Shown: positions 1-64,000 of the stretch, piece by piece
How the letters are laid out: the number at the start of each line of letters is the position of its first letter
Position numbering within the stretch: the first letter of the stretch is position 1
Made by a program: the position numbers and the translations under genes
NCBI GenBank assembly: GCA_020746835.1
Contig: JAGPNK010000029.1
Coordinates: forward strand, 62,001-126,000
DNA from: Stachybotrys elegans
Lineage: Eukaryota; Ascomycota; Sordariomycetes; Hypocreales; Stachybotryaceae
Length of the DNA: 64,000 nt
Reading direction: 5' to 3'
The notes under the pieces: model-generated
The model's database searches: none
Told to the model about the DNA's origin: nothing
What the model saw: only the letters and a program-made list of their open reading frames with translations

Positions 1-324
1 CCTCCACCATTTCAAGGCCTTGTCGCCTAGGAGACTATATGCAATCAGTAGGAAGATTGATTCTAAGCCTCCACTGAAGTTGAAAGATTTAGACTGGCGA
101 ATGAGCATGAAAAGGCGGAAGCCAGTATACGCAACAGATATCCAGTACGTGGCTATTGCCAGTTCGGCCCATCTACTCTCACTAGAGATGCCTTGATCGT
201 CGAAATGGCGGTGGATCCTCAATGCATAAATGGTGACGAAGACAGTCAACGTTATAGAGCCAGCAAGGTCGATGAGTGCAGAGAATAATAGCCATTTTTC
301 TACCGCACTTACAGGTCGTGCCAT
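1..324 (-). CDS. N-terminal part of a multi-pass membrane protein (runs off left edge)
   Basis: An ATG at 324 in good context (CAAGATGGC) opens a frame of 108 codons that stays open to the window edge. The peptide has about three hydrophobic stretches (near residues 10-30, 46-60 and 82-95) separated by short charged loops such as RIHRHFDDQG, so it is most likely an integral membrane protein with its N-terminus complete and its C-terminus outside the window. I do not recognise the family. A degenerate copy of part of its coding DNA (around 200-262) lies at 3985-4047, where it still reads AGSITL on the same strand but is frameshifted, so this gene or a relative has been caught up in a dispersed repeat. 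Confidence 0.55.
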   Translation of the reverse strand, partial: MARPVSAVEKWLLFSALIDLAGSITLTVFVTIYALRIHRHFDDQGISSESRWAELAIATYWISVAYTGFRLFMLIRQSKSFNFSGGLESIFLLIAYSLLGDKALKWWR

Positions 325-705
325 CTTGAAGCAAGCTAGGACGGTGTCGGGGTGATGCTGAGTAGACAGTAAATGCCTAATATTATCGGGAAGCTGCCTC
401 GGGGCAAAGAGTATGGGCCTGTACTTAACATGGCTACACAATCCGTATACTTACGATTACATCCATGTATATTGCACTCAGATGGAAGAGTCAATAATGG
501 CTGTTGCAGGTGGGCCCAACGGTTGACGTAGGTTTTGGATCCAGAGGTTTATTCTTAACTTAGAGAGAGGTAGGTACCGGTACAGGACCTCGTAGTAGCT
601 TACAAGAGCAGATCTGTCCTTGATCCTGCAAGATACGGTTAAAGAAGTGGCAATGGATTAATGGTGTAGCCGTACACAGAAGTCCCTTCCTATGAAGACG
701 ATATT

Positions 706-813
706 GAGACTGTTGGTCGGAGGCTGCCGTGGCGATGGTGGCGTTGGGCGGCCAGAAATGGCTTCAGCCACAAAGTGCTTCGGCCGAGTAACGCGATCAA
801 GGCCGTGTGACCG
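706..813 (+). repeat. Dispersed repeat, block B, copy 1
   Basis: This block matches 4061-4160 closely: both run from a GAGACTG start through GGAGGCTGC, CGATGGTGG, TGGCTTCAGCC and a shared GTCAAGGC or ATCAAGGC end. No intact gene is visible in it. It is one of three sequence blocks (A, B, C) that occur at the left edge of the window and again, in another order, at 3.9-4.2 kb. Confidence 0.7.
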
Positions 814-1040
814 TCTTGCAGCGGGCACCAAGGCCTTCCACCAAGCTGGCTGCTCCGCCCCCTTTTCTGGCTTATGTCATTGCGTCCCGAGTAAACACGT
901 AAGAGTGGTTAGCTCTGTGTTCTCGGCACGTAAACAAAATATCCTCAACAGTTTAGGGTTTGAGTATCTCCAAGCATCAATAATGGCATTGGGCAGGCAA
1001 CGTAGCGAATAGTAACTACCGTTTGCAAAAGCATCCCCGA

Positions 1041-1250
1041 ATGGCACGTATATGTAGGATTTCCTGTTGTGTGCCCAAATGGTATATAGACCAGTGACTT
1101 CAAGGAGGCCCCCTCTAACAATAAAGACAATATTAGATCAATAGAAGACAATTGGTTAGAAAATTCGACTGAGAAAAGCTTGTGGCTGCGGCTGATGTTA
1201 AAGCTTTCCAGCCACCTATACCGCAATTGGTCGGGAGCTTCCGTCGTGAT
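1041..1250 (+). repeat. Dispersed repeat, block A, copy 1 (least mutated long copy)
   Basis: The core TTTCCTGTTGTGTGCCC...ACCAGTGACTTCAAGGAGGCC recurs at 3877-3990, 34741-34935 and 37318-37445. This copy and the 34.7-kb copy align over about 190 bp, the latter differing mainly by C-to-T and G-to-A. On the minus strand the block reads SSIDLI and EGASLKSL, close to the peptide read from the 37.3-kb copy just upstream of an F-box/ankyrin gene, so the block may derive from the 5' region of such a gene. Confidence 0.75.
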
Positions 1251-1511
1251 GCCGCCGCGGCGTCGGCGCCTAGAGAAGGCTTCTACGAGGAGGCTTCGGC
1301 AAGTGATAGAGTCAAGGGAGTAACGACCTAGAAACATGGAAGAACTAGACGCTGGCCAGTAAGCCAGGCTCTATATATGTCCAACAAGATTAATTGAACC
1401 CCCCCATTGGCCTCCCTATGGGATCATAGTCCTTGAATTCTGGCTCAACAATTTCTCCTCAAGCAAAGGAAGTAATTCATTGAGGCTGGGGACGACCTGC
1501 TTCAAGAAGCC

Positions 1512-3368
1512 TCATACATACAGAGGATAGCCCGCCCAGGAATCAAAGTAAGCTTTGCGTATACACCATGGTTTATGGCGCTCTCCAGTCCCATGAGGCA
1601 AGTCCCTCACAATATCGACCCATGTGTGGCCCCGACCCAGACGTACCTCAATGAACTCGAATTGTTCGCTGCTGAGGCTGTAAGTGGGCTCCTCTAGCCA
1701 ATCTCCTTCCTCCCACTCCATCTCCTCGCACCTTTCATACTCATCGCTTACCTTGTAAAACTCCATAGGCCCAAGGCGCCCCGAAGCCAAAAGTTCAACA
1801 CTACACACTATATATTAGCAATGGGTGATATAAATCAATGGCGATGGGGCGAAGGCTTACGGATCATGCCAGTTGCCAAGCACGCCTCGGGCGCTGCGTA
1901 TGCCGCCAATCTGAATGCCTTCACATCTTCGCCGCTCCTTACCACAGTCAATAGACAATGTCCACTTGACCTCACCCTCTCTGGTAAGTCGTACTGTGCC
2001 TTTTACAGTAAAAAGGTCAGTAACTTGTTTTCTTCACTTATAATGTGACTTACCTTGGACCATGGATGCTGTCATATATTCGTAACCCGTTGATGTAACG
2101 CGCTTCGAGATGCCAGCAAAATGCACAACAGGCAAGGCCTGACCATCGTTTGGACCCGGTGGCTCGATCTTGGTCACATAAATACGCATTTGAGTCCTAT
2201 CGATTTCCGGGGGCTGGACATATCTATGAGAATAAAAGCTCCAACGAGAGGGAGTATTCTAGGGTATAAGATCAGCGTACACTCCTTTTGCTAAGATAAA
2301 ATCAGGAATAAAAGGCTACTAACTCGGTACCAAGTGCCAGTAACTCCAAAGGGGTCTCTGGCCTCCAGACTCAAGGGATCGAGCATTTTAGCACATCCGC
2401 GATAGCTATTCGACCAAGCCCCGTAGAATGGAGTAGCTGAGCGAACAAGGTCAATGCTATTCTTTCCTCTTTCCACAAAACGGCGGATGAGAACAAAAGC
2501 AATCTCAACCTTCTCCCAGTCTACCTGGTCTGTACAACTTATAAATGGGCCCCGTCTGTCATCTTCGTCCTCATAATTAAGAAACCCCGTAAGTGCCAAG
2601 GAACAAATACGATTACTGGGGTCGCTGATGTCTGTAAGAGGTTGGCCGTAGAGACAGTGAAGCTTGGCACTCCTTTGGAATTCCGCTTCGTATAGGCCTC
2701 CATATGAGGAAGGTTGCGAATGCTCACGCTGCAAGAGGTAGGATTGCTGCATATAGGCTTTTCGGGCAAATTCATCGTTGAATAGCTGAGCCAAGAACCT
2801 TGAGTTCCGCGAATGGAAAGTTCTATTATCGGTATGATCAGAGGTGGCGTCAATATCAGGAGAAGCATTGGCTAGGAGGCGGTCCGCTGTCTCCCAGACA
2901 AAGAATAGCTCATTGTTGCCAAGTTTGGGCTGTCGACATAGATACTGTGCCTTGACTAGGTCCTGTAACTCTTTTTCCCAGTCGAGCATTTTCTTCTTGG
3001 GAGGGTTATCCTTTAAGAGGTAATTAGTTTAGTAGTCATTTCTCTGGGTTTCTCTGACTTACTAAAGTATTAAGATAGATAGCATGGTATAGTGATTGGT
3101 TGTTTTTGGAGAATTCGCGGAGTTTCTGGCATACGAGGGGTAGAACGAAGAGGTCTGAAGGTAGAAGCCATTGGAAAATTTCGTGTAGTATTTCTCCTGG
3201 CATAAAGGTTAGGTGCGCAAATACACACCTGTTGAGATCCCTCGTTGTGCTGGCAGACGTCTCGCATGGAGAGTGTGGCAGCAGTTTGGCGATATCTTTG
3301 GGCTCATCAGGGTTGTGAATATCAGTTGTTGTTACGCGCTGGCGCTTGCAACGGCGCCTCTCATCCAT
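1512..3368 (-). CDS. F-box protein with conserved fungal C-terminal domain, five exons
   Basis: F-box proteins are Skp1-binding adaptors of SCF ubiquitin ligases. Five exons join in phase: 3368-3063, 3010-2324, 2258-2054, 1999-1861 and 1800-1512, all with GT-AG introns of 52-65 nt, giving about 541 residues. The F-box lies near residues 54-97 (FMPGEILHEIFQWL, then a hydrophobic helix and VCQKLREF). The C-terminal half carries blocks typical of one large fungal F-box family: DPFGVTGTWYR, YVTKIEPPGPNDGQ, LPVVHFAGIS, the TVRLT...GEVKWT strand pair and GGIRSARGVLGNW. The very C-terminus is acidic, then has a Trp-containing helix. The ATG at 3368 is the first in the F-box frame; an upstream exon cannot be excluded. 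The substrate is unknown. The intact splice phases argue for a live gene. Confidence 0.82.
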
Positions 3369-3876
3369 TGCCGGTGAATCGTACTCCGGCCTGCGGGCTG
3401 TAGCCTGAGGGTTGGCCTTGACTTCTTGCAAAGCAGTTCTTCACCGTGATGGTGGCAGGGCTCCCTGCCAAGGTGAGGGAGGCACCTGCTGCAGCAAGTC
3501 AACATCAGCTGGGCTGGGCATTGCAGGAGGTTGTGGCTGAACTTGAATGCCTTGAGATGGAATTGTATATAGAGAAGGTAAGAAGTTTGGGCTGGCCAAA
3601 TTCCTAATTTTTTAGGTTGGTGAGGAGGGCAGAGAGGGTAGTGAGGGTGTTAAAGAGGGAGCAGGGAGGGGTATTTATACCTCTGCTGTATTCGCCAGAG
3701 GGCCTGGGCAGCGCAGGCACCAATCGAACAGACCAGCCATATGCTATCCTAGCAGAAGAAGTTAACATAGCTGAGTCCAGGTGCCTGATAACCTCCGTGT
3801 AGCGACATCGCATCTGTTGGACGCGAGCACTCGGATTATTTCTTTATTCGCCGGGAGATAGCCTTTCACCAGTTTA

Positions 3877-4160
3877 TTGCCCTATGTGTATGTGATTTCC
3901 TGTTCATATGCCCCAATGGGATACAAACCAGCGACTTCGAGGAGGCCCCAAGACAATCTCAATCCACGGATGACAATTGGTGAATGGCGGCGGATACCCA
4001 ACGCAAAAATGACGAAGCACACTCAACGTTATGGAGCCAGCCCTAGATTGGCGAAGGCGTGAGACTGGTTGGAGGCTGCTGTAACGATGGTGGTGTCGGA
4101 TATCCAATATTGGCTTCAGCCCCAAGTACTTTGGCCAAGTGATGTGGTCAAGGCGCATGG
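3877..4160 (+). repeat. Composite dispersed repeat: blocks A, C and B joined
   Basis: Three pieces sit side by side here. 3877-3980 is block A (GATTTCCTGTTC...GCGACTTCGAGGAGGCCCC). 3985-4047 is block C, about 80% like 200-262 inside the membrane-protein gene at the left edge. 4061-4160 is block B, like 706-813. No intact reading frame survives. The order here is A-C-B, against C-B-A at the left edge, with all pieces in the same orientation. Confidence 0.7.
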
Positions 4161-4409
4161 ACAGGCAACTCGGCCATGGCCACATTGCTCTTTCAATGTC
4201 ACTTAGAAACACAACTACCTCGAATTGAAAAGAAAAGATGCCCCACGAATGGGGAAACTGTGAACAATGATGCCAAAATGTTCAGTCTGCTATACTTCCT
4301 CAAATACTGTGCAACAACCACCAATAGGATGAGAGGGCTCTTGGGAGAGGCTCGGGAATGTATCCAGTTGAATCCGTCCGTCGTTTGATTCCTCATATCG
4401 CCCAGAGAC

Positions 4410-5102
4410 TCATTCACATGAACACTCTGGCTCCTCCTCGGTGCTGCACTCTGCAGACTTTTGGGCTTCACCTATCAAGATAAATTCCTTCCTCATGTTA
4501 TATAGCTCCATCATTCTCTGAGGGAGCAACTCTTTCCATACACCAAATTGGTCGTTTCCTACAATCGCATAGAGTGGTATCTCGTCCACTAGTTGAATCG
4601 CGTCGTTAACGCTACCAATCATCTCATCGATACGATGCATCGGGCCGTAGTCGCACAAGGCCTCTGCGGCGTCGGCAGCCAGCAGAGCGATAACAGGCGG
4701 AAGTAGGTTTCGAAAGAATGGCCATCGTCGGATCATGAATCGCGCAGTGCGTATGGTCTCAAAGGCCATCTTCGTAAAGTCGCATATTTTCCCCACGATC
4801 TGGTTGCATTCTTCGCCAGTCGGCTGGAGAGCCTTCTGCTTGAGCCGGTATAGCTGGAGGCCGGCATCATCAAACAGAACGTACATAGTCAGAAAATCTG
4901 GCCAGGTAGCCGCCTCCGGTGCCTCCTCCTCAAAGACTGCTATCTGCAAGCTGTTGAGATGGAATTCAATTGGCATCGTCTCGCTCCAACCTTCTAAGCT
5001 CTGGTAGAGGCGTTCCCACGACTCAGGGTTGTACGCCGAGGTGTGTGCTGCGACGCGACACTTAGACCAGATATCGGTGATATTCCTCAGATATTGATCC
5101 AT
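4410..5102 (-). CDS. Truncated fungal-specific transcription factor domain (MHR region only)
   Basis: The 230-residue product begins MDQYLRNITDIWSKC and matches the C-terminal part of fungal_trans (middle homology region) proteins in style: ESWERLYQSLEGWSETMP, then alternating amphipathic helices (LFDDAGLQLYRLKQKAL, FETIRTARFMIRRWPFF) and a short acidic Cys-rich tail. Family members normally have a Zn(II)2Cys6 DNA-binding cluster several hundred residues upstream; no Cys6 motif or in-frame partner exon is visible upstream, so the DNA-binding half is missing. The frame is open as far as an ATG at 5255, but that extension looks like low-complexity leader. This is probably a decayed or truncated regulator. 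Confidence 0.5.
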   Translation of the reverse strand: MDQYLRNITDIWSKCRVAAHTSAYNPESWERLYQSLEGWSETMPIEFHLNSLQIAVFEEEAPEAATWPDFLTMYVLFDDAGLQLYRLKQKALQPTGEECNQIVGKICDFTKMAFETIRTARFMIRRWPFFRNLLPPVIALLAADAAEALCDYGPMHRIDEMIGSVNDAIQLVDEIPLYAIVGNDQFGVWKELLPQRMMELYNMRKEFILIGEAQKSAECSTEEEPECSCE

Positions 5103-5255
5103 GATCAGCGGCTGCGCGTTGAGCGGATAGGTGACAATTGGCAGTAAAATGTGTGCTTGTGCCTGTGGATATGGAGGTATGAAGGTCCTTATGGTGGTAG
5201 GGTGGTAGGGGATTTGAATTGATCCGAGAGTGACTCCCGATCCAGGCTTTTTCAT

Positions 5256-6511
5256 GATGAATATATATATTTTATAAGGCTGCCTTGTCCACTCTCATGG
5301 CTAGGATGCCATGTCGACACCTTAAATTGCCATTTTCCTGCTTGGCTTCAAACCCACAGTAGATGGGTAGATCACGAGATCAGTGAACACTACACTAATG
5401 ACGTTGGCGCTCAATGGAATGAGCCCAAAAGTCCATAATCCGACGGTGAAGCGCGATCTAGTGCCGCTTTCCCCGTAGCTCGTTTCGGCCTCTCGATTCC
5501 TCCACCCCTTTGGCGCCTTTGACTCACCTCACTTTCATGCCTGCAATCTGAGTGATAGCCCACACACATGGCATCAAGTAAGGCAGGGCATCCCAGTCAT
5601 AATTAAACGAGCCGGCACAAACCATGAAACATGCGCGTGATGTAATTGCCGATTTCTGCCGACTACCGCTGACTAGGTCCACATAACCTGACGGCAGTCG
5701 TCTGCCGTGGCCCCCTCGATACTTATATTCCATTCAGCCAGTCCACGCAATATCAAGCTCGGCCATCAATACCAGAGGGAGAACTTTCCATGGCCTTTTT
5801 TGCGACAGAAGACATAGTGTCGGAATTCTATTCGACCTATGATCCCGAGAAAGATTCATCAATCGTCGACATCAACCTTGGCGCTCATCAGGCCTTTCTC
5901 CTGCTTCTAAAGCTATGGATATCAACATGGTGATAAAATCGTATGATATCGAAAGCCAAAATCAACCTATCAAGTACACTGACTTAGAACCACAGTATAC
6001 TGTTGGCTCGAGAATGCACAGCGAGGAGCAGAGGAATAGAAGCAGGGATCTTAGGGTCTTATTCCAAGCGGCACCGTCGCCGTACCTATCCGCTGCTTGC
6101 ACCACGGAGCGAAATTCTTAGCCAGCTGAATGAGGCTCGGTAGTTTATGGACGGAGACACATTGTTTTGGAAGCGGTAAATTATCAGTACATGAGAGACC
6201 TGAGCTATGGTAAACCCTAAAACAAGGACGGATTAAGAAAATACAATCGGTTGCCGCCACACGTTCTCGACACTGCCCTAGACACGGCCTAAAGAAGCTA
6301 GCAGTTATGAGCGCCACCCGATAGAGGGGCAGCGTCAGGGAGTTTTCCGGGGAATAGCTGAGCACGGGCTCTCCATAGTCGCCGGGCGTGATGCCCGGCG
6401 AGCCCGCCGTTATATCCCGCTAGGCTCGCCTCAGAGACGAGGCATTTACTCATTAGGGCAAGTTACGGATAGCGCCCCAATAATCAAAAGAAGGCTGTTA
6501 TTCCAGGCCCC
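5256..6511. other. 1.25-kb stretch with no convincing gene; one GC-rich hairpin
   Basis: Only short frames occur here. The best is 47 codons at 5790-5933 (+), too short to support. A perfect hairpin lies at 6381-6399 (GCCGGGC, 5-nt loop, GCCCGGC) about 110 bp beyond the stop codon of the patatin gene and might mark its 3' region. Confidence 0.5.
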
Positions 6512-9500
6512 CTATCGTCGCCGTGCTTTCTTCCGTCGCGCCTCTTGCTCCACTTTGCAAATTGGCCATTTTCGTTTCCTATGGTCCTGTTGACCAAAGC
6601 GGGCTTCTAACTGCTGCGCATCAATGAGCCACTGCAAGCTGAAGGGTGCACCACTGATCGGATACGCCGTGTCTTTTTCGCGCAGTGATATTGTGATAGG
6701 ATCCTGCCGACTGGGTGTTTGGAACTTGATGACCTTGGAGAAATTTCCATCCCTAAGCCTCGTAAACCGATCCTGGAAATCAGTAGGTAGAACACGATCT
6801 GATATAAGGAACTTTGCAGATGAAGCATTCAGCTGTGCCATGAATGCTTCAAACTCAGGCGTTCGAGCTCGCAATCTACAGGAAATTCGCCCGACACACT
6901 CATACACCCCACCGATGAGCTGATACGGTCGCTCGGGGTCTAGTTCGAAAAAGAACAGCTCTGCGCGCGTCCGGAGGACGAGACGGTCTAGGGTAGGGGA
7001 GTCCAGCATAGCATCTCGCGCCTCGTCGCGGATCTCCTCCATGACAAGCACATCATCTAGCGCCGGTTCGGGACCATCGAACTCGATATCAAATCTGAAG
7101 AACTCGCCTTTGTTCCCCATTTCCTGGTGACTTAGGAGCTGCGTCCAAGCACGGCTAGAGCTTCCGGACTGCCAGAATGCTCGGAAGACGCGTAACGGGA
7201 AGGAATCCCTCCAAAAGCAGCGGGACGTTGAGGTATCGGGACGGCCTTTCCTGGCCGAGCCGGTTCCGAGTGATACCACAAGGCTTGGCTTGGGGGTAGC
7301 AGGAAATAGGGCAGCAGCTTCCTGCATAGCGATGGTTACCGGGTTATTGAAGAGTAGGCCGCCGTCTTGGAAAGTCCCTAGACCGAGTATATGCCTTGGC
7401 CTAAAGTAGCTGCGCCCCATGAGTAAAGAAAGAAGGGGAAATGGAGAAGAAAGGACTTGGATGATACTCACTATGGCGCTGCTGTTGCACACCGTAGTCT
7501 ACCATCATTAGCTCTCGAAAGACAGGGTGAAGGCTGGCAATGCTTACACTTCCCATAGCAGGACGCGGGCAGAATTTTGAAGGACGTGGTAATCTGAAAG
7601 CATCAACACCCAGCTCCCCAAGTATCAACTACTACCATATATCTTACCGTTGTTTGTTTCGCGATTTCCCACCCCGTTGTAATTAGTGAAGACACAAAGT
7701 GCCGCGTCGCGAATCGTGGTTACTGGTACTCCTATCATAGTACCCATCTCACTTGCATTGGAATATTCTATCATGGTTCTGGTTAACCCAAATACCTCTT
7801 GCAGCGCCTTCTCTAAGTTTCTTGCGGGATATCTGCTGTCGGCTAGTATAGACAGGATAAAGTCGTAGATCTTAGACAAGAGCGGGATCCAGCAGGACCA
7901 ACGGGGGGTGAATGCAAGACGGGACAAGCTTTCAAATGAAGCTATACAATCCTCAATCGACCAGCCGTTGATGAAGAGCGCGCATGCAATTATTGCCCCT
8001 TAGAGGCACAGGTTAGTTAGACATGAAGAACGTGAAGGACGGTCACCTACCGGAACTGGTCCCATAGACCACGTCAAAGTTTCGCTGAACCGGGCAGGGA
8101 AGCCCTATCCTTTCCTGAAGAATGTGGATGAATTCCAGCGGGACTCGCCCCCTCGTGCCACCTCCGTCAATACTGAGAACTCGAATGCCTGCTGTATCGG
8201 GCTTTACCCTAATCGTGATACCTGGAGTTTCAGTCTGGCATAGAAAGCAAGCATCTACATGAAATAACCACGGGTCGTTTTCATCCACACGGCCAAAGAC
8301 TTTCACACAGTTCTCACACACTGCATGCTTACAAGGCAGTCCAAACTGGGGTCGGCGGCGGAGACAGCAGAAGCAAGTTGCATCAGAATGAATTGCTGCC
8401 CATTGCTGGTGAAATCCCGCTAAAACCTGTTGATGGAGCAATTTTGAGGATCCAGAGTGAATATACCTCTGAAACAGACTTACGAGCTCCTCTTCTAGAA
8501 GCTCTGCAAAAGTGGATGGGAGAAGCACATCTCCGGGGCTCTGCTGGACAGTGATTTGATGTACACTCATGCATGATGATTTATAGAGGGACGTTATTAC
8601 ATGGCGAGGTGGAAAGGCTGTAACAGATCAGCAAGCTTCGTGTTTCCTACAGTATATGTCACGTACGGTGCATCCCTGGAGCATAGTGGTCCAGTAGAAA
8701 GCTGGACGCTATCACCGGCAGGCCAAATTGGGTTAATGAGTCGGTTGATTTGAAGTGGGTCAAGAAATTGGTCAAGTGCACATTCAAGTCCTGGGCCGGC
8801 TCCCTCTTGAATCTCGACATACGAACCCAGTCGAAAGGTTCATGCGATATTTCGCTCGTCAACTTGGCTGCGTGACGCAGAAGCCCTGCCAAATGTCGGG
8901 CCGAGAATAAGTAACCGGTGTCCACTCGGGCTTGTCGTGACAAGCTGAGTAACTTCACTAGCTTAGAATGTAATCTTTTCCATTGACTATTCTGTCGGCT
9001 GTTGCGTCGGCCGCCACGCGATGATTTTTGTCCTACATTTTCCGATTTGGAGAGACTGACGATATGGAGGTCTCTAAAATGACACTGCAAATCGATGCCC
9101 GTTTCTGCGCGCATGCGATCATCAAAGGCAGCCATAGCATCTCTCTCAATGCCTTCGTCGATCACTATCACCAGATAAGGCCGAAGGTTAACAGTAGGCA
9201 ACGGCTTCTTTTCCACCCAGAGAGCTAAGCGATAAGCGACTTGCTCCAAACCGCCTAAGTCTGCTGCAAAAAAGCAGATCACATCGAGGAATGGCAAAAG
9301 AAGTCGGCGATATAGGTCATCGGCCTTTTCTTTTACATTACCATGGGTCGATCTAGGAAAGACTTGCACACTAGCTTCGTGGCAAGTCTGAGGTCTGCAT
9401 GGCCTGGCAAATCGATTATGGGAAGGTACATCTCCGTCGAAGATAACGACTGGGTGGTTCTTGCGTGCACTGGACGGTACCGCATGAATATGAATCTCCC

Positions 9501-9720
9501 CATGACCCCTTACTCCTCTAGGGCCGGCAACATTGATCCCCACATGGTTGAGCCATCGCAGTTTGGATTGATTTCCCACGACAGCGATGAGACTGGGGTA
9601 TTGGGTATCTGGAGCTTTCAGGTTATCTAGCAGCCTCTGTGGCCGGTCAGAGACCTCCAAGTCTAGGTCTTGGTTATTTCTCGACAGACGAAGCCAGCGG
9701 GTATGCTTGCACTTTGACAT
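6512..9720 (-). CDS. Patatin-like phospholipase with extra N-terminal domain and zinc-finger region, six exons
   Basis: Patatin proteins hydrolyse acyl esters of lipids with a Ser-Asp dyad. Six exons (9720-8667, 8617-8051, 7998-7648, 7593-7548, 7498-7472, 7409-6512) join in phase through 49-61 nt introns to give 980 residues. Residues 1-350 form an N-terminal domain (RWLRLSRNN; hydrophobic strands ending VVIFDGD and VIVIDEG) that could be a degenerate P-loop fold. A Cys/His cluster at about 433-478 (CFCC, PCKHAVCENC, CFLC) resembles a RING-like finger. The patatin domain has the oxyanion loop GGGTRG (about 503-508), nucleophile elbow GTSSG (about 537-541) and catalytic Asp in DGG (about 696), so it should be active. 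Patatin is a frequent effector domain in fungal NLR-like proteins; no NACHT domain is present here. Confidence 0.88.
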
Positions 9721-9884
9721 GTCTCACACAGAAACGCAACCCAAGGTGCGCGGATGGTTGCTTATATAGCGAATGCTAAGCCGAATATGGATTCCACTAA
9801 GCGTCAAACAGTATTGGCATTTAAGCTACAAAATTACGTATGTTCAACCACAGATGAGCCAGAAAAGGCTTTGCAGTGAGGGTT

Positions 9885-10542
9885 CTAATCACAAATCAGA
9901 GCTTTGAGAATCGTCACTAGCTCTTGTAGCAGCAGTACCTCCTTTTGCTTCGCCGCATTGTCGCCAGAGTCTTCTGTCTGCTTTTCCATGGCCGATAGAT
10001 TGATCGTCTGTGGGTGCAGCACTTCCTCCTGAGAGTTGGCATTTTCACCAACCATGCACCATTGGTCCCCGGCATCTTTTACGATTGAATCAGGAGATTC
10101 CACATCCATATCCTCCGAATTATCTTCGTCGGTATCGCTTGTATTAACTTGGATCTCGGACAGGGCTTTCTTGGACCTCGGCCCCCTTCTTTGCCATCGA
10201 GGCTTCCTTTGATACCCCCCCATCGAGATATATTCTTGAGCCTGTAGTAGGGAAAGGTGTTGGCTTTTCCACATAAATCTGGCTTCCCGATGTTGCATAT
10301 ATCCCACTTACAAATTTATTGAGATCTGGTAGCTCTATTCCCGGGGGGAGATGCATCGCTCCTTGTAGCTCTTGGTAGGTAGGGTTCCAGTAGATGAAGG
10401 CAGTGAAGATGCCACATTGCTCCCCTGTCTGCAATGCTTTCTTCATAGCACTTCCACCCCTTTTCCTCGCCATCTCCTTCTCTGACTTCGTATGATCGGC
10501 GGGAACGGCTCCCATGTTGCGTTTCGGTTTGTATGTCTTCAT
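9885..10542 (-). CDS. Small basic/acidic nuclear-type protein, weakly MADS-box-like
   Basis: Two exons (10542-10312 and 10241-9885, intron 70 nt, phase 0) give 195 residues. The N-terminus is strongly basic, followed by SAMKKALQTGEQCGIFTAF and a YQELQGAMHLPP segment; the pattern of a basic helix, KKA, a Cys and two beta strands recalls MADS (SRF-type) domains, but the match is weak and from memory. Then come a basic linker (KPRWQRRGPRSKK), a long acidic Ser/Asp stretch and a C-terminal leucine-rich helix (EVLLLQELVTILKALI) that could form a coiled coil. I infer a DNA- or chromatin-associated role only tentatively. Confidence 0.55.
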
Positions 10543-10640
10543 GGTAGGTCCAAATGTGCATCATTGATGAGTAGAAACAGTCGGAAATGGGGTTTCCATG
10601 AGGTTATAAGGCCTGGAATAGCTCATCCATCAGATCACAC

Positions 10641-11001
10641 GATCCAGAAATGGCTTATCCATCTGGTTACAAGGCCAAAAAGTGAGGCTATACGGAGTGG
10701 AGACTGGTCTAGACTTCAATGGCCTGTCCATATAACAAAGATCCAGAAATGGCTTATCCATCGGATGGCAAAGATCCAGAAATGGCTCATCCATCAGTGA
10801 CTTCACAAGATCCAGAAATGGCTTATCCATCGGGTTACAATGCCGAAAAGTGAGGCTATACGGAGTGGAGACTGGTCTAGGACCTCAATTGCTTGTCCAT
10901 GTAACAAAGATCCAGAAACAGCTCAACCATTGACGCTATACAAAGTGGAGATTGGTACAGGGTTCATGGGTTCATGGAAGATCCAGAAACGGCTTATCCA
11001 T
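10641..11001 (+). repeat. Interspersed array of a 22-bp motif (GATCCAGAAATGGCTTATCC type)
   Basis: The motif occurs at about 10641, 10739, 10773, 10809, 10909 and 10979, the last two degenerate. Between some copies a second unit recurs (GAGGCTATACGGAGTGGAG then ACTGGTCTAG), so the array is a higher-order duplication. The motif core (CCAGAAATGGCTCAYCC) also occurs, together with a second CCAGAAATGG, at 37766-37796 and 40271-40301. Confidence 0.75.
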
Positions 11002-11269
11002 TGACGTTACACAAAGTGGAGATTGGTCTAGGGTTCATACAATAATATTCATGTTCAGTTGCACTGTTTTTGGACCAAGTGGATTTTAAGCAAGGTCACA
11101 ACATGACTATACTACAGTGCGTCTAGTGTGCACACTGTGTCGTCCCGATCCCTAGCTTTAGCAACATAAATACCCCGCCGGGTCCCCTTTTCTGTCACAA
11201 GTAAACCCCACGAACACTCCCAGTTGCTCTAGAGTAGGATGACATCTAAAAATGGCTCTGACACATCAC

Positions 11270-11420
11270 ACGCCCTCTGCCTTCTGTCCACCCCTCCCTT
11301 CACACCTCCTCTGCCTGCACTACCTCTTTCTGTCCCCCCTCTGTTTCTCTCTCAGTCCTCGCTCTATCCTCTCTTTCTACCTCTCTCCCTTCGCGCCTTG
11401 CCCCCTCCGCCCAAGTCGTC
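11270..11420 (+). promoter_or_regulatory. Pyrimidine-rich leader upstream of ATG 11421
   Basis: About 150 bp of almost pure C/T tract (CCTCCCTTCACACCTCCTCT and similar) ends at the ATG of the 11421 frame. Pyrimidine tracts just before the start are common in well-expressed filamentous fungal genes, so this is likely the old promoter or 5' UTR of the now broken gene. Confidence 0.4.
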
Positions 11421-12027
11421 ATGGCAGACACTAGGTTTCAAGATCATATTTTTGACATCTATAATGACTATGAGCTCGACTTCAGCACACCTGTGGCTAG
11501 CCCTGTCGATTCCAGCGAGCTACAGCATCACCCATTCCCATTACATTCTACCATCACGTGGATATTACGATTGCGTAAAGGGAGATTGATGAAACTTACA
11601 GATAACACTATAGAAAACGTCAACATTGCACCTAGTGTATACTGGAAAGACAACTTGGAATCAAAAGTCGTCAGCGAGGCCCAAGATCGAGTGCCCGAGC
11701 CCCAATACGATCATCACGACACCATCATCACTATGTCTTAAGATGACTGCGACTCTGCATTAATAACCTGTGCAGCGAGCCAGTCCCTGTATCCGCCCTA
11801 TGTAGCTCGGGGGCGTCCAAAAGCTCTTCCCACTGCAATGTGTGTTAATATCACGTGACCATTTGCTTGCTGACCGTGAACGACAGCTGGTTCGGAATCT
11901 ACATCGTTCTAAAGATGATAGAGTATGGATTCGTTGCCTTTATCAAGGCCGGCTCATGATGATTAATTTTCTTTTAAACTCCAAATGTCTAGGCATGGTT
12001 CCTAGATATTCTTTAGAGCACATGTAA
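11421..12027 (+). pseudogene. Broken relative of the 60651-61976 gene
   Basis: The first 106 codons (11421-11741) align with the N-terminus of the 441-residue protein at 60651: both have an aromatic/acidic start, STPV, then ITWILRLRKGR versus IEWKLQLRKNK, a T..T.EN segment, AP..YW and a stretch ending TTIT or TTMI. The frame then stops where the relative continues with STTKRGEKK. Further on, 11842-12027 contains RDHLLADRE, like RDRLLAQQE of the relative, in a separate frame, suggesting an internal deletion and frameshift. The molecular role of the family is unknown to me. Confidence 0.6.
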
Positions 12028-12527
12028 AATATACATCAAGTATTGCATAGTCAAAGCGTTAGATTGAAAAGAAATTGCAATGAAACAGCAGGTAGCCGTG
12101 CAACATAGTAGGTAGCTGTGTTTCGTCATTCATATGCGCGAAGGAAAGAGGACGATATAGCTTACAGAGGCTACCGTATAAGTACCCAATCGAAGTCGTG
12201 CCTAGAGTCCTAACCCACGAGTTGAACGTCCTCAATCGACTTTACGACGTGCAAAGATAAGGAAGCTTTGGTAGCCAAGGTGTTTCCCCGCTGGTAAAAC
12301 GTCGGCTATTTTGCCTTAGGGTACACGCGGAATGGTAGGCGCATCATCCAATCATGAGTGGCAATGCTGTTAAGCAGAGCCTCATTATGCATCTTTTAGG
12401 CAGCAGCACATCCCCGCGCAAGACATTTTCATTTATTGTCATTCTTTCTTGATCAACCAGCTTCATCTATCGATCAAATGTCATAAATTCAACCTGGTCG
12501 CTGTCGAAGAAGAACACTTGCCTTGCC

Positions 12528-15500
12528 ATGTCAAATCCGCAAGATTATACCGTCGGCTGGATCTCCGCCATTACAACCGAGTCGGTTGCCGCCCGACAGT
12601 TCCTCGACGAACAACACGACGGTCCCGAGCACCTTGCGCCACATGACAACAACGTGTACACCCTAGGAAAGATCAGACGCCATAATGTCGTCATGGCAAC
12701 TCTACCAAAAGGCGAATACGGAATTACATCGGCGGCAACGGTTGCGAGAGACTTGCTACACAGCTTCCCCAATGTCCGCATCGGCCTCATGGTCGGCATT
12801 GGCGGTGGTGCACCAACTGCGGAACACGACGTGCGCCTAGGCGATATTGTTGTTAGCGGTCGAGATGGTGACCAGGGCGGTGTATTTCAGTACGATTTTG
12901 GCAAGACGATCCAGGACCAAACCTTCCGCCACACGCAGCATCTGAACCAGCCTCCACAACTCCTTCTATCCGCAGTTGGCGCGCTAGAGGTACAGTATGA
13001 GGCTGATGGTCATCAACTTGACGCTCAAGTGACCCAGATATTGGAAAACAAGACTCGGCTCCGCAAGAAGTACTCTCGGCCACCAATGATGAGCGATAAG
13101 TTATACCGATCGGATATTGTGCATCTAGGTTCGCTCCAAGATTGCAGCGAGAGTTGTGGTGATGGCCCAGACCACCTGGTGGATCGGCCGGAACGCGGTG
13201 AGGAAGATGATAATCCTGCCATCCACTACGGACTTATCGCCAGCGCAAATCAATTGATGAAGGATGCGCATATCCGAGATAAATTGGCGGCGGAAAAAGG
13301 CGTCCTCTGCTTCGAGATGGAGGCGGCTGGCCTGATGAACCACTTTCCGTGCCTGGTGATCCGCGGCATTTGCGACTACGCTGATTCGCATAAGAACAAG
13401 GAGTGGCAGGGGTATGCGGCGATGGTGGCTGCGGCCTATGCGAAGGAGCTTCTGCAGCAGATTCCGCCCAACAAGGTGGAAGCAGAAGTACGGATTGCTA
13501 AGGCTCTTAACATCAGTTAGTGTAACTAGCTCGTGGATTTTACAGGCTCTAACTATGAGTAGTCGAACGAAGAATGAAAGGAATAGAGGAGATGACATCT
13601 ACAACCAAAGCTGTAGTCGACAATATCAGATCTAACCACCAGACCGACAAAATCAAGGATTGGCTATGCCCGCCTGACCCTTCGACGAACATCAACCACG
13701 CAATGAAACTCCGCCATGAAGGGACAGGAGCCTGGCTCCTAGACATGCCGTTTTTCCAATCGTGGCTCTCGGGATCCTGTCGACATATATGGTTGAACGG
13801 CTTGGCAGGATGCGGCAAGACGGTCCTGAGTGCGACTATACTGGATCATCTCGCCAAAATGAACGACAGGCTCCTTCTTAGCTTCTACTTTGACTTTAGC
13901 GACGCGAAAAAGCAGACTCTGGATGGCATGTTACGATCGCTTGCTTTCCAAATGTACCAGCATGAGGTTGCCTCTACAGCGCATCTCGATGCTTTATTCC
14001 AAGGTCATTGCAACGGCCATGACCAGCCGTCTACAAACGCATTGTCAGACGTCGTCTGCAAGATGCTTCTGATGGAAGAGAAAATTTCTATTGTCCTAGA
14101 TGCACTGGACGAATCGAAAGCGAGGAATGAGCTTCTACTCTGGCTCGGCGACATTACTTCTAAGCCAGAGCCCCACCATGTGCAATTGTTCTGCACTAGT
14201 CGACCTGAACTAGAGTTCCAGCGTAAGATGCCTAAGCTCATAGGCCAAGACAGTTGCATTTCGATTGACAAAATTGCCGTGAACGCGGACGTCCGAGCAT
14301 ACGTCACATGGCAGCTCGCAAATCGGGAGGATTTTAAGGATAAGAATCTGTCCAAGGACCTCCTTGACCTGATCCAAAGAAGGATTGGCGACGGTGCTGA
14401 TGGAATGTGAGTCTCCGATTCATCCGTGTCTCAAAGAACTAGCTAACACGAGGATTAGGTTCAGGTGGGCAGCCTGTCAGATGGATAGCCTTGCTACATG
14501 CCCAAGTCCCAAAAGCATCAAAGAGACACTTGAACGTCTGCCAAAGGATCTTCCTGAGACATACAAACGGATGCTTCAGAGCATTTTGCCCGATCTTAAA
14601 CCAGCCGCTACACGCCTCTTACAGTTTCTTGTCCATTCCCAACGGCCTCTAACGGTGCCCGAGGCAGTGGAGGTAATAGCCACCGAGATAGGGGTGGACT
14701 CACAGCACTTTGATATCGACAGAAGAGTTTTCGATGGTACTGAAATCTTGCGATACTGTCCCGGTTTGATTTCCATCGTCGAGGCCAAGGATCACTACAA
14801 CGTTGTCAGGGCCGAGTTGCACCTTGCCCACTTCTCGGTGAAAGAATATTTGGAAACTCAAGTCGATTTTAAGCAGCAAATTGCCAGTCTCGTCATCGCA
14901 CAAACATGTCTGTCATACCTGACAGACATCACAGACACTCATGAAACTGCACGAGATTTTCCCATGGCCCGATTTGCAGCGAAGATCTGGACAAGCCACG
15001 GTGCGTTGGCGGAGAGTGATAACGACTTATTTCGAGCAATCTTGATGTTCCTTCAAGAGGAGAACACTTTCCAGCGATGGGGCCGCTTATATCAAGCGGA
15101 TCAGATATGGAGCGTTAAACCCGGCCCCCCAAGAGGATCTAGACTGTACTACGCTTGCCTTGGGGGGCTTGCTAGGGTGGCAGAAGAGCTGATTATTAAA
15201 GGAGCGAATGTCAATGCTCAGGGCGGCTTCTACAGTAATGCTCTACAGGCAGCTTCATCTAGAGGCTATGCCAAGATTGTGGAGCTACTCTTGGAGAATG
15301 GAGCGGATGTCAATGCTCAGGGCGGCAAATATGACAATGCTCTCTACTCAGCTTCATCAGAAGGCCATGACAAGATTGTCGAGCTACTATTGCATAAGGG
15401 AGCGAATGTCAATGCTCAGGGCGGCAGGTACGGCAATGCTCTACATGCAGCTTCATCAAACGGCCATGACAAGATTGTTGAGCTCCTCTTAGAGAAGGGA

Positions 15501-16445
15501 GCGAATGTCAATGCTCAGAGCCGCTACTACGGCAATGCTCTCTACTCAGCTTCATCAAACGGCTATGACAAGATTGTTGAGCTCCTCTTGGAGAAGGGAG
15601 CAAATGTCAATGCTCGGAGCGGCAAATATGGCAATGCTCTCTACTCAGCTTCATCAAACGGCCATGACAAGATTGTTGAGCTCCTCTTGGAGAAGGGAGC
15701 GAATGTCAATGCTCAGAGCGGCATCTACGGCAATTCTCTACAGGAAGCTTCATCAAGAGGCCATGACAAGATTGTCGAGCTACTATTGCATAAGGGAGCG
15801 AATGTCAATGCTCAGAGCGGCAGGTACGGCAATGCTCTACATGCAGCTTCATCAAACGGCCATGACAAGATTGTCGAGCTCCTCTTGGAGAAGGGAGCGA
15901 ATGTCAATGCCCAGGGCGGCTTCCATGATAATGCTCTACAGGCAGCTTCATCAAACGGCCATGACAAGATTGTTAAGCTCCTCTTAGAGAAGGGAGCGAA
16001 TGTCAATGCTCGGAGCGGTTACTACGGCAATGCTCTACAGGAAGCTTCATCAAGAGGCCATGACAAGATTGTCGAGCTCCTCTTGGAGAAGGGAGCGAAT
16101 GTCAATGCTCAGGGCGGCTTCTATGACAATGCTCTACAGGCAGCTTCATCAAACGGCCATGACAAGATTGTTAAGCTCCTCTTAGAGAAGGGAGCGAATG
16201 TCAATGCTCGGAGCGGTTACTACGGCAATGCTCTACAGGAAGCTTCATCAAGAGGCCATGACAAGATTGTTGAGCTCCTCCTAGAGAAGGGAGCGAATGT
16301 CAATGCTCGGAGCGGCATCTACGGCAATGCTCTACAGGAAGCTTCATCAAGAGGCCATGACAAGATTGTCGAGCTCCTCTTGGAGAAGGGAGCAAATGCA
16401 CCAGCAACCTTGCGACAGCCGCAGCAGCTCTGCCAGGGATTATGA
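12528..16445 (+). CDS. NLR-like receptor: PNP-UDP phosphorylase domain, NACHT, ankyrin repeats
   Basis: Three exons (12528-13515, 13563-14406, 14459-16445; introns 47 and 52 nt, phases matching) give 1272 residues. The architecture is that of fungal STAND proteins implicated in non-self recognition and programmed cell death. Residues 5-325 form a nucleoside phosphorylase-type domain ([42 protein letters not shown]). The NACHT domain has Walker A GLAGCGKT (about 409-416) and Walker B VLDALDES (about 505-513), followed by the usual helical region with HFSVKEYLE. Twelve 33-residue ankyrin repeats fill about 859-1254. The ATG is the first in frame and sits just before the phosphorylase domain. 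All key motifs are intact. The repeat array is nearly identical at DNA level, which in this family is taken as a sign of rapid, recombination-driven evolution of specificity. Confidence 0.93.
15201..16388 (+). repeat. Twelve-unit 99-bp coding repeat (ankyrin array)
   Basis: Each unit is 99 bp and encodes GANVNA..., NAL..ASS.G and [11 protein letters not shown]. Differences between units fall in a few codons: the loop after VNA (GGFY, SGKY, SRYY, SGIY) and the residues around ALQA, ALYS, ALHA and ALQE. Units 8-9 and 10-11 form a nearly identical 198-bp duplicated pair, so recent unequal exchange is visible. Confidence 0.92.
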
Positions 16446-16620
16446 CGCATCTAACAGGTCAGTATACGGGACGATGATTCCCTCGGCAACTGTATGAGCT
16501 GTGACAACGCAACCAACTGCACCAGCAACCTTGCGGAAGCGGCAGAAACTCTGCGAGAGTTGAGGGAAGGCGTCCGAAATGTCAGTGTACGTGGCCATGG
16601 TTCCCGGTACAATGTTTGTT
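16398..16620 (+). repeat. Direct duplication of the 3' tail after the ankyrin array
   Basis: Starting at 16398 and again at 16519, GCACCAGCAACCTTGCG is followed by similar sequence (CAGCAGCTCTGC versus CAGAAACTCTGC, GTCAGTATACG versus GTCAGTGTACG). The first copy contains the NLR stop codon. The tail was duplicated with a period of 121 bp, unrelated to the 99-bp ankyrin unit. Confidence 0.6.
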
Positions 16621-17554
16621 TGTGGCTTGACACTATGGAAGCAGCAGCAACTTTATGGGAACTGCGGCAACCTTGCGGCTGGTTTCTCGAGGTTTAGTTG
16701 ACGATAGCCTTATTGTCTTTCCCTATACTACTTATTACGACTGGGTTTAGCACCTCTCTGACTGGTGATTTAGGCTCAAGGCTGGCCCGGCTCGCAGGTA
16801 CAGTTATTGTTCCGAATCGCGCGAACGTCGATCGTATTCTACGGGGTGCTTGGGAAGTGCAATGCGCAACATCAAGTATACTGTAACTTCGTCAGAAAAG
16901 GCTTATTTTATTATGTGCAGGATCTGATCGTGCTGGGATCGTGTTCTTCGAGGAGCCATACTGGGGAATTGCGCGTCTTCTGGCCTATCGTGGGTGGTGA
17001 GAGGATGAAGGAACCGAAGGTGAAGGGGGTGGGGGTACAGGTACTAGGGTCCAGTTTTGGGCACTGAGTCATTATGAGACCTTTTTGCAGGGGGCCAAAA
17101 ATGGGCTTCTGTTAAGCTCGGTACTTTGGCCCACTATATTGCACACTGTGACTTGACCAGAGAGTGACTTGTGCTAAAAATGTTGTAAAGCTAAAAAACG
17201 GAAGCTAAAGGTGAATCTCATTGTATCACAAAGATCTAGACTAAGTAGAGTGGATTGATCAGGGCTTTTCGGCTTTTGCCTAGCGCGCGGTACCGACTGC
17301 CGATAAGACTGAGGCCATTATTGGATCTCTCCAGCTGTTGCGGGACACGGGTGGCTGGGAAAGCGGTCACATCCCCTGATAACTACAAAAATTTCTTCCA
17401 AGTTTAGGTAAGAATCTATTGATCTTATTATCAATGGGCACAGGATTGGCTGGGCAAAGGTCCATAGGCCACACTAGCGAAGTGTTCCTGTATTGCGGCC
17501 TCCTTCTGTGCATGTGGAGCCGTCAACTATCTCATAGCTAGTTATATGCATAGA
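16621..17554. other. No gene recognised between the NLR and WOPR loci
   Basis: Only short unconnected frames occur. I see no RNA gene or repeat here. Confidence 0.5.
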
Positions 17555-18181
17555 CTACCAAACCATCTCAAAGGCATTCTCCAGATACTCAGGCTGAAAT
17601 TCCCATGTAAGCTGGGTATCAGGTGGAAAGCAGTCGGAGGAGTCGTCGTATGAGTCATTGAACCAAAAAGCATCTTCCACAAACTCCGTAGCTGGGTATT
17701 CGTTGTGCGTGTGAAGGGCATCCTCCAGATGTCCCTGCAGCGAAGGAACCGGAAGAAATCCACTACAGGCATCATGTTGGGTAAAGTAACAGACAACCCA
17801 GTATGATGCGCCAGCCCTACTGAGGTTGATCATCTTTCGAACCAGGCCTTCCTCTGTTGGGATGCTTGTCGTCTTGTTTTATAGCTCGTGATAGATGAGG
17901 AAGCCGTCAAGGTTGTAGCGCGGGCTCCAGGACCGGCCGTCCGTCCAGCGCTTGATATTGGAAAGCGCTTCATTGTACACAAATGTACTTCCGCTCTTAA
18001 TAAGGTCTTCCTGTTCATCTGCTCGCAGTCTTCGAGATAACTGACGTAGCGAACCTTGGATACAGGCGTCAAGAAGAAGGTTGGCATCTTCGACACTGCC
18101 GATATATCCAATGTAGGTAGGATGGGCCTCGACGTCATTCATCATGTCTTGGTAGGACGGGTTATAGAGTCGGAGGTTCAA
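17555..18181 (-). pseudogene. WOPR-domain (Gti1/Pac2 family) regulator with in-frame stop
   Basis: WOPR proteins are fungal DNA-binding regulators of morphology, sporulation and virulence-related secretion. Residues from 18181 onward show the first WOPR half: TYIGYIGSVEDANLLLDAC, RRLRADEQEDLIKSGSTFV, then KRWTDGRSWSP and FLIYHEL. Directly after HEL a TAA (17881-17879) interrupts the frame. The same frame resumes with GLVRKM and the second WOPR half (ASYWVVCYFTQHDACSG), then an acidic Phe-rich tail to 17555. No GT-AG intron can remove the stop. A CAA-to-TAA change would fit one C-to-T event. Either the gene is dead or only a 100-residue half domain is made. Confidence 0.72.
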
Positions 18182-18814
18182 GGATTGTTGACGTCGTTTT
18201 CCCCTTGAGACAAGTAACTGGTAAATTTTGAGCTAAGGCAAGTCAGCACCCTTTCACCAGTTTAGCTAGTTCATGTGATTTATAATTTTTGCTTTCAAGC
18301 TAGCGCCATATATGGCGTATACGCCTCCTGAAAGCAGAAATTGGATGGATATGTTTTGAAGCCGAGTTACTTGTCCGAAACCTTCACGTGGGTTGGAAGC
18401 CATTTCCTGACGCCAATCCACCAACTTCTAGCGCCTAGTGTCTAATGCCAAAGCTTCTGACTAGTCGAGGCATTAGTATGTGCGTGGCGAGAAAGCCAAC
18501 TATCACGAAATTCATTCGAGGAATCAAAGCCGGCTTACAACTAGCGGTCAGAGAGCGTAAATCGCATTGATGTATGTATGTACAGTATCTTTTTCTCTAT
18601 TGTGTACGACTGCATTGGCTGCCAAGACGCCACTCTGTATTGACTCTTAATACTTCTTCCACTGGAACTGCATCCCTCTTTATATCATTATACATACATA
18701 TATTAGATTGTGATATTTAAACCTTGCTTTTCATTCTATATTCCTATTGGCCGGTGCTGGCATAGTAATTACTAGTTTCCATAGCACTTGAAGTTATGCA
18801 TACAACGTATACTA
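18182..18814. other. Region upstream of the WOPR locus, no gene seen
   Basis: AT-rich 630 bp with no supported frame. It would hold the promoter of the WOPR gene at its left side and the 3' flank of the coiled-coil gene at its right. Confidence 0.45.
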
Positions 18815-19231
18815 TTATGCATTTAACTTTCTCTTCTTTCTTGCTTCGCCCTCTATGGGCTGGGAATTCTTATCCTGTTCTAGTTGAGCGCTTAGGTTTG
18901 TTATGATCTGCTCCTTTTCTGCGTTGGCCTTAATAAGACTCTCTGTCTCTTCTCTAGCCATAAGTAGAAGATACTCTTGCGATTCAATAACGCAATCCTT
19001 CTCCGCTATCTCTTTGACTTTCCCAGATAGAGTTTCCTTATGTTGATCGAGCTCCATTTCCAAAACTTGTTTATGAAAGAAAATCTCATCGCACTGATCG
19101 ACATACTTGGAGATAATATTCAACAATTCCCGGTTTTGAGAATAGGATACCTCAAGCTGGCCTCGGATCTGATGATAGTGCCACTTTAAATTATCTAAAT
19201 TGTGAGAAGCCCCGTGATCTTCATCAAACAT
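18815..19231 (-). CDS. Small coiled-coil protein
   Basis: The 138-residue product is almost entirely a predicted long helix with heptad-like spacing (EVSYSQNRELLNIISKYVDQ, QVLEMELDQHKETL, KEIAEKDCVIE, ANAEKEQIITNLSAQLEQ) and ends with a basic KKRKLNA that could be a nuclear signal. Upstream of the ATG lies an acceptor-like CTTCTAG and a donor-like GTACGT about 50 nt before it, so one short 5' exon may be missing from this model. No known family is recognised. It resembles in size and composition three other genes within 4 kb. Confidence 0.5.
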   Translation of the reverse strand: MFDEDHGASHNLDNLKWHYHQIRGQLEVSYSQNRELLNIISKYVDQCDEIFFHKQVLEMELDQHKETLSGKVKEIAEKDCVIESQEYLLLMAREETESLIKANAEKEQIITNLSAQLEQDKNSQPIEGEARKKRKLNA

Positions 19232-20616
19232 CGAAGAATATTGGTTCCTAGAAGTACATGTTAATCAGAGGAATTTTTATCTTGAACATAACGTACATGA
19301 TGATACGAAGGGTGTCATGCGAGGCATGTAACTAGAGTATAGAGTATGCAGGTTAACACGTAGTCCAGCATGTCTTCATATAAGCTAGCCGCACCACCTG
19401 CTGGGAAGGGTAGAAAATGGATGAAATCGCCTTGGGACTCTGCGATCTCAGCAGCTGTAACTGGCTACTAGCGATAGGGTATGCATGTATCGAGTTGCCT
19501 ACGAGAAATACCGCTAATCCAAACTTGATTTTGCTTGTACATAACCAAGTCACTCGGCTACGGCCGTTCATATGCGTGTGCCTGATGTAATGGTACAGCA
19601 TGTAGCTTCTAACCAATCATGGTAGCTATCAAATGTTTCTCATCCTCACGACCAAAGCGACAAATCTTTCTTCCAATTGTAGTCTTGACTGAACTGAATG
19701 ATTTCCATTCCAGTGAGTCATATTGATTTCACTCGGCCGCCCGGCCAGTCGGCTATCCTCTACGGGCAGCCTAACGATGGCCTCGTTGTGTTTCTCTCCA
19801 CTGTTTACGACTGCATTGGCTACCGGGGCACTGGGCACCACCCCTACTGTTTATTTGCCCTCTACTGCCTCACTCTACCTCCCCGAAACGTCTGTCCTGC
19901 TTGGATAGGCCCTAGAGGGAGGGATAGGGATGTGGCTAGTTAATGGTTGCAGGCCAGGGTCCCCTTGACCTCGGAGCGACGGAGAAACTGCAATGCTTTT
20001 CCGGAAAGGAGGTCGTTATCACGGAGTTAACGCTAAACTAGCTGGACTACTGAAATCCACTAAACTAGCTAGATTGCTTAGTGGTTCAGTAGTGCATATG
20101 GCAAATGAGGTTATCACGGGCCAACAGTTCCTCACCCCACCATGCTGCTCGATGCCGAGAGGCGGCATTTTCTCGTGGGTAGAGCGTAGGCCCATTACGG
20201 CATTCATTGCCGGGGGATACGACATCAGCTCAGGACCCAGAAGGACTAAATTAGTGAGGAAGATACCTTTTGGAGCCAACCAGTGGACACAGGAAAGAAC
20301 CGAAAGACAACGGGGGAAGCACATAGCAAAAAGAAGTGTGGTGACTAGTGAATGCGTATTCTATTTTCATACAACCCCTCCATCGACCTCGCCTCGCTTT
20401 CGGCTCACTTTCGGCTCGCTTTCGGCCGACGAACGGTCTGCTAACCGTAGCCCCCCCCCCCCCCCCCCCGACGACATACGCTTTTGCTGCTGCTGCCGAT
20501 GTCGCTGCCCCCTCATTGTTCGCATACACTTTTGTTCTTTTCCTCGCTGCATGCACCTGCTCTCCACCATAATTCCTGCGTAACCATTCGAACCACAACA
20601 GCCGCACAGAATCTTA
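19232..20616. other. 1.4-kb stretch without a supported gene; contains a 19-C run
   Basis: Frames in this stretch are short, overlap each other and show no family signal. A run of 19 C residues lies at 20451-20469 next to a short tandem of TTTCGGCTCRCT. The open frames around the C run are artefacts of the simple sequence. Confidence 0.45.
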
Positions 20617-20958
20617 TTAGTCATGGGCCTTCCACTGACTGTTCTCTTGCTGAATCACGCTATTGTACTTTTGAACGGCCGAATATAAGCCATTCGCATG
20701 AAACTCGAGCAGCTCCACGACGGGATGGAGCACCTCATTTACTAATGTTTTGTAATACTCAATCTCCCGCCTCAGCCGCCCATTCTCCTGTGTCAGCTCT
20801 ATTATTCTCTTTTCTACAGAGATAGGCTTCTTCCGCATTTGAATTTCGTGGGGCATCGTATCAAATGCTGTAGTTGTCCCTCCCGCAGCCCTGATTTCAA
20901 AATCAATGAGCGTCGGAGACGATGGCGCCTTTCTCTGAGTCACACTCGCGGTATCCAT
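20617..20958 (-). CDS. Small coiled-coil protein
   Basis: A single-exon frame of 113 residues. The N-terminal half is Thr/Pro/Ala-rich, and the C-terminal half forms a helix with heptads (SVEKRIIELTQENGRLRREI, YYKTLVNEVLHPVVELLEF) followed by a second short helix. No enzyme motif is seen. Similar size, heptad content and neighbourhood link it to the genes at 18815, 21377 and 22305. Confidence 0.45.
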   Translation of the reverse strand: MDTASVTQRKAPSSPTLIDFEIRAAGGTTTAFDTMPHEIQMRKKPISVEKRIIELTQENGRLRREIEYYKTLVNEVLHPVVELLEFHANGLYSAVQKYNSVIQQENSQWKAHD

Positions 20959-21192
20959 CCTGGTAAGTAAGAGTGGTCCTTGTGTGGGACATGTCAGCTG
21001 ATCCTAAGGGCATGCGGTGATTCTTATGAAGGGATCAGTGCGCAGCCATTTTTTACGGACCGGATCATGAGCTGAGACAAGCGCAATTAGCCAAGAGCCG
21101 AGGCCCCACACTACCATCTCCATAACTGGATGCAAGTATGATTGTGCTTCTTTCACATTTTCTTTCCTCTGCAATTTGTACTGTAACAGCTT

Positions 21193-21360
21193 GTACTGTT
21201 ATGTGCAAAAGCAGCTTCCTCCGCGAATTATCTTTGTTTCTTTTGAGAAGCACAGGCGTACCATATGATTGGCCGAAAGAAGCCAAAAGTGGATAAATGG
21301 GCCAAATTCACACACTCATTGTTAGTGAAAACAGGAAGCTGCTTTTGCACATAACAGTAC
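21193..21360. repeat. 28-bp perfect inverted repeat with 112-bp spacer (fold-back)
   Basis: GTACTGTTATGTGCAAAAGC... at 21193-21220 is the exact reverse complement of 21333-21360. The arms are perfect over 28 bp, then diverge. The spacer has no gene. It could be a small fold-back or MITE-like element, or a transcript hairpin. It lies between two coiled-coil genes. Confidence 0.75.
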
Positions 21361-21376
21361 GTAACTCGACAGAATC

Positions 21377-21883
21377 TTAGTCTGTGCTCCAGTCAATCTG
21401 CTCCTCCTCTCCTAGCTGTGCCCCTCCCTGCTGTCCAGTATCTCCATCAATTCTCCCTCCTCCATTCCCCCCGTAATTATCGTTCCGGCCGGTGTTGTGT
21501 TCGGATTGATTGTCGGAGATTTGCTCAGTGTGGCCCGTGACTACCGACGCTAGATGGAATACCGGCTCTAACGAGGGATTGGTGTTGTTTAGGTCGCATC
21601 TGCCGGAAAATGAATCGCCCTCTCCTCGAGCCTGAGCAAGGTCGGCTTCAAGAGAAATAATAAGATCGCGTTGGGTTTCAATCATTCGCTGAAGTATGCA
21701 GTGACAGTCCCGTATCTCTTGGTTGTCTTTCTCTAACTCGCCGATCTTCCCCTGTAGCGACTGCAGCTCTCGGCTCTGGGATTCTGCGTGGACCTGCCAC
21801 TGGTAAATGCTGGCGTTGTACTCCTGGAGTGATGCAAGGAAGACCCTGACTGGTATACTGTGGGGAAGTGGCAGGCTTGTCAT
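21377..21883 (-). CDS. Small coiled-coil protein with acidic Gly/Asn-rich tail
   Basis: From the ATG at 21883 (MTSLPLPHSIPVRVF) the protein has 168 residues. A helix with heptads runs over about residues 17-85 (QSRELQSLQGKIGELEKDNQ, MIETQRDLIISLEADLAQA), followed by a low-complexity NYGGNGGG and acidic tail. The frame is open upstream to an ATG at 21982, but that extension spans a directly repeated GGTTGGACTGCACAGATGA and is more likely 5' UTR. The function is unknown. Confidence 0.5.
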   Translation of the reverse strand: MTSLPLPHSIPVRVFLASLQEYNASIYQWQVHAESQSRELQSLQGKIGELEKDNQEIRDCHCILQRMIETQRDLIISLEADLAQARGEGDSFSGRCDLNNTNPSLEPVFHLASVVTGHTEQISDNQSEHNTGRNDNYGGNGGGRIDGDTGQQGGAQLGEEEQIDWSTD

Positions 21884-22304
21884 TTTGGGGTGGTTGGACT
21901 GCACAGATGATGTTGGTTGGACTGCACAGATGAGATTGGTTAGTTCCTGCGAAGGACTTGTATTTGGATCACGACAGCCCATGGTTTATCTAGTGTTTAA
22001 GGACAGCCAACAGTTTAGGGCATTGCCCAGATGTTGGTTATGACAAGATCCAGTTTCGGCGCTGCTCCAAAGATCACTGAGGTTATAAAGTAGAGAGCTG
22101 CATCCAATTCTAGAGGCTTCTTGATACCCATCAGAGTTCTTCCCCTCCCAGCTCCCCTTCCGGCACTCTTGCACTACTTCCAACCCTTCCACTTCCAATC
22201 CTTCCAGCTTCAACCGTTTGCTTCCTGTCCCCTATTACCGGTTTCTACTTACCACGCAATCTGTTCGCGTCCCAGTTTCTCTTATCTGAGCATCAACCAG
22301 CAAA

Positions 22305-23190
22305 ATGTATCCGGGAATGAGACAGACTCCTATAGCGAGCAGACGCACATCTGCAGCCACCAATGCTGGTCACGGCCGAAGGAGAATGCCTCCTAATCAG
22401 AATCATCAGAGCACCTCGGCTATGCATAACGGTCACCAGCAGCAAGGCCCGATGTCCTATATCGGTCACCAGCAAGGCCCGACCTCCTACATCGGCCATA
22501 TTCAGAGGTCACCACATGATAATCACCCACAGGGGGGCATCACGCCCCATGATTCAAGTAGTCATGAAGCCATGGAGATGGCAGAGTACTTCAACGTGGA
22601 GGACGATATCGGCGATTTTTACGATGGAGTCTCGCAGCCAAGGCAGATCCATAGCGATGCCAACGATGGGAACAGAGAGGTCCCTATGACAGGTGATATG
22701 CCTGAAACAGGGGCTAGACCCTCAAGCGAGACCAGCGGCGACGGGCAAGCTTCTATTCAGAAGATTCTTGGCCGTCTGGATGTGTAAGCCCATCAGCCCC
22801 CATTCGCTTATCTGGGATAGAACACTAACCGAATATAGGACAAATAGAGTGTTGGCGGAACTTCTTATTAGGTGCAATCATTTAGAGAAGGATGTCGGAT
22901 CCATTCTGAATAAGTAGGTCTAAATTACTGTGCAGCAACTGGAGAGAAAGCTAATCATACATGAGTCACAGGATGAATAGCGCTGATCAAGGGTAAGCCA
23001 AATATCGACTTGGAATACAAACATCCTTACTTACTATTGGTTGTTCTTACTTGACTATAGCTATGAGAAACTCCAGGCCTGGCTTCAGAAGTTTGGTAAA
23101 ATGAAGCAAGAAAATCGCGACGAGCATGGAGCGCGTGGAAATGACTTCGGTACTGTTCTGGAAGATGGGATGCATAATCCCCTTCTATAG
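22305..23190 (+). CDS. Coiled-coil/low-complexity protein, four exons
   Basis: Exons 22305-22783, 22839-22913, 22972-22992 and 23061-23190 join in phase, with every intron in phase 2 and of 55-68 nt, giving 234 residues. The N-terminal 110 residues are His/Gln/Gly-rich with an internal duplication (GHQQQGPMSYIGHQQGPTSY). An acidic middle (EYFNVEDDIGDFYDG) leads to a C-terminal helical part (IQKILGRLDV, RVLAELLIRCNHLEKDVGSI, YEKLQAWLQKFGKM). The family is not recognised. Three correctly phased introns, including a 21-nt microexon, support a real gene. Confidence 0.65.
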
Positions 23191-23573
23191 CGTTGCTGCA
23201 GCAGTAAACTTTCGGACATAAAATAAGTTTCTCTTTTTACCTTGAGGGCCTTGTTTGTTGATGAGTGTGATAGACATGTGTGCAAATCGAAAGGGCCAAT
23301 AGTAACAGTGATAGCTTAGAGGACAGAGTGCTTCTCTCACATCAAGAAAGCATGCATGCCCATTGCCATACTTGTATCGGATGACTGAACATATGGTCGA
23401 GTACCCTGCACGTGCTTGGAGACGTACCACTTCTTAAAATGTGACAGTGACAGAACCGAACAAGAATGACAGGATAAATAGGTATTGAGAGATTGATATT
23501 GATATTATGTCACTCCCTACTTCATGGCTTGTGTTGAAACTGGTGAGTTTTGTAGTATCATGCAACCTAACCG
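23191..23573. other. Intergenic, nothing recognised
   Basis: This is the 3' flank shared by the convergent coiled-coil gene and the MFS pseudogene. No frame or repeat is supported. Confidence 0.4.
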
Positions 23574-25353
23574 TCATCCGTGTCTCTGTGACTCCGCCAT
23601 CGCGTTCCTTGATCGCTTCCTTGGGTCCATTGCTGGCATCTTTGGAGCCATCCCCCCTGCCAGGCTATGCTCCGTCTGTATCTCTCGGTCCATACTAACC
23701 TTCTTGATCAAGAAGCTGATACAGAAAGCCAATCCCGCGATAGAAGTAAATACAATAAAGACAGCGTGAAAGCCACGCATGGGTCCCTCTAGGTCAATTG
23801 TGTCTTCGCCCAATCCGACTTGCTGGAAGCCGCATTCTGGAACGCGGCGGTGCCCACAGCCACCCCGAGCGCCATGCCGAGTTGTCTGAGGAATCCGTAC
23901 ATACCTGCCGCAAGTCCCTCCTCCCCGGGTCTACACATGGCTTGGGCGGCAAAGTTCTGTGCATTCAGGATCGACCCGTGTCCAACTCCTAGGATGACAA
24001 GGGTGGTGACCCATAGCGAGGTTGTAGTATTGACGTCCCACAGAATGGTGAGCCGGAGCCGACGGTTGTCAGTCCCCACCCTATCCAGATCGGATATCTA
24101 TAGTTCTTGGTACGGGTTACCAGCGTGCCAGTCACTATGGATCCCGGCACGAGCGTAAGCATGACCGGGAGCAGGGCTAAGCCGGTTTTGATGGGGCTAT
24201 ATCCCCGACGGATTCAAAATAATAGGGGACGTAATATAGCTGACCGTAAATCTAACGATTTAGATTAACTTCCGCAATAAGATTAGGCCAACTTACAATG
24301 AGACCTTGAAATGCCCCGCAGATGTAGGTAGTTGCGGACCCAACATTGCTGAAGAGACCGAGCCGCAAGAACGGTAACGGTGCCAGGACGTACTCGTAAA
24401 CCAAGGTCCAGATGAGACCTAGTGTCCCGACACATAGGGAGCCAATGTGCCGGAGCTAGCCCAAGCGTATTGTACTCCTCCCCAGGATATGGCGATGAGC
24501 GTGAGGGTAAGAGGTGGTAAAGAAGAGGGTGCCGAGCCAATCGACCTTCTTCAGCTTCTCGCCCATCGTCGCGGCTCTCGGTTGGAGGCTTACGAACCAC
24601 GGAACCGCGAGCAATCCAAGCCACAGAATGGTAGCATGATGTAGAAGACCCAGCGCCAAGTGCTGGTTTGTGCAATGGCGCCGCCTATCACTGGGCCGAT
24701 ACAATTACCCAACGCCCAAGCCCCTAAGCTGTAAAAAAAGAAGAGAGAAGAATGAGCAACTAGGAATTAAGTCTGGGAGGCAAGAAGACACTCACACTGT
24801 GCCGTACCACTTTGGTCGGAATCGAAGCGGTACAATATCGGTAAAGATGACGAGGCTAAGAATGATGACACCACCTCCACCGACGCCTTGCAAGCATCGG
24901 CCAACCAGCATGCAAGCCAAGTTGCGGGAAAGGCAGCAGATGATGGAGCCTAAGGTGAAGAAGCCCAAGGATACAACTAGACACGCGCGCCGGCCGAATA
25001 TGTCGCTCAGAGCAGCAATTAGAGGCATCGAGACGGCATTGGCGAGAAGGTAAGAAGTACCAATCCAGAAACCCTGGCTGTCGTGCTATCCAGCTCCGCA
25101 ATAATCTCCTAGTTCACCATAAGAAGAGGAAAAGTAAAAGTAAAGAGAGTAGTGTGTGGAAGAAGCTGAGCTGCACAGGATTACTCACGGCTAACGAGGT
25201 TACAATGATGGAAGCATCAAGTGAAACCATCAGAGCTAAGACAGAGAGCGTGGCCATGATCATTTTCTTTTGGCGTGACGGTTTCCAGTCATTGTGTTGG
25301 AAATCCACTTCAATAGATGTGGACTCAATGTCGCCGCTGCTGATGACAGACAT
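23574..25353 (-). pseudogene. MFS drug:H+ antiporter (14-TM DHA2-like) with several frameshifts
   Basis: Pieces of a major facilitator transporter follow each other in the right order but in changing frames. They are an N-terminus with MVSLDASIIVTSLA (first TM), then PLIAALSDIFGRR (the conserved loop 2-3 motif), LVGRCLQGVGGGGVI, GNCIGPVIGGAIAQT and TWRWVFYI. Later pieces are VDWLGTLFFTT, LGLIWTLVYEYV, YYVPYYF, FAAQAMCRPGEEGLAAGMYG and the terminal VFIVFTSIAGLAFCIS. Frame changes without a possible intron occur near 25070, 24625, 24515, 24440 and 24205. At least one genuine intron (GTGAGT near 25190) is still recognisable. The gene is dead; related intact transporters export toxic compounds or metabolites. 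Confidence 0.85.
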
Positions 25354-25591
25354 GATAGTTAGGGGGAGGGAGGAGAACTTTAGATGACAATCAACGTGAA
25401 TGACAAGTTGAGCTTGAAGGAAACACTGTACGCCGCGTAGCGGGATAAGGATGGTATGCGCTTATAAAAACGTGAAGGGCAAAAAGGCTGCAAATTGGTT
25501 ACATGTATACACATCCCTGCCATCTGTACTTCATGTGCAGAAGGCGCTATTTTCTGCTCCGTTGGTGATTAATGGCTGACCCACAGAATAC

Positions 25592-25864
25592 TTACGGCCA
25601 AAGGAGCCACTTCCGACAAGAAGAGGAGAGAAGGAAATAAAGATCACTGCTACCTATCGTCCTCTTAATCCCTGTTGCATGTATGTGTCCTAGCAACTGA
25701 GCGCTGAAATTTTGAATCAAAGGCGGACAGCAACTCCGGATCGACAAGATGCAGGCCATGCATTGCTGATACCACTCATCCACATCTGTTTTGGGGACTT
25801 GCCCGCGCTCAACAAGACTCATTATTTCTATCAGAATCGCCAGCATGCGCTGTAAGTACTTCAC
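25592..25864 (-). CDS. Short hypothetical frame
   Basis: Ninety codons, mostly helical and hydrophobic with several Cys (QQCMACILSIRSCCPPLIQ). It could be an exon or a remnant of a larger gene. No family is recognised, and its start directly abuts the CFEM receptor locus on the other strand. Confidence 0.22.
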   Translation of the reverse strand: MKYLQRMLAILIEIMSLVERGQVPKTDVDEWYQQCMACILSIRSCCPPLIQNFSAQLLGHIHATGIKRTIGSSDLYFLLSSSCRKWLLWP

Positions 25865-25867
25865 CTA

Positions 25868-27467
25868 ATGGTCCGTGTTCTTCCACGGAAGCTTGTCTCA
25901 GACAGTTCCACAGCATGTCTGCATCACCAACGCTTTTGCCAAACTCAGCTGCAACTCCTCAGCTATCACGTTATGCGCCTGTGCAAATGTGGCCTTCCAA
26001 GCGGGTTTATCGAAATGTATTCAGGAGAGCTGTGTGTTTGCCGATCAAGTTGGTGAGTGCCTTGGAAAAAAATACTGTGGGTGATCTTAACTTTCTCTAG
26101 CTACTGCGGATCTTGGCAGGGAGATATGCGTATCGTATCCAATTAATACAGAAGCGAAGAGGTGAAGCGTATTAATATAATTGGTTTCGCGCTTGTCCTT
26201 CCCGTAGTCGCGTTACGGCTATACACTCGAAAGGTTCATAGCAAGATGCTATTGATGGATGATTACGCCACAATCCTCGCAGCGGTTAGTTTCATTCATC
26301 ATATCCAACTAGAGGGAAAGAGAAAGAAGATAAAAAAAGCCAACGAGTATTGCTATAGATATTGCTGGTAGCCTTTGGTGCGATTAGCATTCATAATGCC
26401 AGTCTAGGCTTCGGCATGCATTACTGGACGGTGCCAGTGGATAAGCGGACTCTAACCCTCAAGGTTCGCATATTTTCCGCTATCTCGAATAATCTCTTGT
26501 TCAGCCTTCACTTGCTCACAAGAAGCAGCTCTTCTACATAAGCTCCATCTTTTATATGATTCTATTAATTGTGGGAAAGCTGTCCATTCTACTCGTGTAT
26601 TTACGAATCTTCCCGAACCGAGACTTCCGACGCGCCGTCTACGCCTTGGCATTGATCCTCATATTTCATGGCGCGATATTCTGTCTGCTAACCATCTTTC
26701 AATGCCTTCCCGTGGACTCAATATGGGACCGAAGTATGGAGAGCAAAAAATGCATCAATACCAACGCCATAGTATACAGCAGTGGCATTCTCAGCATCCT
26801 TGAGGATTTTGCTATTCTTGTTATGCCTGTTCGTCAGACATGGCAGCTGAATATCAATCGCAAGAAGAGATTCCTAATCTTGGCTCTATTCAGTATTGGG
26901 TTTTTGTACGTGGGCGACTTTCGTTTAGGATGTTTCTTATCTGTTGGCTAATTAGCTCACCACAGTGCCTGCATTACGTCAATGGTTCGGATGAAATATG
27001 TTGTCCAGTACAGTGCAACGTTTGATGCGACATGGGATAACGTTGATATCGTAGTCTGGTCCGCCGTCGAGCAGTTCAGTGCTATATTGTGCGCGAGCTT
27101 GCCGGCCTTGCGGCCATTGTTTATAGCTATTGTGCCCAACTTCATCAGAAAACAAAGAAACGTAGAAGGACAAGGCACAGAACAGTCAACCATGCAGCCG
27201 CAGACTCGCCCGAAAGATGCACCAGGTCGACCAATGGGACAGCATGAGATGGGACCTTGGAACCAATACGGCTTGCCGGATGAGGACGAAAACTTGGGTA
27301 ACGGAGAGATCAGAGTGACCACTACAATTGATGTGAGATGGGAATCGGGTACATGGTTGGAAGGAGACTCACAGCAGGACGAAGAAGTTGGCTTTCAGTC
27401 TAAGACTTTTCAGGCTCCCCTGCAAGCCGCCCCAAAGGCTCCTTTGCCAGTGTATTCGAAAGATTAA
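25868..27467 (+). CDS. CFEM plus seven-TM rhodopsin-domain receptor-like protein, probably frameshifted
   Basis: This architecture is typical of Pth11-related membrane proteins of filamentous fungi. The N-terminal CFEM part reads VCITNAFAKLSC, LCACANVAF, CIQESC and is joined through a 48-nt intron to EICVSYPINTEAKR. Next in another frame, at about 26160, comes VKRINIIGFALVLP; no intron fits, so one base seems lost. Introns near 26286-26359, 26464-26519 and 26906-26965 then link TM segments (KMLLMDDYATILAA, LFYISSIFYMILLIVGKL, YALALILIFHGAIF, ITSMVRMKYVVQYSATFD, EQFSAILCASLPALRPLF). The tail is long, hydrophilic and cytoplasmic. No signal peptide or clear start ATG is visible before the CFEM part. 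The gene may be recently inactivated, or the shift may be a sequence error. Confidence 0.68.
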
Positions 27468-27601
27468 TGATGATGCACCAGCACTAGACTAAGTAGTAGG
27501 TATAGATGCAATATTACCGTTATCAAACTGTCAACATACCGCCAGTAACTATCAAGAAACATAAGACAGCCAATCGTGTACAACCAATGGTTACCGTAGA
27601 T

Positions 27602-28131
27602 TTAGAGTGAATACCAGAATACAACTAGTGATATCAACAGATGGCAGAAAGAAGCAAGAAACGACCCAATGGCACTCAAATAGACGTTCCCAATCTCAAA
27701 ATGCCCTGCCTTTTCTAGGCCCCGCGCCAAAGCTAGAATGGTTAAACTGAAAACCAGGAGCCCAGCAGAGATAGGAACCCAAGCACGCTTAGCCACACCG
27801 AGACATGCTGGGCGCGGGGGAAGCGCAGATGCATTGCATATGTGACCGTGGATGCAGGAATCAGTGAACATCCAAGGAGAACAAAGATATACAGAGGCGG
27901 TGTATACCTAAGCAAAGTACCCAGAATGTGCGCAGGTAGGGCTCCGGAGGAGGGAAAGCTGCGCAAGGGAAGCTCATCACATTTCGTCGGGCCTCCGATA
28001 GTCAGACATGTATATCGGGTGCCTATCTGGCAACTCGATGGAACATCCCCCGTGGAGTCATCGACAAGCTCTACTTTAGATAACGCAAGAGGCTCTAAAT
28101 GCGTCGCTAAATCCGCATCCTGCTCTTGCAA
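27602..28131 (-). pseudogene. Small multi-pass membrane protein remnant
   Basis: Two overlapping frames share the protein. The first has a Cys-containing polar segment (SCQIGTRYTCLTIGGPTKCDEL) and the TM stretch YIFVLLGCSLIPASTVTYAM. The second continues with GLLVFSLTILALA and IGSFLASFCHLLISLVVFW. The switch falls near a C run at 27810-27825 and no intron fits, so a one-base frameshift is likely. The layout (polar Cys domain then TMs) resembles SUR7/PalI-type proteins in general form only. No ATG is visible at the 5' end; an upstream exon may be lost. Confidence 0.4.
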
Positions 28132-28990
28132 CAGGTTTGAACGAAGCTATGTAGATGAGATCGGGTGAGTGTTACAACTGACTAGGTGGAAGGGACTTTT
28201 CGTACCACCAGTTGCACTATTCCTGTCGTCTCATTCTCTTTATGAATGTGCGTATTAATAAGAAAGTATAATACAGGTGCAGATGTCATCAAATGTAGTA
28301 TCATTATTCGTGCAAACGCCCTGCGTTTTCCCATTGCCGCAGAGAGGAATCGAACCGACACAGGAAAGGATGGCGGGGTGGGGTGAAGAGATGAGGATGA
28401 GGATCCCGGCATTGGCCCGGCCTCCAGATGCGACTGTCACCAAAATAGTGGGAACGCCAGCAACCTCGCGACAGCCATTACAGGCGGCCCCAACAAGCCC
28501 ACATTCCATTTCAACTTGAGTGGTTATGCCGATAGTAGGTACATGCATATGTACGTATTTGTGTATATAGGATAGTAAGGGTAGGTACTGTATCGAACCG
28601 TCCCTTTGTAAGCGACAAAGTGGAAATTGTCTAGGTACCTAGTTTCTGTGCTTTACAGTCTGACATTCAACCGCCGACAAGTAACGAATTTCTCGACATG
28701 TCCAAGCATCCTCGCCAAGAACTATCCACGGCAAGTCAAGGAGGAGGATAGGAGAGCACCCCCCGAGACTCCAGACTGCTTCCAACCGCTTTCCGCATTT
28801 TCAAAGCAAACAAGCGGACAAAAACAAGCACCATTGTCTCGGCGACAGAACTCAAGGATAATGATGTAATTAGCGACTGGCTACTTTCTATGTCATTTAA
28901 GCGTATTCCTCCACACGTCTACCGCATACGCAAACCTCCGTCCCCTTTGTGCGCTCCCGTTCTCCGTTACCCTCTACTTACCGCTAGAAC
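28132..28990. other. Intergenic, nothing recognised
   Basis: Short unsupported frames only. A tRNA-like GGTTCGATTC at about 28341-28350 (minus) lacks the rest of a cloverleaf. Confidence 0.4.
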
Positions 28991-29601
28991 TCATGCTAAT
29001 ACATTCAGTTCATGCTCCCCCAGTCCGCTTTGCCCATGTAGGGCTACTCGCTTTCTTATTCGAACGTCTGCCTCGTCCAGCGGCTGCGTCTTTGGTTCCC
29101 TCAATGGTGGCAAGAAAAGCATTCCAGTAGCGCTCAGGACAACAAAAAATGCGCAAACTAATACTACCATAGAGGACCTGTAACAATACCCTTTTCAGTG
29201 AAAAATATATCATCAAACGCGACGGCTGCGATCTGTGCGGTGCCGATGACACAAGCAGAAAAACCAATGTAGAGCACGAGAGAAAGTATGCTACAAAAGA
29301 AGGCCACTGGCTTTGCCTTTGAATTTGTCTTTGAACTGAAACTTGCTAGCACAGATCGATAGTGGCCATCAGCGCGAACGTAAGTGCAAAACCCGCCATG
29401 ACTTCTAGGTCTGTTGGTATAGAGCGACACGTCTGCCCCATACAAGCATACTTTGTCCAATCGTGTAATTAGTGGCAAATGCCTGACCGATGATAGCGGT
29501 GCGAAGGAGGAAACATCGTTGATGATGCTTGGCGCAGCATTATTGACTTGACCAGCAGCTTCTTTTGCTGCCTCCGTGACTTTTGGCATCAAGGTTGACA
29601 T
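28991..29601 (-). CDS. Small membrane protein, C-terminus in a second frame
   Basis: The main frame starts MSTLMPKVTEAAKEA, has two Cys in a polar domain (VCLYGADV, GGFCTYV) and a TM (FFCSILSLVLYIGFSACVIG). A further TM segment plus basic tail (VVLVCAFFVVLSATGMLF, then VRIRKRVALHG) lies in another frame down to a stop at 28991. I could not find a phase-compatible intron between them, so the gene may be frameshifted. Its form parallels the remnant at 27602-28131. The function is unknown. Confidence 0.35.
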
Positions 29602-30389
29602 AATGCTCCGGCTTGAGTAACGTGAGTAGCAAGGTCCTGGGCAGGGTCCAGAAGGCCACGCCGGACCCTGTCCGTACCCAAGCGGAGCTATTTTATTAGG
29701 ATCCTATATCTAGAAAGAAAGTTACTTGGCTTACAGATAAGGTCACTAGCCGCTCTTTACATTTTCTTTGACGGCAAGAATCTGAAAGAGAACACAATGA
29801 TTATGAATAGAAGAGCGTAGTGGAATATGTGCACGACGCATGCTGTTATCCGGAGGGTGTCTTGAGCATGGTAATGTGTGTATGTACTGTTCTGTGTAGT
29901 AGGAAAATCAGGGGTTTGGGTAGCAACATATATGAAAGAAGAAGCCAACTCCGACTTACCGAATTCGTTTATAGAAGCCGAGTCTGGTGAAGGTGAAGAG
30001 AGCTGATTTACGCTCATAAGGATACAAAAAAAAGCCACTAGTACAGTGGTAGGTACCTACTATGTACGTCAGTAGGGGAAGCATACGCGAGAAAGTGCTA
30101 GGAGCTACATTTGAATTATGCCCTTCTCCTGGACATCACATTTGCCTCTCTGCTATATCATTCTTTGCAAACCCTCTGCAGTGCTGTCTTTTCTCTGGTT
30201 CCCACGCGTTAAGGTTCATTCTTTCACTGTCGCTTGCGGCTGGCCGTAGTGATTTACCCAATCTTATCTTCTCCTTCTCCACCTGCCATCTTCTGGGGGG
30301 CTGGCCTAGTTGTAATAGATAGGTGTGACTACCGCCATGGCGTATTTGGGGTCCGACGGATCCCATAAACAATTATTTACACAGGCACC
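29602..30389. other. Intergenic with one short hydrophobic frame
   Basis: A 93-codon frame at 29757-30038 (minus) ends in a hydrophobic helix (HYALLFIIIVFSF), but has no family signal or supporting introns, so I do not call it a gene. Confidence 0.35.
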
Positions 30390-30752
30390 ATGGTCTTCCA
30401 AAGTGCCGATTCTTCAAGTTCTTTGCAGCATCAAGACCGCGAGCCGAACTTTTCATGGAGTACAGGTGGAGGCGTTAGATCAGGAATCCAACCACCACTC
30501 CCTTGTTTGGGTATTTGAGGATTTCGGGGCTTCCGGGTATGGCAGGAGTGCTGCCAACGTCCTTTCATCATCGACGGAGAGTCTGTTAATGAAATAAAGG
30601 AGATTGTCGGACATCACGAAGACCAGACAGGCTGTGTATACTATGCTGTCAAATGGACCGACTACGAGTGCCCAACTTGGGAACTGGAGGACGACTTAGG
30701 CAACCATCAGATAATTACTGAATACTGTTTACAGCTACTAAGGCCTACTTAG
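30390..30752 (+). CDS. Small chromodomain protein or integrase-tail remnant
   Basis: The segment 30546-30752 encodes a clear chromodomain: ESVNEIKEIVGHH, YYAVKWTDYECPTWELEDDL and a closing helix (IITEYCLQLL). A 72-nt GT-AG intron (30474-30545) would connect it in phase to a 28-codon exon starting at the ATG 30390, giving 96 residues. Chromodomains read methylated histone tails; in fungi they also end the integrases of Ty3/gypsy elements, and no integrase is seen here. The aromatic cage residues Y, W and Y are present. Confidence 0.5.
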
Positions 30753-31076
30753 ATTCAGTATCATAATTAAATATAATCTCAGTCGACCACAAATTCGTAG
30801 TGACCATTATACTAGTGCTCTTGTATGATTCCAATGCACACCCTATAGCACTTATTACACTATATCCTGTATCATTTGATGAGTGTTAATGTATTTCGAG
30901 CGGAAACGGAGTGCTGGCCAGACCGATGTTAGGCCGTAGAATAAGTGATGGTCAATGTGTTAAGCCCACGTAGAAAAGCCATTTCCAGCATAGAATCTCC
31001 TATCTTCCATAACATGGCCATACTGCGACGGGCAGTTGTACATATGATATGGCGGCGATAAAATGATATTATTGAT

Positions 31077-31442
31077 TCACTTGGCTTCTGGTCTCTTGTC
31101 CGGCGAGCGAAGGCCGGTTTGATACAGCCGTATCAGCAACATTGAATTATTGGGTATGTTGTATGCACATACGCTTGCTTCTCTTGCTAATCTAGCCATC
31201 GATTGGACTAGGTCAAATTCGTATCTCAGCAGGACTCGCACATCGTCTTGCAGACTACTGCTCTGGTATAAGCCCGAGTAAAACCCAACATGTTGACTTG
31301 TTACAGACGAGAGCATTACATTATACCCTGCCTTCTTGACGTCCATCACAAGCCCTTCTATAAACTTCGCTTCCGCAGGAGACAGCTGTATATTGATCCC
31401 AGGGTCACAAATGATTGAGTGCCCCAAATAGAGTTCGTACAA
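31077..31442 (-). CDS. Hypothetical protein overlapping the chitinase remnant
   Basis: A clean frame of 121 codons with mixed helix and strand (PAEAKFIEGLVMDVKKAGYN, RVLLRYEFDLVQSMARLA). No family is recognised and no intron evidence exists. Its first eight codons overlap the opposite-strand GH18 remnant. It may be chance. Confidence 0.22.
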   Translation of the reverse strand: MYELYLGHSIICDPGINIQLSPAEAKFIEGLVMDVKKAGYNVMLSSVTSQHVGFYSGLYQSSSLQDDVRVLLRYEFDLVQSMARLAREASVCAYNIPNNSMLLIRLYQTGLRSPDKRPEAK

Positions 31443-32222
31443 AACATATCGGCAACCTTTCCGCTAACGAATTGCCCAGGGAGGATATACAAACTTGCCA
31501 GCGACTGGGCAAGACAATTATGTTATCCATTGGCGGTGCCACCTACTCCGACAAGGGATTTGTTTCCAGCTCCGATGCTGTCTCGTGGGCTGATACGCTG
31601 TGGGCCGCCTTTGGCCCGAGCAGCCTGGGAGCAAGATACTACGCCTTTCGGCGCAGCCGTAGTGGATGGGTTCGACCTTGACCTCGAATCTGCACAGAGC
31701 CATATGGTTCCGTTCGCAGACCAGCTCCGTGCCAACATGGATGCTGCGGCTGCGGCTAATGGCAAGACCTATTATCTCTCTGCTACGCCACAGTGCCCCT
31801 ATCCAGATATTGCCAATCATCCAATGTTGAATGGTACGATTTCTTTCGATTTTATCATGGTGCAGTTTTACAACAACTACTGCGGTGTTTCGTCCTATGT
31901 AGAAGGCGAGGTGCTTCAGAAAAACTTCAATTTTGAGACCTGGGATACGTGGGCGCGTACCGAGAGCAAAAACCGCAATGTCAAGGTCTTGCTAGGAATA
32001 CCGGGAAACGAAGGTGCAGGTGCAGGCTACGTGGCTGGGACAGCACTCTTAAGTGCTCTTTCGTTCAGCGAGCAGTATAAGAGCTTTGGTGGTGTCATGA
32101 TCTGGGATATGTCGCAGGTTTATGCTAACCCCGGGTTTCTACCTACGGTAGCATCATGTCTGGGCCGGTATCCAGATGTAACTGCCATTGGGCGCCCTAA
32201 TAAAGGGTCCGGGGATTGCTAG
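31419..32222 (+). pseudogene. GH18 chitinase remnant (class III type), N-terminus lost, frameshifted
   Basis: GH18 enzymes cleave chitin through a catalytic Glu. The remnant contains ISATFPLTNCPG, then QRLGKTIMLSIGGATYS (the SxGG strand) in another frame, then back to the first frame for TTPFGAAVVDGFDLDLE, which holds the catalytic DGxDxDxE. C-terminal barrel strands (YYLSATPQCPYPD, IMVQFYNNYCG, VKVLLGIPG, GGVMIWDMSQV) follow to a stop at 32222. Frame changes near 31480 and 31635 cannot be introns. The first barrel strand and any signal peptide are missing. The locus is dead although the active site sequence survives. Confidence 0.85.
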
Positions 32223-32446
32223 CACTTCAACGTGTGATTATGAAAGAGATGCATTCTGAGGTAGAAGAGGCAGTTCTCAGAATAGAGTTAAACAATAAAA
32301 AATCGTAGAATCACCCATTGGTTAGAGCCGGAGAAAGATTCTAGCTTTATACTATATTATATAAATAATGCCTATTGATACAATAAATCAGGTTCAAGAC
32401 CTAACTTAAAAAGAAGCAAATCGATCTTGGAGTTCGGTAAGTCAAT

Positions 32447-32550
32447 GCCCTTGCTTGATTCAGGCAGACTGTCTTCAGTATATGATTTTTCAGATGAACT
32501 TTCGTCACTATCGCCCTTGCTTGATTCAGGCAGACTGTCTTAGTATATGT
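32447..32550 (+). repeat. Direct repeat of about 37 bp
   Basis: GCCCTTGCTTGATTCAGGCA plus the next bases CTGTCTT(C)AGTATATG occurs at about 32447-32484 and 32513-32550, 65 bp apart. No gene is associated. Confidence 0.7.
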
Positions 32551-33592
32551 GTCATCGTTTTTATCTCGATACACATTCCATTAAATAGTTTAAATCTTCT
32601 CTTAGGGTTCGTGTTCTGAAGAATATATCTGTCTTTGTGATTCGCTGTTTCCAACACTATGACAATTGCATAGCCCATAAAGAGGATTATATTTTCTTTA
32701 GACAGGCCCAAGGCAATCCGAATGAAGGGCATGCTTTTTGCAAGCCTTCCAGTTTATATCCTGGTATCGCTGGAACATCTTCTCGCAAACATTACAAAAT
32801 TGTGCAGAGTATGGTAAAGATGCTAGAAACCCTGTGGTACACACAATAGGGAATAGAGATGTTGGATCATATATATGTCTGTTTAATTGTATAAATGTAA
32901 TGATTGCATCAACTGCTTCTGCAGGCATGGAGTAAATCCGTGCCATTGTTATAAAGCGAAAGATCTCAGGCATATCATTAATAGCAAGAGCAAGATAGAA
33001 CTTTTGACTTCAAGACCTGAAAGTATATGGAGAATATCTTTCCAGGTTTTTGCTAATGAAAGGTTTGTATATGTTTCCATCCTTTGCTGTTGATCAATCT
33101 CTTCTGGCTCATCCCATTCAGTTGGAAAAAATCCATATTAATAAGAAAAGGTAAAGTAAAGGACTAAATAATTTTAAAGGGTAGAGAATATATATACTAA
33201 TATATAAGGATATAAAAAGTAGTTTAGAAAGAAATGGCTAAGTTTAGAATTAGAGTCTAGTTAATTTAAATTTAAGCTAAATAAAGCTTAGTAATTATAC
33301 TTATATAAAGATCAAGCTAGAATACATAGATATCTCAGTGTACTCTTTTCTTTTAATTGAATATTTAAAGCGCTGTTTTTGGACCTAATAGCTAATAATG
33401 GCTACTTAATTAGGCCTTGCCCTAAGTTAGTTTATCTTAATATAAATAATATCTACCTACTACTATGTAATCAGGACTAACTATAGACTACTATTATATA
33501 AACCAGTATTTCTTAAGCCATATTGGTCTAAGTATAAAGAACCCATATTACTCCAGTATGAACATTATTTATTTATTTTATTTGGCCATTTA
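32551..33592. other. AT-rich degenerate stretch, probably RIP-affected
   Basis: From about 33130 the sequence is dominated by TA-rich words (AATTTAAATTTAAGC, TATATACTAATATATAAGG). A remnant frame at 32698-32973 (minus) shows FCNVCEKMF, ACKKHALHSDCLG, which could be a decayed Cys-His finger, but it is interrupted. I see no intact gene. Confidence 0.5.
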
Positions 33593-34021
33593 GCTGCAGC
33601 AACCTGTACTGGAACTCATGATACAGGGTTATGGGAGGTACAAAGGGGTGATATATTTATTGATGCTGTAGCTGCCCTAGGCCTAGGTGGCTTTGGCGAG
33701 ATTCGGAGTCTCAACCCCGGCGTTGACGTAAACAATATACAGGACGGCGATAGATTCGCTGTACCTTACAGAACAGAGCTGGTTTCTCCTGCCACTTGGA
33801 CAACCTCAGCCTGTACACCTATCCTTCATCTAGGAAGCTGGCACGACTCCCCAGCCACAGAGCCATCTGACTCCATTCTGGATCCCGATATACAAACGAG
33901 CTCTACGGAGCCGGCTATTACTACAACGGAATTATCAGTTACTAGCATATCGACAGGCACCTCACCCCACCTACCACCACAACTTTGCAATCATCAGAGG
34001 AAGTTTTGTTTACAACTTTAA
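33593..34021 (+). pseudogene. LysM-domain protein remnant
   Basis: LysM modules bind chitin or peptidoglycan. An open frame without a start ATG reads CTGTHDTGLWEVQRGDIFID, then ALGLGGFGEIRSLNPGVDVN and IQDGDRFAVPY, the usual LysM order (VxxGD, LNP, hxxGDxhxVP). A Ser/Thr/Pro-rich linker follows and the frame stops at 34021. Later DNA to about 34440 may hold further debris but no clear second module. It follows a chitinase remnant on the same strand, so the pair may once have been a chitinase with LysM modules or neighbouring chitin-related genes. Confidence 0.65.
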
Positions 34022-34441
34022 TGACAACTGACAACATCAAAAACATTAGCGCCACTAGTAACTTCTACTTCCTCGACAGCTCTCGCAGTAACCACACACA
34101 GCAGGAATCTAAGAGCCAAGTTGTCCTAAAACTTCACAAAATTAAATTTTAATCTCCTCTGTCGAAACGACGGTGAGACTACTTGACTGACGAGGATACA
34201 CACAATATCAATATAAGGCGCTTCTGTCAACAGCCATGGAAGCTACAACCAGACTCTGATAGCATTACTGAGCTCTATCAGGGGCAAGGAAGGAGATTTA
34301 TCAATATTCTTTATCCTGGGTACCCGGCTGTACACTGGTGGAAGAGCAGACATTGGATCCGGAGACTTGTCGCAGGGAGATGTATAATAATTGGAAGAAT
34401 TGTGGCAATAATAGTGGGAAGGGCGGGAGAAGACAGCTAGC

Positions 34442-34740
34442 TTGCATTATATTGGAGTACCGAGCCAACTGGATAAAGAAATAGTAAGACTGTAGCTTAG
34501 CCCTTTGGATAGTTAGCAAATAGCGTCTCGGACTGAAATTAGAGCGGGGCTCGATCTTAGCAAGGCAAAGACCTAGTTAACTACCGTGCATGCACTGGTA
34601 ATACATACACACACAATAGCACATAGCTATAGGTTGGGGATCCTTTTAGTCATCCAGAAAAAAGCAGCATAAAGGCATTAGGGACGGTATTTGTGCATAA
34701 AGGATGTCATAGCTTCTCGCGCTTATAAGAGAGGGCTATT
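34442..34740. other. Intergenic, nothing recognised
   Basis: No frame or repeat is supported between the LysM debris and the AT-rich repeat copy. Confidence 0.4.
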
Positions 34741-34935
34741 ATAAGTATGTGGGATTTCCCATTTATATACCCTAATGGAATATAGACCAGTGACTTTAAG
34801 GAGGCCCTCTCTAATAATAAGATAATATTAAATTAATAAATCATAATTAGTTAGAAAATTTAATTAAAAAGGCTTAATATTTATAGTTATAATTAATATT
34901 AAAGTTTTCTAGCTATATATAGTATTTATAAAATA
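34741..34935 (+). repeat. Block A, RIP-mutated copy
   Basis: This aligns with 1041-1250 base for base over long stretches, with C replaced by T and G by A: GAAAATTCGACTGAGAAAAG there is GAAAATTTAATTAAAAAGG here, and CTTTCCAGCCACC is TTTTCTAGCTATA. The transition-only pattern on both strands is the signature of repeat-induced point mutation. Confidence 0.8.
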
Positions 34936-35061
34936 GCCCACTCTATTATTAAGGTAATAAAACATAGCCTAGACCTTACTAAAATAATATATTACTCATT
35001 TTATTTTCTAGAATAAGCCCTTAGCTACTGAAGATTTCTATAAGAAAGTAATAATAAAGAA

Positions 35062-37239
35062 TTAATAAATTAAAAAGAAAAAGAAAAAAAAAACCAAAAG
35101 AAGCAGGATCTTATTAGCCTCTATAACTAAAAGGGGCAGCTTAGCAATAAGTAGAAGAAGCGGCTTTTGAAAGCCTAGTTGGATAGGTTGGGTGTCTGAA
35201 CTCCTATCATAAGTATCCTGGTATTGTTTCAGCATTGCCAATATCTCTGACTTTCGAGGTGTCTTCCAGAAAGCCAGTTTCCTAACCTTCTCTTCCATCA
35301 CACGAGCCTTCTTCGCATCTGAGAGAACATGGTCACCTTCGGAAAGGATACGAGTAAACCTAAACTCGCTCTCAATAACAGATGTACCCTTTCCATCATC
35401 CTCCGCAAGATCGAAGCCATGCTCGACCAGCCGATCTAGAACAATACGGAACTCTTCCACCGTCAAATCACCCCTAAAATTCAGGAACCAACGCATGGGC
35501 GACCCAAAATCGACATCTCCCCTTTTTCTTTTGTCAGCACCCTCGGTGGCTACAGGCACAGAGAGGATCCTATCCACTATATCTGAGTATTCCCCAGGAT
35601 TACAGCGTGGATTGGATAAGATCAGGGTCAGCCAGAGAGACTTTTGCCGAGCGACTATCGCGCCTTGTCTATCCAGCATCTGGCATGCTAGGCGATAAAG
35701 ATCCGTATTGCTGAAAGCCCACAGTCCCAGCAGTTTTAGACATGTTTCCAGTCTTTCGGCCGAGGGCAATCGAGAATTGCGCAGCAGGAACTCAAGAGCT
35801 GAGTTTTGGAAAGTTCGGGTCTGAGTTGGACTTTTGGCCCGATAAAATCTGGCAGTGCAGTGAGCTGTCAAGAGCTCCGCATACACGTCCTGCCAGTCGC
35901 TATTGAACCAACCGCCACGCATATGTGGGAGGGCAAACTCTGCCGCCACGATTGCCGCCTCGCCCACATTTCTCCATTCGTTGAACAGAGAGCGTATAGT
36001 CTTGTCAGTAACGACTGCTCCTTGGTCAAGGAGAAACTTGGCGCAGATTACGAAAGTTTCGCCATTGCAATGCTCCCCTGACAATTGGTCCAATGTGCTT
36101 TTGGGTTGATGAGAGTAGAGGTAGGGAAACTGTAACTCTGCTGGGTCACAATGAAAATTGACATCGGCCCCATGTTCTATTAAGATTCGCAAAGCTGGTT
36201 CCGACGCAATTGAAGCTGCAGCATTGAGTGGCAATATGTGATCCGTAACATTGAGTGGCAATATGGGATAGCAATCCGACTCCTCACATAATCCACAAGG
36301 AAATTGGGTGTACTGGACTTTCGCGCCGGCGGATATCAGAAATTTCATGCAAGAGAGGACTGTGTCTAGATGGTCTTTTGACTTTGCAAGTGAGATAACG
36401 CGAATAAGTGCGGGATTCCCGTCATAGGGATGGCCGTTTACACATGCGCCGGCTTCGATCATGGGCTTGAGTAAATCCAGTGTATCTGGGTGCTCGGCGG
36501 CGTAGTGAAGAGCAGTAGCTCCTCTCCTATCCCACTCGCGCAGATTGACCAGAGAAGCAGCGCTCTCCGAGCCCAGCAAATCATACACTACTTCCTTGAG
36601 TTGAAACTCGACGGCCGTGTGGAGTGCTGTGTCGCCCAGTTCAGCGTCACTCCCGGTATAGTGTCGGATATAGTCAGTGCTAGCACCTCGCTTAATAAGT
36701 AGTTGAGCCGTAGAAATCTTTTCTCCAACCAATGCCAGCAGAAGAGGTGTGACATGAAATTCTTGATATCCCCGCCTGCGACTTCCAATTATCTGTGAGC
36801 CAATGCTATTGATGGTGGCACCAGCATCAAGAAGAGTGCGCACAATGTCGTTATGCCCAAACGCAGCTGCATAGTGCAATGGAGTACCAAGACATCTGTG
36901 AGGTCGTTGACAATTGAAATCCCTCATTACGAATCCGAAAGGAAATCGGGGGTTTGGCGAAGGTCGGGAGGGGTATATCAGATCCAGTACTGCTCTCCCG
37001 CCAAAGGCAAGCGACTTAGCAACAGTGCTCAGCAATCCAGTTCTACACCCCAAAGTGAGTGCTTTTGAGCCTAGCCCTTGGCAATCCTCAATATCTTTGG
37101 TATATAGTACTTCGTCGGCTATAATTTGAATTGACTTATTAAGCCTAGCGACAGTTGCTAGGCTGTTATTGTCGAGTTTCTTGCAGATTTCTAGCAGTAT
37201 CTCGGCTGGCAAAGAGCCTAGATAGTCTCTAGAGCCCAT
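35062..37239 (-). CDS. F-box/ankyrin-repeat protein
   Basis: A single open frame of 725 codons from the ATG at 37239. It begins with an F-box (MGSRDYLGSLPAEILLEICK, then NSLATVARLNKSI) followed by ankyrin repeats: TPLHYAAAFGHNDIVRTLLDAGATIN, VTPLLLALVGEKISTAQLLIKRGA, TALHTAVEFQLKEVVYDLLG and ATALHYAAEHPDTLDLLKPMI, then GADVNFHCDPAEL later. The C-terminal half is helical without repeats I can name. The frame is open further upstream to 37416, but that part is the dispersed block A and is probably not coding. The end of the frame runs into an A-rich tract read as poly-Phe (minus), so the true C-terminus may have been altered when the flanking AT-rich DNA formed. It is likely an SCF substrate adaptor. 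Confidence 0.8.
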   Translation of the reverse strand: MGSRDYLGSLPAEILLEICKKLDNNSLATVARLNKSIQIIADEVLYTKDIEDCQGLGSKALTLGCRTGLLSTVAKSLAFGGRAVLDLIYPSRPSPNPRFPFGFVMRDFNCQRPHRCLGTPLHYAAAFGHNDIVRTLLDAGATINSIGSQIIGSRRRGYQEFHVTPLLLALVGEKISTAQLLIKRGASTDYIRHYTGSDAELGDTALHTAVEFQLKEVVYDLLGSESAASLVNLREWDRRGATALHYAAEHPDTLDLLKPMIEAGACVNGHPYDGNPALIRVISLAKSKDHLDTVLSCMKFLISAGAKVQYTQFPCGLCEESDCYPILPLNVTDHILPLNAAASIASEPALRILIEHGADVNFHCDPAELQFPYLYSHQPKSTLDQLSGEHCNGETFVICAKFLLDQGAVVTDKTIRSLFNEWRNVGEAAIVAAEFALPHMRGGWFNSDWQDVYAELLTAHCTARFYRAKSPTQTRTFQNSALEFLLRNSRLPSAERLETCLKLLGLWAFSNTDLYRLACQMLDRQGAIVARQKSLWLTLILSNPRCNPGEYSDIVDRILSVPVATEGADKRKRGDVDFGSPMRWFLNFRGDLTVEEFRIVLDRLVEHGFDLAEDDGKGTSVIESEFRFTRILSEGDHVLSDAKKARVMEEKVRKLAFWKTPRKSEILAMLKQYQDTYDRSSDTQPIQLGFQKPLLLLIAKLPLLVIEANKILLLLVFFFFFFLIY

Positions 37240-37317
37240 AGTAGAATCAAATATCGTTGCTTTGTCAGATCCGTCTACTCGGGGTCTCCCAAGCAGTAAC
37301 AAAAGATGGCTGTGAAG

Positions 37318-37445
37318 AATGTGGGGTTTCCCGTTCGTGTGCCCCAATGGGATACAGGCCAGCGACTTCGAGGCTCCCTCCGCCGATAAAGACGGTATCA
37401 AATCAATAGATGACACTTGGCAAGTAAATTTGACTGTAAAGGATT
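37318..37445 (+). repeat. Block A, copy at the 5' side of the F-box/ankyrin gene
   Basis: TTTCCCGTTCGTGTGCCCCAATGGGATACA...CAGCGACTTCGAGG matches the copies at 1041, 3877 and 34741. On the minus strand it reads SSIDLIPSLSAEGASKSL, in frame with the downstream F-box/ankyrin frame, so the family may have spread from a gene start such as this. Confidence 0.75.
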
Positions 37446-37610
37446 GGATAAGTATACTTACAAGAGAAATACATAGGAGGGTACAGCACCTAGAAGTTCA
37501 TGACAAAGCCAGTGACAGACACTACGTGGAGCCATAATCAAACAGGGTCAATCGCAAACCCTACCTCAGTCCAAACTAGCCACGCCCAAGCAGTCTAGAC
37601 GACGATACAG

Positions 37611-37925
37611 TGGGCTGTCACCAAGTCAACGCGTGATGATCCAATAATGACTATTGGCACTCCTCCACACACCCAGATCTTACATGGATTAGGCCCCGCG
37701 CGGCAGGCCCACTTATACTATGTAGTAAAAATGGCGATCCTAGAAAGAGCAAGGCGCCAGAAATGGCTCATCCAAATCCAGAAATGGAGGCGACACAAGG
37801 GGAGAGAACTGGCTTAGCAACCGGAACCAGACGCAGCAGAGGGTGGGCTTAGACGAACTTTAACATGGGCAAGTACGGTGCTGTCTTGATGATGCTAAAG
37901 GGAGGAACTTTATGACTATAGATAC
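37611..37925 (+). repeat. Dispersed repeat D, copy 1
   Basis: It shares with 40136-40395 the start GTGGGCTGTCACCAAGTC, then CCAGAAATGGCTCATCC, GGAGAGAACTGGCT, CGGAACCAGAC and TTTAACATGGGCAAGTA. Its end (GGGAGGAACTTTATGACTAT) matches the end of the copy at 40611-40725. Noncoding. Confidence 0.75.
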
Positions 37926-37969
37926 TTACTTACATGTAAATACTATGCCTCGGAATTCTGTCCCTTGTC

Positions 37970-38022
37970 TGGTGGCGTCGAGGGAGGGCGCGAAAGGAAG
38001 AATATTTCATTTCGAAAGGCAC
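37970..38022 (+). repeat. Dispersed repeat E, copy 1
   Basis: GTGGCGTCGAGGGAGGGC and the following 35 bp match 56830-56882, with differences that are largely C-to-T and G-to-A here (CCTTTCGTTCCG there, ATTTCATTTCG here). Confidence 0.65.
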
Positions 38023-38262
38023 CGAAAAGCACAAAAATTCACACCCACAATACCTATATTCGCAGTAAAATTCGCAGTAAAATACTGCTAGACACCTGAA
38101 GACGTTGTTCCATCTCAACTCTGTGATTATCGATACAGAATATATTGGACGAGCTTTCACGCCCCCTCCGCTCATGAGGCTCTAAACAGGCACTTTGGTG
38201 GAACCAGACGGCTTGATGGTTCTAAACAAGACTCAATAAGGACCAAAGACATTCCTGATTTG

Positions 38263-39096
38263 CTAACGTCTGAAGCAGCCCTGAGCCCTGAGCGACAGCG
38301 CCAGGGCTGAGGGTTCACTAACGCCGGGGAATTCTTTCGCATTGCAGACAGTGAACAATTCGCTTTCGACTGTGGCCAGGAAGGGGCGGCGCTTCTCCCA
38401 GCCAGGTAATCCAACTTCACGTTCTGAGCCGACCATGACGACCTTAAACATGAGTCTGTAGGATCCTGTCATGCGGCACGAAAGATCGTCAAAGACGAAG
38501 AAGCAGCCTTTGTCACCATCCTCATCCTCCGCGAGGGAGGATGTCGCAACAACTGAGCCCATTAGAAGGTCTGGGCGATTAGACTCTGATTCTGCCATGC
38601 GAGAGACATCTATCTCTCCAATATCGTCGAGAATCGAGCAGGACATGACGTAACTCTGAGAGAGATATTTCTCGACCTCGGACTCGGATAGTCTGGTACT
38701 CTCGATGACGAGTTCGACTATTGGAGCCGGATCAATCGTTCGCCTGCCCTTCTCACCACGCCCGCAGGACCTAGCGCATTTGGGTTGGTCGTGGATCTTT
38801 AGTTGGAACTCAATGTCACTCAAGACTGATCTTCTGCCCTCCCCTAGGAGATTGGGTATTCGTAAAGGATTTGATCTTATATCAGGCCATCGGTTCATTG
38901 CCGCTGTTGTGGGGATGCCCGGTACATCTTGGCTAAGAGCCCCCAAGGTGCGGTTGCCAAAGTGAGAAGCTGAGACAGAAGAGCTGGGAGCAAGGCTGGG
39001 GGTGGCCCCATGTGTTTCCGTGGGGCAAGTAAACGGAGGGGGTTGATAATGACGTCCCGAGTCATCACTGTCACGGTGAGGAATTTTGGAAGCCAT
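38263..39096 (-). CDS. Velvet-domain regulator
   Basis: Velvet proteins are fungal-specific DNA-binding regulators that link development with secondary metabolism and act as homo- or heterodimers. From the ATG at 39096 the product has 277 residues. A Ser/Pro-rich leader (about 1-85) is followed by one velvet domain. Visible blocks are EFQLKIHDQPKCARSCGRG with RRTIDPAPIVELVI, the middle block SCSILDDIGEIDVS, GCFFVFDDLSCRMTGSYRL with MFKVVMVG, and LATVESELFTVCNAKEFPG with the closing LRAQG. The leader-plus-single-domain layout fits VelB/VelC/VosA-type members rather than VeA, which has its domain at the N-terminus and a long tail. I do not assign a subtype. The frame stays open upstream to 39204, but MASKIPHRD is the better start. 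No intron is needed. Confidence 0.85.
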   Translation of the reverse strand: MASKIPHRDSDDSGRHYQPPPFTCPTETHGATPSLAPSSSVSASHFGNRTLGALSQDVPGIPTTAAMNRWPDIRSNPLRIPNLLGEGRRSVLSDIEFQLKIHDQPKCARSCGRGEKGRRTIDPAPIVELVIESTRLSESEVEKYLSQSYVMSCSILDDIGEIDVSRMAESESNRPDLLMGSVVATSSLAEDEDGDKGCFFVFDDLSCRMTGSYRLMFKVVMVGSEREVGLPGWEKRRPFLATVESELFTVCNAKEFPGVSEPSALALSLRAQGCFRR

Positions 39097-40135
39097 ATCC
39101 GATACTATTGCTTGGGGAGGGCGGAAGAGAGAAATGATCGTATACGCTGACAGTGGCAAAACGTCTCGCTTATTGGCAGTAAGAACAGCAGAACAAGAAA
39201 TCAAAGTACAAAAGGCCGAGGAGTACAGCTACTTGTATCCATCGGCCGCTGGGTTGTGGCTGCAGTGAAAATTTTATTGGTTCAGCTACATGATTGTTTG
39301 CTATTGTTTGCTATTGTTTGTGAGACATAGTGGGGAGCTCATTCATCCAGGAATGTGGGTCAGGAAAAGACGCAGGATTCATGTGGGCGGTTTGTCACGT
39401 TGGAAGGTGCATTGACTTGCCTTCTTGGGAATGGCTATTATTTATCCTAGACACAGCTGGCATAACGTCATTCTTTCCAATCAACAGCTCACCAAGATCC
39501 TGCACCCGAGTCTGACAACATAGGCCGCTTATTTCTAGCAGCGTGCTGAGATCGGAAGAGTTGTAATGATAAGCAATTTCAACGGCTGACGCAGCGACAT
39601 TGATTGGCTGTAGCCAGCCCACAGTGCAAAGAAAGCCAACCATAAGAAGCTTAGTATCGCCAAGCCACGATTCTCTACCATCCGCATTACCAACTGCTTC
39701 GCCTGCCCTGCAAACCATTAGTTCAGCCACATCAAGGGATGTAATGAATCTATTGAGTCGGCGCCCTGGCCGAGCTGACCGAGAATGAAGGTCCCGGGGC
39801 CTCCCCTCGGTCAGACGAAGACGCCACGAGTATGAGTTTATAAGCACGCTCATAGCATTGAAGTCCTACGAGAACAGTCAGAGTGGGGATGTAGGTCTTC
39901 GTCGAAGTAGGTCAAATCTTCATTTTAATCCCGCAGCTTGCCCGTGATGCAAAACCACTGGGTTTTGCTAACTTTCCTTAGCCCGCAACCCAAGAGAGTA
40001 GGGCAACTGAGCATCTTCTTCTGTGGCTTTTCTGACCGGCTAGAGCGGCCCTCGTGTTGAGTTTGAGGTCAGACGGCCTCCCGATAGATCCAAACCTCCG
40101 GCGGACTTGCGGCGAGAAATTTCATGGCCAGGCCA
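39097..40135. other. 1-kb stretch, one unsupported frame
   Basis: A 152-codon frame at 39395-39853 (minus) has no recognisable domain and odd composition. I do not support it as a gene. Nothing else is seen. Confidence 0.4.
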
Positions 40136-40395
40136 ACGATATGGTGGGCTGTCACCAAGTCGGCATGTAATGAGCCAATACCTGGATGATGACTGGCGCT
40201 TCCCACAACCATATCTCGCACGGATCAACCTCCGTGCGGCAGACCCACTAAAGGAGCAAGGAATGAAGCGCCAGAAATGGCTCACCCACATCCAGAAATG
40301 GAGGTAACACAAAGGGAGAGAACTGGCTCAGCAACCAGAACCAGACACGGCAGGGGGTAGGCTTAAACAAACTTTAACATGGGCAAGTACAGTAG
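40136..40395 (+). repeat. Dispersed repeat D, copy 2
   Basis: Matches 37611-37860 from GTGGGCTGTCACCAAGTC to AACTTTAACATGGGCAAGTA, including the paired CCAGAAATGG motif. Confidence 0.75.
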
Positions 40396-40610
40396 AGGCC
40401 ACTTTTTGTGTCGCCATTTCGTGTATTGAGTGGTCTTTCCGCACGGACTCCGAGCTCCACAATGTGGCTGTCACAGTGCGAATTCAATTAGATCATAGGC
40501 ACTCCTCCATAAACACCCTCTTTGTTCAGTCACTTCCAGCCTCAAAAATCCATTACTGGCTTTTTCGTTGAACAAAGTATTTCAGTAATGGGTGTTGATC
40601 CCTAACAGGT

Positions 40611-40725
40611 ACATAACTGGCTCAGCAACCGGAACCAGACACGCCAGAGGGTGGGCTTGGACGAAATTTGGCATGGGCAAGTATTGTCCTAATGATGGTA
40701 AGGGGAGGAACTTTATGACTATGGA
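40611..40725 (+). repeat. Dispersed repeat D, partial copy 3
   Basis: Starts at ACTGGCTCAGCAACCGGAAC and runs to GGGAGGAACTTTATGACTAT, the 3' half of repeat D. It ends about 100 bp before the GT25 gene, so it may supply part of that promoter. Confidence 0.7.
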
Positions 40726-40822
40726 TCTCCTGCTCCAAGCTGCGATAGCTTATACAACGGTCACCGGTACATTCCCTTCTTCTACTTAACGAAGTTAGTT
40801 ATTTGCTCTATCAATTAGAGCC

Positions 40823-42102
40823 ATGATTCTCCGTCGGCGTACCTCTAAACAAGCTACATGCGCACTCGGCGCTATGTTCATTTTTTTAGCCACTTTAAAC
40901 TACTGGCAATCATCTCTCATCTACAATGTCGATTCCGAGGGAACGTCCCCTTCCGGTTTGCTTCATACCCAGAACACCACTCTAGGTGTGAGTTCATACA
41001 GTTCGGTTTATTTTCTAATTATCTAACGCCGCCGCTTAGTTTGAAAAGATATTTGTAGTTGGATTACCCGAAAGAACCGATCGCAGAGATAGAATGGTAC
41101 TCCAGGCTGCTCTCAGCAATCTCAGCATCGAATTCATAGATGGCCCAGACGGGAAGGATGCTGCCGATAAGGCCATCCCAATCAAGCAGGGACACTCTCG
41201 GTTGACTAGTGGCGCACTTGGCTACCAGAGAGCACATATGAATGCAATACAAGCGTATGAGATGGTCGCCCAGAAGCGTTGTCTGTGTCTCTGACCATTT
41301 CTTTCCATAGGGTTGTTGAAAGACAGATATCCTCGGCATTAATCCTAGAAGACGGCACCGATTGGGACATTAGAATAAAGGAGCAGATGCGAGACTTTGC
41401 ACTCTCCAGCCGCACGCTTTTACAGCCTATGCTGGATTCACGGAAATTCGAAGCAGACATGAAGCTTCTAGGAACTGAGCCAGTCCCTGCCCTCCCCCTC
41501 AAGAATTTATGTTTGGAAACCTACCCAGGACTGTTGGCCCTGCCTTCTCTCCTTACGGTGACAACTGGGACGTTCTATGGGTTGGGAATTGTGGTATGAA
41601 CTTTGCCTCCAACGCATATCCTGATACGCCTAAAGGACGTGTGATTCATTTAAACGATATCACGGTTCCTGAGAGGCGCTATCTATGGAGCTTCAACCGC
41701 CCTTTTGCTCTGAAGGATATCTATCCAGAGCATACCCGCGTTGTCCATCACGCACAGGAAGGTGTATGCACTCTCGGCTATGCAGTCTCACAGCGCGGCG
41801 CTCAGAAGCTTCTGCATGAGGTAGGAATGAAAGATGTTGGTGGTGGCTTTGATATTTTATTCAGATACTTTTGTGATGGCTCCAAGGGACGAAGAAGACA
41901 TATTTGTCTAACAGTACAACCAGCCTTATTCCACCATTATCGACCAGCCGGCGCAAAGAGTGCCGGAAGCGGTATCCATGGAGACGATTTCCAGCATAAT
42001 GGTTCAACGGATATGGTAAGATGGAGCGTACAGCTCAATGCAGATTCGCTGCTGGAAGACAAGACAACAATGCGGGATCAGCTACCAGACGGTTCAAGAT
42101 AG
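40823..42102 (+). CDS. GT25-family glycosyltransferase, type II membrane protein, one apparent frameshift
   Basis: Family 25 enzymes transfer sugars in the secretory pathway or to cell-wall glycans. Exons 40823-40987 and 41040-41254 and the region from 41311 join in phase (introns 52 and 56 nt). The N-terminus has a signal anchor (CALGAMFIFLATLNYW). The GT25 start is KIFVVGLPERTDRRDRM. The acidic motif is ALILEDGTDWDIRIKEQM (the usual EDDVDWD has become EDGTDWD), and later come SPYGDNWDVLWVGNCG and VCTLGYAVSQRGAQKLL. Between about 41490 and 41510, next to a C run, the frame changes by one base and no intron fits, so the gene is either frameshifted or the sequence has an error there. The product would be about 390 residues. 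The changed acidic motif also hints at loss of activity. Confidence 0.75.
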
Positions 42103-42144
42103 GAGAGGAATAGCACAGCGAGTATATTTGCTTTGTATCCAGGG

Positions 42145-42399
42145 TAGTTCAAGGTGTGCTTCATCAGTCCCCTTCTCGACCACGAGAAAGTCATGGCAAA
42201 TAGTGGGAGCATCATCTTTGGTTAATTGGACATCTAGAGGGATTAGTTTTGTCTCCATTCGACATTCAGCAAACGTACCAAGTTCGATGACATCCGCCCC
42301 GAGCTCCTTGGCGCCGAGGAACGATCTAATGGTGTTTTCCCCAATTTGCAAGGAGCCAGGATTGTCATTCTGTCCGTTCCCACGATGGCCACTAAGATA
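42145..42399 (-). pseudogene. Glycerophosphodiester phosphodiesterase (GDPD) fragment
   Basis: The piece reads GHRGNGQNDN, LQIGENTIRSFLGAKELGADVIEL and, after a 45-nt intron with GTACGT and CTCTAG ends, DVQLTKDDAPTICHDF and LVVEKG. HRG, ENT, E(L)D and HD are the metal- and substrate-binding core of the GDPD domain. Both the large N-terminal part and the second half of the barrel are absent, so it is a fragment, although its intron is preserved, meaning it was copied as DNA and not from mRNA. Confidence 0.8.
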
Positions 42400-42445
42400 G
42401 GACGACGGACCATGGATTAGTGTCCGCACAAAATGCTGGCGGCCC

Positions 42446-42883
42446 GTGAATCCCGTTGTATGTATGAGCTATGAGGACAGTGAAAGGGGCAGTCCCAACG
42501 AGGCCAAGCAACAACAGGTGCTGGAGAAGAGGTGGCGTATCCTTGGTGAGGAGCATCTCAAGACTATCTCGGCCATGAATAATCTTGCCAGTATGCTTAG
42601 TGACCAAGGAAAGCTTGAGGAGACGGCAGCTATATCTCAGGATGTGCTAGAGAACAGACAGCATATCCTTGGTGACGAGCATCCTGACACTATCTCGGTC
42701 ATAAAAAACCTTGCTTCAACGCTTGCTAACCAAGGACAGCTCGATGAGGCGGCAGCTATGTTTTGGGAGTTGCGGGTGAAGATGCAGCGTATCCTTGGCA
42801 ATGAGCATCCCCATACAGCCCTGATAAAGAATAATATTTTACCTCAACGCGGGAGGTGCTACAACAAATCCCGTCTCCCATAG
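42446..42883 (+). pseudogene. Kinesin-light-chain-type TPR fragment
   Basis: Two to three 42-residue TPR units are visible: RWRILGEEHLKTISAMNNLA, then NRQHILGDEHPDTISVIKNL and KMQRILGNEHPHTALIKNN, with DQGKLEETAAI and NQGQLDEAAAM between them. Such arrays form the C-terminal part of many fungal NLR-like proteins. No upstream NACHT or effector domain is present; the preceding DNA is a GDPD fragment on the other strand. It is probably the 3' end of a lost NLR gene. Confidence 0.75.
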
Positions 42884-43808
42884 AATCTCTTCAGTCTTTG
42901 GCAGTCACGCAAGTGGGCGAAATGGAAAAACAGCAGAAGCTGGGTCGTGAGTCTTTGCGGGAGGCTGTAGGTCGGAAAACTAGTAGTTTTCGTAGATCGA
43001 GGTTCTCACGAGCGAAAAGGCCTTGATGAAGTTGTGTTTCTACATGAACGGCTATATGTGTGTCTATCCAACTAATTGGTATAGCCACTGACGAGTGTTT
43101 GTTTTTTTGTCTTCGTTCCGGTACGGTCGATCGGAAGCTGTCGGCACAAAACAACAAGGCATTCCCAGGACAGATGGTTGTGGCTTCCTTCGCTCACATA
43201 TTAGGGTAAGGTTGGTGGGGGATGGAAGCAACGTGTGGAACGGACCACAGGCGCGGGTGTCGTGCAGACTGTCAACATCAGCCAGACGGGGGTGAATAAC
43301 AACTAAGGCAGAAGAAAGAAGAAAGATTGCAATACCACCTTGACATACTGTAAATTTCAGCTCGAGTATTTGGTGCCATTTACGCATGATTGTTGTGTGC
43401 CGTTCCCGTCTTAATACAACATAGGCAAAGCCCACCATTTTTCTCATGCTGCACTCTACACTTGCTCGAGATTGATAAAAATATACTGTTCACCTCCCCA
43501 GCAGTATCACTTAGACACCACTCATCTGGTGCAGTTTCCGCTTTTTCCTGCTCTAGTGCCTCAAGAATGCTCGAGATAGCTGTCTGACCAAAGTTTCCAG
43601 CCCGATTCACGAAAGCAGCGGGTCATTCTGGTTTGTGTTTGTTCTTCTTCTGAGCTGTGCCGTGCAATCGATTATCTTGGAAACCTAAAATGAATCTTTA
43701 GCCTGGGACAACAGTATACAATCCATACGGTCCCATTTAATTATCTGCAGCCTCTATCCAAGATGCAGCAGCCCAGCAAACCAAATGTACACCATTGTCC
43801 CGGGCATT
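42884..43808. other. Intergenic, nothing supported
   Basis: Frames of 70-130 codons on the minus strand (for example 43380-43610) have no family signal. No repeat is seen. Confidence 0.4.
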
Positions 43809-44066
43809 ATGAAGGTCGGGATGCAGCACCTCATATTCGTCCTCTGGGTGGCACTTGAGACTGTGATTACGCATGCCGCGGCCGTTCGAACCGCCAGTCG
43901 TGCCGCAAGTCAGTCATTACAAGAGCGCCAGTCTCTGTGCCCTGTGATTTGCGATAATACATGGTGTTGTCAAATCGGCCAGATCTGCCAGGAGGCCAAC
44001 GAGGGCAATACACCGTATGTACTTAGCATGAATCAAGCGATCGATGCCTTTCTCTGCTATGGCTGA
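43809..44066 (+). CDS. Small secreted Cys-containing protein candidate
   Basis: From the ATG at 43809 an 85-residue product has a signal-peptide-like start (MKVGMQHLIFVLWVALETV, cleavage near HAAA) and a short Cys cluster (LCPVICDNTWCCQIGQICQ). A GTATGT donor at 44015 with a TTAG acceptor near 44094 would give an alternative, longer C-terminus. Size and Cys content fit small secreted proteins; no known domain is recognised. Confidence 0.45.
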   Translation: MKVGMQHLIFVLWVALETVITHAAAVRTASRAASQSLQERQSLCPVICDNTWCCQIGQICQEANEGNTPYVLSMNQAIDAFLCYG

Positions 44067-44319
44067 ATCGACGGGATGCGTCATTTGCCATTAGTCCATA
44101 CATCACGATCTCGGGAGGGCCGAACAGCTGTACAATTAGATCCACTCGCTCAATGTGCGCTTTTTATCATCTTGAGATATTTACTATACACCTCACCGCC
44201 ATTAGAATAGCTAAATGATTTCGCTGTTGAAGAATCGTTCCCTTTTGCACTTAATATCGGGTCTTGGCTCGCGAATATCATCAACTGAGCTTAAAAATTC
44301 TATCAATATGCTAGATCGG

Positions 44320-45609
44320 CTAAAGGAAAACCTCATACGCCAACCAAATCACAGGGAGCCATCCTAGCACAGTTACTGTAATCCCTTTGCCGACCGTTCC
44401 ACTATCGTCCCTATCCTCTGAGCTCTCGGTCTCAACGGCAGAATCACGGCTGGTAGTGTCTTGTACCACAGCAGTTGTTACGCTTATTAGTGTAAGGGTG
44501 GAAACGATAGGGACCACCGAACCGTCTTGTGTATTCGTGCTTTCAGAATACGTGACTGTGCTGGTAGTAGTTAAAGTCGTGACTACCGGAATCCTAGCGA
44601 CAGATTCTGTTCCTTCCGTCGAACCGCCGCTGCTGGTACGCGACACAGAATCTTCAGGTATGCTATTGGGGCCTGCTCTGAGAATCAGTGTCGATTCCTC
44701 AACAAGTGATTCCGGACCTGCCGTCCTCGATGGCGTCAGTCTTGACGTTACCTCTAGCATTACTTGTCGACGTTGCTGTGACCCAGTAAGTGTCGACGAA
44801 ACCGGCAAAGTGTGGTCCTATAGGGGCACGGCAATTTGAAAAGGCATCTGCCTGGGGGAACCAGGATTGATTGGCTTCAGGGAAGAGGGTAGGGCTCTCC
44901 GTATCCACGAGCAATCCTGGAAAGTATGAGAGCCCTGTTGTGTCATTAAACGTCGAGAAATCATCCGCAAAAAGAGAGCTGTATATGGAATTTCTTTCAT
45001 TGACTGCACTCGGCTGTGGGTTCGGGAGATAAACCCGAGACATCTGGTCGTAGGAAATTGTGCGGCATTCAGGATTTCCGTAACGATCGGTGGTCTTATA
45101 TGTTCCGCTGCTGCCTATATAATCAGGCCAATCGATAAATATCTCAGGATATGTACTTCTCATCAGTTAGTTCCAACTGATCGAGGTCTGCAACGGCTTT
45201 CTTACACGACTGTAGTCAATGTTCTTTCGAAACGAATGTATTCGATCGTCCTAATCGCCGTTCCGTCGGAGTTGGTAGCCTGTGTAACAGCGGGTGGCAG
45301 CTGTGTGATGGTCTTTGTTTCGTCCGACTCGCGGTCTATACTTGTAGCCACGGTCAGGGTGGCGGTGACTGTCGGACGCACCCAACCCCAGCTTGGGTTT
45401 GGGTAGGTGGGATACCAGAGGTAAACAGATATACCTCGGCGGTCAAACGCAATAGAACAGGAGTCGAAGCATGCCTTAGTGCTTGAGCTAGATACTACGA
45501 CTTTATTAGCAGGCAGTTATCAATGCGTCCCAAGTGGCACACATTGTGACATTGTAACCCCGGCGCAAGCTAACCAGAGTATGGTTGAGATAATGTGAAG
45601 CCTGCCCAT
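44320..45609 (-). CDS. Secreted Ser/Thr-rich surface protein, likely GPI-anchored
   Basis: Four exons (45609-45543, 45500-45206, 45158-44764, 44717-44320) join in phase to 384 residues. The start is a signal peptide (MGRLHIISTILWLACAGVTM). A Cys-bearing domain with YPTYPNPSWGWVRP and Thr/Val-rich strands follows, then a segment with four Asn-x-Ser/Thr-like sites. The C-terminal third is a Ser/Thr/Val stalk (TTLTTTSTVTYSESTNT) and the end is hydrophobic (TVTVLGWLPVIWLAYEVFL), as in GPI-anchored or membrane-tethered wall proteins. The first intron (42 nt) is the least certain. No known family is recognised. Confidence 0.65.
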
Positions 45610-46159
45610 GGTCGATTGCAGATTTCGTAGAGAATAGTTTATGTTAACGAGACGCTGTAGAAACTTGGAGACAAAGAAGAGCACCGAATGCAGAAAACTT
45701 GATGGTAGGTGTATGTATTGAGGAGACACTCTGCATCTGTATATCATCTCCTTCATGAATCCATACTAACCAACCGTGCGGCTGAACACCTAGCGTGACG
45801 CGTCCCTGACAGGGTCTGGGTACAGAACCGTCACCTCATTGGTCGCCTGATATATTATTAGAAACCTCGCGGTCACATTGCATGAGCGATACTACAACCC
45901 GGACCAATCAGTCCCTTTCCATTTTCACGCATGGCGTCTGCCGGCATTTACAGTACTGGGCCATCGCTCACGTCAGCCTAGGGCCGCGTTTGGCAGGCGT
46001 CTCGGATAATCCTGGAACAAGGCAGAATTCCGGCTGCCTCGTTGCGACCTATAATCTAAGCGCCGCGCCATGTGCGTAACCTTTTTACTGGCCCCTGTTC
46101 CCGACGCACCACGGTCAATGTTCCCAGATTCCGATCACTAGCACGTCTTCAACCAGAAT
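45610..46159. promoter_or_regulatory. Shared upstream region of two divergent surface-protein genes
   Basis: The starts at 45609 (minus) and 46160 (plus) are 550 bp apart with no gene between them, so both promoters must lie here. No individual factor site is called. Confidence 0.4.
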
Positions 46160-47936
46160 ATGTCTCATCGCACGGCTGAATCTCATCCAAGACCAGGCCT
46201 AGTGTTGGAAATGTCACCCCCGCCAAACACGAGAGCCATGACAACTACGACACCATCCCTTCCATCGATGGACAGCGCTCCTACAAGTAATATGTCGCGA
46301 ATCTCCCCCAAGCCACCCAGGCTTGCGAATAAGCTTTCAAGATGTATCATGGACTTTGTGGAGCTGTTATGCATATTGCTACTTTTTGCCCTTGTAATTT
46401 TATTCGTTGAAACTACAAGAGCGGCAGAGCGGCGCTCAGATGAGGGCCTACCACTCTCGCCATTGCTAAGAATCAATGGCAGCACAACCATTGCGATAGT
46501 TCAAGCCTGTCAGGTGCTACTGCTTGCGTTGACAGGGCTTAGCCTCGACGCGACATTCGAGAGAGTGCAGTATTCGATCATGCAATCGCCAAGGGGACTT
46601 AACTACATTTGCTACCTTGCTCTGTCACCCGCCACGGGTTACTTGGGAACTCTAAGGTTTGTTTTTGCTCGACCACTGGCCAGTGTGCCTCTCTCGGCAA
46701 GGCTTTGGGGCTTTTTTAAGTGAGTGCACCTCAACCACTTGTCAAAGTTGATTCTAAACTGTGCGAGGATTTGCCTCAAAGGCGGAATATGGCTGTCTGG
46801 CATTGTCTTGTTCAGTAAGTGAATCGCCTAGAAGCATTGACTCTGCTGATCCAAGACAGTCAACACCTCCACTCCAGTTGTACTTGACACGGGAAACACG
46901 TACAATGTGACGGCCGGGATCGGGCCCTTCAACGCCTCTCTTGTACAACCCTTCATCGATTTTTTGCAGACGTTGGCGCCTCCAGGTCAGAACCAAACGA
47001 TCGTTCCGTATACATATACCTCTATCGTTAATATAGGCGTTATGAGTCCTGTAATTACAACACGTTCGGACCCAGCAGGCTGCCAAGGAGATGATTGCAC
47101 GTCATACCTTGTTACAGGAGGGCTAGAGTCGCTCACGCCGTGGCTACCAGAGACTCATAGCACTTATAGTCAAGTGAGGGTAAACGATATGCCCTCGGTT
47201 CAAATGGACGTCGAAATATCCCGAAATGATACATTTCTTCAAGACGAATGCGATGTATTTGGTGCTGAAAACCTTACCATTGGGATGAAACTATGCATAG
47301 CCATGGCACCGGGATCGAGCGGCTCATTACGAGTAGGTCGGTACCACAACATTCGCATTCCTAGCACCGCGGCTAAAGTTGCCAGGTCTGTTCATATGCT
47401 CTGTGGGAATCGGGGAACATGATTGTCTCCCAGTTGATCCGTTTTTTCCCAACATGACGGTTCATTCGTCATTCTTCACCCGCCAAGTAACTATAGTAGC
47501 ATCAAGATCCAACTATAGCATCGTGAGCGTTGGCGACAAGACCGACCCAGCGCCCTACAACTGGGAAGCCCGAGATATCGATGCATATCGAACCGCATTC
47601 CGATGGCTTCTCAACTACACTGCGGCTGGTATACCAGCGCCTTCCTCAACAATAGAGATTTTTTATACGGCTAGAAACCAGCTATCAAGTCGATCCACTT
47701 CTGGCATCCTTACACAGAACGTTCATGGGCTTCTGGTGTTTCCCTTCTGGCTGTTCAACGTGAACAATTGGGGTAATACCGAGGCATATAATTTACGGAT
47801 GCAAGCCAGTCCAAGGTTTGGTTTCGGAGGAGCCAGTCTAATTGGGTTGTCTTGGGTTGTCCTGAGCGTGGGAATCGACTTTTTGTGCATAGGGTTGGGG
47901 AAGGGGGAGACGTGGAGTGTTGAAAGGCCGGAATAG
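46160..47936 (+). CDS. Membrane-anchored glycoprotein of unknown function
   Basis: Four exons (46160-46719, 46768-46814, 46860-47332, 47379-47936) join in phase to 545 residues. A Ser/Pro-rich cytoplasmic leader precedes two or three TM segments (ELLCILLLFALVILFV, AIVQACQVLLLALTGLSL, GGIWLSGIVLF). A large presumably extracellular domain follows, with many N-glycosylation sequons (NTS, NVT, NAS, NQT, NDT, NLT, NMT, NYS, NYT) and a few Cys. It ends with another TM (IGLSWVVLSVGIDFLCIGL) and a short tail. This topology is common among lineage-specific fungal proteins; its role is unknown. The last intron uses an AAAG acceptor and is the least certain. Confidence 0.65.
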
Positions 47937-48024
47937 AGAGTCGAGATGAAGGAGCCACAAGGTCTTTAAAGGGGAAATATGGATTAACAATCTGAGTTGG
48001 GCTTATGTGGCCACTCCTCTGATA

Positions 48025-48114
48025 CAGTAGGGTTAAAGTTTAGCGTCCGCCGATCCAAACTTTGACTCTTTCAAAAAGGGTCCATTTTTGGCCCCGCGTG
48101 GCGCAGGCACAGTG
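48025..48114 (+). repeat. Left terminal inverted repeat (90 bp)
   Basis: Matches the reverse complement of 63182-63271 at 83 of 90 positions without gaps. Similarity ends abruptly at 48114, and TA precedes the first base. Confidence 0.92.
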
Positions 48115-48365
48115 TGTGGCTTGCTTCCAGAAGTCCCAGAAGTCTCTTACCTCTAACAGGAGACCGGCCCGTAGGGCCGCCATCAGACCTTTCGGAACGA
48201 GACTTGCTGGCAGCGTATGGGAGAAGGGGAGTGTTTAGTTCTGGGAAAACCCTTTCTATTGTTTTTTTAAGGATATTTTTTAATGAAAAGAAAAGCCCTA
48301 TAGTACTTGGCATGAAATATTGGAAATGATACCGCTACGTTTCATGGACTGCCGGGGGGATAACG
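48115..48365 (-). other. Possible Helitron 3' end region
   Basis: Read on the minus strand, downstream of the Rep-helicase gene, a perfect hairpin (GGCCC TAC GGGCC, 48178-48166) is followed eight bases later by CTCCTGTTAG ending at 48153. A short hairpin close to the 3' terminus is a Helitron hallmark. The expected CTRR end is not exact, so the position is tentative. If correct, the Helitron ends only about 40 bp inside the left terminal inverted repeat. Confidence 0.35.
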
Positions 48366-51300
48366 CTATTCGGTACCCTGACCCTCATAAGCATGTCTTG
48401 TTTCTTCTGCAAGATTTGAGAGTCTTCGCATGGCTTCGACAATGAAATAATCCATCTTGTTGCCGATAAAATCCTGTTGACGTATAGGGCTGAGGAGCTT
48501 GATGCCCTTCAGCGATGTACACCTAGACAGCTGCACATAGAGGCTGGTGAAGTCGCACTTGGTTGGTTCGCCATTGATGACACGATTTCCTCGAAGCTCG
48601 AGAAGAACTTCTGGAAAGGTCTTGCCCTGGGCTTTGTAGTCCGTAAGCGCGAAGGCAGGTACCACGGGCAAACCGCGGCGGGTGCATTTTCCGGGCAAAA
48701 ACCTGGAATTGCGGTTCGATGGATCAAGGGTCTGCGATAATGGGCGGATGAGCACCGTGCCAGGCGGCAGGGTAGGGAGGCCCCTGGTGTCCTTGGATTG
48801 CAAAAGCATGCCGAGGGGTGGCCCGAAATGGATGGTCACATCATCGGCGAGGTGGAACCCGGGGTAATTTGGATCCAATATGAAATCGTAAGTGATAAAT
48901 TCGGCACCATTGACAACCTTTAATCCTGTGTATATGTTTTGGTTGACAACCACCGGCATGCCTTGGGCGTAGAAGAAAATGCCGGGAATTTTGCAGGACG
49001 AGTCATCACCAAGTTCGATAGTCTTTGCGATCAGATCTTCCGACACAGCACCGCTTCGCCAGGTGTGCACAGAGACGAAGATGGAAATGTGTTTCTTGTG
49101 ACAACGAGCCCATTCGACGACGGCCTCCATGTTGAGGGCCCAGCGGTTCCGGTTTAGTGGTGTTATGGCACGCAGGCCCGCGCTGAACGTAATCTGATCA
49201 CGAGCGACGAGCTTGGTGTTGAGCATGAGAAGATCTTGATGTGTCTGAGTCCCAGCCCGCACCCTGTCAAGCAATGTACCTAAGTGAGGATCCTCTCGCG
49301 CACGAACCTGCTCCTCGAGAAGGACGACGTTCTTAAACATCTGCCACAGATTGTAGCCGCGATAGTGGGAAATGGCTGCTTGTCCCAATGAGGTCGTGGA
49401 CGGATCCAGCATCCTGTTGATCAAGAGACTCGTTTCTCTGACGGGAGCGAATTGGTAAAAATCACCCATTAATAGCACCACCGGAATCCCTCCAAACGGT
49501 TTATCGACACAGTCTCGAAGTGACTGAAGGTTACGGCTGACCTCGTACAACGTAGCTCCTCCAAGCATACTAACTTCATCGGTCACAAGAACCAATTTCT
49601 GCTTCCATGTCGACTTCTTAGCCTCGGAGAAAACAGGAAGTTTCGTCTGAGTGGAACGGTGGGTGTCTAACCCACAAGCAGAGTGTAGGGTCGTGCCGCC
49701 GATCTGGGCGGCCGCGCTCCCCGACGTACCGGTGATCTGGAGAAGATGTGGTTGACCTCTTGTCGAGAACACCCATTTCAAAGCATCAACGACTCGAGAT
49801 TTGCCTGTTCCTCCGGGTCCGCCGGTGTACTGAAAGTGTTGACCGGCAGAGTCAGGATCGGCGGCGTGGCGATCCAAGAATTTGCATACAAGTTGGAGAG
49901 CCATCACCTGGAGGTGATTGAGGGTGAAGTTTAGTGCGGCAGCATGCCCTAATTCTACAAAACTCATTGCATGATTCGAGTCCACCACTATGCGGCCCGC
50001 TTGGCTAATTGATTCTAGAGGCCGGCGCTGGACAGGATAATCTGTGTCACACTGGCCGACAAGGACATCATCCAATACCTGGTCAGCCACAGTGCTTGCC
50101 TGCGCTTGAAAGCCACCCTCCATCTCGTCCAGCATTTGGAGATGCAGCATGCCTTGGGCCTTTGCGGCAGCTTGAACATCCTGATGAGAGAGGGTCGGAC
50201 ATCGGTAGAAGTTTTGGGGACGCTGGACGAGAGAATGTCGTTCTTCTATTGGATTCTCGTGAAAAAGGTCCTGGAGCAGGCTTTGCAGCACTCGAGAGTC
50301 TCCTGTTAGACCGGTGCTCCGTACGGCGCTCTGCAGGATCTGAATTAGGGCCCCATAGGTTTGGTGGTTTCCGGCCGTCATTGCGGGCTCGTCGCGGTAA
50401 TCACCCTCATCAAGTGGAAACTCAACGTCGACGGTATCATCGCCTTCCGATCGGCTGGCCCAGAGCTTTGCGTCCTTTCGCGCATCATCCGCCGACCTTC
50501 TGAGCAGGGAGATGTTGGAAACGTGGGATCGCAGACGCGGTTGAAGCGAGGCGGCTTGATTCAACCAGATATTGGTAATATCACCGTCCGTCTCGTCGAG
50601 AAAGTCCTTCCAGGGCACAAATAAGGCCAGGTGCAGGACGGAGTTGCTAAATAGATCAGTCGTAGCTCTGAGAGCGTGTATGGTGGGCTTGTAGAGGCTA
50701 CCGCTTGACATAGACCGGGTGCTCATCATTGTGATCATCGCTGATGTATCGCTGGAAGATGGGCACCGCATAATCGGGCGGGCTTCGAAGTTTCTGCAGC
50801 CAACCATTGGTTTCCGGGGCAGTTTCGTCCAGTGAGATGTGGGTTTCATCGTCCTCCCGGCCATGGCGACGCTCCAGGCTTACCATTGACATGTAGTCAT
50901 ACAGGCACAGGGCCCTCAGAATTGGTCCGCGGCAACTGTAGGCGTCCAAGTACAGCAAGGTTCGGCCATTTTCTCTGAAGCCGACGGTCTCAGGAGGGTC
51001 GCTCGCATCGGCATGTTCTCCACATCGTCGACGCAGGTGTGGCCACCTTCGAAAAATGGACCAGTAAAGCGCAGTTAGGTTAATGAAGGACCATCGGGGG
51101 ACGTTGGTGAAATCCGTGTGGTAGCCGAGAAGGTGGTAACAGACCTCCACGGCCGAGAGCTGCCTCTCCGAAAATATCCTATTTGCCGTCCTCATCAAGA
51201 ATTGCCGTGTCTGGTTGACAAGGGCCGGGCGCAGGGTGGCGAGGTCAGTATCAGCCGTTAGGTTTGACGTCGGCTGTGATCCATCAGATGATTGGCGAAG

Positions 51301-54300
51301 CTGTTCAAGGATCTCGCGTGCAATGACTATACGTTTCCACATCGGCGTGTCCAGCTTCGTAGCGTAGTTTGTGATGTAAAAGACCATGGAAAGCCCCTTT
51401 GCCTTGGTCAAGATCATGGAGACATCGTGGTTGTGGCGAAGCCCGACTGCCATCGCCTTGTTGTATCGATTGACCATGGCGTGGTTGCGCCGAATCATAA
51501 GCAACCCGTCCTCTGAGAAACCTGTTTCTTCGACCCTCTTCCAGGGCGCTTTGAAGCGGCAAGCCGTTCGCCTGTGTGCCTCTGCGTCCCGGCTCGACAA
51601 TCCGAGGGAATACTTGATGCAGGTAAACGTGTGGGAATGGATCTGGCTGCAGTATGCAATGTAATTGGCCTCGTCCTCGAACGAGGCCGTCAGCGTTTCG
51701 CTGTTCCTCATCATACTCTCGACGGGCTCAATTGGTTTTCTCCTCGCACGCACGGTCTTGCCGGCCGTCTCATCTAGGCATTCATGGAAAACCGAATCAA
51801 CGAAACGAACCACTTGGGCTCGGTAGCTCTGTTCCTGGGGATTGGCCATGCTATCGCAAAGCGTCGGGAGCTGCAGGTTCCCATGGAGCCATAGCAGCCC
51901 GTGCAGATGGAGGCTGCCACGGTCGTTCGTTTCGACGGTCGCGTAATAATGGCTAGTCCTCCCGAAGACCGCTTCCTCCCCAACCTTGACGTAGTGTTCA
52001 AAGAAGAGGGAGATCTCGCGGTGAAAGAAGAGGGCAGAGCTGACAGGGTCTAGAGTGCTGAGAGCGATCTTATCATACCGTCCCTGAATGTCTGACAATA
52101 ATTCTTTGGCTGTATCGTAGTCGTGCAGCCTATGAATCGAAAGCCTCATCTTGATTGGATTATTGATGTCGTTGGGGTTGATGGTGAACCAAATCACTGG
52201 CGTGCCCGTCCAGACTATGAGAGATTGTATCTTCCTCCTCATCAACAATCGAGTCTCGTTCGATAGAGGCTGTGCGTGTCCGAAGATGGATAATTCGCGA
52301 AGCAAGAATGCTACGCCATCGTCCGTCGTCCTCTTGTTCTGACGCATCTCATCCTCGGCCAATTTTAATCGCGCCGCAGTCAAGCTTTCACAGACCCGCT
52401 CAACTCGGTCGAACGAGCCCCGTGCCATGCGGACCATGCTGATGCGGCGGTTGGATGATCGGAGAAGGATGTTGAAGACAAGAAAACAGAATACAGGATG
52501 TGTGGCGAATCGGCCACCATGGCGCTCGAGCACGTACTTGGCCCAGTAGACGAGCGAGTGGTTTTGAGTGGGATTCTGTGGAGGTTCCGGGATACCACCC
52601 TGAGACGGTTCCGTGCTCGGAATTACCTTTGGGCCTCCCCTACCCCACGGGAATAGCGCAGGGAAGGTCCGGGGGAAGAAGTCTTCGTGTAGGCTGTCAG
52701 CGAAATCGGAGCCGTGCTCTACCCGAATGAAGGGTTGTTCTCCTGCAGTGCCTAGGCCCATCCCACAAGCCTGGCCATTCTTGCCATGCCGATGAATGTC
52801 TGTCTGCATAGCGTTTGCCAGGAAAGACAACTTTTCTGATTCAGAGAAGGTGGCAGCCTCATCGAGTGGAAACATGCCGGAGGCAGATGTCTCGTATACG
52901 ACGTCGCGGAATCGATCGGATTGTTCCACCACGGGTTCCTCGGGCGACATCTCCTCGTTGGAGTGTAGTCGCGCGGAGTCGAGGAGTTCCTCAATGGTCG
53001 CGGGCTGTCTGTCCGGTAGTCCCCGGTCAGTGTTTGGAACGATCTGATCTGTCTGTACTCTCTCTGCCACTGATGGTTCTTCGCGTCGCATCAGTCCAAA
53101 GATAGCAGTTGGGACGGTCGAGCCAGCCTCATAATGCCAATTGTCCATCTCGCCATGGTCGATGCCAATATGCTCATAGAGTGGATTGTTCCTCTGAAGC
53201 CATATCAGTGCATTTCTCACGACCGACTTGCGGACCCGAAGAAGGTGCCCGACGTCTGTAGGGTCAGGTTTGCTCGAGCCGCTCCAGGAGACGTGAATGT
53301 TCTCGACCACCTTGAGTAGCGGATGCGGTAGCACAGTTGCTACCAGGTCATCGACTTTATTCGGAAACACGACAATATGCCCCTTCACATGCTTCCTGTA
53401 TTTCAGGCCGGACGGAATCTTGTTGTTGACGGTGAATTTCGTGATGTAGCCGAAAGGAGCCTGGAGGGCGATGAGTCTTTCCTCGACGGGAGAGAGATCA
53501 TCGAGCTCCTTCGGGTATCGATGCTCGCACCCTATGTGCATGTTATTAACCGAGCAAGACTTGGGCAGTCTTCCGTTCTGTAATCCGTTGTGACAGTCAC
53601 GGCACACGTCCACGTCACGACCGCCGTGTCGTGGTAGACACTGCTCGCAAAGCTGAAGAGCACTTGTCGCCTGCACCAGAGACGGCGCCAGCAGATCTTG
53701 CCAACGACATTTTGTAAGCGCGGCGGGTGGCTGCTTCTTGTAGCAGAAGATGCAATGGGAAACCGGCAAGGAGTTTTCGTCAGTGAAGGCTTGGTAAAAC
53801 GTTCTGGCTGCTTCTGCTTGGATATCGAGCGTGACTTCCTTACACCATGATCTCGACGTGGAGGCCCTCTGCTTCTCCAGGAAGTCAGAACTGTAGGATC
53901 GTAACACGAAGGCGACCGAGTCACGTTGCCTCTCCCTGGAGACCATCCCACGTGGTCTTTTAGTGTCTCGGCCCGGACGCGAGGATGGCGGTGTCAGAAG
54001 GCCATCTTCCTCTCTTGGCCGCTTCGAGGAGCGGGCCGCAACAGGACGTCGCATCCGATGCGGGCTTGTCGTTTGTGGGCCTGTCGCATTTCTCGTTAGC
54101 CTCTGGTGAGCTTGCTCTTCGTCTCGTCGGCGCGGCCCCATCTCACTCGGGCTAAGACGGACTTGGCTCGAGGGGACCGCCGATGCCGAGACGTTTTCGA
54201 CACGATCTATGGCAAGCTGCCGCTGCCGAGCTCGGTCCTCGGCACGCTTTCGCGTCATCTCTGCCAACGTTCGACGAATCTCCGCAATTGGAACTCTGAT

Positions 54301-54447
54301 GATGTCTTGCGCCCCAGGCCGCGCAGCGGCTGACTGGGATGGCTCTTGTTCTGACCGACTCCGTCTACCTGTCCGTCGACTGCCCATGCTGTCGAGGACA
54401 CGCCGAATCTCTTCATACGGCACTCTGATAGGAGATTCATCAGGCAT
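48366..54447 (-). CDS. Helitron Rep-helicase (RepHel) transposase
   Basis: RepHel proteins move Helitrons by rolling-circle replication. Two large frames overlap at 50698-50864; a 55-nt intron (50701-50647, GTAGCC donor, CTGAT branch, TTTAG acceptor) joins them in phase into one 2008-residue protein. Residues about 200-330 hold the Cys-rich N-terminal region (HCIFCYKK, LCEQCL, CRDCHNGL) and the SVNNMHIG...LSPVEERLIAL block. The Rep domain has the HUH motif HLHGLLW (about H847 and H849) and the two-tyrosine segment FYITNYATK (about 1024-1028). The C-terminal Pif1-like SF1 helicase has Walker A GGPGGTGKS (about 1525), Walker B LVTDEVSMLG, LLMGDFYQFAPV, TDYKAQGKTF and SLYVQLSRC. All catalytic motifs are intact, so it may be active. 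Confidence 0.93.
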
Positions 54448-55209
54448 AGCGACTTGTCCACACCTAGGAGGATTTCATGGGGAAACCGAAGGAAAATGCC
54501 CGCAAGCGCGGTTGTCCGAGGAAACCATGGCCCAGGATAGCGCATGAGGCAGGAAATAATGTCCCCTTAGCGACTAAATCTCAGGCAGCAACCATATCAT
54601 CAACCAAAGCAAGCCCTTTTCTTTTTCTTTCTTTTTCTTCCTCCTCTTTTCTCGTTTTTTTTTTTTCTTTTTTTCTTTTTTTCTTTTTTTTGTTTTTTTT
54701 TTTGTAAGCCATCTGCTCGGGATGCAGCAACTCCGGTCGGATCACCAGACGCATTGCGCCTGGAGATAGTGCCGCGCGTGGGTGAAGTGAGGCATTCAAG
54801 AGCCGCGTGCCCCTGTACTGATGCAGACGATCATGCTGGCGTGTCGGAGAGCATGAGAATCTGTTTCATCGGGTGGGATTGCAAGGATTGTGTCTGTCGC
54901 ACCTCGTTACGCAAGTCTCCGATCGTACGAATTGTAACATAATGGCTGGAAGAAAGGCTTAGACGCCGTATGGGAAAAGGATAAATTTCTCGATCCGAGT
55001 CCACGATCTTTCTCTCAGAACCCTATTCTTCTCTCTTCTCTCTTCTCCTTTCTAGTCTTCCACTAGGGGAGATGTAATCGTGGGTTCGTTCATTCTCCTT
55101 GTTTCTTGTCACCGCAAAGCGAGCAGGAAAATCGACAACCCGTCAACCCCCACTTGTTCTGTTTCGTTCCGGAATACCGTATCAAACAACCATCCCTGGC
55201 GCCTCCACT
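54448..55209. promoter_or_regulatory. Divergent upstream region of RepHel and its companion gene, with a long pyrimidine tract
   Basis: The region separates the start of RepHel (54447, minus) from the companion gene (55210, plus). A tract at 54617-54706 is almost pure T with some C on the plus strand. A second CT-rich stretch at 55010-55060 precedes the companion gene and looks like its leader. Confidence 0.5.
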
Positions 55210-56415
55210 ATGGCAGGGCCGGCGCAACGAGGAAATGGTCTTGGCCAAGTTCCCCTGAACGCCCTAGGCGTCCAGTTCTTCTCCAGCCTCGAATGTGTCG
55301 AGGTGATTACCTCCGCTGACAGGCAGCACATCCGAGGTCATAATCTCGTCGGGGCGGTTCGCCTGCAATTCGTTAGACCACCCTACTTTGAAGACAAGGG
55401 GGGCGAGCATGCAGAGCTGCTCGACCTGCAGAACAGCGAGCTCGATATACCTCTCTCACTGTACGTGTATCCCTTCCCCGAGATGGGAGACTGGGAGGGC
55501 CAGTGGTTCTTCTTCGACGTACAGTTGCACCCTCATGAGCTGCACTTCCGCCGCAAGGTCCAAAACGGTGATGAATCGGTTATCGACTTATGGGAAGACT
55601 CGTACGCGAGGCTGGCACAGGTCCGTGGACAAATGTGTCTCCAGCCGTACGTGCTATCCTTACTCTCAACGAGTGACTGGCCCTGGAGGACTAACCGGTG
55701 CAGCAGAGTGGCGGAGAGGTCTTTGAGGCTCGCAGGGAGCTGCTTCCCCACCATGGCACCGCGCGCCAGCTTCCATGGACCCGTTGACACGACGACATTC
55801 AGGTTTAAAGCCGGCTCTCTGTCAGAACAGCAGCTGAAATGCTGCGGCTTCATCCAATGCCAGACATATCTCACGCCGCCGCGTGAAAATGAAACACCAT
55901 TCAAGGGGATCCAGACATTCCACATATTGGCCTACATGCCGCATGATCAACAACCGTGGAGGAGCCGGATCGGCTGGATGAAAAACTCGGCCGAGGGCGG
56001 TTTCGTATCCAGAAAATGGCTTTACGGTAGGGGAAGCATCGTCGGCGTCTTGAATGTCGCTTTGCTAGAAAAGGAGCCCGGGCCCGGGAAAGACATCTTG
56101 GTTGTTCTTGTCGACGAGTTTGGCTTCACCTCGAGAGCCACTTTCGAAGCAGGCAGCGGTAGCATTTCCCCCCAGAGACCCAGGCACGAGTCCGGCAGGT
56201 CCAGAAACCCGTTCAGCAGCAGCCCAACAACCGGTCACTCTCTGGGGCCCTCTCCAAGGTCCGAAAAGAAGGACCCGGTGGATGACATACCAGAGGACGT
56301 AGAGCCCCCGACGGCAACGAAGCGGCTCTTCAAGCCTCAGCACGGATCAGGTGGGTTGATTACCCCGGGTGCTAAGGATGAGTTTATTCATCTTGCTGAC
56401 AGCGGGAGTGACTAG
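55210..56415 (+). CDS. Helitron companion protein of unknown function
   Basis: The ATG at 55210 (MAGPAQRGNG) starts a 401-residue product; the frame is open 37 codons further upstream without a good start. The N-terminal 150 residues look like a beta-rich domain (ALGVQFFSSLECVEVI, HNLVGAVRLQFV, LSLYVYPFPEMGDWEGQWFF). A GTACGT...GTGCAG segment of 57 nt near 55649-55705 could be an intron that keeps the frame. The middle has CCGFIQCQTYLTPP, KWLYGRGSIVGVLNV and ILVVLVDEFGFTSRA. The C-terminal 100 residues are Ser/Pro-rich and disordered. I do not recognise the fold; a single-strand-DNA-binding or accessory role for the Helitron is only a guess from the head-to-head arrangement with RepHel. Confidence 0.65.
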   Translation: MAGPAQRGNGLGQVPLNALGVQFFSSLECVEVITSADRQHIRGHNLVGAVRLQFVRPPYFEDKGGEHAELLDLQNSELDIPLSLYVYPFPEMGDWEGQWFFFDVQLHPHELHFRRKVQNGDESVIDLWEDSYARLAQVRGQMCLQPYVLSLLSTSDWPWRTNRCSRVAERSLRLAGSCFPTMAPRASFHGPVDTTTFRFKAGSLSEQQLKCCGFIQCQTYLTPPRENETPFKGIQTFHILAYMPHDQQPWRSRIGWMKNSAEGGFVSRKWLYGRGSIVGVLNVALLEKEPGPGKDILVVLVDEFGFTSRATFEAGSGSISPQRPRHESGRSRNPFSSSPTTGHSLGPSPRSEKKDPVDDIPEDVEPPTATKRLFKPQHGSGGLITPGAKDEFIHLADSGSD

Positions 56416-57292
56416 GTTCCGCATCGGATGATACCGTAGGTGGGAGCGCTGGTGTGTGGTCCCAATTCAAGGAGCACCTTGTAGTATGGCGATCGAGTCT
56501 AACAAGCTTGCTGCAGAGTCATCGGTTACGGTAGTGGTGGCATCAGAGGAAAGCGACTCGCCCGTGCAAGGCAAGAGCGCCCTAAAGCGAAGTGGAGCTG
56601 CTGGATCAGTCAGAGAGGGACCGCCAAGGAAACGGATGAGCTCGTGGAAAGTTCAGGACGCGCAGGACGCCTCATAAGCTAAAGGGAATGAGCTAATTAC
56701 GCCAGAGGGATAAGGAATGGTATTTGATTGGACATTAGTCCCACATAAATTTGTGGCTATGACTGTCAAAATGTGGCTTGATGAAAAAAAACGATGTGGC
56801 TTTATTTTGTGGCCGTGCAAGTGTGGCGTTTTGTGGCGTCGAGGGAGGGCACGGAAGGAAGAACCTTTCGTTCCGAAAGGCACAGCCAGCTTGTAGTGCC
56901 TTAGGCATCAAAAGGCATTTTATGACTAAGCTCGGGGAAGAAAGAGTAAGCGGAATTTTGCTTCAATGGAATATTATATATATTTTAAGCTACATAATAA
57001 TCCAACAATATTCCCATCGGGGTCCCTTATACCGAGCGCAGTGGTTGCAGGGTTTAAGTATGGTACTGCGTCCTGCCTTCTTGTAGGATACTCAGGCCAC
57101 ATTTTCCAGAATATTCCTCAGTGCCGCCATTCAAGAAGGATAAACATCATGGCTAACGGCTCTGCTTAATGCACTAGAATATTCTAGAATATGAGATCAA
57201 TGTATATAATCAGGAGCTTCCCTATGACCCTCCAAAGCAGAGTTATTTTACAAAATAATATTTACTATTACGGTAACTAATAGAAGAAGCTA
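56416..57292. other. Junction region between Helitron genes and NLR gene
   Basis: It contains a 63-codon frame at 56486-56677 (+) that I cannot assign (basic C-terminus, GPPRKRMSSWK) and repeat E. From about 56960 AT-rich sequence with short palindromes (CTAGAATATTCTAG at 57174-57187) follows. The right end of the Helitron should lie in or beyond this stretch, but I cannot fix it. Confidence 0.4.
56830..56882 (+). repeat. Dispersed repeat E, copy 2, with hairpin
   Basis: Matches 37970-38022. It contains the perfect palindrome CCTTTCG TTC CGAAAGG (56866-56882). A related CCTTTCGGAACGA also occurs at 48188-48200 near the other side of RepHel in inverted orientation. Confidence 0.65.
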
Positions 57293-60200
57293 TTAGGTTA
57301 CACGTATACAGAAAAAAGTGACTCCTCCAGATGCAGAACCAATTACCACTCTGGATTCTGAGATAGCGAAACTGTGTTTGGAGACTGGCCGGAAGTTCAC
57401 CGGCAACCAAAGTGTCTTATTCCCGTCCCAGGTAATCCAACAGCGATCTTCACCCAGCCCGTATCCTGATCGTATTATGTTACTTATATCCAAAGGTAGG
57501 TTAGATGGTAGGCGCGACAAGTGAGTGATGTCTATCATAAGAGTCCCAGCGTCTGTGTGAAGTTGGGAACCGTCAGGAGTAAATGATAGCCGAGATGTTG
57601 CTAGAGCATTGAAAATTTGCAGACACTGGCCGGTCGCGGCATCCCAGAGCCGAACGGTATGGTCATCTGAGGCCGAGGCAAGATGCTTGGCATCCGGCGA
57701 GAAGACCACTGAGCTTACCCAGTCGCTATGGCCCTTAAGCGTCTGGAGGCATTGGCCCGTCGTGGCATCCCAGAGCCGAACGGTATGGTCATCTGAGGCT
57801 GAGGCAAGGTGCTTGGCATCCGATGAGAAGACCACTGACCTTACCCAGTCGCTATGGCCCTCAAGTGTCTGGAGGCATTGGCCCGTTGTGGCATCCCAGA
57901 GCCGAACAGTACGGTCATATGAGGCCGAGGCAAGATGCTTGGCATCCGATGAGAAGACCACCGAGTTTACCGAGCTGCTATGGCCCTCGAGTATCTGCAG
58001 GCACGAATCCCAGTTCTGTTTCAAAGTCCCAGATACAGACAACCAAGCCCATTGTGTCTTTAAGAACACCTTCCGTATTGGGCTTTTGAGTGGTAAGACA
58101 GCGATAAGAGCGTAGATCTGAAGCGGGTAAGAATCAATAGTCGACAGATAGGTGCGGCTAAACCGGATAGCATCATCAAGTAGTGTGGATTTTTCTTCGT
58201 TTTCCTGGGTCTTATATAGCAATGAGCATCTTTTATTATGAAAGTAAGATAGGTAAAACGCACCTGTAAAACAGAACGCAATGTTCGCAGAATTCCAAGG
58301 CTGTCCGATGCCCGCCCGATTAGACTCAGTGTTTCAATCCAGTATAGTAGGTAGCTGGAAAGGAACAGGTGAATTTCATCATCCGAGATGTGTATATCTC
58401 CTTTCTGTAGGTGATCGACCCAGTAAAGGCAGGCATATTCAAGCTCTGGCGGGATATGTTTAGTTATCGTTTGCTGATCTATATCAGATCGAGCAATTCC
58501 TGGTCTTCGCAAATCGCACATATCCCTTCGAAGCTTTTCCTTCATGACGCGGAGACAATGGACCACTATGTCTTGGTGCATCTGCTTCTCGTCTATCCAA
58601 AGTGGTGTTTTATTCCTTGTCTCAGGATCGACTAAGAAATCTCGGAAAGACAGATGAAATAGGCGTACAGGATCCTTTGATGACATAGGAACATGCAGAA
58701 CTGAATGAAGCATCTTCAGTTGATCGACAATCATGGCTTGTGGGATATTTGACAGCCCCTCTAGAGCCGAGCTTGAAAGGGGGCTCTCAAGAGTAATAAT
58801 AATGCCGACAAGCTTTCGAAACTGTTGAATGACATCGTTTCTCTTTCGTTCCGATTGAATGCCCACGATTTGTCGATTCAAGACTGGCAGGTACGTCGCA
58901 TCGAGGCCTGAGGTTGCACTCTTGCCCCTGTATGCTAGAATCTCCTCGAGAAGCTCATCAGGGTGGCCATGACTGGGCTCGGAGATGAATCGACAAGCAG
59001 TTGCGGCCGAGATAAAGAGTGGCTTTGCGAGGTCCACCAAAGCCTTGATCCTGGAATCACCCGGCCAATCTGGAGGTAGCTGTGTTTCCACGACCATAAG
59101 GTTATAATCATCCCGTATCGATCGGAATTCGTGGTCTAGAAATATCGAGATATCATGTTCGATAATGTCCGATCTAATTTCGTGAAGAATGAAATCTTGG
59201 TAGGTGCCCTGTGCCTTTGCGAAACCAAGGCGGATCGGCAAATCTGGCCTACTTGTCATGAAGACTTTCAGCCAAGGTATAGGTTGAGACTGCATGCGCG
59301 CAAATAGATGAATGATGGTTCTAATCTTGTCATCGCCCTCGCATTCATCTAGCGCATCCACAATGATGACAAGTGGATCCGACAAAGTGATCTTCGACAG
59401 GGGCTCAAAGATCAATTTCTGGAACTGCTCCCGCAAAGCAGATCCCGAAATCGTCGAGTCTTTCTCGATTGCGCTCATCAGCATCGGCGCTAAGCTCGGC
59501 TCTTTATCCGCTAGCTGGCGGGCAATTGTCGTCATGAACTTAGTAGCATTACCTCGATCAGCCTCTCCCCTTTTGAAGAAAAAGCTGGCACCGAGGTGAT
59601 TCGTTCCAGACAGCGAGCGAGCGATGGTCCGTGATATGGTTGACTTTCCCGTCCCAGCCATACCGTTCAACCAAAAGATTGCTTTAGCGCTAGGATCGTG
59701 AACCCATGCCAATATCTGGCGGAGGAGTTCCACTCGTGTATTTCCTAAGCAAGTTGGATTCGACTCCTCGTCATGAGAGTTAAATGGCGCGCCCTTGGCA
59801 ATAGGAAGCCGGTCAAGCACAACAACTTGATCATTGTTCAAGAAAATGGCACTATTAGGCATTCCTGTTAGCCCAAAGGGTAAGCTTGACAAGGATAATC
59901 ATGTCTCACAGATGGTCTTGCTGTAACGCCAGGGAAAGTGTCTGCGTGTAACGTGCAATGTCCTGGGCATCCCTCTCCATCTCTTGGCTGCTGAGAGGCC
60001 ATCTTAGGGCAGAAAACTTGATGCGGGCGATGATCCTGTGCCGTGTTCCTCCTGAAGGAATTTTTTGCTCGAGCAGTTTAAGTTTCCCATCCAATGTTTG
60101 AAGTTTACCTAGGCTCTTTTTAAGCCCAGCCTCCAGCTTCTGCGAGCTTTTAAGCCTCGCAGAGTTAGGACCGCTGAGCAGCCCGTTGATGTCGTTTGCG

Positions 60201-60352
60201 ACCTCATGGAGACTGTTGACCTCTTGCAGGAGTCGCTGTACATCATTTCCTGCATTCCTAACGTTTTTGATGTATGGTGAACATATCGAAGCGATCCTGG
60301 CCGATAAGTCAACGACGGCGATAACGCTAGCCGCGATGCCGAGCCCTTCCAT
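57293..60352 (-). CDS. NLR-like receptor: Helo-like N-terminus, NACHT, WD40 repeats
   Basis: Three exons (60352-59910, 59851-58264, 58210-57293; introns 58 and 53 nt) give 982 residues. The N-terminal 140 residues (GLGIAASVIAVVDLSARIAS, then helices to QTLSLALQQ) resemble the Helo-like domain of fungal cell-death NLRs. The NACHT domain has Walker A GMAGTGKST (about 211-219) and Walker B VIIVDALDEC (about 309-318), plus SRPDLPIRLGF and HLSFRDFLVD. The C-terminus has three nearly identical 42-residue WD40 units (about 747-872; GHSDWVRSVVFSSDAKHLAS, DHTVRLWDATTGQ), then a divergent blade and a tail. All motifs are intact. This is the layout of HET-E/HNWD-like incompatibility proteins, but with a Helo-like instead of a HET domain. 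The gene lies inside the TIR-bounded element. Confidence 0.93.
57626..58003 (-). repeat. Three-unit 126-bp coding repeat (WD40)
   Basis: Three consecutive 126-bp units differ at only a few codons (SSSVNS, SDWVRS, SDWVSS; SYDRT versus SDDHT; DATTGQ versus DAATGQ). The changes fall on blade-surface positions, as in rapidly evolving fungal WD40 NLRs. Confidence 0.9.
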
Positions 60353-60650
60353 GGCGGAATGGCATTGTGGGTTTGAGGCCTTGCTTAAACTTGGGACTGG
60401 GAGGACGAGCCAGCTCGGGCGGGGTAGTCTAGGCTATGGAGTAGAGCAAGAGTAAATTCTGCTCCATTTTCGTGATTGGCGCGATAAGGATAAGCACGCC
60501 AGCCTAAATATAGCATTGTCACGTGCATTATAGGCAGCCATGCTGCCACGTGTCATCTGTTCGAGTCATCCACATACGGGTCGACCCTCGTAGCCAGGCG
60601 TTCGTCAAGAGGTTCCGCATCACCTTCTTTGCCACCCAATATCGTGAATC
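60353..60650. promoter_or_regulatory. Divergent promoter of the NLR gene and the 60651 gene
   Basis: Only 298 bp separate the two starts. CACGTG (a bHLH-type site) occurs twice, at 60520-60525 and 60547-60552. Between them lies a perfect inverted repeat, GGCAGC CAT GCTGCC (60533-60547). The arrangement suggests shared control. Confidence 0.5.
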
Positions 60651-61976
60651 ATGTGCCCGCCGTCTGATGATACTTTTATGTACGCTTATGATGCAAGCCA
60701 GCTCGAGTTAAACTATAGCACACCGGTGCTACATGACTTCGGCAGTCCCAGTGCCAGTCCTAGTGAGCAAAGACAGAACCCCCGCAGAGGAGGTCAAGCA
60801 CTGCTCCCCCTACTTCAGTTAAGCGACTGGACCCCTGATTTCCAGGATGATGGCTCAAACCCTACTTGTATTCATTATGATATTGAATGGAAACTACAGC
60901 TCCGGAAGAATAAGAAGTCCACGACACTCGCCGAGATCACCGAAGAGAACCTCACCTTAGCACCGGGCGACTACTGGGAGAAGTTCCTATGTCTGGCTCT
61001 AGCGAAGATGGTAGAAGCCAAGCTGCCCGGTACAAAGTACGAGCCTGACGAGACGACGATGATAGTGTCGACTACAAAGCGTGGCGAGAAGAAGCTCAAG
61101 CTACAGGCCGACGGGTTAAACGTAGACTGGCATGCCGTAGAGAACAAACTGAGGGCCTGGGGTCGCTTGTTTGAAGATGGCAATAAGCTGAGAATCGATG
61201 TATGCTTCGTCTACAAGGAAATTATCCAACCGGCCGATGTCACAACACAACAAAATGGCCGGGGTGCAACAGGCAGGCAGCTTAATGCCAGAGACCGACT
61301 TCTGGCTCAGCAAGAGGAAGAATCGGGAACAAGACCCGTCTGGAAGGAGGTCTATGCTCTATTCCATTGCATCGGCGTTCCATGCAGCAACAACCAATTC
61401 TATTGCTGGCGTGACCCGGAGAGCAAGAAACACTACAAACTCGATACTAACATCCTCGACAAGCTTGTTGACCATGCTGAAGAAGGCAAGGTGTTGAGGA
61501 CACATGACGACGTGCCTGATCATATCCGCCAGTTGATCTATAAACATGCCGAAAAAACTGCGGAGCGCAAACAGCTCAAACGTAAAAGATCGGGAAGCCT
61601 GCCGCCCATCAACATAAGCATCGCGTGCCCAGGGCATCAAAACCATGCTTCTGGCGACGACATGGGGAACACTGGGACGGGCGCAGGAGGCACCATCGTA
61701 GCTCAGTCCTATCATGCCAAACTCGTGATTCCACTGCCAAGAGACAAGGCATTAGCAGAGTACTACCAGTGGCAGTGCAGCAAGGTCGATAGTCCGACCT
61801 GGAAGGCGGGCTTCTGGGCACCATACCAGATCACTAAGAAGGAGTGCCTGGACTTGAGGCACGTTTATACAACCAAAGATGTTGAGTTCTATACCAAGCA
61901 GGGCGTTAAGCTGGGCATTGCTTTATCGTTTATTGAGGATATTCGGGACTGGGTGCAAGAAACTTTCAACGAGTAG
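60651..61976 (+). CDS. Conserved fungal protein of unknown function (dispersed family)
   Basis: A single-exon frame of 441 residues. Visible blocks are an acidic/aromatic start (DDTFMYAYDASQLELNYSTP), IEWKLQLRKNKKSTTLAEIT, APGDYWEKFL, the IVSTTKRGEKKL strand, KLRAWGRLFEDGNKLRIDVCF, RGATGRQLNARDRLLAQQEE, then CSNNQFYCWRDPESKKHYKL and a C-terminal YYQWQCSKVDSPTWKAGF segment with HVYTTKDVEFYTKQGVKLGI. The end could be a small helical domain. I recall similar repeated hypothetical proteins in several fungal genomes but no assigned function. A truncated relative is at 11421. It is divergent from the NLR gene and ends 47 bp from the convergent transposase stop. Confidence 0.75.
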   Translation: MCPPSDDTFMYAYDASQLELNYSTPVLHDFGSPSASPSEQRQNPRRGGQALLPLLQLSDWTPDFQDDGSNPTCIHYDIEWKLQLRKNKKSTTLAEITEENLTLAPGDYWEKFLCLALAKMVEAKLPGTKYEPDETTMIVSTTKRGEKKLKLQADGLNVDWHAVENKLRAWGRLFEDGNKLRIDVCFVYKEIIQPADVTTQQNGRGATGRQLNARDRLLAQQEEESGTRPVWKEVYALFHCIGVPCSNNQFYCWRDPESKKHYKLDTNILDKLVDHAEEGKVLRTHDDVPDHIRQLIYKHAEKTAERKQLKRKRSGSLPPINISIACPGHQNHASGDDMGNTGTGAGGTIVAQSYHAKLVIPLPRDKALAEYYQWQCSKVDSPTWKAGFWAPYQITKKECLDLRHVYTTKDVEFYTKQGVKLGIALSFIEDIRDWVQETFNE

Positions 61977-62023
61977 AAATAGGATTCGTATTTTGGCCAG
62001 AATGCAGTGCCTGTGCATAAGTG

Positions 62024-63018
62024 CTATGATGATTCCAGGGGCGACGGCTCAATGGTCAACCCAGCCTTGCGGAAGTGACCCTCGGCACTGCTTTGCAGAG
62101 CGCCAACTGCCTTGATGCACGACTTGATGTATTCCCCGAAATCCTTCCTGATGAGGCCGATGTGTTCATCCCAACGTGACTTCACGCAGGCCTTCAGCTG
62201 TCCAAAGTAGCCTTCAATAGGATTTGTATCTGGTGTGTAGGGTGCTGTCATCACCGATTTCACCCCAGCCCGATCGCACATCTGCTTGATCTCGTCCGAG
62301 CAATGGATCGCAGCGTTATCCATGACAAGAACAGACTCTGGTTCGGGCCATTTCCCGCAATGACAGAGCAGCTGCTCGATGAAGTCTAGAAATGTAGCAG
62401 TGTCAGTGGTTCCACGATAGACTCGGGACAGCTTGATGCCCCTCTGCGTATATGCCGCCAGTATCTGATATCGTTCTTCGCGCTGGAAATGCGCCGTCTG
62501 AACTGGGGTGATGCCCTTGGGAGCCCATCCCTTATCCCGAACCCCGATGCTTCTATCGAGGCCAGACTCGTCAATAAAGATGAGATGGTATGACTTGTAA
62601 CCTCCACGCTTCAGTCTGTACTGGTAAAAGTGTCGCAGCTCTGGCCTTCGCTGTCGCGCGATGCGGCGCGTCTTCTTGTGTGTCCAATTTGCAGATTTTA
62701 GGGTTTGAGTGATATTCGCAGGCGACACATCCACCTGGTAGGTCTTACGGAGGAAGGCAATCATGTCACGGCGTCGCATATGAGGCCTCTTATCCAAGAG
62801 TTTGAAGAGCGCTTCACGCATCAGGGGGGTTATCTTTGGGTCGGGGCCGGTACGGTTCGATGGTGCTGTCGGAGTTCCATATCGTTCTACGGTCGCTCGA
62901 ATTCTGCGTACGCTGCGTTCGGTGCAAGGGATCGTTTGGGCAATATCCTTGATCGGAACCTCATTCAAGAGAAGAGCACAAACCTTCTCGCGCTTCTCGG
63001 GGTTAGTCGTGGGGCCAT
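62024..63018 (-). CDS. Tc1/mariner-type DD34E transposase, probably disrupted at its start
   Basis: The transposase cuts at terminal inverted repeats. The N-terminal part has a helix-turn-helix (NEVPIKDIAQTIPCTERSVR) and a second winged-helix region (RPHMRRRDMIAFLRKTYQVD). The DDE_3 domain has IFIDESGLD (first Asp), SVLVMDNAAIH (second Asp) and NPIEGYFGQLK (Glu), with 34 residues between second Asp and Glu. The main frame has no ATG at its 5' end. An ATG at 63018 with a family-like MAPRLTP start lies in a different frame; the two frames would meet at the C4 run 63002-62999 if one C were restored, so a one-base deletion is likely. The catalytic part is intact. Confidence 0.85.
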
Positions 63019-63181
63019 TGGGGGATAAAGCACTCTTTGGAGGTTTATGTTGTAGGAGACAGAAATGGCTGCCTGGCCACTCGAGGATGGTCGGCCAATG
63101 AGTCAGCCAATGTTCGTGTCTGAGGCATCAACTTGGTTGTTAGTGCTACAGTGCCCGGGGTACTTCCACAGGCCAACTAGG

Positions 63182-63271
63182 CACTGTGCCTGCGCCACGC
63201 AGGGCCAAAAATGGACCCTTTTTGAAAGTGTCCAAGTTTAGGTTGGCGGACGCTAAACCTTAACCCTACTG
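63182..63271 (-). repeat. Right terminal inverted repeat (90 bp)
   Basis: Reverse complement of the left repeat with seven mismatches and no gap. The outer end reads CCCTACTG and is followed by TA. Confidence 0.92.
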
Positions 63272-63576
63272 TACTAGGTAGACAGCTCTGGCGGATAAGG
63301 TTGGTGGACTCATAACAACCACCCAAACCGAGTCCAGTTTGATACCTCTTTCGTCACAGTGTTGAGTCAATTAACCCTTATCTTTTCTGTCTCATTATTG
63401 GCTTGGTTGTTATACGACCGGCATTCTTGCATGTAGACTCTTGGCATGATCTCCGTCACCAACAACACCTACAACCTAATCCAAGTACAGCCCAGAAGCT
63501 TGCTCCCGTGATACAACGTTCTTATTTCTCCCCCAATCTTTCTGTACACGTTAGAGCAGCCTCTACAGTACCTCTA

Positions 63577-64000
63577 CTATAGCGCAGAGTCAGTATAACG
63601 AGGACTCTCTCCTCCAGCTTGGTTTTCATAAAGGCCGCCATCCGCTAAGTCTCGGCCAGAAGCTACGGATTCTGTGCTCATGCACTGTTCATAGAAGCTG
63701 GTCGGCGTAATACCATATTGCTTAACAGCTTCGCCATAGTTATAATAGTCTATCGCCATTAGACGTTTCGGTATTGAGTCATCGATAACAGTAGAGCAAA
63801 TCTTTCTGGCTCTCAGGAGCAGGCCACGGAGATGATCCGATTTATCGTATAAACGGCCTCTTAGTTGATCATAGAGCTGTGTCCTTTCTTCGGCCTTTAT
63901 CCAAACCGATGTGTTCCTAGGAACAGCCAGGAGAATAGTGTATCGGCCAATGTCCTGTTCTTGGCCTAAGTCGCAGAGCTCCTTCCAGAATTTCCGCCGC
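63577..64000 (-). CDS. C-terminal part of an unidentified protein (runs off right edge)
   Basis: The frame is open from the window edge to TAG at 63577 (about 141 residues). It is helical and charged (RRKFWKELCDLGQEQD, WIKAEERTQLYDQLRGRLYD, RGLLLRARKICSTVI) with a Tyr-rich segment (AIDYYNYGEAVKQYGITP) and a polar end. No domain is recognised. It lies just outside the element's right end and is the first flanking gene on that side. Confidence 0.45.
   Translation of the reverse strand, partial: RRKFWKELCDLGQEQDIGRYTILLAVPRNTSVWIKAEERTQLYDQLRGRLYDKSDHLRGLLLRARKICSTVIDDSIPKRLMAIDYYNYGEAVKQYGITPTSFYEQCMSTESVASGRDLADGGLYENQAGGESPRYTDSAL

Follow-up and report, generated by a model that had tools for sequence, protein, structure and literature searches.

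A Tc1-type transposon lineage with an NLR gene as probable cargo in Stachybotrys elegans

The ways in which fungal NLR genes multiply, scatter and exchange domains are still under discussion. One locus of Stachybotrys elegans puts the question in concrete form: at 48025-63271 of the window, the 64,000-nucleotide stretch analysed here (C22:62001-126000 of a 43.4-Mb genome in 61 contigs), inverted repeats enclose 15,247 bp with an NLR gene inside. Was the gene carried there by a transposon? All comparisons were made within this one genome. Two 90-bp terminal inverted repeats (TIRs) with sharp inner edges and TA flanks had been noticed in the sequence, and re-measurement confirms them. The repeats at 48025-48114 and 63182-63271 are identical at 83 of 90 positions, the tips of both read CAGTAGGG, and a TA lies outside each. 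Identity per ten bases runs 10, 9, 8, 8, 9, 10, 10, 9, 10 and then 5, 6, 3, dropping after about position 90. A repeat search of 47000-64000 (at least 25 nt, 12-nt seeds) returned two inverted pairs, one being the TIR pair with 115-nt arms at 85% and the other a 29-nt palindrome. The repeats enclose three element genes and a nested Helitron:

48023..48024, left target-site TA (sequence; single TA at both empty-site junctions)
48025..48114, plus strand, left TIR, WD40 side (TIR comparison and genome search)
48160..56881, nested Helitron block (read-through in copies on C47, C15, C32 and C7)
48366..50879, minus strand, Helitron helicase ORF, PIF1 (Pfam scan)
50698..54474, minus strand, Helitron Rep ORF, Helitron_like_N and DUF6570 (Pfam scan)
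55078..56415, plus strand, further ORF inside the Helitron block (ORF list and Pfam scan)
57293..58204, minus strand, NLR exon 3, with three similar 42-aa WD40 repeats (57618-57995) and the C-terminal part
58204..60352, minus strand, NLR exons 1 and 2 and both introns (predicted splice sites)
60648..61976, plus strand, partner gene of the transposase, convergent with it (adjoining matches in the genome)
62024..63127, minus strand, Tc1-type DD34E transposase ORF, DDE_3 (Pfam scan and motif spacing)
63182..63271, minus strand, right TIR, transposase side (TIR comparison and genome search)
63272..63273, right target-site TA (sequence)

An Rfam search of 48000-63300 gave no matches.

The size of the enclosed stretch is explained by the Helitron. 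In the NLR-bearing copies on C47, C15, C32 and C7, which lack it, CTAACAG-(C/T)CA runs uninterrupted where the window has 48160-56881; the C16 copy, whose left side is rearranged at this point, was not used for the junction. This alignment indicates that the block is a later insertion into the window copy and not part of the NLR element. The 15-kb length, which had led to the locus being called a giant element, is therefore not a property of the element, which without the Helitron measures 6,525 bp and holds the transposase, its partner gene and the NLR. The Helitron gene pair noticed originally is indeed present inside the unit, only not as its passenger. The block has the hallmarks of known Helitrons, namely Rep (Helitron_like_N) and PIF1 helicase genes and a 3' hairpin end that is found again elsewhere, including window 37972-38022; it differs in being nested in the window copy only, outside the NLR element proper. 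With respect to target-site duplication, which Helitrons lack, ACAG or CAG occurs at both of its edges, possibly by chance. The further ORF at 55078..56415 has no Pfam match at E 0.01.

The remaining core is that of a Tc1-type element. The window transposase matches DDE_3 in Pfam (E 3.7e-25), has 83 and 34 residues between its catalytic D, D and E (DD34E) and scores 141 bits against an IS630 model with a cut-off of 100. Together with the terminal inverted repeats, CAGT ends, a duplicated TA target and the empty sites described below, these features place it among IS630-Tc1-mariner elements, whose fungal Tc1-type members are impala-like. It differs from them in its two-gene core with a partner gene and in a complete NLR as an inherited third gene. 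The window transposase frame lacks an in-phase start: the C47 copy, in which the frame is open, has its start codon in a different phase. Of cut-and-paste activity, the sequence shows traces of past insertion. With the C47 transposase as query, the PDB yielded nothing beyond short and weak similarity to retroviral integrases (best E 3.7e-4).

The partner gene had been taken for a conserved unknown passenger, a view that the genome comparison does not bear out. Among 33 genome matches to the transposase, the ten near full length each have an adjoining partner-gene match, and shorter, decayed matches at C15:349k, C33:24k and C29:115k stand without one. The gene is thus, by its genomic association, the usual companion of the transposase. 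A related family consists of these two genes with no NLR: one cargo-free relative spans C42:47364-50243 (2.88 kb), as against 6.5 kb for the NLR element in the window and about 7.3 kb on C47. Compared copies of the cargo-free relatives are 94.1-99.6% alike pairwise, and five end-sequence copies are 98-100% alike. A MITE-like form of 343 bp with related ends (73-84%) occurs in six copies with equal scores. Since a related two-gene family lacks the NLR, the two-gene core is the ordinary state and the NLR an addition. A PDB search with the partner-gene alignment gave no useful match (best E 0.23). A single-sequence structure prediction for the partner gene (mean pLDDT 35.8) was too poor for fold reading.

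The NLR gene at 57293-60352 (minus strand) is complete in the window. The spliced model, built for this copy only, has three exons and two GT-AG introns by predicted splicing and encodes 980 aa with an N-terminal domain, a NACHT-type NTPase and C-terminal repeats. Exon 1 (60352-59910) gives a PigL_N-like match that is sub-threshold (23.6 bits, cut-off 27.2), exon 2 (59851-58264) matches NPHP3_N (E 1.7e-35) and NACHT (E 5.6e-07), and the WD40 match reaches E 2.6e-41 in Pfam. The structure predicted for exon 1 is all helical, with a mean pLDDT of 46.4, again too poor for fold reading.

The NLR-bearing unit is not unique to the window, as relatives occupy four other sites. With the left TIR as query, the element end sequence has at least 22 genome matches; 13 of these 22, itself a lower bound, fall in seven NLR-bearing copies at five distinct sites. 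The copies outside the window are:

C47:1-7262, about 7.3 kb, collinear: left TIR, NLR, partner gene, transposase and right TIR, the last cut by the contig end
C15:352.2-357.0k, C15-type, flanks common to the C32 and C47:14.6k copies, on the right side over only ~70 bp
C32:122.2-127.0k, C15-type, flanks common to the C15 and C47:14.6k copies
C47:14.6-19.4k, C15-type, flanks common to the C15 and C32 copies
C7:16846-22596, no transposase gene
C16:287119 onward, left end only

The three C15-type copies represent one insertion that was duplicated later, because their flanks are shared; the outer 13 nt of their left end do not match. No right end was found in the 10.9 kb searched at C16. Five of the seven NLR copies lack a full transposase gene, and the full open one, on C47, runs into the contig end. 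In a genome search with the NACHT exon, the best seven among 54 listed matches (77-100%) are precisely the seven TIR copies, the eighth being at 45%. Exon 1 as query gives seven matches; five of them fall in TIR copies, and the other two reach only 28%. Because the seven closest NACHT matches all adjoin such TIRs, at five distinct sites, the NLR is part of the element. The prediction of a Tc1/mariner-type element with a complete NLR on board thus stands, on a DDE_3/DD34E transposase, an intact three-exon NLR and NLR copies at five sites.

A resident chromosomal NLR might nevertheless have been flanked by the ends of separate elements, or its region spread by segmental duplication. Such duplication is common in this genome: besides the shared flanks on C15, C32 and C47, C5 and C7 share 11 kb and C16 and C34 share over 6 kb. 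Moreover, nine of the at least 22 TIR matches lie outside the counted NLR copies (C35, C7 twice, C15:145k, C38 twice, C22:146.8k, C5 and C40); these are right-type ends, with a transposase piece in six and none in three. The loci at C5 and C7:5k, which combine a right TIR, a transposase fragment and a divergent NLR with NACHT_N, and in which no left TIR was found, were excluded from the NLR-element counts. The left flank of the C16 copy resembles the flanks at these two loci over about 345 bp. Against chance enclosure, the outer flanks (1.2-1.5 kb) of the window, C7, C15-type and C47:1 copies, the last on its left side only, have no mutual match at E 1e-6. Left and right ends are also distinguishable by sequence, and their order is constant.

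Empty sites contradict this rival. Flanks were joined at one TA and searched in the same genome, so the sites recovered are paralogues rather than other strains. The joined window flanks match contiguous sites on C29 (96%, 1-452 of 452) and C33 (89%, 2-413), with one TA at each junction. Both TIRs therefore belong to one insertion, as predicted; two unrelated ends are ruled out, and so, together with the at least 22 genome matches, is a chance pairing of TIRs. The empty site of the C7 copy lies inside this window (97%, 184 of 184, TA at 40388), where the C7 flanks are collinear with 37934-41779 over 3.8 kb at 96-98%. For the C15-type insertion, contiguous sites occur on C33 (86%, 23-189 of 240) and C29 (83%, 15-189), both with CA at the position of the TA in the occupied site. 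An uninterrupted paralogous site was thus found for all three insertions tested; the C47:1 copy, whose right flank is missing, stood outside the test. A paralogue of the C16 left flank at C16:297.2k also runs on without the element. Because the joined flanks of three sites match uninterrupted paralogous sites, the NLR moved as cargo. That the NLR and the ends moved as a unit is demonstrated nearly as well as a single genome permits, and chance enclosure becomes highly improbable. We place the probability that the NLR is cargo of this Tc1-type transposon at roughly 90%.

These data suggest a sequence of events. A two-gene Tc1-type core (IS630-Tc1-mariner, DD34E) would have gained a complete NLR between the partner gene and the left end. 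The transposase would cut at the 90-bp ends and insert at TA, carrying the NLR along, and copies that lost the transposase gene could be moved by transposase made elsewhere. The C7 copy, which lacks a transposase gene and is inserted in a recently duplicated segment, points to such movement in trans, though its gene may instead have been lost after insertion. The Helitron entered the window copy later. The NACHT and WD40 exons have stayed open; the WD40 sensor changes in its surface residues and in how many repeats it has, and the copies are not alike in their N-terminal domain. The NLR would work as a receptor in recognition and set off a cell-death response.

Coding-sequence divergence is consistent with long residence of the NLR in the element. 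Between the window and C47 copies, a simple Nei-Gojobori script gives dN/dS values of 0.09 for the transposase, 0.11 for the partner gene and 0.18 for NACHT, with dS values of 0.53, 0.66 and 0.65. By these estimates, the three genes diverged together under purifying selection, and their similar dS probably reflects long shared travel. Over ten pairs, which are not independent, NACHT dN/dS is 0.13-0.21. At each of the five NLR sites the NACHT exon is free of stops and exon 3 is open. Decay read from stops in NACHT-query matches was considered and rejected; those stops fall within the conserved second intron, or past it where exon 3 runs in another frame. Decay of the NLR copies by RIP was likewise rejected from their dinucleotide indices: TpA/ApT is 0.62-0.72 and (CpA+TpG)/(ApC+GpT) 1.32-1.45 in five NLR copies, compared with 0.80 and 1.31 for window 1-48000 and 0.78-1.00 and 1.00-1.21 in five short transposase-end fragments.

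The sensor varies between copies, strongly at a few WD40 positions. The five sites carry 3 (window), 8, 9, 12 and 12 WD40 repeats; assembly collapse is a possible source of the window's three-repeat array. Among 44 repeats from five genes, entropy exceeds 2.4 bits at positions 7, 9, 25 and 27 of 42. pN exceeds pS most clearly, as judged without a significance test, at positions 7, 9, 25, 27 and 29 (0.26-0.54 versus 0.00-0.34); a low-level excess, likewise without such a test, falls at positions 2, 18-21, 23, 31, 37 and 42. Position 6 is variable, yet its pS exceeds its pN. The sensors of Podospora HET-E and HET-D have a comparable pattern of variable WD40 positions. The gene resembles these HNWD proteins in joining NACHT to closely similar 42-aa WD40 repeats that vary mainly at few positions; it differs in its PigL_N-like or PNP_UDP N-terminus and in being transposon-borne, and no HET domain matched at E 0.01 in the ORFs scanned. 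Open exons, selection and this resemblance make a working receptor somewhat the likelier state of the gene.

DNA transposons often capture genes, and the NLR could be a neutral passenger that was picked up a single time and then multiplied, with no role for element or host. The weaker constraint on exon 1 (dN/dS 0.19-0.39) would fit this, as would the three repeats of the window copy, which, judged from HET-E-type sensors, may be too few for function. However, the constraint on NACHT and its freedom from stops at five sites, set against loss of the transposase gene in five of seven copies, and the excess of pN over pS at the repeat positions named above make neutrality rather unlikely. The best reading remains that a Tc1-type transposon lineage disperses and diversifies a putative recognition receptor.

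The NLR might also serve the element, for instance by punishing its loss or by acting against foreign genotypes or competing mobile DNA. Within this genome, its close relatives (at least 77%) are confined to the element among the 54 NACHT matches listed, and it diverged with the transposase and outlasts the transposase gene. But no antidote gene was recognised, and the partner gene is also present in the cargo-free relative and so is not NLR-specific; we regard such service as unlikely. More broadly, functional fungal recognition receptors may be genes of a transposon lineage, with transposition seeding NLRs at new loci where sensor and effector diversify. A Tc1-type element would then be the source of part of the innate or allorecognition repertoire, and perhaps its beneficiary. 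We offer this only tentatively. The locus does provide a concrete vehicle for the dispersal of cell-death-type receptors, an NLR lineage (at least 77% in NACHT) found here only with DNA-transposon ends, and a small TIR transposon that has kept its NLR long enough for cargo and transposase to diverge together. Starships, the giant transposons of fungi, are likewise mobile elements with NLR-type cargo. The present element differs in its DDE transposase, long TIRs, TA target and much smaller size, and no match to the DUF3435 tyrosine recombinase that Starships carry as captain at their 5' end was detected among eight ORFs scanned (Pfam, E 0.01).

Two kinds of N-terminal domain occur on one NACHT-WD40 chassis within this lineage. 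The window, C47:1 and C15-type copies have the PigL_N-like N-terminus, and the C7 and C16 copies have PNP_UDP_1. At C16, the stretch to the right of 291826, PNP exon included, is a copy of C34:605090 down to about 598139, with 95-100% identity in pieces. In the C34 region, the PNP exon is followed by a weak NACHT match, so this exon probably encodes the N-terminus of another NLR. An older PNP remnant, now decayed, adjoins the copied stretch, and the N-terminal part at C16 is rearranged. It looks as if the C16 N-terminal domain was replaced by ectopic recombination with the C34 region, which would have removed the right end as well. Transposition was rejected as the source of this chimera; recombination with C34 fits best. 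PADLOC returned weak matches for the NACHT exon and a PN-superfamily effector for the C7 N-terminus.

The window contains an empty site, at positions 40388-40389, for the NLR element at C7:16846-22596 of the same genome. In a comparison of flanks, the sequences bordering the C7 element are collinear with window positions 37934-41779 at 96-98% identity, and the insert is absent from the window.

Two loci carry a divergent NLR:

C7:5074- (L013), right TIR, transposase fragment and divergent NLR
C5:1433176- (L023), right TIR, transposase fragment and divergent NLR

These loci are 92% alike across 4.9 kb, as far as the NLR, and the beginning of the NACHT part is only 71-74% alike. A domain scan of the C5 copy identified a NACHT_N domain in this type of NLR. 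One common flank adjoins the left end of the element at one copy and the right end at two others (C16:287117, C5:1433176 and C7:5074), with a nearly identical junction point at all three. This arrangement could reflect either repeated use of one site or an inversion between the TIRs. At C7:158905, C35:4777 and C40:70655, the flanks are paralogous and the end is placed at either of two adjacent TAs, the bases preceding the TIR being CAATACATA versus CAATA. Such a placement would be expected either from two insertions or from an excision that left a short footprint.

A 343-bp MITE-like form has ends related to those of the two-gene element. Its six copies (on C48, C34, C33, C22, C15 and C1) have identical scores, suggesting recent activity.

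C16:291826-298000 (L025/L043) and a C34 locus (L048) constitute a duplication, 95-100% identical in pieces, which sets the PNP exon of a C34 gene beside the NACHT-WD40 portion of the transposon NLR at C16. The duplication possibly represents domain replacement in this NLR.

A second NLR-type gene region lies at window positions 12453-16445. Its PNP_UDP-like part is 60% identical to the C16 domain, and inspection of ORFs by eye indicates an NTPase-like part and numerous near-alike ankyrin-type repeats.
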